DNA of 64,000 nt, taken from assembly GCA_910574455.1 (NCBI GenBank), contig CAJSYZ010000008.1, positions 4,032,707 through 4,096,706 of the forward strand, given 5' to 3'. This document shows positions 1 to 64,000 of this stretch, in pieces. The notes under the pieces were generated by a model. The model was not told where the DNA came from. It made no database searches and saw only the letters and a list, made by a program, of their open reading frames with translations. Within the stretch, counting starts at the first letter, position 1. Each line of letters starts with the position of its first letter. The position numbers were made by a program, and so were the translations under genes. This stretch comes from Trichaptum fuscoviolaceum. Taxonomy: Eukaryota; Basidiomycota; Agaricomycetes; Hymenochaetales; Trichaptaceae.

Positions 1-291
1 ATTCATATACCATACGACCTCCGAATAATTGTGTCAATAAATCAAACCAATAACGGATCTCATTAGCGTCCAATGAAATATTATTTCATGATATACAAGA
101 TAGCTGTGACATGTAAACTATATGATATCCTCATGCTAGTATAATAAGACAGCGGCAGAGATGATAGAGCCAATTTCAGAAACGGAAAGATACAGAGAAA
201 GAGATAAGGATATAAGGTATTGCAACGAGGAAGAGAGACGGTAGCACATTTATATGCGGTGTAAAGGAGGAGTGGAAACATGTTACATCAC

Positions 292-2444
292 TTATTTATC
301 AGTGGCAGAATAGAAAACATTGTCTTGAACATATCCAAGCGGATCATCGTTCGAATAGAGCTCTTCTAAGAGTGAGCGGCCATTCATTGTGTAGTCAATG
401 GCGTTAGCTGGAGCGACCAAAAAATTGTTCGATGACTCTGGTTCTACCGATGTCCCGTCTTGGATACTTGCAGATGATGCAGAAGAAACGTCTACTGGAG
501 GAGGTAAAATAGGCTCTGACGCCGACAAACTGCCTTCTGTCGTCGACAAGGTGGCCAGTGTCGAATCGGATGGAGTGGTGCGCTCTTCAACACCAGTCAC
601 GGGAGAAAACACGTTGTTCCCCATATTGTCCGTAAGTTGTCTTCCAGGCAATTTATTACAGAAATCGATCAGTTGCTCAGCCAATAACTCCTCTGAGATT
701 CCGTCAAGCATTGCTGGCGCAGGCTGCTGCGGAGCTTCAGGGGGTGCCACGGCAAGAGCGGTAGGACCAGATGGAATAACTGGCACACTCTGACGTAGAA
801 GTTCAGTATGCGCTCCCGATGTGCGCCCGTCGTTGAAGGAGTCACGCTGCATATTAGGCACCGTAGTAGACATGTTAGACATGTCAGGTGTCGACGAAGG
901 CCCCTCCTGCTGTCCAAGGAAATCGAGATCGGATGCGATAATCGGGCCGGGAACACTCTTCACGAGTGCAGGTTGAACTACGTCGGCGATCATCGCGGAT
1001 GGGACAGCAGCCTGAGGATGCGCTACTGGGACCTGAGCAACTGGCACGGGCGGGGCAGGGCGTGGGCCGTGCCACTCGAGATACGGCCTCGATCGCTTGG
1101 CCGCAGGCTCGCCTGCATCATGCTCAATATCGCTCGTCAAGTCTATGATGTCTGCTTTGCGCTTTCCCTTCCCCTTTCCCTTGGTTTCCCGTCTCCGAGG
1201 GGCGCGGGTCTTCAACACAGGCAGAGGCTGCTGAGCTTGGTGTTGAGTTGGCTGTCGGCTTGAACCTTGTAGCAGCTCAGGCTGCGGGGTCTGAGCCGGT
1301 GGAGGCCAATAAAAGTGCTCGGGAGCGATTGGATATTTCGCATCTGACGGGGGGACTTGGAACCTAGGCTGAGGCGCAGACTTGCGTGCTTGGGTGGTAG
1401 TCCTTGCGATTGCCGGGGCGTAGTGTCGTTGCGGAGGTGCAGGTTGCTGCATCTGAGCCTGGGGGGGCACGTTTGTCTGCTGTGCCGCCATTTTCACCTG
1501 CTGCTGAACTTGCTGCGCGCCATTATATCCAGGCACGTTGTTTTGGATGACAGCGGCCTTCGCCTGGTCTATGCCATCCAAAGCGCCTTTCAGAAAGGCT
1601 AGGGTATCTCGTTCCAGTTCTCTATCTCGGCTGCCCTCCTCCTGGACGTGCTTCTTCAACCTCTGTACCAATGTCCTTAACCATGTCTTACTTGGATATG
1701 GAGGTGGCTGCGATTTCACAGCTTCGTCACCCAACCAGTAAGCTTGCGCAATACCCGGGGCGACATTCTGGTCCTGGACCCGTGATGGATGTTGTAAACC
1801 GCCAGGCCCGACGTGTTGAGGTGGAGGCATGTGACTCGCTTGTGGCATGTTCGCTGATTGAGCCGGATGTCCAGCGTGCGCACCGACGTACTGATTCACG
1901 ACAGATGAAGGCATCATCACCGCTGGCCCATGATGAGCAGCCGCCTGGTACACCTGAGGTGCAGGCATCGATTCAGCCGGGTTTTGCATATACTGAGTTG
2001 GCATAGCGTTATGCTGCATTGTTGGAGGGTAAGGGAAGTGTGTCGTTCGATGCTGCTGCTGCTGCATAGTGGGATGTCCCATGCCTGCAACCCCAACATA
2101 GTCGGTGCTGTGAGGCGGTCGAGAAAGAGTCTGAGGGAGAAGACCTGGCGGTTGATGAGGATATACAGGGAGTTGATTGAGGGGACCTGCGGTTCCCTGA
2201 CTATGCGCGGGAGAAGGAGGTACCAAAGTAAGCGTTTCGCCTTGATAGCCTGCCATACATGCAGCGGCGACCGCCTGTTTACGCTCCTGCAGATTCTGTG
2301 TGAGATCTATCCCGGGTGGCTGTTGACGTTACTTAGTAAAGGGGAAGTCGAACGGCTCGACGCACAAAGACTTACATTCGGATTCTGTTGCGAAGATTGC
2401 GGATTCTCGTGAGCAGTCCCATTATCGTTGCTAGTCTGTTCCAT
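292..2444 (-). CDS. Q/P-rich nuclear-type protein with basic patch and SUMO-interacting-like motif (two exons)
   Basis: Exon 1 is 2376-2444 (23 codons from ATG) and exon 2 is 2319 down to the TAA at 292. They are joined by a 56-nt intron (2320-2375) with GTAAG at its 5' end and CAACAG at its 3' end; the join is in phase 0 and gives about 698 residues. The protein is low in complexity: long Gln/Pro/His/Met-rich stretches cover the first half, and a helical charged segment (WLRTLVQRLKKHVQEEG) lies near residue 235. A basic run (KGKGKGKRK) around residue 405 is followed directly by IIDLTSD. Basic KGKR tracts often act as nuclear localisation signals, and IIDLT followed by acidic residues fits a SUMO-interacting motif. 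The likely role is a transcriptional or chromatin co-regulator, but this is inferred from composition only. No catalytic domain is visible. Confidence 0.75.
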
Positions 2445-2792
2445 ATCTGCCTCAGCTTCTGGAGGCCAGATGGTGTAGATGAGGTTGGATTGCGGAAGGG
2501 GGAAGGGAAATGAGGAGGAGAGGGGATGAGACGATGGTGGGAGTAAAGGAAGAGACGAGGGTGGACGCGACTGAAGTTACAAAGGCGCGCCCCGTGTCAC
2601 GTTTCAACCACACATTGGTGAGACCACAAATACCAAACCTGTCCTTTGTTGCGCGTCAATCGTTTAAACCAATGCGCTACTAATAAAGGGACTCACTAAT
2701 AACGAGACTTGACACTGGTATTCTTTGCTTCATATCCCTTCTCTTCTGCATATTACATCGTGGTCTTGTTCGTAACAGCTGAAAGAAGAATA
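2445..2792. other. intergenic region upstream of the Q/P-rich gene
   Basis: This should hold the promoter and 5' UTR of the minus-strand gene at 292-2444. I see no open frame with coding character and no clear TATA element. Confidence 0.4.
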
Positions 2793-3250
2793 TCAGACAG
2801 ATAGCTGGATTGATCTTCCATTCCCTTCGTGGATATCTCGAGGCAAGGGGGAATCGAGTATACTCCCGGGCGCGACAATGCTTAGCCTCTGATCAGCCAA
2901 GATATTAATTAGAGGAGTCGATGCAGTGTACTGGGGTAGCAAAGGCACGTAGACGACTTTTAGCTCTGAGTTGTGATCCCCAGTATAAAGGTGCAGGGGC
3001 TTCGACAGTGTTATAGGCACCCAGTTTTGTAGACTTTCCATCTCTAAGAACAAATTCTGCAGACTTGGTTCAACGGCGTTCGTTATGCACAGGATGATAA
3101 CCTGATAGTCATCAAGTTAGGTTGCTCAGCAGTGGAGATTCAGGACTATGACATTCCCTGCCACTTGGGCCCGGAGACTAACTCAGAATACACAAGTGAG
3201 CATAGATCCTTTCCCCTTATCATTAGCACAAATAAGAGTTCATACCTCAA
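2793..3250 (-). pseudogene. decayed remnant of an unrecognised gene
   Basis: An 86-codon frame (2793-3053) reads like ordinary protein (for example LQNWVPITLSKPLHLYTGD). The same frame extends upstream as coding-like sequence (LDDYQVIILCITNAVEPS) but crosses in-frame TAA and TGA codons near 3100-3135. Further upstream a possible GT-AG intron (about 3183-3248) follows another coding-like piece. The simplest reading is an old gene fragment inactivated by nonsense changes. I do not recognise the family, and a live gene with an unseen splice pattern is possible but less likely. Confidence 0.4.
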
Positions 3251-3450
3251 TGACAAGGTCTCGAGTCCATAAGGACCTGTCCTTTTTATACCCGGGCCCG
3301 GGGCAGGCTATACGAGTCGCCTGACGCAAGCTTGGTGCACTCCGTTTCCCTCCTCCAGCCCATACGTGCCTCTTCCCGAGATACGCATAATACACAGGTG
3401 AGTATGACTTTACCCCATATCATGAGCGCAACTAAGCGTACTAACCTCTG
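3184..3450. repeat. pair of diverged ~65-bp direct repeats
   Basis: The segments 3184-3248 and 3383-3450 align along their length, both running from 'ATACACA(A/G)GTGAG' through 'CC(T/A)TATCAT(T/G)AGC' to 'TACCTC' or 'TAACCTC'. I judge them roughly 70 percent identical. They look like an old local duplication inside the decayed gene region. Confidence 0.5.
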
Positions 3451-4596
3451 TACCTAGGCACCAATTCGATGAACGCCATGCCACTCTAGCTTCCGAGGAC
3501 AATAATACCCATAAGTCACTCCCCAGAAACGTTACTCACCAAGGCGACTGCGAGTGTACGCTCTAAATTCCCCACTTCAGCACCCTCCTCCAGGGTGTTT
3601 TCTACAAACTCCTCAAGGCTGCTATCGAGCGCCGCTTGCGATATTGTTTACACCCAAGAGTCCAACTTGAAGTCCAAGAGTTCAGGAGTCAGAGAGACCA
3701 AAAGAGCAGGTTCCGACTCCAACTACACGAACAGCCCAGCCCTTCATCCCAAGCCCTCTTACACCCAATACCATCCTTCACAGGCCAAAGTATCCAGGTA
3801 GAGTCCGAGTCACGGACACGAGCACCTCGACTCGTGAAGTAAAGCCGAAAAACAAGCCAGTCGACGACACCCTGGGCCCAGGCTGAAAACAAAGCACCCA
3901 GAGTCCAGTTCGTTCTCCATAGCGAGACAAGAGAAACTTTCCAGAGCCCATCACGTTAATCACAGCTAGAAGAGAGAGTACGTTCACCTCACTGCGTAAG
4001 TCACGATAGTAGCGGCGAAGAACTTGAGCACGGTGGCTATACTATACATGTGTCACACTTCAAGTTTCTCCGAGTCAACCTCATCCCTTCCTGTCAAAAG
4101 AAAAAAAAAGAAAAAAGGACCACAATCAGACCAAGAAAAATCGATAGCATTAGCTCGATAACAATAACTTTCTACAAGAGTGTATCTACGTACGTACAGC
4201 TACAGCATAGGAGCATGACTTTGAGAGCCGGTAAAAGTCGAGGGGGGACGGGCAAGCGTCGAGCAAGCCCTGCACCCTCGTGGTATTAGAAAAAAATAAG
4301 AGAAAGGAAAAAAAAATAAGGAAGAGCTACATGAGAATGCGGAGTGCGGAGAGCAAAGTGGTATATACGCATCAAGGGGGTATCTAATCTGATTCAGAGC
4401 AAGAGAGAACAAAATCACAGAGAAGTGAAAAAATAGAGAGCAAACGAACGCTCAGCGCCACAGTTCCCGCTTCTTGTTGTAATTATGCCTCCGCCTCCGC
4501 TTCGAATGGCCCTGTGTCGAGAACGCGCTCTGTTGGAGATGGCTGTGTGTGTGGCGCAAACTAAGTCACGCGTAGAAGGAAGAAAGCAGGTGTTGC
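3451..4596. other. gene-free stretch
   Basis: Only short frames with no coding character are present. Purine-rich runs occur near 4098-4120 and 4288-4320. No RNA gene or repeat was recognised. Confidence 0.4.
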
Positions 4597-6056
4597 TCAC
4601 CATTGTTTGCTAGACCCTGAACCCGAGCCTGGCACTAGTGTCGGCTGCGCAGCCACGCTCGATGACGAAGGAGCGCTAGAGCTCACACTCAAACTCGAGG
4701 CACTCGGCGCAGCTGCACTCGAGCTCGCACCACCTGCACCCCCACTCGAAGTCGTCGCAGTCGCAGTCGCAGCCGCAGCAGCCGCACTCGTCGCCACCGT
4801 CGTCGGCCAGCTCGTCACCGTCGGCGTCACCACCGCCACCGTCGTCGCCGTATCCTTTCCGCGCGTCGTGAACCCCGTCTGCACGCCCTGCGCGTCAAAC
4901 ACAGGTAGCGGGGAGTCCGCGAAGATGTCTGCCTGCGCGCCGTCCGCGAAGCCGTACAGGTCGAGGTAGTACCGCGGTGCGTGCTCGCCTTCGAACATCT
5001 GTGTGCGTACAAATGAGGAGTTGTTGAATGGTGGGTTGCGAAAAAGAAAGGACAAAGAGAAGAGAACAGAGAACAGAGAAATAGAGAGACGTACGTTCTT
5101 CTGCTCCTTCTGCAACCAGTAGAACGGCTGCTTCGCGCCGTACGTGCAGTTCCACGGTGCCGCGTCCGGTTTCTTGACATCAGGGTCTGCACCGCACCGA
5201 CGCGGCTCGTGGCGATGAGCGCCGTGGACGTGGCGTCGGTCACATTGCAGCGGAAACCATTCATGTAGTCTACAAACTAGAGGTCAGAACCGGCTGCATG
5301 AACACATTGAGAAAGGAAAGCGAACTCACTTTGCTCGCTACCTGCATCCGCCTACAACACAACACAAACTCAGTAAAAGTCGAATCATCCTTGTGAAGAC
5401 ATAGACTACTCACCGAATGGATCCAGAACCACGCACATATACACCCTCCCTCCGGACACGCAGGCATCCTTTCCGGGACAGCAAAGTCCGTGAAGCATTT
5501 CCACACACACGTATGGTTCACACTGAACATCGCAAAGTCCCCGGGCTTCGCCTTGGTCACGTCGCTCTGGTGTGTGATCGCGAGCGCACAGCCCTTGAGG
5601 TCGTCCAGGCCCTGTGTTGGGGCGAACCCGGGTAGGGTTCGTTGCCCCGCTGGATGTCGCCCACGCCGGACGACGCGAAGAGTGTCGTGGCGGACTTGGT
5701 AAATGCGAGCTCATGAATGTATTGACAGGGGCGGGTAGGCGAGGTGGATGTGCTGGTAGCGGGGTGGGTTAGACCTTGAGTTTGAGGTAAGGTCATGGGT
5801 GGGGAGGAAGGGTACTTACGAACCACCATTGGTCGAAGAGGTGAAATGTTGGATAGGCGCGACGGGGCGGTTATCGAAAGGAAACATCTGCGTGGTAACG
5901 TTGAGCCCCGACATCAGTTCATGCCAGAGCGTTAGACATATCCATCAGAACTAACAATGTTAATGTAAAGAATGCACAGAAACGCACCAATGTGTCCCGA
6001 CACAAACGTCAAGCATGTCGATAGCACAAAAGCAGACAAAACGACGTATATCCCAT
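4597..6056 (-). pseudogene. AA14-like lytic polysaccharide monooxygenase, frame-broken
   Basis: Several pieces read as one secreted oxidase in fungal AA14 order: a hydrophobic leader ending VSG followed by His (codon near 5992-5994), then LWHELMSGLNVTT, FPFDNRPVAP and FHLFDQWWF. These are followed by DDLKGCALAITHQSD, FSVNHTCVWKCFTDFAVPER, CICAWFWIHS, NYMNGFRCNVTDAT, CTYGAKQPFYWLQKEQ, DLYGFADGAQADIFADSPLP and an Ala/Ser/Thr-rich tail. Introns can be placed at 5270-5329 and 5352-5413, leaving a 22-nt exon (5330-5351), with another starting at 5099. Frame breaks are needed near 5195, 5620, 5855 and the signal-peptide start, so I call a pseudogene. AA14 enzymes are copper enzymes, reported to act on xylan-coated cellulose, whose mature N-terminal His belongs to the copper site; that His is still readable. 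Family assignment is from recalled sequence pattern only. Confidence 0.7.
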
Positions 6057-6445
6057 CCTTCTGCTCTAATCGTTACTTGTTAATCGTAAAGAGGTCGTTT
6101 AACCAGTCGAGCGGGCCCTTCGTTTGTGTATACTGTATATAAGAAAAAGCGCGTTCAATGCAAAACAAGAGCGAACGAAGGTGAGATAAGTAACCGAGTC
6201 CAGTCGCGGCACCGTCGGCACGCGTCAAGTTCAAGCAGCGTCGCGTAACTTGAAGTTAGTTTTTCTTGAAACGACACTTCCATTGTCTTTGTCCACATAC
6301 AAAACAATGCACATCGCTGGTTTAAGGTACGACATCATATTGTATACATGCTCGTAGGAAGCTGAACGCCTTCAAACATATGGAGGTCATAAACGCTGAT
6401 ACATACATAGGATCAACCGCGATCTCCCTTCTTTTCTGTATGGAC
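6057..6445. other. intergenic gap
   Basis: No coding or RNA feature recognised. It would carry the 5' flank of the AA14-like remnant and the 3' flank of the gene at 6446-8827. Confidence 0.4.
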
Positions 6446-8827
6446 CTAGTCCAGCGAGCAAATTGATATCGCGTCTCCTCCCACCCGAACCTCATCAAAT
6501 CCAACACCATTCCCATCATAGCCATTGTGGGACTCCTCAGCCGACGTATCTTCAGGCTCCTTGAAAAGAGATGCAACCGAGAAAGAGGCGCCGGACTCCA
6601 GATTCTGAACGTCTTGCTCTACATCGGAAGATCCTATCCTGCAGCCGGAGTCTTGCTTCATGGCCGCCGAGCTTAGAACGTTTCCGGTGGAAGGCTCAGT
6701 TTTGGGGACGGAAAGATGTGCTAGACTACAAGGTTGCGTGAAAGTCAAGTAGCGCGTCTCGCCAGTCGTCGTCTTGTACGCGACTTTCACCTCTTTCGGT
6801 AAGCTCCCTTGTGCTTCTCCTATCGATATGTTTAACGTTCCTTCCGGTCCCGCATCCACGTCAATTACAGGTCCCGAAATCGGCGGGATCTGCGCGCCCG
6901 GGGATGGTCCCACTCGACTCTGCTCCTCGATCTCGAAGAGACGTTTCATGCACGATTCGAGTTCCCAGTCCCATTCCATGTTCGAGCGAAGGTACTGTCC
7001 CCATTTGTGTCGCGAGAGGCGATGTAGCTCGTAAAGTGGCCAATTTCCTTCATCAAAGTGATACAGCCACTTTTCCTCGTCCGCTGGATCGCATTGCAGC
7101 CCCAATCTTCGAGCCTCTCTGAATTCTTTCGTCGAACGGTTCTCCGGAACTCGCGCTGTCCTCGCTCGCCCCAGTGTTCTCTCCCAGCGGTTCCACCACG
7201 CCTCTCCAAAGTCGTCAAGAGAACTCCAGTGAGGGTCCGCGTCTATCTTGCCTTGCGAGGTAAAGCTGTTGTTTTGCGACGCACATCCCCAAACCTCTCT
7301 TTCGAGCTCGCTGAATGATCCTAGGAGTCGCCGAGTCCTTTGATTTGCTGCCTCAATGAGGCTTTGGATCGGGGGAGCCTCCTTGGGCCATACAATTGCC
7401 TCCTGATGCCTCCTGGGAAGTGCGGCCTCTATCGTAAGTCTGTTGTGGGCAAATTCGTATGACTTCGGTAGGAACACATATTTGGTGTCGAAGTCCCTAT
7501 AAGTACTGGAGGAATCAACTTCACTGATATAACAAAATAAATGACGGTAGTGCCTCACGAGTACGTACACAAGAGCTCCTAGACTGCGAAATGCAATATG
7601 GTTCTTCAGTAGATCGAAATCTAACCTTTCCGTCCAATTTGAAAGTTTTGTACACTGAAGGATGCAACGATACACATTATTGTCCATCCAGCAAGCTAAC
7701 GTCTGCAAGACCATATAGATATGTCTGTTTGCTGGAAATCTCGCGAAAACAGCCAGCTCGTGAATCGATAGAAGAAGAAATATAACAGTGAAATAGACGG
7801 TTTCCAGAGTCTGCATATATGCGTCACCTCGTCCGTGTTTATCTATACAGGTAGACATGGCTTCTGCACAAATAGCACATGCTTCTCCTATAGTGTGCTC
7901 AAGAGAATTAATGCCGTAGAATCTGATCAAATCAATTTGCATTGTAGTAGATTGAAAGAGAATCAAGTTCGCACCTGTATGCCGTCAACACCTGTATTAG
8001 TCGTTGCCGTAGATTCTGAGCAGTTTCGGGCGAAGGCCGTATTTGCCAGAAGTATTTCCCTAAGACTGGATCGAAGGATTCCTCAGTTGCGGAAGGCATT
8101 TCTGCTGCGATCGCAGCCTCCCTCGCAAGCTTTACCAACAAAAGAAACCACTTCTTGTCTGGATGTGAGCGCGAGAGAGGTGCAGTGAGCGTTTCCAAGT
8201 GGAATATGGGCTCGATGCGAGAAATGCTGACGTAGATACTGGTACAGTAGTACTCAGACAAGGACACACGAATGAGTGCTGCAAGTGCAGATGCGGATCT
8301 GTCGATTGAGTTTGACCTGAAAAAGGTTGAGTGTATTCCTTCCTTCCGCGGAGAAGTTCAGATGCGTACTGTGTCTGCTTCACGAGACCCTTTATCCCAG
8401 CGACAACCGTCGATCCATTCCGTCTGAAGGAGCAAAGCCAAGCAATCGCTTCATGTAAAGTCATTACTTGATCAAAATTAACTTCGGGTTCTACGAATTC
8501 CGCCTCGATAAACTGTGTGATGCGAGCCGGATGGAGGGACGCGATCGTGAATCGCATGGCCAGCCTCTCGATCCGCCTTCCCATTGGCTGGATGATGTAC
8601 GTGTCGAGGAAGCGACCGGTACCCGGCTGGTTGTCGATTGTTTCCATTGTCAAGATAGAGATCATCGAATCACCATCGTCATCGTCCTCCCGGACGGTCG
8701 TGTGAGAATGCCGTTCCAAGAGGAAGCGCTTAAAACCAACACACAAGAAGTCCATAGCATCCTCTTCCTCCCTCGACTTCCCACGCAACACTCGCATTAG
8801 AAACTTTTTCGGCTTAAACTTTGGCAT
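6446..8827 (-). CDS. uncharacterised protein, paralogue copy 1 (two exons, possible single frameshift)
   Basis: Exon 1 starts at ATG 8825-8827 and ends at 7975. A 52-nt intron (7923-7974) precedes exon 2 (7922-6446). The N-terminal part has an Asp-rich run (EDDDDGDSM) and a conserved block (DNQPGTGR, PMGRRIERLAMRFT, SLHPARI). The exon 1 end (RPSPETAQNLRQRLIQVL) is shared with copy 2. Exon 2 has hydrophobic stretches that could be membrane segments (YFTVIFLLLSIHELAVFA; FRSLGALVYVLV), then a soluble charged half with many Trp, ending GDAISICSLD. Against copy 2 (25264-26138), copy 1 seems to lack one base near 8365, so two overlapping frames are needed; a real frameshift or an unseen intron could explain this. 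I do not recognise the family. Confidence 0.5.
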
Positions 8828-9440
8828 GGAGAGTAAAGAGTATGAACGTGGCTGGGATTGGGGAGGTGAAGACTGCAGGCGGCTTCAACGCATTCTTATA
8901 TGAACCCATCAGCACACGCCTGATGGACACGTTTAGTATGGCTGTGCCCACAGGAATAAAGTTTCCGGCTGCCCAGCGTTTAACGCCATCGTCAGGCTGT
9001 GTTAAGAAGTTCATCTCATACTCGGGGCTATGTATACATACCTGTTCTACTCGGGTAGATGCACAGGATGAAGAATGTGGACATCGCCTGGATCAAAGAA
9101 GACAACAAGAAATCAAAGGACGAGGGGTGAGATGTGCTGTCTACTTGCCTGATAGAAGACAGCTCTTTTTCAGCGGCATCCGCGCCTTCGAGTCCACTTC
9201 GACATTGCCAAGTCCAGAAGCACTCGTGTACGTGAATCCGAGTCCAGACTCAGCCTCAGGGGAAGATGGTATATGGGCGCCCATAATTTGCGCATAATGC
9301 TATCCGCATGGAAGGTAATGCAATTTTGAACAAATTTGTTTCCTTTCGGCAGAGAATCTGATATAACAGACGGAGGCAAGCCAGCAGAAACCCAAATGCT
9401 CTCAGATGATCCGTGAAAAAAAAAAATTATTCATCAGGTC
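8828..9440. other. intergenic region upstream of paralogue copy 1
   Basis: Probable promoter region of the minus-strand gene at 6446-8827. No convincing coding frame was seen. Confidence 0.35.
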
Positions 9441-9471
9441 GTGCACCACTACATACAAATAAGAGACATTG

Positions 9472-10075
9472 TCAGCAGAGTACATTGCTATATTCAAAGA
9501 GGACTTGGGAGTCACCTAACGCTTTGGTGTGCTGTTGGCTGTTGGACCCTGAACCTGAACGCCCGTCCTCCTTTTCCGATTCCTCAAAATGCCCGTTTAA
9601 AGGACCCCACAGATAAGACGCCGGGTACATATCCTCCAGTACCAACGAAGTGGAGATCGCACAGGGCGGTACTATCACTCTGAGCACGGGTTTCCCATCT
9701 CCCGGTTTCAGCACTGCCTTGACGATAGTATAGTAGCTCCTCGGATCACTGAATTGGCGCTCGACGCCCTCTTCCATCGCATTCATGCGCTTAAAGTACT
9801 ACTTCTTAAGGGCCTTGAAGCTCGTGCTCGGAGGATCTCTGACCGGCGCTGAAGGCAGTGTTGATGCCTTTGAAAGCTTGGGTAGGTGATCGCTTCCTCC
9901 TCTCCGATAAGCTGTTGTTCGGAGTTCTGATGCGTGATGATTGTAAGGAGTGTAATATAGATCAGTGAAGGCACTTGCAGCTAGTTCGAGTACACTGCCG
10001 AGATCCTTAATCATATTTTCCTATGCAGACAATCGGGGTTGATGTCCTTCCCGTTCTCAAAATAAACCTGTTACG
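9472..10075 (-). CDS. uncharacterised small gene, 'gene H' copy 1 (probably spliced or broken)
   Basis: Two successive minus-strand frames (10014-9799 and 9786-9472) read like protein. The upstream one continues to about 10075 through ENGKDINPD, with a possible acceptor just before ENMIKDL. The block ENGKDI...IKDL...FTDLYY...SELR has a recognisable relative at 50983-51160 (ENGREIFPE...IIKDL...ITCLYY...PELR), so it belongs to a local repeated gene family. The downstream part (YYTIVKAVLKPGDGKPVLRV, MYPASYLWGPLNGHFEESEKE) has no visible motif. The change of frame near 9790 needs an intron or a frameshift. Function is unknown. Confidence 0.35.
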
Positions 10076-10079
10076 GAGG

Positions 10080-12100
10080 TTCACCGTATGCAACGGAGGT
10101 GAGGCTCGGCCTGACAGGCTTATCGCGAGATTTTCCCAGTGCTGGAATGTGATTATCTGTGAGGATGAGCCAGGGAAAAGGTGACACCGAGTGCACGCCG
10201 TTTGAGAGAGTCAGTGCGAGCGAGACAAAGTCTAACGGACATGCGTGTTATTTTGTAGCGGCTGCGATACGTGTTGAGCAATATGAGAGTTATGTAGTCC
10301 GTCGCTATATGTTCTATCAGTGCGTACGAAGTCCCATCATAACTTAAACCCTCCGCCGTCCTAGTAAATCATGTAGGAAGCACAGCCGAGGGTGATGCCG
10401 AGGAAACCGAAAGAAACACGGGAAACCTGGTGCAAAATTATCTGTCAATAATCTATAGATCAATGTCCACTTCGTACCATCCTTTGCACGGAAATTATTG
10501 GAATCGCATAGTTCGATTCAGGGTACTCCTAGCCGTGCACATCTATTGGGAGAATAAGCAGGGCATGAGATGCCCCTCACCAAGTTAACGAGTATTTCAA
10601 GTTGCATTTGTGTTTGGTAAAGCGGAGTCTCATCGAGTTTTTTGATCAGAATTGACAAAGGGAGCTAGTGTTGATGATTCTGAGGAGGAGAAAGGCTTGA
10701 ACGAGTTTCGAGGATAGCAAGATGAGTCACGGTTGGAGTTGACGTTGTCGCCTACTGGCAGCGTGCTTGCCAGCTGAAGCATAGAATTCATGCAGCTCCT
10801 GGTGAATTTGATCTTTCTGACGTCTATACAGTGTTTCACTATTCCTTGAAACACCTATTCGAGTTTACTCTAATTTAATTCTCCCACAACACTTAAGTTT
10901 TTTATAACTTGACATATAGGATGAGGAGCTTACGATGCACAGTCTTCATAACTTTTAAAAGATGTAGAGGCAACAGAAGTAATATTGTACGAAGGTCTTG
11001 CTTTTTATCCAGATGTCACACTTTACCAGACCTTGAAACACCGTGACATGCTCTGTCACAGCTCTATTCACATTGACACTTTTCAATTTACTGATTAGAA
11101 TCTCTCATAATTCTCATTTGTATTGATTTAACTAGTATATACTTCCCTCTCTGTGAGTTTTTAAGAGCTATCCGTGGTGAAGTGAAGCTCTTGAGCCTTC
11201 ATTAAACGTTGTCAAGAAGTCGGAGAGGTAACTTGAAGCATCGTGGGAACATATATGCTACTCCTTCTTGCACGCAGAAATAATCATTTGCCTTGCAGAC
11301 TCTCATGCATCCTTCTATTCCTCCTGTAAATCGCAGGATAGAGTGCCTATAGTGGTTTGATCTCATGGGGAAAATTACATTTGTGCCTAGGTCAGTAGAA
11401 GAATTATAATAACAAAACTATGAATGTGTGTTATAGCAGATCTGGCCATTTTACACATAAACTATGGAATGACAGCACAACTAGAGCCAATTAAAATCCC
11501 GAAAAATAGCAGCATCTACACTCAAGTGCTTACAGTATATGTACAAAAAATGAAGGTATTCGGAGATATAGTTCTGTAGATAATGACAGTGTTTCAAGGA
11601 CTGATAGTGTTTCAAGGAGTGGTGAAACACTGTAGATGTATTTCAGAGCGTTTCTGTTGGGTGATCTGTTGGGTGATTGAAAGAAAAGGTGAAAAAATAA
11701 AGTGTGAAAATCGACCGCGTGCAAATAAGGACAAATACGCGTGTGAAACTCCAATTTGAACTCTGGCTTCCAATCCCCTGCCTTTCTTTTGCGACCTGCC
11801 ACCACCCGGCATTGCGTAGTGCTGGGTTGGATGGATAACAGCTATGCATAATTAACCGAAGTAGTCGCCTCTTGGCAATCTCTTTGATACATTGGTGCTT
11901 ATCGGGCTGCCGATTGGTATGCCAATCCTTTCTATTTCGTAGCTAGCAATTCTGGCATTCTGATTTTCATTGTCTATATCCACATATATCGTTGATTTAC
12001 AGTACGTCACGAATTCCGGTATTTACAAACAAGCTGACAGACTTGAAGCATAGAAAGCTCTCAAATGAATATGCGTGGTACCGCAAACTCCCTTTGCATC
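10080..12100. other. gene-poor AT-rich stretch with a recurring GTGTTTCAAGG motif
   Basis: No supported gene. The motif GTGTTTCA(AGG) or its complement recurs near 10830-10856 (where it forms an inverted repeat), 11030-11042, and three times in 11587-11635. A segment at about 11703-11766 resembles 27621-27680 (shared AATA-GGACAAATA-GCGTG-GAAACT core), which suggests a dispersed repeat flanking the split gene. Confidence 0.4.
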
Positions 12101-12135
12101 TCAGTCCAGCGAGCAAATTGATATCGCGTCTCCTC
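12101..12135 (-). pseudogene. 3' end of paralogue copy 2 (fragment left of gypsy-1)
   Basis: This short piece encodes the same C-terminus as copy 1 (GDAISICSLD then stop). It ends with TCCTC at 12131-12135, the target duplication of the gypsy-1 insertion; the matching TCCTC lies at 18842-18846. The gene continues leftward-to-rightward on the other side of the element. Confidence 0.85.
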
Positions 12136-12953
12136 TGTCGAGATCCCAGGCCCCTTTTCTCATTTCCCGCACTTTCCCGCCAAGGATCCCGACATGAGCA
12201 GACAATCCCGCGGGGAGAATCCCGCCATTGGATTCCCCGTGCGAAACCTCATTCCCGAATCGCACGATCCCATGCTCACGTGACTTATCCCGCACCACCG
12301 TCCCGGCAACCATGCACGCATACACACACTCATTTACGACGACCCGCCACGGCACACGTACATTCACTTATCAACATACGCTCATTAATCCGCTAGTACC
12401 TCAAGGTGACGACCTGCAACAGTCTGGCATACCTAGTCTGGCTAGTCGCGGCCCCGGACCGGACGCTGACGTCCACGGACAGGCCGTAGCCATCTGGAGA
12501 GACGGGATAGACATGCCTAGCGGTGCGGTCGTAGCATGTATCGTTTGTAGTAGATAGGTGCGCATTGCGCAAGGACACTTAGCGTAGATTAACTATACAG
12601 TCTTTACGAAGTAGATAAATAGCTGTAGGCATCGTAAGGAGCACCCCACTTTTGACCTCTTGTGGAGTGCTTCCTTAGGTGCGATCTCTCTCTTTTCTCC
12701 TGTGTAGTTAGTTGCGCAATACTTACTTGTGGAGTGCTTCCTTAGGGATCCGCTTACTTGACGTTCAAAGCAGTGAAGAGTCCTAGCTGGCCTTGAGAAT
12801 CCCGCGACGCGCCTGGATAGAATCCCGCGCGTTTCCCGCCTGAATTCCCACGCTCGTTCCCAGTCGCGAATCCAGATTCCCGAACGCGGGTTCTTGTCGC
12901 GAATTCCAGTTTCCCGAAACTGTTTCCCGCTACAATTCCCGACGGTCGTAACA
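12136..12953 (+). repeat. gypsy-1 5' LTR
   Basis: 818 bp, TG...CA ends. It is rich in TTCCCG/ATCCCG motifs. Two copies of GGAGTGCTTCCTTAGG about 80 bp apart near its centre-right also occur, slightly changed, in the 2.4 kb solo LTRs at 42803 and 48517. Confidence 0.9.
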
Positions 12954-13042
12954 TTAGGTCAAAAGTCCAGGCTCACCGCCGCTCGGACTCGACACCCTCA
13001 CGCTCTTTACTTCTACCCCCGCACCCGTACCGCCGACCAGCG

Positions 13043-14251
13043 ATGTCGTCCCACCAGGAATGGGGAGGACTCGCAGATACCTTCGCTTTCCCGTCCCCGA
13101 GCTCCTCGATGGAGGAAGACAAACTCCAGCCCATCCTTGATCGCCTCGACACCCTCGAAAAGCGCTACTCCAAGCTAGTCAACGAACACAATCAGGTCCA
13201 GAACACAGTCGCCCAGCTCAAGCACGCCAACCGGGCGTTAGAAGCCCAAATCGCGAGTCAGCCCGCCTCCCCGTCTGGGGGCGGAGCAGGGCTCAAGATG
13301 AAGCTTCCCGACACCTTCGAAGGCGAACGAGCCAAGCTGGAGAACTGGATTCACCAGATTAAGCTCTACCTGTTCGGACAACATCCGGGACTAGACGAAA
13401 CCCGCAAGGTCGCATTCGCTCTGATGCTACTGCGGGGGCCGGCGCAAGACTGGGCACGACCTATTCTAGATCGACTCCAGGACATCCCGACACCGCCAGA
13501 AGCCGCCAGCCTGGAGGCCCTGTTCACCGCCCTTCGCGCCTCTTATGGGGAAATCGATGCAGACAAAGCCGCAGCCGACAAGCTGATGCGCCTACGCCAG
13601 ACAGGAACGGTCGCCGAGTTTGCGTCGCAATTCCGTGCCCTCCAAGCCCTCACCGGGTGGCCCAAGGACGCAACGACGGACGTCATCTACCTCGACATGT
13701 TCCGGAAGGGACTCAAAGACCAGGTTCGCCAGCACATCGCCAGCACAGAGGCGAAGGATATGAAATTCGATGCCTACGTCAATTGGGTTTCCGAGACGGA
13801 CGAGAAGCTAAGGCTCGCACACGCCTATGGACCAGTATCAAAGCCGGCGGCTACGCCCCGAAGCAATCCCGGCACCACTAGCTCAGCTCCGCGTACGATC
13901 CCGACTGCGGGCGCAAGCTCGACGAAGGATCCCAACGCAATGGAGATTGACAGGGTGCGCCGGGAGCGCAGGAGTAAGGGACTATGCTACTACTGCGGAG
14001 AGAAAGACCATTTGGTGAGCGATTGCCCAACGCGACCGCCAACCCGAAACCTAAAGGCTACGAAATCCACGTCCCCGTCGAGCCCATCGCCCCCCGCGCT
14101 CCAGTCGTTCGAAGAAACGCTCAAACGTATGGCGGAACAGTACGTCCAGAATGTGCAGCAGTCCGTGCTACAGAACGCCTTCGCCGCCATGACGCCCGCC
14201 GCCAAGAACGTTCACAATCCCGAAGCCCCGCCCCCAGCGGATTTTCAGTAG
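13043..14251 (+). CDS. gag: gypsy-1 Gag (nucleocapsid-type, CCHC)
   Basis: 402 residues from ATG. A coiled-coil-like N-terminus (heptads around LDTLEKRYSKLVNEHNQV) is followed by a retrotransposon capsid-like region (LPDTFEGERAKLENWIHQIK, then LLRGPAQDWARPIL). A CCHC zinc knuckle (CYYCGEKDHLVSDC, residues about 315-328) is expected to bind element RNA in the virus-like particle. The frame closes at 14249-14251 with G GAT TTT C just before the stop, which may be a weak -1 slippery site. Pol is open in the -1 frame across this point. The coding sequence is intact. Confidence 0.9.
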   Translation: MSSHQEWGGLADTFAFPSPSSSMEEDKLQPILDRLDTLEKRYSKLVNEHNQVQNTVAQLKHANRALEAQIASQPASPSGGGAGLKMKLPDTFEGERAKLENWIHQIKLYLFGQHPGLDETRKVAFALMLLRGPAQDWARPILDRLQDIPTPPEAASLEALFTALRASYGEIDADKAAADKLMRLRQTGTVAEFASQFRALQALTGWPKDATTDVIYLDMFRKGLKDQVRQHIASTEAKDMKFDAYVNWVSETDEKLRLAHAYGPVSKPAATPRSNPGTTSSAPRTIPTAGASSTKDPNAMEIDRVRRERRSKGLCYYCGEKDHLVSDCPTRPPTRNLKATKSTSPSSPSPPALQSFEETLKRMAEQYVQNVQQSVLQNAFAAMTPAAKNVHNPEAPPPADFQ

Positions 14252-17200
14252 GGTCGTATTGCTCAGTCGCGCCCTATACAACCCAACCGCCCTTGTGGCC
14301 GAAGAACTCTCTTAATAATGGTCCCTTGTATTTAACCATCTCTACAATAGACCATCGTCTTCGACGACATTTGAAGTTCCCGGTACAGGTTAGCGACGGA
14401 AAGACGGATGCCTTAGCCACAGTAATGTTAGACAGCGGTGCGTCGGGAACTTTCATAAATTCCCGCTACGTTTCGCGACACGGACTCCAGACCCGGGACT
14501 TGGTAATCCCGATACTTTTGCGCAACGCAGACAATTCCCCGAACGCGATTGGACGCATCACCAAGGAAGTAGTCCTCAACGTCGAGATGAAGGGACACTT
14601 AGAACAGTTGACCATGGCCGTCGCTGATATTGGCGACAACGATATTATCATGGGGATCGACTGGTTGCGGCACCATAACCCAACCATCGACTGGACCAAC
14701 AATGTGGTCGATCTCAACCGCTGCCCGCCTCAGTGTGATAACCAGCAACGCCTGGTCCCGCTTCCCCGCCTCGCCATAGCAGAAGAAGTAGAGACCCCCT
14801 GGGGGCCCGACAGGACCCAGGCCGAATGGGAAGCTGTCCCACCGGGATTTCGGTACTCAGAAAAATATTGGGACCTGTACCACGAAGCCGAATCCTACTT
14901 CGTCACAACGGACGACCATTTCGCGTACAAAATTGCCGCCTCGTACACCCACTCCCAGGCCATCGCTGAGAAGTCTGCGGTGAAGGAAGGCGAGAAAACC
15001 TTCGAAGAACTAGTGCCCCCCGAATTCCGTGAGTTTGCTGACGTTTTCTCGAAAGTTGAATCCGAAAGGCTTCCACTGCGCAAGCCGTATGACCACGCCA
15101 TAGATTTAGAACCCGGGAAGGTTCCCCCGTACAGTAAAATCTATCCCTTGGCCCCAGCCGAACGCGATGCCCTTCGCGAATTCGTTGACGAAAACCTGCG
15201 CAAGGGGTACATACGACCTTCGAAATCCCCTGCAGCGGCCCCCGTCTTCTTTATCAAGAAAAAGGATGGAACCTTGCGCATGGTAGTCGATTACCGACGA
15301 CTGAACGACATCACGGTCAAGAATCGATACCCGCTTCCCCTCACGATGGAACTCGTAGACGCGCTGCAAAAGGCGAAGGTTTTCACGACTTTAGATTTAC
15401 GATGGGGCTACCACAATGTGCGACTGAAGCAAGGCGACGAGTGGAAGGCCGCATTTCGGACTCAGGCAGGACATTTCGAACCAACGGTGATGACATTCGG
15501 GCTCACGAATGCCCCGGCGACCTTCCAGCACATGATGAACGATATCTTCAAAGACCTCATTGGAGTATATGTGATCATCTATCTTGACGACTTGCTAATC
15601 TTTTCCGAAGATGAATCACAGCACGAGGAACACGTACGGGAAGTCCTTAAGCGGCTGCGCGAAAACGACTTGTTCTGTAAACCCGAAAAGTGCAAATTCA
15701 AACAGACTTCCGTCGAGTACCTCGGGATGATTATTTCGCAGGGAAAAGTGGCAATGGATCCCGCCAAAGTACAGGCGGTCCTCGACTGGCCTACCCCGAA
15801 AAAGGTGAAAGACATTCAAGCCTTCCTAGGGTTCGCGAATTTCTATCGACACTTTATTCGGGATTTCTCGCACATCGTCAAACCGCTCACGACGCTGCTG
15901 AAGAAGGACGTTCGCTGGGCCTGGACGGAAAACCAGCAGTTCGCTTTCGACTATCTCAAGCGCATGTTCACGACCGCCCCCGTCCTGATGATGCCAGACA
16001 TGTCGCGGCAATTCATCGTGGAATGCGACGCCTCTGATTTCGCGACTGGCGCGGTCTTGTCCCAGGAAGGCGACGACGGGCTGATACATCCGGTCGCCTT
16101 TTTCTCGAAATCCCTCAACGATGCGGAACGCAATTACGAGATTTATGACAAGGAGCTACTTGCGATTATTAGAGCTCTGGACGAGTGGCGGCATTATCTC
16201 GAAGGTGCGAGCCATAAACTCGATATCGTGTCTGACCACAAGAATCTGCTATATTTCTCTGAATCCCGAACGCTGACGCGACGCCAAGCCCGGTGGAGTC
16301 TGTTCCTCACTCGCTTCGACTTTACGATTCGCCATCGCCCAGGGCGACTCGGGGGCAAACCCGACGCCATGTCACGACGCGTCGATCTCCAACCCGAAGG
16401 CGAAGACAACACGGGACGGACCCTCTTGACCCCCGAAATGTTTCGACTAAAGGCAATTCGTCGGGGAATGACACAGGTACACGGGGATCAGGCCCTCCTA
16501 CGACGCATTCGTAAGTCAGATCAGTATGAAGACGAACTGGTGGATGCAATCGAGTTGGTCAAGTCCAAGGCGCCCCGAGTCCTGACCAAGGAACTTGAGG
16601 ACTGGAGCACCGAAGAAGGCCTCATCCTGTATCAGGGTAAGGTTTACGTCCCGAAAGACGAGACCATTCGCCGGGATGTGGTGAAGACCTACCACGATAG
16701 TCTCCCCGCCGGACATCCTGGACGTTGGAAAACGTTTGAGATGGTAAGCCGCAATTACTGGTGGCCCGGGATGTCTAACTTCGTAGAACGATACGTTTCG
16801 GGATGCGATACCTGCGCACGCACGAAGAACCGATCCCAACGCCCGGTAGGACTCCTGCAACCGAACGAAATCCCGCAGGGCCCCTGGCAGGCGATTTCGT
16901 GCGATTTCATCACCCAGCTCCCCCGATCCGAGGATTACGACGCCATTTTCGTGGTGGTCGACCGTCTCACCAAGCAGGCGCATTTTATCCCGACCACGTC
17001 AGACGTCGATGCACCGGAAACTGCAGAACTCTTCCTGCAACACGTCTGGAAGCTGCACGGAACCCCCCGCCAGATCATATCCGACCGAGGACCACAGTTT
17101 GTCGCACAGTTCATGAAAGCCCTCTTTTCCTGACTCGGTATCAAGGGTACCACGTCGACTGCGTATCACCCGCAGACGGATGGGCAAACCGAAAGGGTAA

Positions 17201-18171
17201 ACCAAGAGCTGGAACAATATTTACGGGCTTTCATAGATACACGACAAGAAAACTGGGCCGGATTACTCCCGATGGCCGAGTTCGCGCACAACACGAAAGC
17301 GCACGCGGCAACACGACAATCCCCGTTCGCGCTTGTCTACGGCTACAATCCCGAATTCACGATTGCCCCGAGCGACGGCCTGTCCACGGTCCCCGCCGCG
17401 GACGCACGACTACAGGAGCTTCAGCAGGCACAGGAAGAGGCAAGAGCGGCTTTGGAGGTTGCGGCAGAGCGCATGAAGCAGCACTACGATCAGGCCAGGA
17501 ACGAGGCCCCGCAGTACGCAGTCGGGGATAAAGTATGGCTCGTGGCGACGAACGTTCGGCGACCGGGAGCGCGCAAATTATTACCGAAACAACTAGGGCC
17601 ATATAAAGTGAAGGCAAAGCTAAGTGACCTCACCTACGAACTCGAACTCCCCGCGTCGCTGAAGATTCATCCCGTATTTCACGTATCGCTGCTCTCGCCA
17701 TACCACGAAGACGACATTCCCGGTCGAACGCAACCCCCGCCGCCCCCGGTCGAAGTAGAAGGAGATCTGGAGTACGAGGTGGAAGAGGTTCTGGATGCTA
17801 GACGGTTTAGATGGAGATTTGAATATTTGGTACGATGGAAGGGATATTCGAGCGCGGAAGATACATGGATTCCCGCAAAGGATATGGGTAATGCAAAGGC
17901 TAAAATTCGCAGTTTCTATCGAAAACACCCGGACGCCCCTCGAGAAGTCAACGCTATCAAGCTCTGTGACCTGAGCAAGATTCAAGCTTGGCGCCCCGGA
18001 GTTGCGCCTTTGGAGGGGGGTAATGTCGAGATCCCAGGCCCCTTTTCTCATTTCCCGCACTTTCCCGCCAAGGATCCCGACATGAGCAGACAATCCCGCG
18101 GGGAGAATCCCGCCATTGGATTCCCCGTGCGAAACCTCATTCCCGAATCGCACGATCCCATGCTCACGTGA
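13984..18171 (+). pseudogene. pol: gypsy-1 Pol polyprotein with one premature TGA
   Basis: A continuous frame runs through 13984-18171 except for TGA at 17131-17133. Recognisable in order: aspartic protease (MLDSGASGTFI, near residue 150), reverse transcriptase with YLDD near residue 530, RNase H (IVECDASDFATGAVLS; YEIYDKELLAI), integrase HHCC finger (HPGR...YWWPGM...GCDTCA), integrase core (CDFITQLP; SDRGPQF), and a chromodomain (EYEVEEVLDAR...YLVRWKGYSSAEDTWIP) near 17770-17930. The TGA falls between DRGPQF and TAYHPQTDGQTERV, inside the integrase core, so full-length integrase should not be made. The effective start is by frameshift from gag. The frame ends inside the 3' LTR. Confidence 0.92.
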
Positions 18172-18841
18172 CTTATCCCGCACCACCGTCCCGGCAACCA
18201 TGCACGCATACACACACTCATTTACGACGACCCGCCACGGCACACGTACATTCACTTATCAACATACGCTCATTAATCCGCTAGTACCTCAAGGTGACGA
18301 CCTGCAACAGTCTGGCATACCTAGTCTGGCTAGTCGCGGCCCCGGACCGGACGCTGACGTCCACGGACAGGCCGTAGCCATCTGGAGAGACGGGATAGAC
18401 ATGCCTAGCAGTGCGGTCGTAGCATGTATCGTTTGTAGTAGATAGGTGTGCATTGCGCAAGGACACTTAGCGTAGATTAACTATACAGTCTTTACGAAGT
18501 AGATAAATAGCTGTAGGCATCGTAAGGAGCACCCCACTTTTGACCTCTTGTGGAGTGCTTCCTTAGGTGCGATTCTCTCTTTTTCTCCTGTGTAGTTAGT
18601 TGCGCAATACTTACTTGTGGAGTGCTTCCTTAGGGATCCGCTTACTTGACGTTCAAAGCAGTGAAGAGTCCTAGCTGGCCTTGAGAATCCCGCGACGCGC
18701 CTGGATAGAATCCCGCGCGTTTCCCGCCTGAATTCCCACGCTCGTTCCCAGTCGCGAATCCAGATTCCCAAACGCGGGTTCTTGTCGCGAATTCCAGTTT
18801 CCCGAAACTGTTTCCCGCTACAATTCCCGACGGTCGTAACA
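18024..18841 (+). repeat. gypsy-1 3' LTR
   Basis: 818 bp partner of the 5' repeat, followed by the target duplication TCCTC at 18842-18846. The pol frame reads about 148 bp into it. Confidence 0.9.
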
Positions 18842-20184
18842 TCCTCTTGCCCGCACCTCAATATCCTTCCCTTCGTAGCCATCACGGGTCTCCTCGTCCG
18901 GGCTAACTTTTAAAGCGCTGACAAGTGATAAATCCAAGGAAGAGGTACCGGCCTCCGGATCATCGATTTCTTGCCGTCCTTCCGAAGCTTTCCTACATAG
19001 ACCGATTCTCGGCGGAAGGCTCAGCAATACAAAGGCGTTCTGAGACCAACGTATTCCCCGGGATAAGAGACAGTGGAGCAAACGTCAGGTACTGGGTTTC
19101 GCCAGTCGTCGTCTTGTATGCAATTCGTACCGCTCTCGGTAAGTTTTCCTGTACTTCCCCCATCGATATGTTCAACGTCCCTTCCGTTCCCGCAACCACG
19201 TCAATTCCAAGGCTTGAATCCGGTGGGATCTGCACGCCCGTCGATGATCCTACTCGAGTCTGCTTCTCGGACTTGAAGAGACGTTTCATGCACGATCCAA
19301 GATCCCAGTCCCAGTCCATGTTCGAACGAAGGTACCGTCCCCATTTGTGTCGCGAGAGGCGATGTAGCTCGTAGTATCCCCAATTTCTCTGATCAAAGAC
19401 ATGTTGCCACTTTTCCTCATCCCCCGGATCACATTGCAGCCCAATTCTTCGAGCAACTCTGAATTCTTCTGTCAAATCATTCTCCGGAACTGGCACTCTG
19501 CGAGCTCGTGCGAGTGTGCTCTCCCAGTGCTTCCACCATACCTCTCCAAAGTCATGAAGGAAATTCCAATAAGGATCCGTATCTAACTCGGCTTGCGAGG
19601 TAAAGCTGGTGTTCTGTGATGCACATTCCCAAACCTCTCTTTGGAGCTCATCGAACGATCTTAGAAGACGCCTAGTCCTTAGCTTTGCTGCTTCGATGAG
19701 GCTTTGAATCGGGGCAGCCTCCTCGGACCATTCTGTTGCATCTCGATACCTCCTGGGAAGTGCGGCCTTGTCAGAAACTCCTAAATCACGGTAAGCTATG
19801 TATGATTCCGGTAGCAACATATATTCGGTTCCGTCGTCCCTATAATTATGGAGGAATCAACTTTACTGATATAACAAAGAAGCCCACCGCAGTATTTCAT
19901 GAGTACGTACACAAGAGCCAGACTGCGTAATGCAATGTTAATCTTCAGTAGATCCATATCATATCTTCCCCTAAAACCGGTAGATTGATCCAAGTAATGA
20001 TGTACAATTGCATCCATCCAACAAGCTAATGTTTCTACGACCATATAGATGTGTCTGTTTGCTGTACTCCTTGCGAAATCGGCCAGCTCGTGAATCGATT
20101 GAAGAACAAATATGACAGTGAAATAGACAGTCTCCGAAATGTGCATATATGCATCGCCTCGTGCGTTCCAATATATGTAGGTAG
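18842..20184 (-). pseudogene. central part of paralogue copy 2, between two insertions
   Basis: This stretch matches exon 2 of copy 1 (6446-7922) almost end to end, for example PIQSLIEAA, LHRLSRHKWG, CMKRLF, YKTTTGET. It is bounded by the gypsy-1 target duplication (TCCTC) on the left and the copia target duplication (GGTAG, 20180-20184) on the right. At least two frame changes relative to copy 1 are needed, near 19830 and near 18995, so it would be non-functional even without the insertions. Confidence 0.8.
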
Positions 20185-20478
20185 TGTTAGAATGAGTCAC
20201 TCGGAGTCATATGATGAACTGATTCATTAGATAGACCTGGTGATCTGACTGATTGTGACTAGGACAATAGTTGTACTGCGCAGCATGTATGAGTCGTGTA
20301 CGCAGCATGGTCTGTGCATTGTTCCATAGTGTTCTATGTGTTTCTCTCTATTGTTCTCTGTACAGTATATAAGTAGAGCGTATAAGCTCAGGAATATTAT
20401 CAAGTTATCAGTCCCCTCGAACTGTGTGTTCACCTGTGCTATTGCCGCTACCTTCAGATCTCTTCGTGACTTCTACTA
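20185..20478 (+). repeat. copia 5' LTR
   Basis: 294 bp starting TGTTAGAATG, ending TTCTACTA. It contains TATATAA at 20366-20372, a good core-promoter candidate in the sense direction. Confidence 0.92.
20366..20372 (+). promoter_or_regulatory. TATA box candidate of the copia element
   Basis: TATATAA lies within the LTR about 160 bp upstream of the Gag-Pol start and is duplicated in the 3' LTR near 25023. Confidence 0.5.
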
Positions 20479-20532
20479 GGTTATGAGCCTTGCTGGCTCT
20501 GACTAGCGCGCTACTGGGACTATTCATCGTTT

Positions 20533-23500
20533 ATGCTCACACGAGCTACTGGTGCTGCTTTACCTGATATCTTTACTATCGACACGGACCTCTACCCACA
20601 ACCTATCCGACCACTTGTAACTCTCCGCGCTAGACGTCGGGAGGCTCACCAAATCTACAACAACCTACGTGGACAACACTTTGCGAATTTCTTTCGATCA
20701 TTCGCCCAGCTCACACCAGACAACCCACCGTTCAACGCACCCACTGTTGTCGAGGAACCAGTCATGGCAACCAACGTCAACAAGAACTTTGACTCTGTCG
20801 ACAAACTTACCAACGATGCTGGCAACTATCGTATTTGGATCGCCCGCATCAAGGGAGCCATCAAAGCTTCTCGAGGCCGCGCTCTGATCACCGCGGCACC
20901 TGACGCTGCTTCTATGACACTCAATGACGAGATTGTCAACGCTATATGCGGCAAGTTACCCAACTCCATCTACACCAAAGTCATGCATTTGGACAATACT
21001 CACGAACTCCTTGCTGCACTCGATCGCGATTACAATGTTGTGACGCACACTGTTGAAGCCGTCACCGAGGCGCAGCTTTACACGCTCAAATGCACCAATG
21101 ATCGCGACATCAATGGTCATCTGGACAAGATGCTTGAGGTTCGGGACAAGATTGCCGAGTTTGGACGCCAGATTACCGATGAGACGTTTATCAACGCTAT
21201 CTCCGCATCGATCCCCGAGGCTTACCGCGACGTTATCGCTATCACCAAGCAGAGCATCGATCAATCGAACCAATCGACAGGCGCACAGATCTTAGCTCTC
21301 CGCGCTGCTCTCGGGCACATACCAGCTTTCCCAGCAGCAAATCTTCCAGTATTCGAACCCCGTCAACTTACGTCCACCGAAGTCATTAACGCCTTACGCC
21401 AGAAGGCCGCCTCAAAAGCCGCCGTCTCCGGTACGACGCGCAAGCACGATCGCCAGGAGAAGGAGAAGGAGGAGCAGGCGAATTGGGTGAAGGGCAAGGG
21501 CGGTAAAAAGGACTGGGGCAAGGGTAAAGGGAAGAAGGGCTGGGGTAAGGGCAAGCGGAATGACGACAGTAAGGGCAAATCCGAGGATCGGAAATGCTAT
21601 AACTGTCAGGGCTACGGACACTACTCGAAGCAGTGCCCATCTCCGAAGCGGAAGCAGAAGGACAGCGCCAACGAGGCCAAGGGCGAGGGTAGCAAACCCG
21701 CTGAGAAGGCCCAGACGGCCAAGATCGAGGAAGTTGTTGCAACGGCTATGCCTGCCGATGCATGGATGGCAACTACCCCTGAGACTGTATTTGCTATTGA
21801 CGTCTTTGACACAGGCGCCACCATTCACGTCACTCCGGACCAAAACCGTCTTTATAACGTAAAGAAGACGGAGCCATTTGCTATTCGCACCGCTAACGGT
21901 AACTACGTGCACACCACCATCAAGGGCGATATGGACATTAAGGTCCCACATGGCAATCGGTTCAACACCATTAAGATAAGTGATGTGCGCTGCAACCCGA
22001 GTTTCACATCTACGCTGATCTCTCCCAACAAACTCGATGAGAAACGTTACACTCTCCTATTCGAGGATGGGAAGCTCTTCATTCGTGATCCGAAGAAGAA
22101 GCTCATCGGGATCATCGCCAAGCGCAATGGTGTCTATGCGGCGAATTGGGCAAACATGGCGACTACTGACGATGCCAACACGTGGCCGATGCTATCTCTT
22201 TACGACTTGCACGTGCGTCTTGGGCATGTCAATTACGCCTATATCAAGAAGATGGCCAGCTCTGGTAAGCTGAAAGGATTACGTCTTGATCCTAACCATC
22301 AGGAGGAGCGGAGCTGTGTTACATGCGCCGTCTCCAAGATCCGTCGCACTGTCATCCCACCTCAGCGGACGAGCCCTACCGTGCCAAAGTATGGTGATCA
22401 TGTTCACATGGACATCTGGGGTCCCGCCAAGGTACAGACACCGTCACACGGGCGGTACGCACTTACAATTGTCGACGACACGACTCGATGGTGCCATATG
22501 TTTGTTATGCCAAACAAATCAGATGCTTTATCGCAGTACGTCAAATTCCAGACTTGGTTACAGACTCAATACGGTATTACTGTCAAGGTCTTGCAGTCGG
22601 ACAACGACGGAGCTTTTCTGTCGAAGGATTTTGACGAGTACTTGGCGAAGAATGGCACTGATCGGCGACTTACGGTACATGACACACCGGCGCACAACGG
22701 AGTTGCGGAACGGGTTCACGGCACAATTTTCCAGATTGTTTGTACTAACTTGGCTAGCGCTCGCCTGCCCACCAACCTCTGGGGCGAGGCTCTCACGTAC
22801 GCACTTTATGTCTACAATCGAACCCCGCACTCTGGTCTTCAGTTTCGGTCACCATTCGAGGCACGCTATGGCACGCCGCCAGACCTTACGTCAATCTATC
22901 CATTTGGTCAACAATGCGTTGTACGTCTTGAATCTGCCGATAAGTTAACTGAACGTGGTGTACAGTGTCGCTGGCTTGCTCCGGATGAACCTTCTAATGG
23001 CTATCGTGTCTATTGGCCATCGCGTAAGGTGTCAACCGAGCGCAACATTCGGATGATCTTCGGCGTTGAGGAGGAGAATAGTAACGATCCACCTCAGGAC
23101 ATCGACATAGGTCCAGAACGCGAAGACAACACCTCAGATCAGCCAGCCAGTGACACCACCACCAGGCCGAAGCGACCGACCAAAGCACCAGAAAGACTTA
23201 CGTACATGGCCGAGGAGACTGCCGAGGCATGGCTAGCCTCAGGAGGAGACCCTCTCGGCGACCCAATCACTATCTTTGAGGTCAACAAGCGACCTGATGC
23301 GGACCAATGGTATGCAGCTATGGAAGTCGAAATTAACTCACTTCTTAAGCATAAGACATGGGAATACGTCACTCCCCCGCACGGCGCCAACCTCACGGGA
23401 TTGAAGTTTGTCTATCGGACGAAGCGTCGGACTGACGGCAGCATTGATAAGTACAAAGCGAGACTTGTCGTACAGGGATTCACCCAGGTCGAAGGCATTG

Positions 23501-24834
23501 ATTATTACGCTAACGACACTCGTGCTCCAGTTGCTCGTCTATCTACAATCCGCGGCATACTCGCATACGCCGCAACGCACGACTGGGAGATCCATCAGAT
23601 TGATGTCAAGTCGGCATATCTGTACGGCGAACTCGACTCAGACGAAGAAATCTACGCACGCCCACCAGTTGGCTATACACTTCCAGGTATTAGGCCAGGA
23701 CAGGTGATTCGTCTTATCAAAGCTCTCTATGGTCTTAAGCAGGCAGGTCGGCGATGGTACCAGGTTCTTTGCAAGATCCTTGAAGGCGCCGGACTTCAAC
23801 GCACCGATAAGGAAGAAGCACTCTTCTATCGGCATCACCCGGACGGCCACATCACTGTCACGGTATCATGGGTTGACGACTTGTTTCTTGCATCGAGCAA
23901 GCGAGGCAACTGCAACGAGCTGAAGAAGAAGATCGGCGAGAAGGTCGAGTACACTGATGGCGGGGAAGTCAGCTGGGCACTTGGTATGGAGATCAAGCGG
24001 AATAAGCCTACTCACGTTATTGCTATTCGCCAGCTCCCATACATCGAGACCATCATTACTCGATATGGCTTTGACGACGCCATGCCCATGAAGATTCCTG
24101 CGAAAACTTCCGTCCACCTCAGCACTGACCAGGCTCCCCAGACTCAGGAGGAGCGCACCGATATGGAGAAACGACCGTTCCGAGCAGCCGTTGGAGCTTT
24201 ACGCTATGCTGCTGACGTTTCGCGCCCCGACATCGCTTGGATCGTTGGGCAGCTCGCTCGCTATATGTCCAATCCTGGACCGACGCACTGGACAGCACTT
24301 AAGTGTGTGTTTCAGTACCTGAAGGCGACGAAGAATAAGTGGTTGATGCTAGGAGGGAATGGGAAGGACGAGTTGGAAGGATTCTCGGACTCAGATGGAA
24401 TGTCCACGGAAGGACGACGCCCTATCTCCGGCTACATATATCGGTTTGTCGATTCAGCTATTTCTTGGTCTTCTAAGCGACAAGAACTTGTCACGCTATC
24501 GACCGCTGAAGCCGAATACGTTGCGTTAACGTACGCCGGGAAGGAAGGTGTATGGCTAAGTGAGGTACTTGGCCAGGCACTAAATTTAGATCTCAAGCCG
24601 TTTACGCTTCACTGCGACAACACGTCTGCGATCAACATTGCATCGGACGACGTTTACCATGCACGCACGAAGCACATCAACATCTACTATCATTGGATAC
24701 GCGATCAAGTATCTTTGGGAAAGATACTAGTCAAGTACGTCGCTACAGATGACAACTTCGCTGACATCTTGACGAAGGCTCTGCCTGAGCCTAAGGTCAA
24801 TCACTTTGTCGATGGTATCCGACTACGTGCTTGA
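20533..24834 (+). CDS. gag-pol: copia Gag-Pol polyprotein
   Basis: 1433 residues with no internal stop. Order: Gag (residues about 80-300), a Lys/Gly-rich basic linker (GKGKKGWGKGKRN), CCHC knuckle (CYNCQGYGHYSKQC, about 355), aspartic protease (FDTGATIHVTP, about 424), GAG-pre-integrase (HVRLGH...CVTCAVSK), integrase core (HMDIWGPA; AHNGVAERVHGT), copia reverse transcriptase (YKARLVVQGFTQ; IDVKSAYLYGEL; SWVDDLFLAS near 1113) and RNase H (SWSSKRQELVTLSTAEAEY; TKHINI). This order, integrase before reverse transcriptase, defines Ty1/copia. All expected motifs are present, so the enzyme set is probably functional. The ATG at 20533 is the first in this frame after the leader. Confidence 0.97.
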   Translation: MLTRATGAALPDIFTIDTDLYPQPIRPLVTLRARRREAHQIYNNLRGQHFANFFRSFAQLTPDNPPFNAPTVVEEPVMATNVNKNFDSVDKLTNDAGNYRIWIARIKGAIKASRGRALITAAPDAASMTLNDEIVNAICGKLPNSIYTKVMHLDNTHELLAALDRDYNVVTHTVEAVTEAQLYTLKCTNDRDINGHLDKMLEVRDKIAEFGRQITDETFINAISASIPEAYRDVIAITKQSIDQSNQSTGAQILALRAALGHIPAFPAANLPVFEPRQLTSTEVINALRQKAASKAAVSGTTRKHDRQEKEKEEQANWVKGKGGKKDWGKGKGKKGWGKGKRNDDSKGKSEDRKCYNCQGYGHYSKQCPSPKRKQKDSANEAKGEGSKPAEKAQTAKIEEVVATAMPADAWMATTPETVFAIDVFDTGATIHVTPDQNRLYNVKKTEPFAIRTANGNYVHTTIKGDMDIKVPHGNRFNTIKISDVRCNPSFTSTLISPNKLDEKRYTLLFEDGKLFIRDPKKKLIGIIAKRNGVYAANWANMATTDDANTWPMLSLYDLHVRLGHVNYAYIKKMASSGKLKGLRLDPNHQEERSCVTCAVSKIRRTVIPPQRTSPTVPKYGDHVHMDIWGPAKVQTPSHGRYALTIVDDTTRWCHMFVMPNKSDALSQYVKFQTWLQTQYGITVKVLQSDNDGAFLSKDFDEYLAKNGTDRRLTVHDTPAHNGVAERVHGTIFQIVCTNLASARLPTNLWGEALTYALYVYNRTPHSGLQFRSPFEARYGTPPDLTSIYPFGQQCVVRLESADKLTERGVQCRWLAPDEPSNGYRVYWPSRKVSTERNIRMIFGVEEENSNDPPQDIDIGPEREDNTSDQPASDTTTRPKRPTKAPERLTYMAEETAEAWLASGGDPLGDPITIFEVNKRPDADQWYAAMEVEINSLLKHKTWEYVTPPHGANLTGLKFVYRTKRRTDGSIDKYKARLVVQGFTQVEGIDYYANDTRAPVARLSTIRGILAYAATHDWEIHQIDVKSAYLYGELDSDEEIYARPPVGYTLPGIRPGQVIRLIKALYGLKQAGRRWYQVLCKILEGAGLQRTDKEEALFYRHHPDGHITVTVSWVDDLFLASSKRGNCNELKKKIGEKVEYTDGGEVSWALGMEIKRNKPTHVIAIRQLPYIETIITRYGFDDAMPMKIPAKTSVHLSTDQAPQTQEERTDMEKRPFRAAVGALRYAADVSRPDIAWIVGQLARYMSNPGPTHWTALKCVFQYLKATKNKWLMLGGNGKDELEGFSDSDGMSTEGRRPISGYIYRFVDSAISWSSKRQELVTLSTAEAEYVALTYAGKEGVWLSEVLGQALNLDLKPFTLHCDNTSAINIASDDVYHARTKHINIYYHWIRDQVSLGKILVKYVATDDNFADILTKALPEPKVNHFVDGIRLRA

Positions 24835-24841
24835 GGAGGAG

Positions 24842-25135
24842 TGTTAGAATGAGTCACTCGGAGTCATATGATGAACTGATTCATTAGATAGACCTGGTGA
24901 TCTGACTGATTGTGACTAGGACAATAGTTGTACTGCGCAGCATGTATGAGTCGTGTACGCAGCATGGTCTGTGCATTGTTCCATAGTGTTCTATGTGTTT
25001 CTCTCTATTGTTCTCTGTACAGTATATAAGTAGAGCGTATAAGCTCAGGAATATTATCAAGTTATCAGTCCCCTCGAACTGTGTGTTCACCTGTGCTATT
25101 GCCGCTACCTTCAGATCTCTTCGTGACTTCTATTA
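24842..25135 (+). repeat. copia 3' LTR
   Basis: 294 bp, essentially identical to the 5' copy and followed by the target duplication GGTAG (25136-25140). Confidence 0.92.
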
Positions 25136-26138
25136 GGTAGATTGGGCTTCTGAACAAATAGCGGACGCTTCACCTATAATGTACTCAGGAGCATCAAAGC
25201 CGTAGAGTCTGCAGATGAGATTAACTAGTTTTGTTTTAGATTGATAGAAAGTCAAGGGCACACCTGTATGCCTTCAACACCTGTATAAGTCGTTGCCGTA
25301 GATTTTGAGCAGTTTCGGGCGAAGGCTGTACTTGCCAGACGCCTTTCTCTGAGACTAGATCGGAGGATTTCTCATCGGGACGTCGTTTTCCTACTACGAT
25401 AACAGTTTCCCTCGCAAGCTTTACCAACAAAAGAAACCACTTCCTGTCTGGGTGTGAGCAAGGAAGAGATACAGCGAGCGTTTCCAGTTGGAATATGGGA
25501 TCGATGCGAGAAACCTTGGAGTAGATCCGGCCACAGCCTGAGTATGGAGTCATGGACACACGAATGAGCGCGGCAAGAGCACATGCTGATCTGTCGATTG
25601 AGTTTGACCTGAAAAAGGTTGAGTGTATTCCTTCCTTCCGCGGAGACGTTTCAGATGCGTACTGTGTCTGCTTCGCGAGACCATTTATCCCAGCAACAAC
25701 CACCGATTCATTCGGAATATCGGAAAAAATATCCGGAGCGACGTCATGTAAAGTCGCTGAACTCGAATAATAGGAAAAGAAGAGTCGGCCGCCTGCCTCG
25801 ATATACTGCGCGATGCGGGCGGGGTGGAGGGACCCAATCGTGAAGCGCATAGCCAGCCTCTCGATTCGCCTTCCCATTGGCTGGAATATGTATGTGTCGA
25901 GGTAACGACCAGTCCCTGGCTGGTTGTCGACGGTTGCAGTCGTCGATGTTGAGATGATGGAGATTCCGTCATCGTCGTCGTCGTCGCAGGCCAGTTTCGA
26001 ATGTACTTGTGCAAGCGCTGGAAGCCGGCGTTCAAAACCCATGTACATGTATAGTAGGTAATCCGAGTTATTCCTCTCTTGCCACCCTTCTCCAAGAATC
26101 ACTCTGGCTAGAATGGCTTTCGGGTTGATTTTCGGCAT
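25136..26138 (-). pseudogene. 5' part of paralogue copy 2
   Basis: Exon 1 runs from ATG 26136-26138 to 25264 with a 55-nt intron (25209-25263). Exon 2 starts at 25208 and is cut by the copia element after the GGTAG at 25136-25140. The exon 1 frame is open and aligns with copy 1 through DNQPGTGR, PMGRRIERLAMRFT, SLHPARI, RKWFLLLVKLARE and SPETAQNLRQRLIQVL. It carries an Asp run (DDDDDD) like copy 1. The two large insertions and the downstream frame changes make the whole locus (12101-26138) a pseudogene. Confidence 0.8.
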
Positions 26139-27860
26139 GGAAACTGGGGATGACAACACTGGGAGAACTGGGGGGATACGTTTGGGTGCATGAGATTCAA
26201 CGACGACTCGTCTCTCATATATACAGTACCATGTGTAGCACAACTTGAACGTGGCTGCAATGCGGTGGATGCGACTCAATCGTAGGCATATTAAAGACCG
26301 TAGCGCCCAATAGTACCCACGGTCGGCTGTGCTATAAAGTTCATCTTTCGGCGTGTACATCTTACTCCTTACTCTGGTCGATGCACAGGATGTCGAACAC
26401 AGGAAATGCACTGCCCACCTCAAAGGAGATATTAGCACTTTGATAGAGAACAAATTGGTATGCTGGAATATTGATCAGCGCTTTCCCGCTTACTGGGGTG
26501 CCATGTTCCGTGGCCTAACCTAAATAGGCTCATCAATCATGGCCACTGGCAGGTGTTTTGGACACTGTTATATGGAAGAAGAGAGATGAATGGTATATAT
26601 GAACGATCAGTTGAACAAAGCAAATGAACTTACAATTTGAAAAGTAGCGTCAAAATGCTGTCGGGTGAACCGCAGAAATTGATCAGTCTGCAATAGCTCA
26701 TTGACTATGGAAGGGCACGCCTCCTTTCACAGGTTCTTTGACCGAATAAAGAAGATGGTAAGAGGTCACGCGAAATCCTGCCCGGGTTCATATTGAGAAG
26801 GTTTGCTACGCCACGAGTAATGGCGTTCGCAAAATGCCCGTCATGACACAAGGGTGAAGATGTCTGCTTTGAGACCGGTACGTTGGGTGTGCTTTGGCGT
26901 GGTCGGTCAAGATCAACGTAGGTGGACATCAGATCTTCGGGCGCCGTCATGCAAGAACGTGTCCTGGTTCTGGTGATTGCTGAAGATGCGTTTAAGACCA
27001 AGGGGATGATATGGCGAGATAGAAGCCAAACTTGACTTCTCCATCATACCGAATCTTGGACTTGAGTATTTGACAGGCTCAGGCTATAGCTGGTCGTGTC
27101 GGTCCATATTGTAGATGAGAAGGGGTTGGCGGATTCACGGTTAGCGTAGCGGGGAGTGATACTTACCACAGAGCTCCAATCGTTGAAGACGCGAGGACTA
27201 GACGCTCCCGAGCAGTCCCGTGAAGACCAGTCCCTGTCATGTTCCTCATTTACTCTACTGGCTGCTGTGTTCAAGAGCATTATTTGTAGTGCTTGAACGA
27301 CTCGGAGCACGACGTTTCAGGGATTCATGCGATGATTTTTGCACAAGCATCTATCTCAAGCTTGTTAGTAGTATACTAGCACTAATAGTACTGTATGAAG
27401 TCACACCTCTATGATCCAATTAACGAGTCCGAGTCACCATAGCCTGAATTGTGAGTGTTTCGGTCAGGGGAGGGGACGAAAGTGAGGTCACTTTCCATTT
27501 AGTCGCTAGCGCCGATGTCTGTAGTTGAATCATCGGAGTCATACATGAAGAATCAATAACTTTGCCCGGTTACTGGTGAATGAGATATGGTAGCAAGGAT
27601 GAGAAGGAAGAAAAACAAACATCGACCTCGTAGGCAAATAGGGACAAATAAGCGTGCGAAACTTCAAACTTGAAGTCCCCTGCGATTTGCAACGCACCGT
27701 CCCGAGTGCATTCAATTGGTCATTCATTGACTGTCGGATGAATGACAGAATGATGTGCTTCTCAAAGCTAATCTCTTATGTATCAATGCTTGCGGAGGTG
27801 ATTCGGAGTACACAAATAGATGTGGGGAAATAACAGAACATTTTAGGCCTTTTAATGCTT
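26139..27860. other. region without a supported gene
   Basis: Two minus-strand frames (26705-27001 and 27044-27310) are open but have no recognisable motif and no clear splice link; they may be fragments of a lost gene. The segment 27621-27680 resembles 11703-11766 on the far side of the split gene. Confidence 0.35.
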
Positions 27861-27867
27861 TGCCAAT

Positions 27868-28191
27868 GGCAAACTATCGGACTCCAACTTCATCGGGAAA
27901 AAGGGAAAAAGCTTATATATGATTCCGGATGATTCCGGGCATTATAACTCAGCTGTCATGCTTATTATAGATTATCCTATGGCATCCGGCTTATACCGTG
28001 ATTACAAGACGTCATAATGCTTTTGATAGAATATAATCCTCCATAAGGCTTACTCTAACATTATAATCCTGCTATCTTGCTGATAGTCCCCTTGTAAGAA
28101 TGCTGTCTTAATTATGTCCATCATATATGTAACCGGAATGTCACATAACCATCTGAAAGGCATATAACAGCATTATAAGAGTGATACAATT
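27868..28191. repeat. AT-rich repeat tract, cut by gypsy-2
   Basis: It begins near CGGGAAAAAGGGAAAAAG and continues as AT-rich DNA with scattered TATAATCC and CATTATAA words. The same 18-bp edge motif occurs inverted near 48150-48172, bordering a similar AT-rich tract, so both look like members of one repeat family. The gypsy-2 element interrupts it at 28192. Confidence 0.4.
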
Positions 28192-28740
28192 TGTTACGTT
28201 CACGGCTTCGATGGACTTATCACGGAAATGATAAGTGACCAAAGCGTTGTTGGGTGAAGTAGCAAGTACAGTATAGAGGGTCCGCTTTGTGAGGGTCTCT
28301 ATACCGGAAGTCGTGGGTGAACAGAGTCTTTGGTACGTGATTGTAAAAGACTATAGGAGGATTGACTTAAGTGTCATCCTGGGGCGCTATATACATGGCC
28401 TTATATACTACAGAGAACAATAGAGTGGAGCAAGGAATGAAACTACATCATCGCGGGTCAGAAGTGGAGTGAGTCCGTCATAGTGGCTCTAATTAATGGA
28501 GGATGATGTCGGATCGGAGCATAGGTGGAGTAGAGTGGAGTAGAATGATGTATCATCGGAGTGGAAGGTTATGGGGCGCTTGGAGTGAAGGAGGAGTGAG
28601 TGGAGCCATCGGAGTGTGGAGTCGATGATGAAAGAATGATGCAATGTGTGTACGCACATGCAGGTAGAAAGGGTGAGAGAAAAAGATGAGGGGGAACATA
28701 AACAATGTGTAAACAAGGGTAAGCAGCTTGATGTGTAACA
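28192..28740 (-). repeat. gypsy-2 3' LTR
   Basis: 549 bp at the left edge, downstream of the minus-strand genes. The complement contains TATATAAGG, as does the other copy. Confidence 0.9.
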
Positions 28741-28905
28741 ATACCCTGTCACTAAGATTGAAATTCCGTAGTAGCATAGAAATGCGAATGCGAGAATTTC
28801 AAAGAAAGGTACAACGCTATAGGATCAAGTTAAGATCAATAAGTAAAAGCGTAAGAGAGAGATAAATATCAGTCGCTATAGGGTCAAGTTAAGACCAATA
28901 AGGGT
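28741..28905 (-). promoter_or_regulatory. gypsy-2 conserved 3' non-coding block
   Basis: Shared with gypsy-3 (55477-55626) in order: ACCCTGTC next to the LTR; an inverted repeat formed by GAAATTC...GAATTTC about 30 bp apart; and two copies of a block like CTATAGG(A/G)TCAAGTTAAGA followed by (C/T)CAATAA. Conservation outside coding sequence suggests a cis element, for example for minus- or plus-strand priming, packaging or 3' processing. Confidence 0.5.
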
Positions 28906-29745
28906 TCAAGCGTGTGGATTAGTCCAGTCGATGGGGGCATATGTCTCGGGCGAAGTGAAGTCCTCGGGTCGGGGAGTGTTGACCACATAAACTGGCGAAG
29001 ATGGTTGGATAACGACGTTGGGCGGAGTCATGTGAGGTAGTTCAGGAAGGGGAACGTCCTGGGCTTGCTGATTGATCGCCTGAAGTTCTTCCTCTGTCGG
29101 TAAGTGGAGCTGTTGATGAGGGCTGGGCAATGGCGGAGCGGATTCGAAGTCACTGAGTCGATCGAGGTCGAAGATCGGCACATGCGCTTGCTCATGGTAT
29201 GCATCGGACGCAGCCAGCGGGGGTAGCTCGAGAGGAGAGGGAGTCTTCATAGGCTGTGGTTCCGGGTCGTCTGGTAAGTGTACCTGTCCATCTTTGATTT
29301 CCGATGAGAGGAGGCGCTCGAATTCGTACTCGGTGAACTGGTTCTCGAGTTGAGTAATAAGAACTTGATTCATGCGACGTACTAGCTCCTGATACTCATA
29401 AGAATCAATCTTCTGCTTCCTGAGTCGGTTGTTCTCCAAGATATCAAGCATTTTGCACAAGTGGCCATACATCTGTTGCGTAGTGTAGACGATGTGCGGG
29501 AGTGGACTGATGCTGGTGTTCTTGGTGAGGTCGCGAAGTTTGCCGTTGTGGAGAAGAGCGGCTGCACACTGTCGACGGGTCTGCGAGGTCTGGATGAAGG
29601 GGAGTCCGGGGAGGAGTTGGTCACATAGAGGGGGGAGGAGGAGGCCTTCTCTGTATCTCTGTCGGTTCGGGTGCACTCGTTTCTGTGTCGAAGTGTAATA
29701 GAGGCGACCCGAGAGTCCGTGCCGGGTGTTGCGAGTAACGGGCAT
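28906..29745 (-). CDS. gypsy-2 accessory ORF-C
   Basis: 279 codons from ATG 29743-29745, starting 11 nt beyond the ORF-B stop. The gypsy-3 ORF at 55627-56412 is homologous: both have an ALLH(N/S)G(K/L)L block followed by an IVYT or SVYT segment, a helical region ending RRMNQVLITQL or RRLNQVMMGQL, the block (E/D)FTEYEFERLL, then DAYHEQ or TAYHDQ before PIFD, and a Pro-rich C-terminus with NTPRP or HTPRP. No signal peptide, membrane segment or known domain is visible. It is not recognisably an envelope protein. Function is unknown, but conservation across two diverged elements implies a translated, selected protein. Confidence 0.7.
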   Translation of the reverse strand: MPVTRNTRHGLSGRLYYTSTQKRVHPNRQRYREGLLLPPLCDQLLPGLPFIQTSQTRRQCAAALLHNGKLRDLTKNTSISPLPHIVYTTQQMYGHLCKMLDILENNRLRKQKIDSYEYQELVRRMNQVLITQLENQFTEYEFERLLSSEIKDGQVHLPDDPEPQPMKTPSPLELPPLAASDAYHEQAHVPIFDLDRLSDFESAPPLPSPHQQLHLPTEEELQAINQQAQDVPLPELPHMTPPNVVIQPSSPVYVVNTPRPEDFTSPETYAPIDWTNPHA

Positions 29746-29756
29746 GGGGACTAGTT

Positions 29757-30308
29757 CTAGTGAACCGGGCAGTACCTGCAACACTTGCATATGCAGATCG
29801 GGTCTTCGTCGTACGCCACAAAGTGTTGCTGCGCTGTTCCTGCGTGGCGGATGCGGCGGCCTATCCAGGGGACGTAAGGGAGCTCGAGGAGGATGTGGAG
29901 GGCTTGGAGAATTGGGACAGCGTATTCGGGGGTGAAGAAGGTGCGGCGGAGGACTAGAGTGGTGAGCTGGGGGTGGGGGTTGAGAGTCTTGAGACGGCGG
30001 ATGTTGACAAGATCGGTGTGGGCCGGGTCGAAGATATACTCTCGGACAAGGTCGAGAGGACTCAAAGGGGGAAGTGTAGGAGAGGGAGGGGGACAGGGGT
30101 ATTCGTTCTCGGGGTGGACGGGTGTCAGTTGCGGGTGCCATATGCCATTGTGCCAGTCATTTGCGTGATTGCCCCAGCCTGTTACCCAGAGGGGATCAAT
30201 ATCCTCAACAGGTAGTAAGGGTCCGGGGTCAGTGGCGGCGAGGTGTTCCTCGGCGTCAAAGGGAGGGACTTCGAATGTTGGATTGGGGGTGTCGAAGTTG
30301 AATGGCAT
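29757..30308 (-). CDS. gypsy-2 accessory ORF-B with Cys-rich C-terminus
   Basis: 183 residues from ATG 30306-30308, overlapping the end of ORF-A by 53 nt. The homologue in gypsy-3 is 56366-57049. Shared: start MPFNF(D/N)TP, a Pro-rich middle, LDLVREYIFDP or VDLVQHYLFDP, LVLR(R/H)TFF(T/N)PE, LPY(V/T)P(W/Y)I(G/T)RRIRH, and a C-terminal CxCxCCxYCPxH (CICKCCRYCPVH here). The Cys/His spacing could bind zinc or form disulphides. No secretion signal is seen. Function is unknown. The same ATG context and position in both elements supports the start. Confidence 0.75.
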   Translation of the reverse strand: MPFNFDTPNPTFEVPPFDAEEHLAATDPGPLLPVEDIDPLWVTGWGNHANDWHNGIWHPQLTPVHPENEYPCPPPSPTLPPLSPLDLVREYIFDPAHTDLVNIRRLKTLNPHPQLTTLVLRRTFFTPEYAVPILQALHILLELPYVPWIGRRIRHAGTAQQHFVAYDEDPICICKCCRYCPVH

Positions 30309-30873
30309 GTCGAGTGGGGATATTTTCTTTGTCAGAATCGGGGTTGTCTGTGGTGTGACTGGTCAGGGATTCCGTGGAGGTGGTCGGGCTATATGCAGGA
30401 GAAAAGGGTTCCAAGGGCGGAGGGGATGTGGAACTGTTGGAGCTAGAAGTTCGAGCGGGTGCCGGTTGCCTGTGAATGAATCTAAATCCGTTTGGAAGTT
30501 GTACAGATCCTTCGAGGTCATTTGACTTGACCATTTGAATTAGTATATAGAGTCCTATCGAAAGGTGTGCCTGGTGTAATGGAGTCGCATGGGTAAGAAG
30601 AGTATCGATGAAATTGATGAGGTGATTGAGCGGTGGAGTGTTGGGTTCTTCCTGTTGATGAATGAAATTGAATAGGTGGAAAATGAGTGTGGGTTGACGG
30701 TTGGTCGGAGTTTCTGCTGCTAGTGTGCGAAGGTCGTTAAGAATTTGTTCTTTGCTTATTTCTGTGGGAGGGGGAGGGTCATTACGAAGGGGTTGTGGAG
30801 ATGGTATCGGAGTAGGGCGGCGGTGGTTGGTATTGCGGTGTTGACGTGATAATGAACTGATTGTGCGGCCCAT
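30256..30873 (-). CDS. gypsy-2 accessory ORF-A
   Basis: 205 residues from ATG 30871-30873 (MGRTISSL). It overlaps ORF-D upstream and ORF-B downstream in other frames. It resembles gypsy-3 57093-57791: a helical block (EQILNDLRTLA; HLFNFIHQQ) aligns with RQLTELREIA; HLFYFVFKD. Both then have a Leu-rich helix region and a long Ser/Thr/Pro-rich acidic tail containing LEPFSP. Function is unknown. The tail could be disordered or phosphorylated. Confidence 0.65.
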   Translation of the reverse strand: MGRTISSLSRQHRNTNHRRPTPIPSPQPLRNDPPPPTEISKEQILNDLRTLAAETPTNRQPTLIFHLFNFIHQQEEPNTPPLNHLINFIDTLLTHATPLHQAHLSIGLYILIQMVKSNDLEGSVQLPNGFRFIHRQPAPARTSSSNSSTSPPPLEPFSPAYSPTTSTESLTSHTTDNPDSDKENIPTRHAIQLRHPQSNIRSPSL

Positions 30874-31078
30874 ATCGTACTGAAATTTCCGGGGTGTCTC
30901 TTCGATATGCGTGTGAGAACACGAAGCGTTGATTGAAAGGCTGATAGGGTCCTGGGCCTTTGTCAATGCGTTTGAATGCTTCGATAAGGAGTAGTTCCGC
31001 AAGATCCTTGACTTCAGGGCGGATGTCAAGTGAGAGGATGTATGCACAAACGTTAGCGAGATCGGCTGGTTTGATCAT
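30782..31078 (-). CDS. gypsy-2 accessory ORF-D
   Basis: 98 residues from ATG 31076-31078, which is the first ATG on the coding strand after the end of pol (31238). It overlaps ORF-A by 92 nt in another frame, and its TGA overlaps an ATG (ATGA). Similarity to gypsy-3 57673-58023 is weaker but co-linear: a helical N-terminal half with I(R/H)P, then GP(H/N)N(Q/E)F(I/F)IT. Function is unknown. Confidence 0.55.
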   Translation of the reverse strand: MIKPADLANVCAYILSLDIRPEVKDLAELLLIEAFKRIDKGPGPYQPFNQRFVFSHAYRRDTPEISVRYGPHNQFIITSTPQYQPPPPYSDTISTTPS

Positions 31079-31237
31079 GGCCTGGTGGGTAGGGGAGCTT
31101 CTGGGTTCGATGAAATACTTCTGGGGTTGTCTAGATTCCGGGTGGTAGTTGAGATTACACTCGGAGTTTCGGAGGATTTTGACAGATGGCGTTGTGTACT
31201 TGTTCCGGATGGGGTAATTGGACAGATGACCGGGAGG

Positions 31238-34200
31238 TCATTTGATCCGGTGTGCCTTCTTGTATTCCAATAGAAGTTCCTGAGTATTCTCCAGTGATTG
31301 TTCCGATATCCATTGGTTCTCTGATGTCGGGTATCCTAGCCATTTGACGAGATATTCGCGTTTCCTTGGTGGTCCTCGGTGATTGAGTATCGCTTCGACT
31401 TCGAATTCTTCTTCTCCTTCGATAAGGTCAGGTGGCGGTCGTGTGTAAGATGGTCCATGTTCGTCCGTTTCCTTGTGTGGAGTGAGAAGAGAAGCATGAA
31501 ATACTGGATGTATTTTCCAATGCTCTGGAAGATCGAGTTGATAGACATTGTCCCTGAGCTTCTTGATGATTGTAAAGGGTCCTTCTCGTTTAGATTGGAA
31601 TTTCGAGGGTAGTCCGGTGCGTCTGAGGTTCCTGGCTTCTAACCATACACTTTGTCCTTCTTCCAAGGGTTGGAAGTGTGATTCTTGTGTCTCACGCTGG
31701 AATTCTTGTGCGAGAGTTAGAGCTGCTTCGGCTTCGGTTCGGAGTTCCAATATCTTGATTAAACGAGTTTGGAGTGTGGGGATGTTACTGTCGATCTCGG
31801 ATTTTTCCGTAGGGAATGACGTGGGGTCGTATCCCATGAGTAATCGGAAAGGGGTCTGCTCTGTGGTGGAATGCTTGCGATTGTTGTGAGTGAATTCCAT
31901 CATTGGTATGTATCGTGACCAATGTTGGGGGTGGTTTGCTGCGTAAATTCGGAAGTATGCTTCGATTTCCTGGTTCGTTCGTTCTGCTTGTCCATCTGTT
32001 TGTGGGTGATATGCTGTAGACATAGCCTGCTTGATGTGCAGTAAGCGGCATAGCTGTCTGAATAGTGTCGATGCAAATTGGGGTCCACGATCTGAGATTA
32101 TTTTCCTGGGTAATCCAAATCGTTTGTAGACGTTGTCGATGTAGAGTTGTGCTGTATCGAGTGCGGTGATTGTCTTGTTGCATGGGGTGAGTACTATTGC
32201 CTTGGTGCAATCATGGTCCACAATAACACATATGCTGTCATAGCCATTTGATTCCGGTAGGTCGGTAATGAAATCAATATTGACTGTAGCAAAGGGGTAT
32301 GTGTCTTTGTCTGCGATGATCGGGCTGAGCGGAGGTACGAGTGGATGGTGATTTATCTTCATCTGTTGGCAAATTGCGCATCCTTGCACATATTTCGAAA
32401 TGAACTGCTGCATGCGGGGCCAGTAGTAGGTGCGTCGAATCTGTTCCATCGTGTTTGCTATTCCTGGGTGATTTCGCGTGGGGAGGTCATGATGAAGTCG
32501 TAAGATGTTTCTCATGATTTCCTTGTTCTTCGGAACATAGATCTTGTTCCTAAAGTGTACAAGGTTATCCTTGATTGAGAAGTCGGTCATCTTTGGTTTC
32601 GTGAGGGGGAGTTCTTTCTGAATGAGTGTCATTGCTTTCTGAATGTTGCCTGTTTCGAGTCGAATCTTGTCATGAAGTTCGTCGATGTCAATGGTGTTTC
32701 GATCGTCATCGTCCTGTTCTTCTATTTCGGCTTCGAGTATTTCCATCTCTTGAATGAAAACCTTTTCTGGTAGAAGTGTAACTTCGTTGTCGAGTTCTCC
32801 TTCCGTTTTAAATTGATCGGGTCTCCGGGAAAGGGCATCGGATTGGATCATGTGTTTTCCGGGGACTGCTTGGATTTGGAGGGGGTAACGTGAAAGTTCG
32901 TTCTGCCATCGGGCTTGTCGAGGGGTTAATCTTTGTGGTTGTCGCCAATAGGTTAGGTTCTTGTGATCACAATGTACTGTGATAACGTGTGGGCTGCCTA
33001 ATAGATAGTGTCGCCATGTCTGTAATGCGCGGATGATAGCAAATAGTTCCCTGTCGTATATTTGCCAGTTTCGTTGTGTCGGATTAAGTGCTTGGGAGAT
33101 GTATCCAATTGGTCGTAATTGATTATCCTTGTCGAGTTGTCGTAGTACTGCACCAGTAGCTACGGCTGAAGCGTCGGTTTCGAGGTAGAATGGCTTGTTC
33201 GGGTCGGGTTGCATAAGGAGTGGTTGTTTCGAGAATAAGTCCTTGAGTGTTTGAAAAGCATGTTGTTGTCGGTCGGTCCAAACGAATGGTATGTTTTTGC
33301 GTTTTAGTTGATCAAGGGGTCGGCATATGGTGGCATAATGGGGAATGAATCGCCTGTAGAAGTTCGTAAATCCTGTAAATGATCGTATGTCTCGTAGATT
33401 CTTTGGTGTCGGCCAGTCAACTATTCCTTGTATCTTCGTCGGGTCAGTCTTGATCTGTGACTCGGAGATAATGTATCCTAGGAATGGGACTTCGGTCTGG
33501 TGAAATCGGCATTTGGCAGGTTTGAGATATAGCTTGTGTTTCTTGAGGACGTCGAAAACTTCGAGGGTATTCGAGATAAGTTGTTGCATAGTGGCGGCAT
33601 GGATCATAATGTCGTCCATGTAAACAATACACTTGTTTTCGCGGATTTGCTTTGCAAGTATATCATTCATGAAACGTTGAAAGGTGGCGGGTGAATTGCA
33701 TAGGCCAAAGAACATAACTGTTGGTTGAAAGTGTCCTTCTTCGCAGTTGAATGCGGCTTTCCATTGCTCTTCTTCCTTGATTCGAATGTTGTGGTATCCT
33801 TGTCGAATATCGAGGGTGGTGAAGTATTTGGATCCTTGGAGTTGATTCAATAGTGTCTGGGTGTTCAGTATCGGAAATCCATCGCGGATTGTATGCTCGT
33901 TTAGATATCGATAATCCTGAATCGGTCGGAGGGTTCCATCTTTCTTGCTGATGAAGAATAATGGTGAGGCCATTGGTGATGCGGAGGGTTTAATGAATCC
34001 TTTCTTGAGTAGGTCATTAATAAGATCACGGAGTATGGGTCTTTGGTGGTACGGAGTATTGTAGGTTTTGAAGATTTTCGGTATAAATGAGGGTTTCGTC
34101 TTGATTTCGTGATCGTAAGGTCGTGCTGGTGGATATGTTTGGATTTCTTTTTCGGAGAAAATGTTGGCATAGGGCATATATTCCTTTGGGATGTCGAGTT

Positions 34201-34675
34201 TTTCTGGTGGTGGAAGTTTCTGTTGTTTTTCTTGTTCCATTCGGGTTGAAATCGTAATCTTGTTTATGGTGATTGCATCGTTTCCCCAGTCTATCTTTGG
34301 TTTAGCTTGTTTAAACCAAGGTAGACCTAGTATAACGTCGTCCTTTGGGATATGAGTGAGATAGAAATGTGGTGAAAGAGTGTGTGGGTGTGTGATGTGG
34401 ATTCGAGTTCGTTTGGTGACACTGCCTTCTGTGTTGAGTGTACCATCGGCGTTACTGACTAGTATGGGTTTGTCAATTTTCTGCGTTTTTAGGTTGAGTT
34501 TGTTGGCTAGTTTTGAGTTGATGAAATTGAGTTGTGCTCCGGTGTCGAGTAGAGCTGAGAGTGTGTGAGGTTGTCCGTTAATGAGTACCGTGATGGGTAT
34601 GCGAAAAGAGCGAGTGTTTCCGTTGATAGTGATGGTGTTGAGTTGAATCGGATTAACCAACTCGGAGTTGATCAA
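31238..34675 (-). CDS. pol: gypsy-2 Pol polyprotein
   Basis: 1145 codons, no stop. Order: aspartic protease (LLDTGAQLNFINS, near residue 42), reverse transcriptase (LDIRQGYHNIRIKE; YMDD near 352), RNase H (LETDASAVATGAVLRQ; WQIYDRELFAIIRAL), integrase HHCC finger (HHDLPTRNHPG...YYWPRM...GCAICQQM, about 720-770), integrase core (VNIDFITDLPE; SDRGPQF; AYHPQTDGQAERTNQE), and a C-terminal chromodomain (EFEVEAILNHRG...YLVKWLGYPTSENQW, about 1085-1140). It has no ATG at its start and begins in the -1 frame at the gag stop, so it should be made as a Gag-Pol fusion by frameshifting. All catalytic motifs are present. Confidence 0.95.
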   Translation of the reverse strand: MINSELVNPIQLNTITINGNTRSFRIPITVLINGQPHTLSALLDTGAQLNFINSKLANKLNLKTQKIDKPILVSNADGTLNTEGSVTKRTRIHITHPHTLSPHFYLTHIPKDDVILGLPWFKQAKPKIDWGNDAITINKITISTRMEQEKQQKLPPPEKLDIPKEYMPYANIFSEKEIQTYPPARPYDHEIKTKPSFIPKIFKTYNTPYHQRPILRDLINDLLKKGFIKPSASPMASPLFFISKKDGTLRPIQDYRYLNEHTIRDGFPILNTQTLLNQLQGSKYFTTLDIRQGYHNIRIKEEEQWKAAFNCEEGHFQPTVMFFGLCNSPATFQRFMNDILAKQIRENKCIVYMDDIMIHAATMQQLISNTLEVFDVLKKHKLYLKPAKCRFHQTEVPFLGYIISESQIKTDPTKIQGIVDWPTPKNLRDIRSFTGFTNFYRRFIPHYATICRPLDQLKRKNIPFVWTDRQQHAFQTLKDLFSKQPLLMQPDPNKPFYLETDASAVATGAVLRQLDKDNQLRPIGYISQALNPTQRNWQIYDRELFAIIRALQTWRHYLLGSPHVITVHCDHKNLTYWRQPQRLTPRQARWQNELSRYPLQIQAVPGKHMIQSDALSRRPDQFKTEGELDNEVTLLPEKVFIQEMEILEAEIEEQDDDDRNTIDIDELHDKIRLETGNIQKAMTLIQKELPLTKPKMTDFSIKDNLVHFRNKIYVPKNKEIMRNILRLHHDLPTRNHPGIANTMEQIRRTYYWPRMQQFISKYVQGCAICQQMKINHHPLVPPLSPIIADKDTYPFATVNIDFITDLPESNGYDSICVIVDHDCTKAIVLTPCNKTITALDTAQLYIDNVYKRFGLPRKIISDRGPQFASTLFRQLCRLLHIKQAMSTAYHPQTDGQAERTNQEIEAYFRIYAANHPQHWSRYIPMMEFTHNNRKHSTTEQTPFRLLMGYDPTSFPTEKSEIDSNIPTLQTRLIKILELRTEAEAALTLAQEFQRETQESHFQPLEEGQSVWLEARNLRRTGLPSKFQSKREGPFTIIKKLRDNVYQLDLPEHWKIHPVFHASLLTPHKETDEHGPSYTRPPPDLIEGEEEFEVEAILNHRGPPRKREYLVKWLGYPTSENQWISEQSLENTQELLLEYKKAHRIK

Positions 34676-35536
34676 AAATTTCCATCATCATCGTCAAAAT
34701 CATTGTTGTCATCATTGGGATCGGGCATTTCGTCTAGCATGTTGAACAATGCTTCCTGTTCCTGTCCATTGAGGTCTGTCATCATTTCATGGATCTGGAT
34801 TGCGCGTTCAGCAATCAAATCGTCCGGGTCGTCGGGTTCTTCGTCAAGTTCCATCGAGTTGATGTTTCGCTTCTTGAATCGTCCATTGTTTCGTCTGAAG
34901 TTGTTCTGGAATTTCCTTGGGGATTTTCCTGAGCTTCGGAACTTCGAGGTGCGTGCGGGACGCGAAGGGCATTTGTTTGCAAAATGTCCTGCCTTCTTGC
35001 AGTAGAAACAGAGTCCATCTGCTTGCGCTTTCTTCTTTTCCTCGGGCGTAAGCTTGTTGAAGTACATTGCATAGAGCTTGAATGATTCTTCCAGATTTTC
35101 CGGTTCCTCGGGTTGGTCTGATTCGGGTTCAGAATCTATGTCCATCTCGTTGAGTCGTCGTCTGCGAAATTTGTTGAATCGAGGTCGATTATATGAAGAT
35201 TGTCCATAACGGTTGCGGAGTCGATTGAACGGGCGGTTGTCCTGATAGATCTCCTCGTATGATTTTCCTATCTTCCTGGCTGCTTCGTAGTATGGTGCCA
35301 TTATCTTTATTCCATTGTCTGGAACTGGGATATCCTTCTGAAGTAGTGCGGTTCGCGTGTGTCTCAGTAATCCATTCTTGAACATGGAAAAGAGTACTGT
35401 GAAGTCGGTGATGTTTGCTTCACGTGCGAGTCGCTGGAAGTTATGAATGTAATCGTCGATTTTGTCCGTAGGTGCTTGCTTGAGGCTAGAGAGTTCCTTG
35501 AATGCGTCGGCGATGTAATCGGTTGAGATGAAATGT
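34672..35536 (-). CDS. gag: gypsy-2 Gag, 3' portion (split by fold-back insertion)
   Basis: The frame enters at the fold-back element's target duplication (35530-35536), reads HFISTDYIADAFKELSSLK and continues to a CCHC knuckle (CFYCKKAGHFANKC) and an acidic C-terminus ending at 34672. With the part at 38104-38381 it totals 1143 nt (380 residues plus stop), in frame and close to the 388-residue gypsy-3 Gag. The last codons read GGA AAT TTT TGA. Confidence 0.85.
34674..34682 (-). promoter_or_regulatory. gag-pol -1 frameshift site (A AAT TTT)
   Basis: In the gag frame the last codons are GGA AAT TTT TGA. The heptamer A AAT TTT fits the X XXY YYZ rule, and pol is open in the -1 frame from exactly here (AAA TTT TTG ATC). 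The same arrangement occurs in gypsy-3 at about 61715-61723. Confidence 0.7.
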
Positions 35537-36647
35537 CAGTCCTGCCAGTTAGTTCATTGAATGAAATACAGTGTTTGCTGAATGTACTGGAGATACTCAT
35601 TGAATGAGATTACAGCTATTACTGCATGATATAGAGCATCTGATTGAATGAAGTACAGTGTTGCTGTAAACCATGCTCTGCATTTACTCTCAGCAAATGC
35701 TGGTTGAAGCAGTGTAGGGTGAATCAGCCTTGCTGTACATTGATTCAGGGGATGCATACCTAGGGAATACTAGGCATGCAATACCTATTGGGAATATAGC
35801 ACTGGATAATAGAATAATGCATTGCATACCCACCGCTTTTTTAGGTTAATTATAGCATTCAGGTACTGTTGATTGATAGTATGCTGTAATAAATCAGAAT
35901 TTCATAATTTCCATCTATTTTGAGATATGAGGCACACCAGGGTCCAGGACCCTGAGGTCTGGCAGGTTCCAGGTCACTTGGTGCCGCTTTAGAGGAGGCC
36001 GTGGGAATAAACTCAAATTAACCTTTGCAGGTGCTACAAGGCCTTCTAAAATAGCACGAAAATAACCAAAAAATCAGAAAATATTCCTGGACACTGCCGC
36101 TTCGCCCTAGCGTGGGAACTACGCTTCTGAGCGACCATATTAGGGTACCAGTGTGTTCTGGGCCCTCCTGGGCCCTTCCTAAAGCGGTAAAAATCATCAT
36201 AAAATAGATAATTATATTCATTTGCACCTGCATATATGCAGGCTTCTCCTGGGCTTACCAGCAGCAGATAAAATATGCTAAAATCGGATTATATTAGTAG
36301 AAGTATATTGAACATGATCTGGATAGCTAAATAAGGTAATACTAGCTGGGAACATGTATAGAACAGCAGAACATGTTCTATTTTTAATACATAACATATG
36401 GGGCCCATTGCACCACATTGGGGTACCCCCAGAATGCAAATTTCAATAGGAATCCAATGGGACGTACTAGAAGAGCTGAAACGGGCTTTGAAGGCGCCAA
36501 AATATGCATTTTACGTATTGTTACAAATTATTCTTTTATTTAAGTGTTAATTTTGTTACAGCACTTCTACTGCACGTAAAGGCATGTATAAATAGTCGAA
36601 ATGGTACAGAACAACGAGGAGAACAATAATATGAGCTTATAATAGCA
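35537..36647 (+). repeat. left arm of the fold-back element
   Basis: About 1.01 kb of this arm pairs with the right arm. Its outer ~100 bp (35537-35637) is not in the right arm but carries a second, diverged copy of the subterminal word ATTGAATGAA(A/G)TACAGTG, possibly a transposase-binding repeat. Confidence 0.8.
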
Positions 36648-37074
36648 TGTTTGGGGTACAGATGGAATCTGTAAGTTATATGTCTTTCTGACATAACATG
36701 TGCATTCTGATATTACACTTAGCATCTCATCCTACAATGTTGTATATAACTTGTACATTTCAATGACATCCCAAACATGCATTTGGATTATGTTTAGAAT
36801 ACTCATAGTGAATGTTTGGCACTATGTGCCTGACCCATAACCTTCCCAATAAATTAAAATTGACCTATCTTTCCGAAAATTGTATACCTTATATCAATTT
36901 GAAATGCGCTCCGATCGACGTGAAACCTCGCACAATGCGAGAGGTATCTATAGACAGCTATTTAAAGCTTTCAGAGTACGTGCACAGTATACAGACATGT
37001 ATATGAGTGACTAACAATAATTGCATGCTCTCCGAAAATGGTTAGTGTGATAGAGCTATATATAGCCCCCGCGT
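36648..37074. other. spacer of the fold-back element
   Basis: 427 bp of AT-rich sequence. Its left part forms a smaller inverted repeat (GCATGTTTGGG at 36643-36653 against CCCAAACATGC at about 36772-36782). No protein-coding frame of note. Confidence 0.6.
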
Positions 37075-38096
37075 TGCTATTATAAGCTCATATTATTGTT
37101 CTCCTCGTTGTTCTGTACCATTTCGACTATTTATACATGCCTTTACGTGCAGTAGAAGTGCTGTAACAAAATTAACACTTAAATAAAAGAATAATTTGTA
37201 ACAATACGTAAAATGCATATTTTGGCGCCTTCAAAGCCCGTTTCAGCTCTTCTAGTACGTCCCATTGGATTCCTATTGAAATTTGCATTCTGGGGGTACC
37301 CAATGTGGTGCAATGGGCCCCATATGTTATGTATTAAAAATAGAACATGTTCTGCTGTTCTATACATGTTCCCAGCTAGTATTACCTTATTTAGCTATCC
37401 AGATCATGTTCAATATACTTCTACTAATATAATCCGATTTTAGCATATTTTATCTGCTGCTGGTAAGCCCAGGAGAAGCCTGCATATATGCAGGTGCAAA
37501 TGAATATAATTATCTATTTTATGATGATTTTTACCGCTTTAGGAAGGGCCCAGGAGGGCCCAGAACACACTGGTACCCTAATATGGTCGCTCAGAAGCGT
37601 AGTTCCCACGCTAGGGCGAAGCGGCAGTGTCCAGGAATATTTTCTGATTTTTTGGTTATTTTCGTGCTATTTTAGAAGGCCTGTAGCACCTGCAAAGGTT
37701 AATTTGAGTTTATTCCCACGGCCTCCTCTAAAGCGGCACCAAGTGACCTGGAACCTGCCAGACCTCAGGGTCCTGGACCCTGGTGTGCCTCATATCTCAA
37801 AATAGATGGAAATTATGAAATTCTGATTTATTACAGCATACTATCAATCAACAGTACCTGAATGCTATAATTAACCTAAAAAAGCGGTGGGTATGCAATG
37901 CATTATTCTATTATCCAGTGCTATATTCCCAATAGGTATTGCATGCCTAGTATTCCCTAGGTATGCATCCCCTGAATCAATGTACAGCAAGGCTGATTCA
38001 CCCTACACTGCTTCAACCAGCATTTGCTGAGAGTAAATGCAGAGCATGGTTTACAGCAACACTGTACTTCATTCAATCAGCTACCTGGCAGCAGTG
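37075..38096 (-). repeat. right arm of the fold-back element
   Basis: Inverted copy of the left arm, ending GGCAGCAGTG at 38096. Confidence 0.8.
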
Positions 38097-39416
38097 GAAA
38101 TGTGACTTGAATTTGTCAACGAATTGTTGCCAAGTCATAACCCATTGTGCATTGTCCTGTTCGTCTTTAACATTCTTTGCAAAGATTGCAGCAGGTCCTT
38201 CAGTGCAAAAGGAGAGTGCAAATCGTATTTTGCGTTGATCGGTTGCATAGTCCAAATCGTTGAGTGCCAAGTAGTTTTCAACAAGGCTAAGCCATCGGCT
38301 AGCTTCGCTTCGTTTGCCGGTAAAGTTAAAAGGTTTGTTTGCTCCGGTGCCTCGTGGTTGATGGTCTGCTTGATCGGCCATTTCGACTATCACTGGGGTT
38401 CCTGGGTGTGTTGGTGACGGTGGGGGTGGGGGTGGCTGTGGAAGGTTTTCCTGATCGGGGTGTTCGTCGTTTTCCAGAATTTCGGGTACAGGTGAGCTTC
38501 GGTTACTATTGTTGGCGTTAACCGATGTAGATCCTTCGGCTGAGTGTGCAGATCCTTCGGCGGTGTGTGCCGTGTCCTCGGCTTCTGAGTCTTCTTCTGA
38601 TTCGTCTGAAGTTTCTGCTTCAGATTCTCGTCTGCGTCTTCTGAGTTCAGCTTCCTCTTTCTCTAGTTGCTCGAGAGTGAGGATAGTTTGTGTCTCCTGC
38701 GAAGTGTAGTTCTTGGGAAGTGGAGTCCAAGTGGGTATCCAAGTTGCGCCTTCTTCAAATCTAGTGTCGATGCGAAGTCCTTCAAATTGTCCTACAAGTT
38801 CTTCGTCGTTGTCCTTTGCCTTGACTTGGGCTTTGGGTTCTGGTTCTTCGGATTCGAGTTTAAAAACAGGTGCAGGTGTTTTAACCTTTGGTTGGGTGAA
38901 TGTGAGGAGTGGGGAGGTTTGTTCAGCTTTAGGTGCTGCTGCTGCGGCGTAGGATAAGGAGGGTGGTGCTGTCGATTCAGCGGGTGGTGTTTCGGTTTTA
39001 GCTGGTAGTGCTTCTGGTTGAGTGGTGATTAATGGCGAGTGTTGTGAAGGAGCGGGTGATGCAAGTTGAGAAGAAACAACTCTGGGTGAGTTAAGTCGAC
39101 TGCTTGTTCTCGATGTTCTTGCAAGTATCTGGTCGATTTCTTCCTGACTGGGTTCGATTCCTGCGTACCAAGTATTAACCTGTTTGTAGTATGTGGTCGG
39201 GTTCTTGATTGTATGCGAGATTGCTCTCCAGGTGTCGTGTCCTGAGTGAAAATGAAGGTAGACTTTTCTTCTGGATTTGTCAAGTCTGTACCAGGCTCGG
39301 TTTACTGGGTCAAATTCAGCGTTTTCTGGGCGGGTAACTCCAACGGGTACTTGTGCTGCTATGGGTACGTATTTTCCTGGGACTGGTGGTCTGTCTTTCG
39401 GCGCCAGTTTAACGAG
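38097..39416 (-). CDS. gag: gypsy-2 Gag 5' portion with methionine-free N-terminal extension
   Basis: The canonical Gag start is ATG 38379-38381, followed by a GANKPFNF block shared with gypsy-3 and by capsid-like sequence (SRWLSLVENYL) up to the fold-back insertion. The same frame stays open upstream for another 345 codons to a TAA at 39417-39419, with no methionine. This extension resembles the gypsy-3 one: WRAI against WKAI, then a YY/FYR region, (V/A)(G/D)QFE(G/T)LR and a Pro-rich run before the start ATG. Translation of the extension would need non-AUG initiation, recoding or splicing. Gag should form the capsid and bind RNA. Confidence 0.7.
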
Positions 39417-39431
39417 TTACTGAAATTTAAT

Positions 39432-40030
39432 TCAGTTGGTGTCTTCGTTTGCTGGGGGAGTCGGAGTAACGGTTCGGCTTCCTTCTTCGGGTTCAACAGG
39501 GGGTGGAGTAATGGATCGGATGGATGCTTCGAGAGGTGGGCTGGCAACTCGGGTGGGTGGTTCAGAGTGTAGTAGGTAACAAATACACTTCCGTATTTCG
39601 GTTGCAACGTCCTGGGGTTGTCCGGGCCAATAAACGATTGATGTGAGGTTCAAGAGGGTTTCTCTTTCGGAGAAATGATCAATGGCGTTGTCAACTTTGG
39701 TGTGGCAGATTCCAATAAGGCCTTTGCGAAGGTAACAATCGGGAATGTATGGCTTTCCTTCGAACCAAAAGATGCCGTGTCGGTAGATCCAATTAGTGGG
39801 GTCGTGTCGTATGGAGTGTAGACGGAGTTGGAGGTATTGTAGGTCGTATTTGGAGTTCTGTTGAATCGGATGAACTAATGCACTGTTGACAAGGTGCTGA
39901 TAGTTGTCTTCAATTAGTTGGTCGAAGTTGGGGGCGGGAGCGGGAGCTTGATTCGCCAGATTGATTAATCGGTTGTTGTAATGTATTCCTGAGTCGTCTT
40001 CCTGTCCTTTGGAAAGTTTGTCTGAGGTTT
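39432..40030 (-). CDS. integrase-type H2C2 zinc-finger-like frame upstream of gypsy-2 gag
   Basis: About 199 codons, no ATG, ending TGA at 39432-39434. The central part reads like the zinc-binding head of a gypsy integrase: WIYRHGIFWFEGKPYIPD, LRKGLIGICH, a second His 9 residues later (AIDH), then VYWPGQPQDVATEIRKCICY. This gives H-x8-H...Y-WP...C-x-C, with one residue rather than two between the cysteines. The gypsy-3 frame at 63719-64000 is homologous (CYWPDVEEDVQTYINRCGCQ). Element integrase already has its own finger at the usual place in pol, so this is an extra copy. Function unknown; RNA or DNA binding is a guess. Confidence 0.55.
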
Positions 40031-40529
40031 CCTAAAGTTCTGGAAGGTCCTGGAGCGGGTGTGGGAGTTCGTTCGGACGTTCGAAGTTGAGGGAAGGGAC
40101 GTAGGGCTTGTTCTACGCTTGGGGGTGTAGTGATCGGAGGGTTGGAGTGATTCGGAGTCACGGGAGGTAGTAATCTGTTGTGCTCAGATACTTCGTTCAA
40201 TGGTGGCTTGGGTTCTCGAAATCTGTTCCTTCCTCGGCGGAGTATGCGTAGGTTTCCTGAGTAACAGTGGGTTCTAATCGAGGGGGTACAAGTTGATCGT
40301 AGAGGCTTTCGTTATCTTCTTGCGTTTGATGTTCGTACTCGGAGTAGTCCTGTGGGTCTGTCCTGCTTTCGTCAAGTTCGGAGGGGTTGTGAGGGGGTGT
40401 GTCGGATTGGTATGAAGTGGGTTGTAAGTCGTAGATGGAGACGGGGTTAAGGATGTTGATCCTTAGTACGCCTGCCAACGGTAGTTCCGTGCGATCGGCG
40501 AGTAGTATAGTAATCCTCAGGTTGGGCAC
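39910..40529 (-). other. further methionine-free open frames in the gypsy-2 leader
   Basis: Two frames, 40529-40197 (110 codons, begins right after a TAA with no ATG) and 40200-39910 (96 codons, Pro/Arg-rich), follow each other with a few bases of overlap and lead into the H2C2-like frame. They may be parts of one product joined by frameshifting or splicing, or chance openings. Confidence 0.3.
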
Positions 40530-41119
40530 TTCCTCGGGTTATCAACCCTTTGAGCTACAAGAGTATGCGTGAGTGATATTAACGTCTTCGGATACCTTGT
40601 CCTTTCTGTCTTCCTAGGTTCGCTGGATAATCTGTTTCGATGTTCACCGTGTATTGCTGTCGTCTACGAGTGAGGGTATGCTTGTCTTCCGGCTGTGGCA
40701 GTTTCTGTGGTGGATGAGACCTTTCCCCTGCTTCCTTCTTCTCTTCAAGTTACGTTGGACGTGGCTAAGCTGCTTGAATGGGTCGCGATCCTCTGCTTCA
40801 CGCTATCACCAACCAAACGCGTAACAAGGACCGTAAATTCTGTCGTGAACCTGCTTAATTTCTGCGATTACTTGTCTGTTGCTTCCTTCCAAGTATAGCT
40901 CTGTATGCTTGGTGTATTCGATCGTACTGTCGTTCGTATTCCTTTCGTTCCTATATGATAGTTAGTAGACAAGGGCCAGTTGTAATACTTAACCGTCAGT
41001 ATTCCAGATTGGAATGCGTAGGGGTACCGATTTATTCTGCTGTAGAATGTGGTAGAGCGTAGAGGGGGGGTGTTTCGGAGTTGAGATCGATCTCAGATGA
41101 GAAAGAAGTCAATCCTAAT

Positions 41120-41668
41120 TGTTACGTTCACGGCTTCGATGGACTTATCACGGAAATGATAAGTGACCAAAGCGTTGTTGGGTGAAGTAGCAAGTACAGT
41201 ATAGAGGGTCCGCTTTGTGAGGGTCTCTATACCGGAAGTCGTGGGTGAACAGAGTCTTTGGTACGTGATTGTAAAAGACTATAGGAGGATTGACTTAAGT
41301 GTCATCCTGGGGCGCTATGTACATGGCCTTATATACTACAGAGAACAATAGAGTGGAGCAAGGAATGAAACTACATCATCGCGGGTCAGAAGTGGAGTGA
41401 GTCCGTCATAGTGGCTCTAATTAATGGAGGATGATGTCAGATCGGAGCATAGGTGGAGTAGAGTGGAGTAGAATGATGTATCATCGGAGTGGAAGGTTAT
41501 GGGGCGCTTGGAATGAAGGAGGAGTGAGTGGAGCCATCGGAGTGTGGAGTCGATGATGAAAGAATGATGCAATGTGTGTACGCACATGCAGGTAGAAAGG
41601 GTGAGAGAAAAAGATGAGGGGGAACATAAACAATGTGTAAACAAGGGTAAGCAGCTTGATGTGTAACA
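41120..41668 (-). repeat. gypsy-2 5' LTR
   Basis: 549 bp. Its complement carries TATATAAGG (41327-41335), placing the promoter in the direction of the minus-strand genes. Followed by target duplication CAATT (41669-41673). Confidence 0.9.
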
Positions 41669-41794
41669 CAATTCAGGTGTTTGTCTTACAAAGCATTACA
41701 GGTAATGCAAGTTTCAAAAGTCATTGTATTATCATTTCTTCATAATATACAGTTGATCTATACTACGCAAGCTACTTCAATTGATAAGTTATTT

Positions 41795-42802
41795 ATACCT
41801 AGGTACATAAGTGCAAGCAAAGAGCACCGCCTATTCGTCTTCACCAGCAGGTCAACGTACGCTGTCACCGAGCTGCAGCTGGCTTGCAAACGCGAGGTTG
41901 TTCTGGCCCGTCTCTTCTGAAATAAGTTGTCAGAGAGATTGACAGTCAGCGAAACAATAAGAATACTCACCGGCCTGCTCAGCGAGTTTCATGAGACCAG
42001 TTGCCCAATGCTAGGAGGAACATGAGTGCGCTCAGATCTCCCGCATTCTCAAAGCATTCCCGTGCGAGGTCGAAGCGCCAGACGGCCAGCGCGCGGTCAC
42101 CGACAGCCTTCCATTTCGTCTCTGCCTTGATAACGGGTGTTATGCGTGCGATCTCAAGGGCGGCGTCCAGATCGTCAAGTTGAAGCGCGAAGTCGAACTC
42201 ATAATCAGGGTCTGTTGTAACCTGTAGCGCGAGCTCCGTAGAATCTGTGAAAAGGAAAGCGATTGAGTCACTTTTTCTGTTGAATTCAATGATTCTCAAA
42301 GACATACCCCGAGCTTCTGGGAAACGAGCAACTTTACTGCTCTTTCGGTACAATGATGGCCACAAGATTGCCAGACCCAGACCAAGATATCTACATTGAA
42401 AGTTGAAGAAAACGTATTGAAGCTAAGATGAAAGTGGATAGAGTGCACTTACACTCTTAGCATCTGCGTTGATCCTGTGCACAATGTCACCAGTCGCAGA
42501 AGACAACGGAACCGCTTCCACGAGCACCTAGGAGATGGCCACTATGCAATCCCTCAACTGGCCACGATCCAGCACCCTTCATTGTCGGACTACTCCTCTC
42601 CTTGAAGTCCTTGTACGTCCACCCCCTCGTCCGCCCCTCTAGCACAGTGTACATGTTCAAGTCTATTGCCCATGCGAAAGAAGGGCCGCTGCTGAGCGCC
42701 TTGTTTCACCAGACCAGCGCAGTATAGATAATATACTCTCCTTCTCCGACCACGGTGATAAAGCACGAAATTTTCAGTCGTATCGAGTTCTCACACAGAC
42801 AG
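41795..42802 (-). pseudogene. coatomer beta-prime (COPI) pseudogene, C-terminal part
   Basis: The complement shows blocks typical of coatomer beta-prime: FITVVGEGEYIIYTALVW then stop, SFAWAIDLNMYTVLEGR, YKDFKERS, MKGAGSWPVEGL, ARGSGSVVF, then VTTDPDYEFDFALQLDDLDAAL, TKWKAVGDRALAVWRFDLA and EETGQNNLAFASQLQLGD. In-frame stops (after YTALVW and after VVFCDW) and frame changes are present. Introns remain, for example near 41921-41970, so it is a duplicated gene rather than a processed copy. Coatomer beta-prime is a COPI coat subunit for Golgi-to-ER transport. A solo LTR splits this copy at 42803-45210. Confidence 0.8.
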
Positions 42803-45210
42803 TGTCGGGATCCCCCAGGACCCCAACATGTCTAAGGCAATCCCGAACAGAACCCGGTATACTGAAACCCGAAATCGCGACCTTGGCTAAGATCCCGAAA
42901 GGATCCCCCGCTCTTTGATCCCGGAAGAACCTCTGCTTCGCCATGCATTCTCCTGCTAAGAGTTCCGCCCCGCTACGACCTCCTCGCCCCTGCTTGTCCT
43001 CGCCCACATCTCCTCGTCAGTCCCCCGCCTCGTCCCCATGTCTCAATCCATCCCTAGCCCGCCTCGTCGTTCCCCCGACTCTAGGATGATCCCCCGCTCG
43101 CTCCCCGCTCCCGTCATGCTCTGTTCCGCGCTCCAGCAAACCCCGTACCTCGCCATAGTCCCGAAGTCACTCACCATAGCCACAGCCATAGCCATAGCCT
43201 GCCACAGCCATAGCCATAGCCATAGCTATCCCAGACCTCGTAGGTTCTCGACTATGCCCGGATACCAGATCCCGGCCTCGCGTCCACAGTCATGAAGTGC
43301 AGTTGGGAGATTGATCCACTGTGTCCAAAGCCGACCTCTGTCTGGCCTTGAGTAAGCCAACACGACAGCGGTCAAGGATTGCTGTCCCGCAATCCTGCCC
43401 GGTCACGAACCCTGCCCTGCGCTCGTCCTGCCACGGTGCCCTAGCTAACCCCTTTGACATCCTGTGCCTCTCGACCTGCCCTTGTTCGTCCACAGCCTGC
43501 CCCGCCAGAAATCCCGCCTCGCCGCGAACGCTGTCAAGCGTCCCCTCTGACAATCCCGCAACCCACGCTCGTTCCCGGTTGGAGTCCTGTCAAGACTCCC
43601 CCACTTGTCCCTGTTGGAGTCCCGCCAAACTCCCCCCGCTCGTTTCCCGACTAGAGTCCCGCCAGACTCCCCCGCTCATTCCCGGTAAAAACCCCGCTTG
43701 CTTCCCGGTTGGAATCCCGCTCCTTTCCCCCGCACGATCCCAGTCGGAACCCCGCTCGTTTCCCGCCTCGCGTCCCGTCTCGAATCCCTGCGCAAATCCC
43801 CCGCAGGATTCCCCCCTTCGATCCCGCCTCGATTCCCATCGCAACCCCAGCTAAGTCCCCGCTCTGATTCCCGAAAGAATCCCGCTACGATTCCCGGTCG
43901 AACCCTGTCTCGATCCCCTGCTCGAATCCCGTCGTGAATCTTGCTGGTTTCCCGTTGCCTACGGGAAACACCTTAGCTTCCCTGCTCCTCGATGCTAACC
44001 CCGTCTTGAGATAGCCCCAGGTGATTGGCCTGGCCACGCACGTGCCAGCCAACTAGTCTCGCTAGTAGTGTCCCGTCCCGGCCCGCAGACCACATTCCCG
44101 CCACCCCGTGTGCGGGATTGATCTCATTGTCCGCAAGGACTCGAACCCCGTCCTTAGTCACCCTGCCCCGCGCGCGCCTCGCAATTAGGCTTCGTTACGA
44201 CATCGAAGCACTGGCCTCTTCGAGGTTGGTCCCTGTCGATCCCCAGCGACCCTGATCCACGCCAGAAGTTGCCTGCAACTTATCCCGAGACGATGTATGC
44301 ATTACATCCGCCCCCCACGCTTGTTACCCCGCTGCCCGTGCGCCAGCTCGATACCTCGCGCACGATTACATTCTTTTAGTTCTCTTTGTTTCACTTGACC
44401 ATGCTTCACGCTCGTTCCCTTAGATCTTGCCCAGATGTTCCCCGCACCAAATCCCGGTTCCCGGATTCACGTCACTGTATGCGCGGCCTTCGCCCGCAAG
44501 ATTGTGTAACTAGTTAGTTGCGCGTTTGTGCATGCCCGTTCCCTGTAGATTCTGCCTAGTAGATAAATACCTGTCGCCACCGTAAGGAGCACTCACTTTT
44601 GTCCTCTTGTCGAGTGCTTCCTTAGGTGTGTTTCTGTCTTGTCTCTAGTGTAGTTTTACAATGCTAACTTGTCGAGTGCTTCCTTAGGGAACCTCCTCCT
44701 GATACAGAAGTGTTGCCTTGAGATCCCGGTTATCCTGAGCTCTCTGCTCCCGTCCTGAGCACGCCTGCTCTCTGGCTCTCTTGTCTCTGTCTTGTCCCGG
44801 ATCCCGCTCTGCGAATCCCGCCTTGAGTCCTGCTCAGAATCCCGCTCTGAGATTCCCGCACGAATCCCGAACGAACCCCGCTCTGCGATTCCCGCACGAA
44901 TCCCGGTCTGAGATTCCCAAACGAATCCCGCCCTGAGATTCCCGCAAGAATCCCGCTCTGCGATTCCCGGTCTGCGCGTTTCCCCACGCCTCGACTCTGT
45001 CTCCCCGCGCCTCGAAACTGACTCCGTCCCGTCCTCGCCTCGAGCCCCCTTGCGTCTCGCCCTCGTAGCCCCGCTTCCCGCACGACCCCGTTGGCGCTGT
45101 AGCGTCCTTAACGGTTCCCTACGCCTTCTCCGCTGCCGCGCGCTCTCCCAGGCCTTGCCCCGGAAGCCGCTAACGCGCCCCGGCCCCCAGGTTCCCCCCA
45201 GGTCGTAACA
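42803..45210 (+). mobile_element. 2.4 kb solo LTR (copy X), target duplication GACAG
   Basis: It starts TGTCGGGATCCC and ends GGTCGTAACA (TG...CA), with GACAG at 42798-42802 and 45211-45215. There is no protein-coding interior. The ends and the internal GAGTGCTTCCTTAGG pair resemble the gypsy-1 LTR, so it is best read as a giant LTR of a related gypsy family left after recombination. It contains TTCCCG/ATCCCG-rich tracts and a CATAGC hexamer array (about 43180-43230). It splits the coatomer beta-prime pseudogene. Confidence 0.8.
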
Positions 45211-46075
45211 GACAGCAGTATGTGTTGTCCTTCAGGTGTCTCGTCTTCCGCAGCGCCTTGGAGGTTGACAGACAAGACTTCTGTGTTGCGGGTGTACACC
45301 AGTTTGCCTGATGGGTCCATGCTGTAGGAAGGCTCGTCACGGCCAAGTTTGACCACGACCACACCTTTGTCGTACCCTACGCCAACCTCCTTCCCCTGTG
45401 GTCGGAGATGCACCATGCGCGTTCAAGAGCGTTGCTTAAGGTAATTTCCAGGTGGTACGTGCCCGAGCTCCAGATCACAATTGTACCATCCTCCGAACCG
45501 CTGATGATCAAGGAAGACTAGGTGGAATATGGCAAAGGAGACGTTATTGGTGTGTCCCTCCGCCGGCTGTACACAGCTTTGCTGAGGTAGTCCCAGACTT
45601 TGATGGTCACCGCTCGTGACAAGATACAGCTTGTCACCGGGATAGAAGTCAACATAGTTCACTCCGCCCTTCTGATGTGCCTCGAAGTTGAGATTCAGCG
45701 TCAAGGAGCCAAGCGACAACATCTTCACGGTGCGATCAAGACAAGAGGAGGCGAAGGTGTTGGCGTCCTTGCGGGTGAATACAAGGTTCATGATGGAGTG
45801 CGTGTGTCCTTCTATCTTCAGAGATAATTAGACGATGTCTAATTTTGAAGCGGTGGAGGTACGCACCTGAATACACTTCCACCGTTTGTCCCAGTCCTAA
45901 GCCTTGATCATCATATCATTGCAGCCCGTCAGCACAATGCTAAGCGAAGGATTAACAACAAGGTGTCACGTATAGTAAGGATGGGCCTCAAATGCGGTCA
46001 CTTTCTCGTGAGTGTTGTAATTGAAGACCCGTAGCTGGAAATAGTCTGAAGTTTGAACCAACTCTGATGTTTTTA
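45211..46075 (-). pseudogene. coatomer beta-prime (COPI) pseudogene, WD40 N-terminal part
   Basis: Blocks in order on the complement: SDYFQLRVFNYNTHEKVTAF, IVLTG, DWDKRWKCIQ, DANTFASSCLDRTVKM, GGVNYVDFYPGDKLYLVT, GHTNNVSFAIFH, then VVVKLGRDEPSYSMDPSGKL, VYTRN and TPEGQ. These are the WD40 repeats of coatomer beta-prime up to the point where the solo LTR is inserted. Degenerate positions include stops in the IVLTG-to-DWDK segment and a lost WD residue run after DHQSL. Introns are retained. It would not give a working coat subunit. Confidence 0.85.
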
Positions 46076-46423
46076 CGGACTTAGCAATTTGAGGCTTGAG
46101 GCACGATGATGCTGCGGAGTTTGAATTACCACTGGCAGCTTGAACAAGACTGTGACGCGTCGCGTTCAACGACCTCCTCCCTCTCTCTCTCTCTTCCCAC
46201 TTTGTCGTCGTCCATCCATCCCCCTCGGCATCCATCCACCCACAGGATGGCCTTCAAATCTTTGTATTTTTGGTTCTGATGGTAAGTAACTATACTCTGT
46301 TCATATTTTATCTTCTTTTTTTGACAATTTACTACTGTGCCACCTGAGTGTGACTGTATGCTTGCATGCGTAACACCTGTGGCACGGTGGCACGATGGCA
46401 GTGTCACGCGGGAGCACGCATCT

Positions 46424-47475
46424 CTTCATCATCGACCGCGAAGCTCGCCCGCGAGGCGCTCTGTAAACGACCCGACGACTACAAGCTCGAAGCCGTCCTC
46501 GGAAAAGACGGATTTGGCCGTGTCTACCAGGCCTTGGACATCTCTCATCGCGAATACGGTAAGAAGGTCGCGATCAAGCGGATTCCACGCGCGAGTGTCG
46601 ATCGAGACAGTTGCCGGGAGATGTTGTTTACAGAGAAGTAGATCCTTTCTGGCCTGACTTTGCTTAACTCGCCCTATTATACCCCTCTAATAGAATCCCT
46701 CATGGACCCGCATGACTTCATCATCATTCAAGGTCTGGCTGCCGGTGGCACTTTGCGAGGAGCGATGACCAACACGAAGAAGCTGTTCCACATGCATGAA
46801 ATCAAGTTCATTATGGCGCAACTAGTACGTCTTCTCTTTCCCTCTTTCTTTCGAATGGTGACTCATCATCTCTGCAGTGCTATGCAGTGGGCACCTTGCA
46901 CGATGGTGCAACTAGTATGTCTTCGCTTCCTTTCCCCATGTCGTGTCTCATCATCTTGCAGTGCTATGCAGTGGGCATCTTGCACGACCAGGCCATCGTC
47001 CATCGCGACTTCAAGCCCGATAACGTCTTCATGGATGAGCAAGGTCGGCTCGTCATGGGGGACTTCGGCCTCGCGCATGTTTTCAAGGGACACGCGGTGA
47101 GCATTGACGAGGTACTAACTTACGATGACTATTGGCACAGGACGAAGGGCAAGTGTGGCACGATGGGCTACATGGCACCAGAGATGCTCCGCGGTGACCA
47201 CTACTCGTACAAGGCCGACAGTCTCCGTTGGCGTCATGCTCTATGAGCTTGTCTTCGACAGTGTGAGTATCCTCCGTTCCAACCCATCACTCTCACTAAC
47301 ACCGCCTTTATTGGCCGCCCTTCCGTGGGAGGGTTCGCAAGGATCTAAACGCACTGTATGAAAACGCGTTCATTCCTCGATGGTTCCGCAAGCGTTTCCC
47401 AGAGGCATGCAATCTGATGCGGCGTCTGCTAGCCAAGAACCCAGACCACCGCATCCCGATGCAGGTACGTTGCAG
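46424..47475 (+). pseudogene. protein serine/threonine kinase pseudogene
   Basis: Kinase subdomains are clear: glycine loop (LGKDGFGRVYQA), ATP lysine (VAIKRI), HRD loop (IVHRDFKPDNVFM), DFG (GDFGLAHVF) and APE (GYMAPEML), then a C-lobe exon (FIPRWFRKRFPEA; RRLLAKNPDHRI). Damage: TAG at 46639-46641 inside the N-lobe with the same frame continuing after it, a frame change near 47220 (VSVGVMLYELVFD reads in another frame), and a duplicated intron block at 46819-46998. Introns with GT-AG ends are retained. I cannot place the kinase subfamily securely. Confidence 0.8.
46819..46998 (+). repeat. 90-bp tandem duplication spanning an intron of the kinase pseudogene
   Basis: CAACTAGTA(C/T)GTCTTC...TGCAGTGCTATGCAGTGGGCA is present twice with a 90-bp period (46819 and 46909). 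Each copy has its own GT donor and AG acceptor. The 37-nt exon between them breaks the frame unless skipped. Confidence 0.75.
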
Positions 47476-47529
47476 AGGCACGACAACCGAGATCATTGAC
47501 TCATATTTCATTGTTTCCGCCTGTATGTA

Positions 47530-48200
47530 GCTAGTACTAAATAATATATTATGCTTTTCATTCTATCATTTTGTGTGAAAGTAAAAAAGGCCTGTAGTAA
47601 GGATTACACAGGGTTCTATCACCTTCTAGTGAACGTAAGGCTCATAATCCAATACATTTTGGCAGAATCACGTAGATGAGCTATCATTCTGATAGCATTT
47701 CTAAGCAACTATGCAGATTATAATGTCTGCAATTGAATATAAGGCTTCATAATGTGATATAATTTGCAGAATAATTACGGAGATTATAGTACATTCTAGC
47801 CCTTATAAGTCTCATAATCCATTATAATCCCTCATAAGTACATATAAGAGCTGTAATTCTGATAGGGCTTACATGCAAATGCGGCGAAGATAATGTCCGT
47901 AATTAGATATAAGCCTTCATAATGCAATGTAAGATGCATAATGATTATGGAGATTATATTACATTGTAGATATTACAAGGAGTGAAATTGCTTATAATCA
48001 CCATAAGTCTCGCAAGCAATTAGAACTATATATCCGACAGATTACATCTTCTATTAGAATTCTACTCTAATATATGTGTTACGTCGCCGAGGTAGCAGAT
48101 ATATGAGATTTTAGCTCATTACGGGTGATTATGTTTGTTATAATCTTTTTCCCTTTTTCCCGATGTTGAAACTAGAGAGCCTCGAATTCCTGAAGATATC
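47530..48200. repeat. AT-rich tandem repeat tract (~170-bp unit, about three units)
   Basis: Units around 47720 and 47890 share ATAATGTC(T/C)G(C/T)AATT, ATATAAG(G/C)CTTCATAATG and GGAGATTATA(G/T)TACATT. A partial third unit lies upstream (about 47640-47710). The right edge (48150-48172) carries the complement of the motif at 27880. Confidence 0.5.
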
Positions 48201-48469
48201 CATATATATATGATAGACCCTAGAGTAGGACACCGAGTTTATATCCTCCAGTATGCTAGTACTGTATGTCGACGGAGGTAAGGCTTCTCATCTCCTGGCT
48301 TTTGGGTTATTCTGACTCGGATAATATTCAAGTTGTACTAGTAGTTCCTCATATCATTGTATTGGCGTGCCTCGTCCTCATTGGTCACACTAATGCGCTT
48401 ACTGGGCCCTTGAAGACACAGGGATTGTATACAACCTCGATGGATCTCCGGCCGACGGAGACAAGGAAT

Positions 48470-48516
48470 GATCACATTCTTTGAAGCTTAGAAAGAGCGA
48501 GCTCCTCGTTGATTAG
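48470..48516 (-). pseudogene. remnant of gene H copy 2, left of solo LTR Y
   Basis: The complement resembles the 9.9 kb gene just downstream of SELR (AAC/TAT-CGAGGAG ... AAGCTTTCAAAG-like). It ends with ATTAG (48512-48516), the target duplication of solo LTR Y. The other part lies at 50983-51160. Confidence 0.45.
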
Positions 48517-50982
48517 TGTTACGACCTGGGGGGAACCTGGGGGCCGGGGCGCGTTAGCGGCTTCCGGGGCAAGGCCTGGGAGAGCGCGCGGCAGTGGAGA
48601 AGGCGAAGGGGAACCGTTAAGGACGCTACAACGCCAACGGAGTCGCGCGGGGAGCGAGGCTACGGGGGCGAGACGCAAGGGGGCTCAAGGCGAGGACGGG
48701 ACGGAGTCAGAGTCGAGGCGGGGAAGGCAGAGTCGAGGCGCGGGGAAATGCCAAGCGGGATTCTGGCGGGAATCTGGATTCGCGCGGGAATCTGGATTCG
48801 TGCGGGAATCTGGATTCGTGCAGGGATCGCAGAGCGGGAATCGTTCGGGACTTTGGCGGGAATCGCAGAGCGGGATTCGCAGAGCGGGATCCGGGACAAG
48901 ACAGAGACAAGAGAGCCAGAGAGCAGGCGTGCTCAGGACAGGAGCAGAGAGCTCAGGATAACCGGGATCTCAAGGCAACACTTCTGTTATCAGGAGGAGG
49001 TTCCCTAAGGAAGCACTCGACAAGTTAGCATTGTAAACTACACTAGAGACAAGACAGAAACACACCTAAGGAAGCACTCGACAAGAGGACAAAAGTGAGT
49101 GCTCCTTACGGTGGCAACAGGTATTTATCTACTGGGCAGAATCTACAGGGAACGGGCATGCACAAACGCGCAACTAACTAGTTACACAATCTTGCGGGCG
49201 AAGGCCGCGCATACAGTGACGTGAATCCGGGATTCGGGATTCGGTGCGGGGGACATCTGGGCAAGATCTAAGGGAACGAGCGTGAAGCATGGTCAAGTGA
49301 AACAAAGAGAACTAAAGGAATGTAATTGTGCGCGAGGTATCAAGCTGGCGCACAGGCAGCGGGGTAACGAACATGGGGGGCGGATGTAATGCCTACATCG
49401 TCTCGGGATAAGTTGCAGGCAACTTCTGGCGTGGATCAGGGTCGCGGGAGATCGACAGGGACCAACTTCGAAGAAGCCGGTGCTTCGATGTCGTAACGAA
49501 GCCTAATCGCGAGGCGCACGCGGGGCAGGGCGACTAAGGACGGGGTTCGAGTCCTTGCGGACAATGAGATCAATCCCGCACACGGGGTGGCGGGAATGTG
49601 GTCTGCGGGCCGGGACAGGACGCTACTAACGAGACTAGTTGGCTGGCACGTGCGTGGCCAGGCCAATCACCTGGGGCTATCTCAAGACGAGGTTAGCATC
49701 GAGGAGCGGGGAAGCTAAGGGGTTTCCCTTGGACAACGGGAAACTCGCGCGATTCGCGACGGGATCATGCAGGGACTCTGGTTCGGGTTTCGACCGGGTT
49801 TCGAGTTCGGGTTTCGACTGGGAATTGAGTTCGGGTTTAGACCGGGAATCGAGTTCGGGTTTCGACCGGGAATCGAGACAGGGTTTGACCGGGAATCGTA
49901 GCGGGAATCTTTCGGGAATCAGAGCGGGAACTTAGCTGGGGTTGTGATGGGAATCGCGGCGGGGTCGAAGGCGGGAATCCTGCGGGGGATTTGCGCAGGG
50001 ATTCGAGACGGGACGCGAGGCGGGAAACGAGCGGGATTTCGACTGGGATCGTGCGGGGGAAAGGAGCGGGATTCCATCCGGGAAGCGAGCGGGGTTTCTA
50101 CCAGGAATGAGCGGGGGAGTCTGGCGAGACTCTAGTCGGGAAACGAGCGGGGGGAGTTTGGCGGGACTCCAACCTGGACGAGTGGGGGAGTCTTGACGGG
50201 ACTCCAACCGGGAACGAGCGTGGGTTGCGGGATTGTCAGAGAGGACGCTTGACAGCGTTCGCGGCGAGGCGGGATTTCTGGCGGGGCAGGCTGTGGACGA
50301 ACAAGGGCAGGTCGAGAGGCACAGGATGTCAAAGGGGTTAGCTAGGGCACCGTGGCAGGACGAGCGCAGGGCAGGGTTCGTGACCGGGCAGGATTGCGGG
50401 ACAGCAATCCTTGACCGCTGTCGTGTTGGCTTACTCAAGGCCAGACAGAGGTCGGCTTTGGACGCAGTGGATCAATCTCCTAACTGCACTTCATGACTGT
50501 GGACGCGAGGCCGGGATCTGGTATCCGGGCATAGTCGAGAACCTACGAGGTCTGGGATAGCTATGGCTATGGCTATGGCTGTGGCAGGCTATGGCTATGG
50601 CGGTGGCTATGGTGAGTGACTTCGGGACTATGGCGAGGTACGGGGTTCACTGGAGCGGGGAACAGAGCATGACGGGAGCGGGGAGCGAGCGGGGGATCAT
50701 CCTAGAGTCGGGGGAACGACGAGGCGGGCTAGGGATGGATCAAGACGCGGGGACGAGGCGGGGGACTGACGAGGAGACGTGGGCGAGGACAAGCAGGGGC
50801 GAGGAGGTCATAGCGGGGCGGAACTCTTAGCAGGAGAATGCATGGCAAAGCAGAGGTTCTTCTGGGATCAGAGAGCGGGGGATCCTTTCGGGATCTAGCC
50901 AAGGTCGCGATTTCGGGTTTCAGCATACCGGGTTCTGTTCGGGATTGCCTTAGACATGTTGGGGTCCTGGGGGATCCCGACA
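48517..50982 (-). mobile_element. 2.5 kb solo LTR (copy Y), inverted relative to X; target duplication ATTAG
   Basis: On the plus strand it begins TGTTACGACCTGG and ends GATCCCGACA; the target duplication ATTAG is at 48512-48516 and 50983-50987. It is the inverted counterpart of copy X, a little longer, mostly through extra copies of an 18-bp unit (GCGGGAATCTGGATTCGT-like, about 48766-48822) and expanded CGGGAATC-type tracts (about 49765-50220). No interior genes. Confidence 0.8.
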
Positions 50983-51160
50983 ATTAGCTACCACTCGAAG
51001 CTCTGGTGTGCCATGAGTGCAAGCAGCATAATATAGACAAGTGATAACACTTACAGCTTGCTCGAAATATCCGTGGAGATCCTTTATTATATTATCATAT
51101 GTAGACGTCTCAGGGAATATTTCTCTCCCATTCTCGAGGGAAATCAGCTGCAGGAGCACA
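50983..51160 (-). pseudogene. remnant of gene H copy 2, right of solo LTR Y
   Basis: The complement reads LISLENGREIFPETSTYDN, IIKDLHGYF, VITCLYYA and TPELRVVAN, similar to the gene at 9472-10075. It is cut by solo LTR Y at its 3' side. No further exons were identified. Confidence 0.5.
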
Positions 51161-51369
51161 TCATATGCCTCAAAAGGGTTGAGACTGAGGCTCAGCCTGA
51201 CAAGAAGTACTTCTCCATGATAGCTCCAATTCTAAGAGAGCTTCAATGGTAGTTCTGATTCACTGTCTTGTAGTCTGAGACTCTGAGTGAAAAACACCAG
51301 TAATCCATCTCAAAAAGCCCCACAGACCCGTGAATTATGCTATAACAACGCGGAATTTCAGGGAAACTA

Positions 51370-54300
51370 CAGTGGGGAAAGGCTAAATCCAGCAATCCCG
51401 AACCCGCCCCAAAACTTTTTTTTCAGACCTTCGACACACCCTCTTTTTTGCTTGAAAAGTGCTTGAATACACTCCTACTAACATTAGCTACCGTTGTTAT
51501 TGCTTAGTTTTGATAGAATTGAAAAAAAAGTTTTCATGTCTCCGAGAATTTGAAACATAAGTGAAAAAAAATAAGAAAAAAATAGGAAAAAAATAACAGG
51601 GCCTCTAAACAACATCGGAAACAAGCCTAAACGGTCCCAGTGGCCCTCTCGCGAGCCCTCGGAGCTTCCAGAGCCTCCCGAACTTCTTGAGCATCAGGTA
51701 TCCGACGATGAGACCTGTACTTCTTGACTGCCCATGCAGCTTCGTAAGAATCAAGGCCTTTGCTGTTCAGAAATTAGTTTGGAGTATTTCATAGCCAAAA
51801 AAAACTCACCGGTAGGAGTCCATGTAGCGCCAGCACTTGCGAAAGAATCGACGAATTGTGAGGACGTCACAAAGGTCGAGGCATTGAGGAACAAGCTCAC
51901 GCGCAGTCGTGAACTTGCCATCTGATGCCTCACGATAGCCTAAACAATGTAATTTCAGTATCTGCAAATGAATTAGATAGTATTTAACTTACAATGCTTG
52001 CCAAAGCCCCAATACATCTCTATTGCAGAGAACTCGCAGTGAAATTTGGGGAGAAATAGACATATATGTCCTCTCTCCTCAATCTTCAATTGCAGCTCTG
52101 GCTTTTCGTCAAGAAAGTCTTGTTGAAGGGACAAGACCCTCTTGGCACAACACCAGTCAGAAAGCGGTTGCTCATCAGCATCAACAGCTTCCTCTGCCTC
52201 ACGGATCTCTTCCTCCGTAAGTATGTCTTCGCGCCCTGCTTGTTCGGCCTCGAAGAGCTTTCGAAGTGCATCCTTCTTTTTTTGGGAGGTCTTGCATGCA
52301 CCACAGATGCCGACAACTTTTTTCCCGCGAAGCTTGTCAGATAGAGTGTCCCAAACTGAGGTTCGCTCACGCAAGACCTCAAGCATACCCTTGGCTTGGC
52401 CACGGAGCTTGGGGTCAGGGTGATCAACTGGGAATACCATTGATTGAGGCCGACCCCTCGTATCAATGGTACCGGGTTTCGGGGGAGGATTTCCCAGAGG
52501 GATAACGGTATCATGCATGTGTACCTGTTTCCCACCGGGTTTTACATTCATATTGTTGACATTTAAAGCATCCTTAGCGAATGCTTCATGTGAGGACGAA
52601 CAATCAAAAACAAAAACCCCTACCGCGCGAGGAAACAAATATTCGAAGATATCAAGAGCAGACATGGTCTGCTCCTTTAGCTGTTCCATGTCCCACCACT
52701 TGTCATGGTTCTTCCCTGGATAGATAATCTTGCGAGCATTCGTTTGCTTGAGCTGGCTTGGTGTGGGTAGTTGATTGTGTTTAGCAAGCTGAACGGAGTT
52801 AAGGCAAAGCCTTCCAGTCTCCGAACGCTCGGTAACAAAGTCGGACACGTGAATTGCCCGACCGTTTCCTTTCTGTCGAAGCGGTTGTTGCCCTTTTGAT
52901 AACCAGAGCTCTCGCTTCTGGTCATTGGCATGAAAAATCGACTCATCTTGAACAACAAATATGTGCTCTTTTTGATCATCACGAAGTATTGGAGGGATTG
53001 GCTCCATTGTCTTCTCGTCATATGAGCACATAAACCTTGTAATAATTAATTAGCACTCAATGTGAGTCTTGGGAATAAACTCTTACGGTTCCAGTTCTTT
53101 TACTCGATCCAAGAATTTGTTTCGAGCTTCAATGACATCAGGACGATCATGTCCGTCAATATAGATTCCCTTTTTTGCTCGAGTGCGAAGGAAGCCTAAT
53201 TTCCGCAACCATGATCGAGCTGTCTGAACCGAAATGGTCTGGGGAGTGTTGTTTGGTTGTGCCAAGAGGAGCAATGGAATTATGACATTGTTAACATGCT
53301 TTTGAAGCAGTAACGGAGTAATCTCTCCAACACCCAGTAAAGCAAAATAGCGCCGAAGTGTAAGGACCACGGCTTCGTTGTCAATCAAAGAGTGACCCCC
53401 TGGCCTTTTTTTGGTCTGTAATGGAGGAAGCTGGCCATTCCTTATAAGGTACAATGTATGCTCTCGCACTTGACGGGCAAAGAATGGCCCTTTACCCATG
53501 CGAGCGGCAACAATCATACTCGCACGTTGAGATGGCCGTTTGCTTCTTTTTCCCACCGATCGGCTTTGAAGCTGGTCTCGAATCTTGACATACTCGATTA
53601 CAGCTGTGAAGTGCATAAGCCGTTTTAAAATAGCAGGGGTAGCTTTTAGTTTCCTTAGCCCACGTAAGTGACTTGTTATGATTGCAAAGATGTCGAATTG
53701 ATTGTCTGCTTCCTCGGACATGGACAGCAAGTCCTGGGCTTGGGAAACCGAAGGTAAACCATCATCAATGATTGGCTCGTAAGGCTGACTGATGTGATCA
53801 GTTTCGGAATCGCTCAAAATAGCCTGTACATATGTTTCATTAAAGGTTTGAGACACATAAGACTTAAACATACTTTTTCAACTTCTTCATCAACTGGGGC
53901 CCAGGTGTCATCATCAACTATCAATTCTTCGAGACCTTCTGCACATCTCTGCACAGATATTTCAAGTGGTATATCCTCATCTGCGGAATCAGACGAGGAC
54001 ATGTGATCATTTGATGGCCGCTTTTTCTGCATTGGGAGAGAAGCATCAACTTGACACATCATGTTACGACATCATGATTGTGGTCAAACTGGGTCACATA
54101 CCGGCACACTTGTAAACATAAATGAATCCAGCTTCATGCACCCTTGAGCTCTCTCTTTAGCCTTCACCTTACTTCTCCATGCTGTTGACCTTGAGTCCCC
54201 CGTGTAGATTGGAGGTCTGTCTGCATCTTTTCTCTTCTTTTTCTGAACAATTTTAATTAACATTGATTCTCTTTTACAGAATATGAAACTCACAGCTGGT

Positions 54301-54791
54301 TCCCGGACCAAGTCCTTTTTATGTAACGGCTTCTTAAAGTATTTTGCAAACCGTAGTTGCATGATGCCGTATGCATCTTCATCTTCGGTTTCATCTGTGT
54401 GACCCTCGGAGTCTGTCAACCGCCAATCAGACTCGCTTTCAGTTTCTGGGCTTGCTGGCTTCACAGATGCCTTGAAAGTATCTGCACCAGTTTGCCGCTT
54501 GGCTTTCGCAGCCTTTGCCCTTTTACTTTGCGCTGGCATGGATTTTGCTGTTCTGACATTGCTTTCTTCGCACTCAAGCACTTGTGCCTCATCTGATTTG
54601 TAAGAAAATAATATTTAATTCAATTATTTATTATTTTTTCCTCCAAAAATTTTGAAACAAAAGTCTGGAATTTTTTTTATTGCATAAATAAACGTTTTTC
54701 CCCTGGTTTCATGATAAAAAAGTTGAAAACGGGGTTTAATACTCAATATTTCGGCCTGCTCGGAATTGCGGAAATCGGCCTTTCCCCACTG
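51370..54791 (-). mobile_element. Tc1/mariner-superfamily DNA transposon, complete (TA target)
   Basis: Terminal inverted repeats begin CAGTGGGGAAAGGC at 51370 and, as the complement, at 54791; similarity continues imperfectly for about 40 bp. TA dinucleotides flank both ends (51368-51369 and 54792-54793), as expected for the superfamily. It is 3422 bp long with a spliced DDE transposase gene on the minus strand and AT-rich subterminal regions. The splice model keeps one open frame throughout, so the copy may be functional. Confidence 0.88.
51627..54594 (-). CDS. DDE transposase (multi-exon)
   Basis: Exons (minus): from about 54594 to 54294, 54242-54102, 54026-53874, 53823-53087, 53035-51993, 51939-51810, 51762-51627. 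All introns are 47-75 nt with GT-AG ends, and every junction keeps the frame, giving about 870 residues. The N-terminal third is acidic/basic and disordered; a helix-turn-helix-like region follows (TARSWLRKLGFLRTRAKKGIYID). Catalytic acids: VQDES (near 52945), VFDCSSSHE (near 52590) and CEFSAIEMYWG (near 52030), about 188 residues apart for the last two. Between them lies a Cys-containing insertion (GICGACKTSQ; DWCC). It should cut and paste the element at TA sites. The first exon's start codon is not resolved. Confidence 0.82.
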
Positions 54792-54930
54792 TAATATAAA
54801 CTGTTTGAGAACGAAAGGAAGAGGCAAAAGGGCAGCATTGCAGATCTGAATTTTCAAGCAAGTTGGTTTGATGCCATGGTAGGATAAAAGGATAGATTCT
54901 TAAGAGCCGTCAAATACGTAGTCAGCGGGA

Positions 54931-55476
54931 TGTTACGTTCACGGCTTCGGAAGACTTATCACGGAAATGATAAGTGACAAAAGCGTTGTTTGTGAACAAA
55001 CAAGTGGTGAGATAAGAGTGGGCGCTTTAACGAGGCTCTCTTAAGCTCGGAAGTCGTGGGTGAACAGAGTCTTTGGCACGATGGTGTGAAAGACTATAGG
55101 AGGATTGACTTAAGTGTCATCCGAAGGCCTATGTACAGGGGTTTATATACTACAGAGGAGAGAAACATAAATAGAACGCGCTTCTGGGGCTAGCTGGGGC
55201 TAACTAGGGCTAACTGGGGCTAACTGAGGCTAACTAGGGCTAACTGTGAAACAGGGGAAGTGGGGCTAACTGGGGCTACGTAGGGCTAACTGGGGCTATG
55301 GTAAAGCGAAGGGGCAATGTAAACAAAGAGGCAGTAAAAGGGGGCTACCTGGGGCACCGAAGGTTAAAGGTAAAAAGGTTAAATGGTAAAGTCCGAGAGA
55401 CAAAGGTAAGCGTAGCCTAATCGGGTTACGTGAGGTAAACAAAGGTAAACATGGTCCGTATGCTTGATGCATAACA
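54931..55476 (-). repeat. gypsy-3 3' LTR
   Basis: 546 bp. It starts like the gypsy-2 LTR (TGTTACGTTCACGGCTTCG), shares the GGAGGATTGACTTAAGTG block and carries a TATATAAAC complement near 55141-55150. Confidence 0.85.
55184..55300. repeat. 12-bp minisatellite (GGGGCTAACT-type) inside the gypsy-3 LTR
   Basis: About eight to ten degenerate units of GGGGCTAACT(G/A) with a short interruption (GTGAAACAGGGGAAG). It is absent from the gypsy-2 LTR. Confidence 0.8.
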
Positions 55477-55626
55477 GTACCCTGTCTCTAAGCTTGAAAT
55501 TCCGTAGTAGCAAGACATTGCGAATGCGAGAATTTCAAAGACAAATACAATGCTTATAGGATCAAGTTAAGATCAATAATGGATGAAGCATGAGAGAGAT
55601 AGAGATAGAAATCGAATGCTATAGGG
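55477..55626 (-). promoter_or_regulatory. gypsy-3 conserved 3' non-coding block
   Basis: It has the same ordered motifs as gypsy-2 28741-28905: ACCCTGTC, GAAATTC...GAATTTC inverted repeat, and two ATAGG(A/G)TCAA(G/A)TTAAGA repeats. Confidence 0.5.
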
Positions 55627-56412
55627 TCAAATTAAGACCAATAATAAGAAAAGCAAACGAATAAGTAGACCATCAAGAGAAATGAAAATCGGAAGGTAGG
55701 CTGCTGCAATAGCAAGCCAGTCTATGCCGGGTTGGGGGTCAGGTCGATGGAGTGGAGGAGAGGGATGTTCGTCCGGTCGAGGTGTATGTATGACATAAGG
55801 GGATGAAACCGGGGTTGGAGGTTGCTGAGGTTCCGAAGGCTGTTGGGGCGCGTTCTGAACATCAAACTCGTTCCGTTTTGCTGGATCGAAGATAGGCATG
55901 TTCTCTTGATCATGGTAGGCGGTGGGAAACTCGGGTGGGGGTAGAGCAATTGGTGATGGGGGAGGGAGGGGTACTGGGTCGACAAATCGAGGAGGTCCTT
56001 CAAGGTGTCCATCGTCTAAAGTGTAAGCCAGTAAACGTTCAAACTCATACTCCGTGAACTCATCAGCTAATTGTCCCATCATCACTTGATTCAGTCGACG
56101 AATAATTACTTGAACGAAGCGAAAGTTGAATCGCTTATGTCCGCCGCGATGCTGATCAATGTAGTCTTGCAATTGGGCGAGTAGTTCATGCATGACATTG
56201 AGAGTGTAGACTGAGTGGTGAAAGGGGCGCTGAGTCGAGTCAAGGACATATGGAAGAAGTCCACTGTGGAGGAGTGTGGCCGAGTACTGTTGACGAGTGG
56301 GTTCCGTGAGGGTAAACGCCTGATTGGGGAGGAGGGATTCGGTAGGGCAACGAGGAGGAGGGGGACTATTCTCCTTCGTGAGGGTTCCGCGCCGGGTTCG
56401 GATGGGCGGCAT
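55627..56412 (-). CDS. gypsy-3 accessory ORF-C
   Basis: 261 residues from ATG 56410-56412, overlapping ORF-B by 47 nt. Homologous to gypsy-2 28906-29745 (ATLLHSGLL; IIRRLNQVMMGQLADEFTEY then EFERLL; TAYHDQENMPIFD; HTPRP). The C-terminus is extended and hydrophobic (LLIRLLFLLLVLI), which could be a membrane tail not seen in gypsy-2. Function unknown. Confidence 0.7.
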   Translation of the reverse strand: MPPIRTRRGTLTKENSPPPPRCPTESLLPNQAFTLTEPTRQQYSATLLHSGLLPYVLDSTQRPFHHSVYTLNVMHELLAQLQDYIDQHRGGHKRFNFRFVQVIIRRLNQVMMGQLADEFTEYEFERLLAYTLDDGHLEGPPRFVDPVPLPPPSPIALPPPEFPTAYHDQENMPIFDPAKRNEFDVQNAPQQPSEPQQPPTPVSSPYVIHTPRPDEHPSPPLHRPDPQPGIDWLAIAAAYLPIFISLDGLLIRLLFLLLVLI

Positions 56413-57049
56413 GGTGAAGGGGACAGTACAGGCAGCACTCACAAGTACAGAAGGGGTCTCCTGGGTAGGGTGCGAAGTGAGCGTGCAAAGATTCCTTGTG
56501 GCGAATTCTCCGGGTGATGTAGGGCGTGTACGGAAGGTCAAGGACGATTTTGAGACCAAGTAAGAGAGGGGGGGCGTGCTCTGGGTTGAAGAAAGTGTGC
56601 CTAAGTACTAACTTCACGAGTTCCGGGAATGGTGAGCAACGTCGAAGTCGCTCAACGTTGACGTGGGGGGTGAGTTTCGGATCGAACAGATAGTGTTGTA
56701 CCAGATCGACAGGACCGAGAGGGCCGTACTGAGGGTGAGTGGGGCGTGGGCTTGGTGGAGGTGAGGGGTACTGGAGGGGTCCGGTGACAGTGTTGTGTCG
56801 GAGGAGGTAAGTGGTGGGCCAGTCGTCGGCGTTCCAACCGGGTTCGTCGGCCGGGAGGGACCAAAGATTGGAACCGAATTCCGAGTCGGCTGGTCCAGGT
56901 TGGAGTTCTTCTTCTTCTTCTTCGTCAAGGAAATCAAATTTTAAGGGGGAGGGATAGAAAAAGGGGGCAGTGGCTGCAAGACGTTGTTCAGGTGTTTCAG
57001 AAGGCGGTAGTTGATATGTCGGAATGGGAGTGTTAAAATTGAAAGGCAT
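56366..57049 (-). CDS. gypsy-3 accessory ORF-B with Cys-rich C-terminus
   Basis: 227 residues from ATG 57047-57049 (MPFNFNTP). It has an acidic run (DEEEEEEL) near the N-terminus, then VDLVQHYLFDP, LVLRHTFFNPE, LPYTPYITRRIRH, and CTCECCLYCPLHH close to the end. The shared blocks with gypsy-2 ORF-B are spaced alike. The Cys/His cluster may be a metal site. The frame is open upstream of this ATG, but the start is fixed by comparison with gypsy-2. Function unknown. Confidence 0.75.
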   Translation of the reverse strand: MPFNFNTPIPTYQLPPSETPEQRLAATAPFFYPSPLKFDFLDEEEEEELQPGPADSEFGSNLWSLPADEPGWNADDWPTTYLLRHNTVTGPLQYPSPPPSPRPTHPQYGPLGPVDLVQHYLFDPKLTPHVNVERLRRCSPFPELVKLVLRHTFFNPEHAPPLLLGLKIVLDLPYTPYITRRIRHKESLHAHFAPYPGDPFCTCECCLYCPLHHAAHPNPARNPHEGE

Positions 57050-57092
57050 AGAAGGTAACGGAATAGTTCTGGGTCGGGGGGTAGATGGTGGA

Positions 57093-57791
57093 TTAAATAA
57101 GATCTGTCTGGTCAAGGTGGGACCTTTGTAAAAATAGGGGAAATATGGATGTGAACGAAAATCTGGGGTCACTGTCGGCGACGTCGTCGTAGTCGGTTGA
57201 GGAAGAGGAGGAGGAGGAGGATGAGGAGGAGTCGGTGGAGGCGTTGACAAGTGTGTCGTCGCTGTAATTCGTAGTGGTGAAGGTAAAGGGGGTGCTGGTT
57301 GCCAGAGGGGGGGAGAAGATGTCCTGGGGGTTGACTGTCGTTGGGGTGGGGCTAGGATTTGGAGAAAAGGGTTCGAGGTCTGGCAGGGAGTCGATAGGAC
57401 TGGGTGTCGGAGGTGGTGGAGTCTGCTGGGATTCCAGGGGGGTGCTAGAGGTGAGAGGTTGCTCTTGCTTGTGGTCACGAAGTTGTTGGATGGAGTTTTT
57501 ATGGAATTGGAGGAGTGCATACAACTGGAATGCATATTTCACTTTGGTCGGACCGGGGGCGTTTCGGATGCGGTTATGGATGTCTGGGATGAGTAGGTCC
57601 AATGGTTCCTTATCAGGATGATCGTCCTTAAACACAAAATAGAACAGATGAGAATTGAGAATAATCTGTTCGTCATGCGATGACTGTTTCGCTATCTCTC
57701 GGAGTTCTGTCAGCTGGCGTTCCACTAAGCTGGAAATGAGCGGTGGGGTCGACTCCTGTGATGAAGAACTCATTATTTGGCCCGAGGCCAA
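57093..57791 (-). CDS. gypsy-3 accessory ORF-A
   Basis: 232 residues from ATG (MASGQIMSSSSQ). Helical block (RQLTELREIAKQSSHDEQI; HLFYFVFKDDHPDKEPLDLL) co-linear with gypsy-2 ORF-A, followed by LEPFSP and a Ser-rich acidic tail (a run of 12 Ser). It overlaps ORF-D upstream by 119 nt. Function unknown. Confidence 0.65.
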   Translation of the reverse strand: MASGQIMSSSSQESTPPLISSLVERQLTELREIAKQSSHDEQIILNSHLFYFVFKDDHPDKEPLDLLIPDIHNRIRNAPGPTKVKYAFQLYALLQFHKNSIQQLRDHKQEQPLTSSTPLESQQTPPPPTPSPIDSLPDLEPFSPNPSPTPTTVNPQDIFSPPLATSTPFTFTTTNYSDDTLVNASTDSSSSSSSSSSSTDYDDVADSDPRFSFTSIFPLFLQRSHLDQTDLI

Positions 57792-58023
57792 TGTAAATAT
57801 GAGTACTTCGTCCTAGATAGTGTAGTTCTAGATGGTGTGTCCAGATGATGGTAGGTCGGCGTTCTGGGAAGATGTACCAGATGAGGAAGATATGGAATAG
57901 TCGAGAAGCGCTGCGTGTGATGATAGGGTGGATTTGTAAATGAGCTATCCAGATGAGAAGTCGGATAATGTCATAGAAGGTGTGCATGAGAATGGGGAGG
58001 AAGTGGGGTGGCTTCTGGTGCAT
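57673..58023 (-). CDS. gypsy-3 accessory ORF-D
   Basis: 116 residues from ATG 58021-58023. The N-terminal half is hydrophobic (FYDIIRLLIWIAHLQI; LFHIFLIWYIF) and could be membrane-associated. The C-terminal GPNNEFFIT matches GPHNQFIIT in gypsy-2. Divergence is high, but position and overlap with ORF-A are the same in both elements. Function unknown. Confidence 0.55.
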   Translation of the reverse strand: MHQKPPHFLPILMHTFYDIIRLLIWIAHLQIHPIITRSASRLFHIFLIWYIFPERRPTIIWTHHLELHYLGRSTHIYIGLGPNNEFFITGVDPTAHFQLSGTPADRTPRDSETVIA

Positions 58024-58287
58024 TTATACGAAGTTTCTAGTTGATCATGTGGTCGTTGAATCAGTAGAAAGCTTCTGGGGCACACTGGGGCATGTTGGTT
58101 CTTCGATATCAAACTTCGGGGGTAAGAAGTCTTGTTATCTAGCCGCAGTGGGGCAAGAAGTCTGAGGAGGGGGGCTAAGAAGTTCTGCTTGTAGGTCCAA
58201 GGTGTCCAAATCGGGTTACGTGTGGCGTAAATTCTGCCTAATCGGGTTACGAGTGGCGCATTGTGTGTCCAATTTGTCCAAATCGGG
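58024..58287 (-). other. pol-to-ORF-D spacer with AATCGGGTTACG repeats
   Basis: Three copies of AATCGGG(T/C)TAC lie at about 58209, 58241 and 58281, and another in the LTR near 55420. They may be remnants of a short tandem repeat. Confidence 0.4.
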
Positions 58288-61200
58288 CTACTTCAGCTTG
58301 TGCAACTCCTTGTATGCTGATAGAAGTTCTTCTGAATGCTTTAGTGCGTCTTCTGAGGCCCATGTGTTGTTACTAGTCGGGTATCCTAACCATTTGATAA
58401 GGTACTTTCTTCGATTCGGGGCTCCTTTGTGCTGTAGAATTGCTTCTACTTCGAATTCTTCTTCTCCATCGATAAGGTCAGGTGGAGGTTTTGAATAGGC
58501 TGGCCCATGTTCTACTGTCTCGGTGTTGGGAGTTAGAAGGGAGGCGTGGAATACAGGGTGAATCTTCCAAGTTCTAGGCAGTTCGAGCTCATAGACATTA
58601 TCCCTGAGTTTTCGCTTGATAACGAAGGGTCCTTCGCGTTTTGATTGAAACTTTGAGGGTAGTCCGGTTCTTCGGAGGTTCCTTGCTTCTAACCATACAG
58701 ATTGTCCAATGTATAGTGGCTTGAATTGGGTAGATTGAGCTTCGCGTTGATATTCCTGTGCGAGAGTTAGAGCTGCTTCTGCGTCATTTCGGAGTTCTAG
58801 TATCTTTGATAGTCGATTCTTGAGAGTCGGAATGTTGCTATCAAGTTCCGATTTTTCCGAGGGGAATGATGTTGGATCATATCCCATTAGTAGTCGAAAA
58901 GGGGTCTGTTCCGTGGTTGAATGTTTCCGATTGTTGTGTGTGAATTCCATGAGGGGGATGTATTTGCTCCAGAGGTGGGGGTGATTTGCTGCATAGATCC
59001 TGAAGTATGCTTCGATCTCCTGATTGCTGCGCTCTGCTTGTCCGTCAGTCTGTGGGTGATATGCTGTAGACATTGCCTGCTTGATGTGAAGCAAACGGCA
59101 TAACTGTCTGAACACCATAGATGCAAACTGTGGTCCTCGATCCGAGATTATTTTCCTTGGTAATCCGAATCGTCTGTACACATTGTCGAAGTACAGTTGT
59201 GCAGTGTCTAGTGCAGTGATCGTCTTGGTGCATGGAGTGAGTACAATCGCCTTGGTGCAGTCATGATCCACAATAACACATATGCTGTCGAATCCATCAG
59301 ATTCTGGGAGGTCTGTGATGAAATCAATGTTGACGGTTGCAAACGGGTAAGTGTCTTTATCTGCGATGATCGGGTTGAGTGGAGGTACAAGAGGATGGTG
59401 GTTGATCTTCATCTGTTGACAGATAGCACATCCTTGGATGTATTTCGTCACGAACTGTTGCATTCTTGGCCAGTAATATGTTCGTCGAATTTGTTCCATT
59501 GTATTCGCTACTCCAGGGTGGTTTCGAGTTGGTAAGTCATGATATAGTTGTAAGAGGTTGCGCATGATTTCCGTGTTCCTTGGCACATAGATCTTGTTCC
59601 TGAAGTGTACCAATTGATCCTTGATTGTGAAGTCGGTCATTTTGGGTTTGGTGAGTGGTAATTCTTTCTGTAGAAGGCTCATCGCTTCCTGAATATCTCC
59701 AGTTTCTTTGCGTATTTGGAGGTGAAGGTCATCGACATCGATGATGTTCCTGTCATCTTCTTCGGCTTCTTCAATTCGGGTGGCTAGGAGTTCCATTTCT
59801 TTGAGAAAAACTTTCCCTGGTAGAAGTGTAACTTCGTTGCTAAGTTCTCCTTCCGTTTTAAAATGGTCCGCACGTCGGGATAGAGCATCGGATTGGATCA
59901 TGTGTTTTCCTGGTATGGCTTGTATCTTGTAATTGTATCTTGAGAGTTCATTCTGCCATCGAGCTTGTCGAGGGGTCAAGCGTTGGGGTTGTCTCCAATA
60001 AGTCAGATTCTTGTGGTCGCAATGAATCGTAACTGTATGCGGGCTTCCAAGTAGATAGTGTCTCCACATTTGGAGTGCTCGAATAATAGCAAATAATTCT
60101 CTGTCATATATTTGCCAGTTGCGTTGCGTCGGGTTGAGAGCTTGAGAAATATAACCTATGGGTTTGAGTTGACCGTTTTCGTCATGTTGGCGTAGTGCTG
60201 CGCCGGTAGCTACGGCTGAGGCGTCCGTTTCAAGGTAAAATGGTTTGTGTGGGTCGGGTTGCATAAGGAGGGGTTCCTTCGAAAAGAGTTCCTTGAGCGT
60301 CTGAAAAGCCTTTTCACATTTGTCTGTCCAGACAAAAGGTGTGTCCTTCCGTTTAAGTTGATCGAGTGGTCGGCATATAGTTGCATAGTTCGGAATGAAT
60401 CTGCGATAGAAGTTGGTAAAACCTGTAAATGATCTAACGTCCTTGAGATTCTTCGGAGTGGTCCAGTCGAGTATCCCTTGTATCTTGGAGGGGTCTGTCT
60501 TGATCTTTGATTCCGAAATGATGTAACCAAGAAATGGTACTTCGAGTTGGTGAAATCGGCATTTTGCTGGTTTGACGTAGAGTTTATTGTCCTTTAGGAT
60601 TTGAAAAACGTCTTTGGTGTTTTCAATGAGCTGCTTGAGAGTCGGGGCATGAATGAGTAGGTCGTCCATGTAAACAATGACCTTGTTCTGGCGTATTTGC
60701 TCTGCTAGAATGTCATTCATGAAGCGTTGAAAAACCGCAGGTGAGTTGCCTAGACCGAAAAACATAACGGTTGGCTGATAGAGTTTCCTGTTGCATACGA
60801 AGGCTGCTTTCCATTGATCAGATTCCTTGATGCGAATGTTGTGATAACCTTGTCGGATATCAAGGGTAGTGAAGTATTTGGATCCTCGGAGCTGATCGAG
60901 TAATTGCTGCGAGTTCGGCATAGGATATGCATCTTTGACTGTATGCGAGTTAAGGTATCTGTAGTCCTGTACTGGTCGAAGTGTTCCATCTTTCTTATCA
61001 ATAAAGAAGAAAGGTGATGCCATTGGGGAGTTCGATTCCTTGATAAATCCTTTGCTGAGCAAGTCGTCAATTAACGTAGTGAGAATCGGTTGTTGATGGT
61101 ATGGGACCGGGTAAGGTTTGTGAATTTTCGGCACAAAACTTGGTAACGTTTTGATCTCCATATCATAGGGTCGGGCAGGGGGGTAGGTTTGGATTTCATT

Positions 61201-61716
61201 TTCTGAGAAGATGTCCGCATATTCCGAATATTCGTCTGGAATATTAAGTTTCTCCTTCGGCTTTTGCTTTTGCTGTTCGAGTCGAGTAGAGACCGTGATC
61301 TTGTTGATAGTGATTGTGTCATCATTCCAGTTAATCTGGGGCTTCGCCTGCTTGAACCAAGGTAGTCCTAGAATAACATCGTCGCTTGGAATGTGTGTCC
61401 GATAAAAGATTGTCGAGGTTGAATGAGGGTGGGTGAGATTCAATCGGATCCGTTCTGAAACTGTTCCGTTCTTGTTCAGAGTTCCATCGGCATTGCTAAC
61501 TTGTAAAGCTTTATCAAGTTTATGCATTTTGATGTTGAGCTTATCAACTAGATCCGAGTTGATAAAGTTCAGTTGTGCTCCGGTGTCAAGAAGGGCATTG
61601 ATAGTGATGAGGCGTCCGTTAACGAGTAATTTGACCGGGATTCGAAATGATGAGATGTTGCCATTTAGAACAACCGTGTTGAGTTGAACCGGGTTAACCA
61701 ACTCTGAGCTGTTCAA
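58288..61716 (-). CDS. pol: gypsy-3 Pol polyprotein
   Basis: 1142 codons, no stop, closely similar to gypsy-2 Pol across its length. Protease (LLDTGAQLNFINSDLV), reverse transcriptase (YMDD near residue 349), RNase H (LETDASAVATGAALRQ), integrase HHCC finger (YHDLPTRNHPG...YYWPRM...GCAICQQM), integrase core (VNIDFITDLPE; SDRGPQF) and C-terminal chromodomain (EFEVEAILQHKG...YLIKWLGYPTSNNTW). It begins in the -1 frame at the gag stop without an ATG. The chromodomain probably directs integration to marked chromatin, as known for chromoviruses. Confidence 0.95.
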   Translation of the reverse strand: MNSSELVNPVQLNTVVLNGNISSFRIPVKLLVNGRLITINALLDTGAQLNFINSDLVDKLNIKMHKLDKALQVSNADGTLNKNGTVSERIRLNLTHPHSTSTIFYRTHIPSDDVILGLPWFKQAKPQINWNDDTITINKITVSTRLEQQKQKPKEKLNIPDEYSEYADIFSENEIQTYPPARPYDMEIKTLPSFVPKIHKPYPVPYHQQPILTTLIDDLLSKGFIKESNSPMASPFFFIDKKDGTLRPVQDYRYLNSHTVKDAYPMPNSQQLLDQLRGSKYFTTLDIRQGYHNIRIKESDQWKAAFVCNRKLYQPTVMFFGLGNSPAVFQRFMNDILAEQIRQNKVIVYMDDLLIHAPTLKQLIENTKDVFQILKDNKLYVKPAKCRFHQLEVPFLGYIISESKIKTDPSKIQGILDWTTPKNLKDVRSFTGFTNFYRRFIPNYATICRPLDQLKRKDTPFVWTDKCEKAFQTLKELFSKEPLLMQPDPHKPFYLETDASAVATGAALRQHDENGQLKPIGYISQALNPTQRNWQIYDRELFAIIRALQMWRHYLLGSPHTVTIHCDHKNLTYWRQPQRLTPRQARWQNELSRYNYKIQAIPGKHMIQSDALSRRADHFKTEGELSNEVTLLPGKVFLKEMELLATRIEEAEEDDRNIIDVDDLHLQIRKETGDIQEAMSLLQKELPLTKPKMTDFTIKDQLVHFRNKIYVPRNTEIMRNLLQLYHDLPTRNHPGVANTMEQIRRTYYWPRMQQFVTKYIQGCAICQQMKINHHPLVPPLNPIIADKDTYPFATVNIDFITDLPESDGFDSICVIVDHDCTKAIVLTPCTKTITALDTAQLYFDNVYRRFGLPRKIISDRGPQFASMVFRQLCRLLHIKQAMSTAYHPQTDGQAERSNQEIEAYFRIYAANHPHLWSKYIPLMEFTHNNRKHSTTEQTPFRLLMGYDPTSFPSEKSELDSNIPTLKNRLSKILELRNDAEAALTLAQEYQREAQSTQFKPLYIGQSVWLEARNLRRTGLPSKFQSKREGPFVIKRKLRDNVYELELPRTWKIHPVFHASLLTPNTETVEHGPAYSKPPPDLIDGEEEFEVEAILQHKGAPNRRKYLIKWLGYPTSNNTWASEDALKHSEELLSAYKELHKLK

Positions 61717-62879
61717 AAATTTGCAGCATCATAGTTGCCGTATTCATCGAAATCTTCATTGTCAAGTTCATCCAAAGTGTTGAATAGTTCCTCTCGAGAT
61801 TGATCATCAAGACTGGTAATAATCTCGTTGATTTGATATGCCTTGTCTTCCAGGGTGTCCGTTTCATCATAGTCATCGTCATCCACTTCCATTGCATTGA
61901 TTCGGGGCTTGAATCTGCGTTTAGCACCTGGGAAGCGTCCTTGGGGTTTTCCTCTAGGTTTGAAAGAGTTCCTAGGACGGGATGGGCGTTTGGGGCATTT
62001 GTTCGCCATATGACCAGGTTTTTCGCAATAGAAACAAAGACCTTTGTCTCTAGCTTCCTTCTGCTTCTCTGGGGTGAGCTTGTTGAAATACATAGCATTG
62101 ATATTGAATTCTTCCATCTTGTCTTCGAGTGAAGGTTCCGATTCCGGTTCCGGGTCGGAGTCAATTTCCATTTCATGAATTCGATATCTGCGATTGAATC
62201 GGCGTTTCGGATAGCTGTACTTTCTCCTAAAGAATTGTGAAGGTTTCTGTTGATGAGGGGGGTTCATCCTTTCGTATTGTAGACCAAATTTGAGGGCATT
62301 CTCGTAGTACGGGTCCATGAGAGGTTTGCCTGCTGTGTCCTTTGCCATGTTGTCTTCAATTCGGATTAGTTCCTTTTGGATCGAAATTGGAAGGCCTTTC
62401 TTGAACAGATTGGTAAGAACTGTGGTGTCTTCAATTCCTGCATCGTAAGCTAGTCGTTGGAATTCATAGACATATTGATCTGTGCGCATGCCGGGGGTTT
62501 GCTTGAGTTTCATAAGTTCTTCATATGCGTCTGCAATGTAGTCTGCAGATATGAAGTGTTCTCGAAAATCTTTCTTGAATTTTGCCCAAGTATAATCCCA
62601 TGGTTTTCCGTCGGCTAGTTTCTTGTTTCCTTTGGTAATGATGCTGTTTATGAAGGTACCAGCTGATCCTAGATTGCAGAATGTGGCTGCAAGTCGAACC
62701 TTGTCTTCATCTGTAGTGTAACCGGGTGTGAGAATGATGTAATTCTCCATGAGATCGAGCCATCGTCTAGCATCCTTGCGACTGCCATCGAAGTTGAATG
62801 GTTTATTGGCTCCATTCCTGCGTTCTTCGATTTTGTCCGGGGGTCCAGATGTGTTGGCTGCTCCTCCAGAAGTTCCCAT
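61713..62879 (-). CDS. gag: gypsy-3 Gag
   Basis: 388 residues from ATG 62877-62879, the first ATG after a leader with none. GANKPFNFDG, a capsid-like region (RRWLDLMENYI; AKFKKDFREHFISADYIADA; MRTDQYVYEFQRLAYDAGI), CCHC knuckle (CFYCEKPGHMANKC) and an acidic tail. The final codons GCA AAT TTT TGA carry the A AAT TTT slip site into pol. The uninterrupted frame here shows what the split gypsy-2 gag looked like before the fold-back insertion. Confidence 0.9.
   Translation of the reverse strand: MGTSGGAANTSGPPDKIEERRNGANKPFNFDGSRKDARRWLDLMENYIILTPGYTTDEDKVRLAATFCNLGSAGTFINSIITKGNKKLADGKPWDYTWAKFKKDFREHFISADYIADAYEELMKLKQTPGMRTDQYVYEFQRLAYDAGIEDTTVLTNLFKKGLPISIQKELIRIEDNMAKDTAGKPLMDPYYENALKFGLQYERMNPPHQQKPSQFFRRKYSYPKRRFNRRYRIHEMEIDSDPEPESEPSLEDKMEEFNINAMYFNKLTPEKQKEARDKGLCFYCEKPGHMANKCPKRPSRPRNSFKPRGKPQGRFPGAKRRFKPRINAMEVDDDDYDETDTLEDKAYQINEIITSLDDQSREELFNTLDELDNEDFDEYGNYDAANF
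61715..61723 (-). promoter_or_regulatory. gypsy-3 gag-pol -1 frameshift site (A AAT TTT)
   Basis: Same heptamer and same spacing to the gag TGA as in gypsy-2; pol is open in the -1 frame from this point. Confidence 0.7.
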
Positions 62880-63718
62880 TGGTGGCGATGGAGGTGGAGG
62901 TGGCGGTGGAGGTGGCGGTTCAGGGGTTGGGGAATTAGACTTTTTGGGTTGGTAGTCAGGGTCGAAGGGATTTTCGTGATCCGAGTAGTACTTTAACTCT
63001 TCTTCTTCCGGAAGTTCTTCTTGCTTTGGAGGTTGAGAAGGGTCTTCAGGGGCTTTTCCCTTGTCAGTGCCTTTTGATTCTGTCCGAAGTCTGAGAGTTT
63101 CAAATTGGTCCGCTAGATTTGTGAGGACTGATAGCTCTTCCGATGTTTGCTGAGTAGAAGGTCCAGCAAATGATCGGCTGTGTCTGACTCTTGAGGGGCT
63201 CCCAAGAAGGGGGTGGATAGGAGAGGTTTCCTCCTTAGTTCGATGAGTAGAAGGTCGGGGAGTATTGGGGTCGGGTTGGGTGGTAGGAGGTGGGGTACTT
63301 GGGGGTGCGACTGGGGATGTGGCTGCAGTTAATGCGGTAGATTGTGAAGTGTTTGTATCAAGCGGTGAAGGGGGGAGTAAGTGGGTAAGAGTAAGAGGGG
63401 ATGGTCTGGACTGGGGTTGATTTAGTCCGTGTAACTCTTGGTAACGTTCCTCAGCGTCTTCCGGGTCAACTGCTTGATAATTTGTGTTGTATCTGCGGTA
63501 AAATTCTCCGGGGTGGTGTCGATATCTTTTTGGGATAGCTTTCCACTCTCTTCCTTGCTTGCTGAAGTAGATGTATTCGGAATGAAATCCTCGAGCTCTA
63601 TACCAACAGCGTTCCGAGTAGTCGAAGTATGAATTTTCCGGGGGGTAGGGAGGTAGTGATTCAAATGAGGTGTCAAGGTGAGGGGTGTCCGGTAGTTGTG
63701 ATCGAGGTGCCAGAGTGT
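62880..63718 (-). CDS. methionine-free N-terminal extension of the gypsy-3 gag frame
   Basis: About 280 codons in the Gag frame directly upstream of the Gag ATG, open back to a TGA near 63718 and lacking any methionine. Blocks are shared with gypsy-2: W(K/R)AI, an FYR...NT.Y segment, DQFETLR against GQFEGLR, and a Pro-run just before the start. Protein-level similarity between diverged elements argues that it is translated, by a route other than AUG initiation within this stretch. Confidence 0.55.
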
Positions 63719-64000
63719 CTAATCAGTAGTTTGGATTCCGTTTGTCTGATACTGTGCCGGAATCGGGGGTACTGGGGGAATAGGGGTGGCTTGTCGAATG
63801 GGACGGTTCGGGGGTGAAATGAGTGGAATGTCACTTGGGGATAGGCTAGGTTGACAACCGCAGCGATTGATATAGGTTTGAACGTCTTCTTCAACGTCAG
63901 GCCAATAGCAAACGTAATCTAGATGTTCCCTGGTGGTTTGGACTGTGTAATGATAGTTGGTTTCCGGATGGATGTGTGCTGCGTATATAAGATCGTTTCG
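63719..64000 (-). CDS. integrase-type H2C2-like frame upstream of gypsy-3 gag (partial)
   Basis: It ends at TAG 63719-63721 and its start lies beyond the window. It reads LIYAAHIHPETNYHYTVQTT, then REHLDYVCYWPDVEEDVQTY and INRCGCQ, the H...H...YWP...C-x-C pattern of an integrase zinc finger, followed by a Pro-rich tail. Homologous to gypsy-2 39432-40030. No ATG is visible in the frame. Confidence 0.5.
   Translation of the reverse strand, partial: RNDLIYAAHIHPETNYHYTVQTTREHLDYVCYWPDVEEDVQTYINRCGCQPSLSPSDIPLISPPNRPIRQATPIPPVPPIPAQYQTNGIQTTD

Follow-up and report, generated by a model that had tools for sequence, protein, structure and literature searches.

The window, meaning the whole 64-kb stretch of DNA analysed here, carries on its minus strand a young chromodomain Ty3/gypsy LTR retrotransposon (F1), identified as such by its LTR pair, the order protease–RT–RNase H–integrase and a chromodomain (Table 1). 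Two diverged families, F2 and F3, occur in the same genome, all three families compared here thus coming from one genome, and the frameshift heptamer of F1 is identical in F2 and in the single F3 Gag end examined. No known RNA family reached its gathering score in region 38000–41500.

The Tf1-type self-priming pair AAGTCAATCCT/AGGATTGACTT is predicted to place the RNA +1 at 41296. The self-priming 11-mer of F3 differs in sequence from that of F1 and F2, each being complementary to its own primer-binding site (PBS), and in every case the first bases of the RNA are predicted ones. Since the pair puts +1 at this position, the whole predicted leader of 2915 nt is free of ATG. The initial annotation had let the ATG-free leader begin at 41303; the run itself stands, but the upstream edge of the leader shifts, with the boundary ATG (41305–41303) probably lying just 5' of the transcript. 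The position of the 11-mer argues for a transcription start just past this last ATG.

Table 1 Features of the F1 copy in the window
Feature	Position	Strand	Remarks
5' LTR	41120..41668	-	TGTTAC...GTAACA, 549 nt; 3 mismatches to 3' LTR over 549 nt
TATA box TATATAAGG	41327..41335	-	from sequence; TATATAAACC in F2 and F3 at a similar distance
Self-priming 11-mer AAGTCAATCCT	41286..41296	-	exact reverse complement of PBS; predicted RNA 5' bases
Primer-binding site AGGATTGACTT	41106..41116	-	reverse complement of self-priming 11-mer AAGTCAATCCT
Leader (predicted)	38382..41296	-	2915 nt, zero ATG in all frames; CAT scan, shuffles
ORF A	39910..40529	-	proline-rich, Met-free; frame interrupted in window copy
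Candidate A starts	40518..40529	-	GTG 40529–40527 or CTG 40520–40518 (AAC CTG A)
ORF B	39432..40031	-	open frame, 199 codons, Met-free; H2C2 integrase zinc-binding-like domain
Candidate B start	39957..39959	-	AAT CTG GCG, codon 25 of open frame
ORF C	38382..39407	-	342-codon Met-free in-frame N-terminal Gag extension
Candidate C start	39405..39407	-	AAA CTG GCG, codon 4 of open frame
Gag ATG	38379..38381	-	first AUG on predicted RNA
Gag 5' part	38073..38381	-	truncated here by palindromic insertion 35640–38080
Gag 3' part	34672..35535	-	zinc knuckle
-1 frameshift heptamer A AAT TTT	34675..34681	-	immediately 5' of Gag UGA
Pol	31238..34684	-	protease, RT, RNase H, integrase, chromodomain (Pfam domain order)
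3' LTR	28192..28740	-	paired with 5' LTR, 3 mismatches/549 nt

ATG depletion along the leader

On the coding strand, not a single ATG lies between the predicted RNA 5' end (41296) and that of Gag (38381). As the initial annotation had noticed, CAT is absent from the plus strand within 38382–41303, the nearest flanking CATs lying at 38379 and 41303, and the second-longest CAT-free gap in the window measures 787 nt. Its remark that ATG is common on the opposite strand also proved right: 41 were counted on the plus strand of the leader interval, so that only one strand is depleted. The composition-matched shuffles that it had called for were decisive, with 19.6 coding-strand ATGs expected (sd 3.7) and a minimum of 8 among 1000 dinucleotide shuffles.

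Leader matches in the genome number 37, 27 and at least 40 for the three families, ~100 copies in total. Among 30 complete F1 leaders, 19 were without ATG and 11 had one to three; the six complete F2/F3 leaders (2.5–2.8 kb) had 0, 0, 0, 1, 1 and 1, so that the depletion extends to other genomic copies and related families, where the initial annotation had suggested looking for it. One representative per family, picked for being ATG-free, gave a combined 0 ATG against 62.4 expected from shuffles (sd 6.5).

The 17 ATG sites seen among 36 aligned F1 rows were private to one copy (14) or shared by two (3). Substitutions found in at least three F1 copies (n = 127) included no ATG common to three or more copies, against 5.0 in the CpG-aware expectation (P = 0.0025), bearing in mind that the copies are related and the counts are not independent trials. 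Among those in at least two copies, 5 of 181 gained an ATG (6.5 expected, 10.1 CpG-aware), with no clear deficit, and those in at least six (n = 79, 2.2 gains expected, P = 0.09) provide a weak test. Single-copy substitutions gained ATG near the neutral rate (13/248; 9.4 expected, 17.0 CpG-aware).

Out-of-frame ATGs were likewise absent when the encoded proteins were held constant: over nine frames and 2017 codons, synonymous shuffles predicted 23.3, the lowest of 2000 summed shuffles being 11, and five of the nine frames taken singly fell below P = 0.05. This absence (0 vs 23) exceeds what the encoded proteins explain. The stretches 5' of A also held none, against 6.7, 6.9 and 7.0 expected. 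Base composition or mutation bias as the cause is rejected on the dinucleotide, CpG-aware and synonymous shuffles, with weaker spots in the tests on substitutions in at least two, at least six and single copies. Such counter-selection along the entire leader argues that scanning ribosomes encounter it.

The sense strand of the leader is G-poor. The idea that the leader is exceptionally unstructured was dropped (mean z -0.4, -0.4 and 0.0 in 120-nt windows); the low sense-strand structure follows from composition.

Methionine-free frames and their candidate starts

The leaders of F1, F2 and F3 each carry three long methionine-free frames 5' of Gag, termed A, B and C, and homologous frames occur in diverged families. 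In the 30 F1 leaders, A is a 209-codon frame in 21, a 248-codon frame in one and part of a 368-codon A–B fusion in two; its F1 and F2 versions share 42% amino-acid identity. C spans about 275–345 codons across families.

For substitutions present in at least two F1 copies, nonsynonymous/synonymous ratios relative to expectation were 0.28 for A, 0.34 for B and 0.29 for C, and 1.5–2.6 in six shifted frames. A, B and C in F1 therefore evolve under amino-acid constraint, and the open frames that the initial annotation had noticed are real coding sequence. Single-copy substitutions were constrained too (A 0.46, B 0.54, C 0.39), and they are for this reason not purely post-insertion changes; that they nevertheless gained ATG near the neutral rate speaks against the purge.

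Against the Pfam H2C2 profile (PF17921, cut-off 25.5 bits), ORF B scored above threshold in F2 (32.5) and below it in F1 (20.0) and F3 (19.7). A B profile pooled from the three families matched the integrase of the element's own Pol (E 1.8e-7); a profile match of B in the PDB was to Ty3 integrase 7q5b (E 0.025). A single-sequence structure model of B was discarded (mean pLDDT 39). Protein searches yielded no relative at E 1e-3 for B (52 candidates) or for C (7990 candidates scored), and neither B nor Pol had a match in two scans of viral contigs; in the protein search, Pol returned 4497 matches at E 1e-30. The missing relatives of B and C may reflect divergence, limited search sensitivity or ATG-based gene calling. 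Frameshifts joining A, B and C were rejected, as the frame steps vary among families and leave no shared shift.

All three families have near-cognate codons (CTG, ACG or GTG) with a strong context close to the 5' ends of B and C. Around the candidate starts of A, GAGGAAGTGCCCAACCTGA is present in 30/30 F1 leaders and near-identical in F2; the candidate A start of F1 and F2 has no G at +4. The candidate B start, which sits within A, is embedded in AATCTGGC in all 30 F1 leaders, with AACCTGGC at the corresponding place in F2; the B frame of F3 has a second strong in-frame CTG near its 5' end. The context of the C start is equally constant (30/30 F1 leaders, 29 with AAA and one with AAG; CTG GC in F2, ACC ACG GCG in F3), and a CUG-started Gag extension, raised in the initial annotation as a possible parallel, is the best reading of this frame.

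The motif purine-N-N-(CTG/ACG/GTG)-GC occurs exactly three times in each of three complete F3 leaders, matching the frames of A', B and C; each of three complete F2 leaders has it exactly twice, matching those of B and C. F1 leaders have one or two extra matches that are not starts. Near-cognates with GC at +4 numbered 9 against 4.3 expected, seven of the nine being the starts named here. General avoidance of strong near-cognates by the leader was considered and rejected, the looser purine-N-N-(CTG/ACG/GTG)-G occurring 23 times against 21.3 expected; F3 has 11 such matches, several out of frame.

Proposed decoding of the leader and rival explanations

We consider it probable that leaky scanning of one RNA decodes a polycistronic leader. 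Ribosomes loading on the capped LTR transcript, whose predicted +1 is near 41296, would scan 2.9 kb, some initiating at A, where the codon would be GUG or CUG and the context is moderate, others at B on a CUG in strong context, and others at C, again on a CUG in strong context, whose translation would continue into Gag to give an N-terminally extended product. The remaining ribosomes would arrive at the first AUG and make plain Gag, with Pol appended via -1 frameshifting. An AUG in whatever frame would capture scanning ribosomes, which would explain why ATG is cleared from every leader frame, the methionine codons of A, B and C included. The loss of ATG from three families, the frame constraint and the conserved near-cognate codons, all read from the sequences themselves, support the earlier proposal of unobstructed scanning to the Gag AUG; of the routes it named for the inner frames, non-AUG starts are favoured here. 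The transcript start, near-cognate use, linear scanning and the protein roles are inferred. To that proposal the present analysis adds the three frames with candidate starts, a layout shared by two further families, and a likeness to the leaky scanning of a plant pararetrovirus.

Among the alternatives, termination–reinitiation past B, in place of leaky scanning, is an unlikely route to C, though its best-placed competitor: the C start follows the B stop by 5 nt in F2 and F3 and by 24 nt in F1. B is about 175–190 codons long, however, and reinitiation after a long ORF is described as normally poor (PMC5902531); moreover, B begins inside A, so that simple reinitiation cannot reach it and the series is left unexplained, and only scanning requires an ATG purge from cap to A. 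Somewhat less likely still is a scheme in which the full RNA is scanned for Gag (perhaps also C) only, A and B coming from spliced RNAs; splicing might create an AUG across two exons or move their non-AUG codon closer to the cap. Short intron-like stretches do exist, marked by GTAAGT, by a branch sequence CTAAC and by TAG (F2 302–344, F3 165–281; the F1 version is weaker), and an exon ending in A (F2, one F1 variant) could complete an AUG with the GAAG/TGCCC conserved at the head of A. Yet no AG/TG junction suits the heads of B or C by eye, the acceptor 5' of A would be an AAG lacking a pyrimidine tract, long stretches excised as introns need no absence of ATG, and the leader is retained in genomic copies.

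It is improbable that an IRES or shunt bypasses the leader, its lack of ATG being a by-product of composition. This would suit the G-poor sense strand and the first two 120-nt windows, whose folding is stronger than that of shuffles for F1 (z -2.8, -4.4) and F2 (z -2.2, -5.0), as is that of the second in F3 (z -2.4; 30 shuffles per window throughout). Against it, composition was controlled by the dinucleotide and synonymous shuffles, depletion affects one strand only, the purge is equal in non-coding and coding parts, and there is no AUG-started upstream ORF such as the shunt of CaMV and rice tungro bacilliform virus (RTBV) uses. We give least credence to an untranslated or decaying leader with frames open by chance: no homologues turned up beyond this genome (B in protein and viral-contig searches, C in the protein search), but amino-acid constraint is present in the right frames and absent from shifted ones, diverged families have homologous frames, and B of F2 exceeds the Pfam gathering score.

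Beyond leaky scanning itself, we lean slightly towards the broader view that these elements represent a class of LTR retrotransposons in which one transcript carrying a single initiating AUG yields five or more products: A, B and extended Gag via consecutive near-cognates, then Gag from the AUG, and Pol by frameshift. Over 2.5 kb would be held AUG-free across near-saturating divergence, and the methionine-free genes, including a free-standing integrase zinc-domain protein, would be missed by gene finders that require ATG. If so, the AUG-free stretch that is scanned would be very long, roughly threefold the 900 nt given for RTBV, and would offer a natural test of how far and how efficiently small ribosomal subunits scan, as well as a case of three accessory genes without a methionine codon overlooked by ATG-dependent annotation. 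The ~100 leader copies from three families in one genome could let the ATG purge be measured as selection, and a long one-strand ATG-free run 5' of Gag would serve as a signature for finding such elements elsewhere.

Comparison with known systems

Tf1 has a single ORF; the present element differs in its long coding leader and in having Gag and Pol in separate frames with a frameshift heptamer. It resembles the Tf1/sushi chromoviruses, in which the first 11 bases of the RNA are described as complementary to the PBS (PMC7175516), in its PBS-complementary 11-mer at the predicted RNA start and its integrase chromodomain. ORF B is like the N-terminal H2C2 domain of integrase (Ty3 integrase 7q5b) by profile match, but is free-standing, without catalytic core or chromodomain, and encoded 5' of Gag.

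Glyco-Gag of murine leukaemia virus is reported as a CUG-started in-frame N-terminal extension made alongside AUG-started Gag (PMC3542737). C is an open, constrained in-frame extension with a conserved CTG/ACG, its product being predicted; unlike glyco-Gag, it has two more frames upstream and reaches 276–342 codons in three representatives. PEG10, a domesticated mammalian host gene of retrotransposon origin, combines a CUG start 5' of the in-frame AUG with -1 frameshifting (PMC2800197); its extension has 34 residues, and the account cited mentions no upstream frames like A or B.

By title and abstract, we found no comparable retrotransposon leader in the open-licence PMC literature. A similar layout is that of RTBV, a pararetrovirus, the element here being an LTR retrotransposon with integrase; the likeness is one of layout. 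Caulimoviridae are not known to have integrase or LTRs, and the element differs from that family in having both. In RTBV and badnaviruses, successive long ORFs without internal AUGs are described ahead of the main polyprotein, the first RTBV ORF starting at AUU (about 10%) and later ones being reached by leaky scanning (PMC5902531, PMC3542737). The 2.9 kb proposed here exceeds the scanned distances given in those accounts. RTBV, as described, has ~900 nt with one non-AUG start, an ORF II that begins at AUG, and a shunt involving a short upstream ORF; here there are 2.5–2.9 kb with three frames that would have to start without AUG, and the predicted leader, having no ATG, offers no AUG-started upstream ORF. 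As in RTBV, long ORFs free of internal AUGs precede the main ORF in F1, F2 and F3. Conserved near-cognate codons in context mark their candidate non-AUG starts.

ATG content and predicted start of the leader

The chromodomain Ty3/gypsy LTR retrotransposon in the window (family F1) is coded on the minus strand, and its leader runs for 2915 nt from the predicted RNA 5′ end to the Gag ATG. The initial annotation had reported that no ATG occurs from the Gag ATG to about position 41304, and this was confirmed: the plus strand carries no CAT (the coding strand no ATG) between 38382 and 41303, the next longest CAT-free gap within the window being 787 nt. ATG on the plus strand itself left no free run longer than 700 nt anywhere in the window. 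The depletion withstood the shuffle check proposed with that claim, with none observed against 19.6 ATG expected (sd 3.7; lowest of 1000 dinucleotide shuffles, 8), and the opposite strand of the same interval, said to be rich in ATG, indeed holds 41. ATG is frequent on both sides of the ATG-free leader, with 10 in U3 (372 nt), 18 in the 782 nt that begin at the Gag ATG in another F1 copy (L022), and 58 in the 3447 nt of Pol. The trinucleotide GGG is also rare on the leader sense strand (observed vs expected, 3 vs 15.0 in L022, and 8 vs 14.7 and 7 vs 9.7 in two diverged families of the same genome, F2 and F3).

The RNA start at 41296 is a predicted rather than mapped position, placed at a putatively self-priming 11-mer whose exact reverse complement is the primer-binding site. 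F3 has a different pair, AAGTTCGATCT and AGATCGAACTT; self-priming is supported because both sides have changed together. The last ATG falls 6 nt before the predicted start in every F1 copy holding the stretch and 10 nt upstream of it in F3, so that the ATG-free run opens at the predicted 5′ end of the RNA. If the true start lay a few bases upstream, an ATG would sit almost at the cap. Intron-like stretches (GTAAGT...CTAAC...TAG) are present at leader positions 302–344 in F2 (L060) and 165–281 in F3 (L066); the putative F3 intron would take out the primer-binding site and could separate mRNA from genomic RNA.

Coordinates of features in the window and in related copies
Feature	Position	Strand	Remarks
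F1 LTRs	41120–41668 and 28192–28740	minus	549 nt, 3 mismatches
F1 11-mer AAGTCAATCCT	41296–41286	minus	putatively self-priming; ~30 nt past TATA box end; predicted RNA start
F1 11-mer AGGATTGACTT	41116–41106		just inside LTR; exact reverse complement of AAGTCAATCCT
F1 Pol	31238–34684	minus	protease, RT, RNase H, integrase, chromodomain; Gag ahead of Pol
Heptamer AAATTTT, then TGA	34672–34684 (F1); 61713–61728 (F2); L068 1255–1264 (F3)		identical in three families
Second element in window (F2)	58288–63722		Pol 58288–61728, 79% identical to F1 Pol
Palindrome in F1 Gag	35640–38080		three adjoining inverted-repeat pairs (399, 391, 227 nt; 99–100%), 427-nt centre
Other stretches	12136–18842; 20183–25138		repeated ends 100% identical; 20183–25138 a Copia-type element
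F3 candidate start, A′	A′ codon 5		ATC ACG GCA
F3 candidate start, B	codon 64 of 252-codon open frame		ATC GTG GCG
F3 candidate start, C	C codon 25		ACC ACG GCG

ATG in related copies and families

The two LTRs differ at only 3 of 549 nt, so the F1 insertion is young. A near-perfect palindrome splits Gag in the window copy. Among 120 Pol relatives listed, the best match reached 93% identity; fungal names (Lyophyllum, Moniliophthora, Candolleomyces, Phellinidium and Antrodiella) stood at 42–50%, and one frog record at 42%. From these relatives, the host is probably a mushroom-forming fungus. Searching the genome (59 Mb, 12 contigs) with a 1-kb leader piece gave 37 near-full F1 matches at ≥96% identity, window included, and two fragments. 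ATG depletion recurred in these other copies: 19 of the 30 complete leaders (window included) had no ATG and the remaining 11 had one to three, while six incomplete leaders had 0, 0, 0, 1, 2 and 0. One copy with a 2.5-kb insertion (L043) was set aside; it had 47 ATG, and the eight listed all lay from position 2485 on.

Across 36 aligned F1 rows there were 17 ATG sites, mostly ACG to ATG changes, 14 of them in one copy and three in two copies each. Private substitutions gained ATG at a near-neutral rate (13/248, against 9.4 expected, or 17.0 with a CpG-aware model). Not all of them arose after insertion, because amino-acid constraint is visible among private changes too (0.46, 0.54 and 0.39 in the three long frames ahead of Gag, A, B and C). 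Substitutions in at least two copies showed no clear deficit (5/181; 6.5 expected, 10.1 CpG-aware). Of those in at least three copies, 0/127 gave an ATG common to three or more (5.0 expected, P = 0.0025), the expectation being 3.9 (P = 0.0125) at a threshold of four copies and 2.2 (P = 0.09) at six, although F1 copies are related and these counts are not independent trials. One eight-copy substitution makes an ATG in L016 only, together with a rarer second change. Read together, ATG arises freely, yet is not seen in the F1 lineages that kept copying.

Frame B led to families F2 and F3. A leader piece had 28 matches in F2, of which 27 were near full length, and F3 numbers at least 40 copies (40 scored out of 56 candidates). 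Complete leaders contained 0, 0 and 1 ATG in F2 (L060, 2726 nt; L061, 2714 nt; L059, 2760 nt) and 0, 1 and 1 in F3 (L066, 2568 nt; L064, 2544 nt; L065, 2566 nt). Partial leaders contained 0 in 1848 nt (L062, F2), 0 in 2141 nt (L063, F3) and 1 in 1936 nt (L067, F3); the single ATGs of L064, L065 and L067 lie at differing places. These represent 4 of 27 F2 and 5 of at least 40 F3 leaders, read whole or in part, and all three families come from one genome. The F2 element in the window, whose leader lies mostly past the window end, has no ATG in the 1848 nt within it. At aligned positions, leader DNA is 55% identical between F1 and F2 and 42% between F1 and F3; with leaders this diverged, the common lack of ATG has been maintained and is not a relic. 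L022, L060 and L066, chosen as ATG-free, together have 0 ATG against 62.4 expected (sd 6.5).

Methionine-free frames and candidate starts

The initial annotation's conserved open frames without methionine were recovered as A, B and C, the last being an in-frame Gag extension. They span 209, 199 and 329–348 codons in F1 (stop to stop, C counted to the Gag ATG; 295 in L033), 209, 216 and 279, 275 or 290 in F2 (C in L060, L061 and L059), and 152 (A′, a candidate counterpart of A), 213–252 and 312 in F3. Frame A has 209 codons in 21 of 30 F1 leaders and 248 in one, is fused with B into a 368-codon frame in two (L026, L032), and is broken in the window copy; B and C each passed the frame test in 29/30. 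Identity to F1 is 42% for A in F2, 31% (F2) and 24–25% (F3) for B, and 30% and 23% for C. For F1 substitutions in at least two copies, nonsynonymous/synonymous ratios relative to expectation were 0.28, 0.34 and 0.29 for A, B and C, against 2.58 and 1.64, 2.58 and 1.85, and 1.77 and 1.47 in the shifted frames; at four or more copies, one shifted B frame drops to 0.87 (17 substitutions). B contains a probable H2C2 integrase-type zinc domain, which Pfam scores at 32.5 bits in F2, above the cut-off of 25.5, and below that cut-off in F1 and F3; its profile matched the element's own integrase (E = 1.8e−7, probability 93.8) and, in PDB, a Ty3 integrase chain (E = 0.025). As a guess, such a free domain might contribute to integration, or might bind Gag, RNA or host chromatin.

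Protein needs do not account for the depletion. When synonymous codons were shuffled in the three frames of each family (nine in all, 2017 codons, from L022, L060 and L066), which hold no Met codons, out-of-frame ATG numbered 0 against a mean of 23.3 (minimum 11 in 2000 summed shuffles). Taken singly, five of nine frames had a chance below 0.05 of zero out-of-frame ATG; the A frames, poor in potential ATG sites, were not among them. Upstream of A, stretches of 757, 746 and 791 nt also have none, against 6.7, 6.9 and 7.0 expected. ATG is thus avoided beyond protein needs.

As constrained proteins, A, B and C must start without AUG, and near-cognate codons in strong context would be the expected places. 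The pattern purine-N-N-(CTG, ACG or GTG)-GC occurs exactly three times in 3/3 complete F3 leaders, each in frame with A′, B or C, and exactly twice in 3/3 complete F2 leaders, in frame near the 5′ ends of B and C; under uniform placement, all matches would fall in frame, each in a different frame, with a chance of 0.004 in F3 and 0.043 in F2. All 30 F1 leaders have it at B (AAT CTG GC) and C (AAA or AAG CTG GC), with one or two extra ACG matches that are not starts. The pattern is absent at A in F1 and F2. At A, GAAGTGCCCAACCTGA, which contains GTG and CTG, is conserved in 30/30 F1 leaders, and F1–F2 protein conservation begins there. The B stop precedes the candidate C start by 5 nt in F2 and F3 and by 24 nt in F1.

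Proposed leaky scanning and its precedents

Judged from the sequence, linear scanning would be the best predictor of ATG removal from every frame, coding or not, between the cap and the Gag AUG. At the Gag–Pol junction, A AAT TTT TGA forms a −1 frameshift heptamer in the F1 and F2 elements of the window and at one F3 Gag end. Rice tungro bacilliform virus offers a working precedent for leaky scanning past AUG-free ORFs: passages of PMC5902531 and PMC3542737 describe an ORF I that begins with AUU and is taken by ~10% of ribosomes, a lack of internal AUG in both ORF I and ORF II, and leaky scanning over ~900 nt. For a CUG-started Gag extension, precedents are murine leukaemia virus glyco-Gag, as described in part of PMC3542737, and PEG10, described in part of PMC2800197, also with −1 frameshifting.
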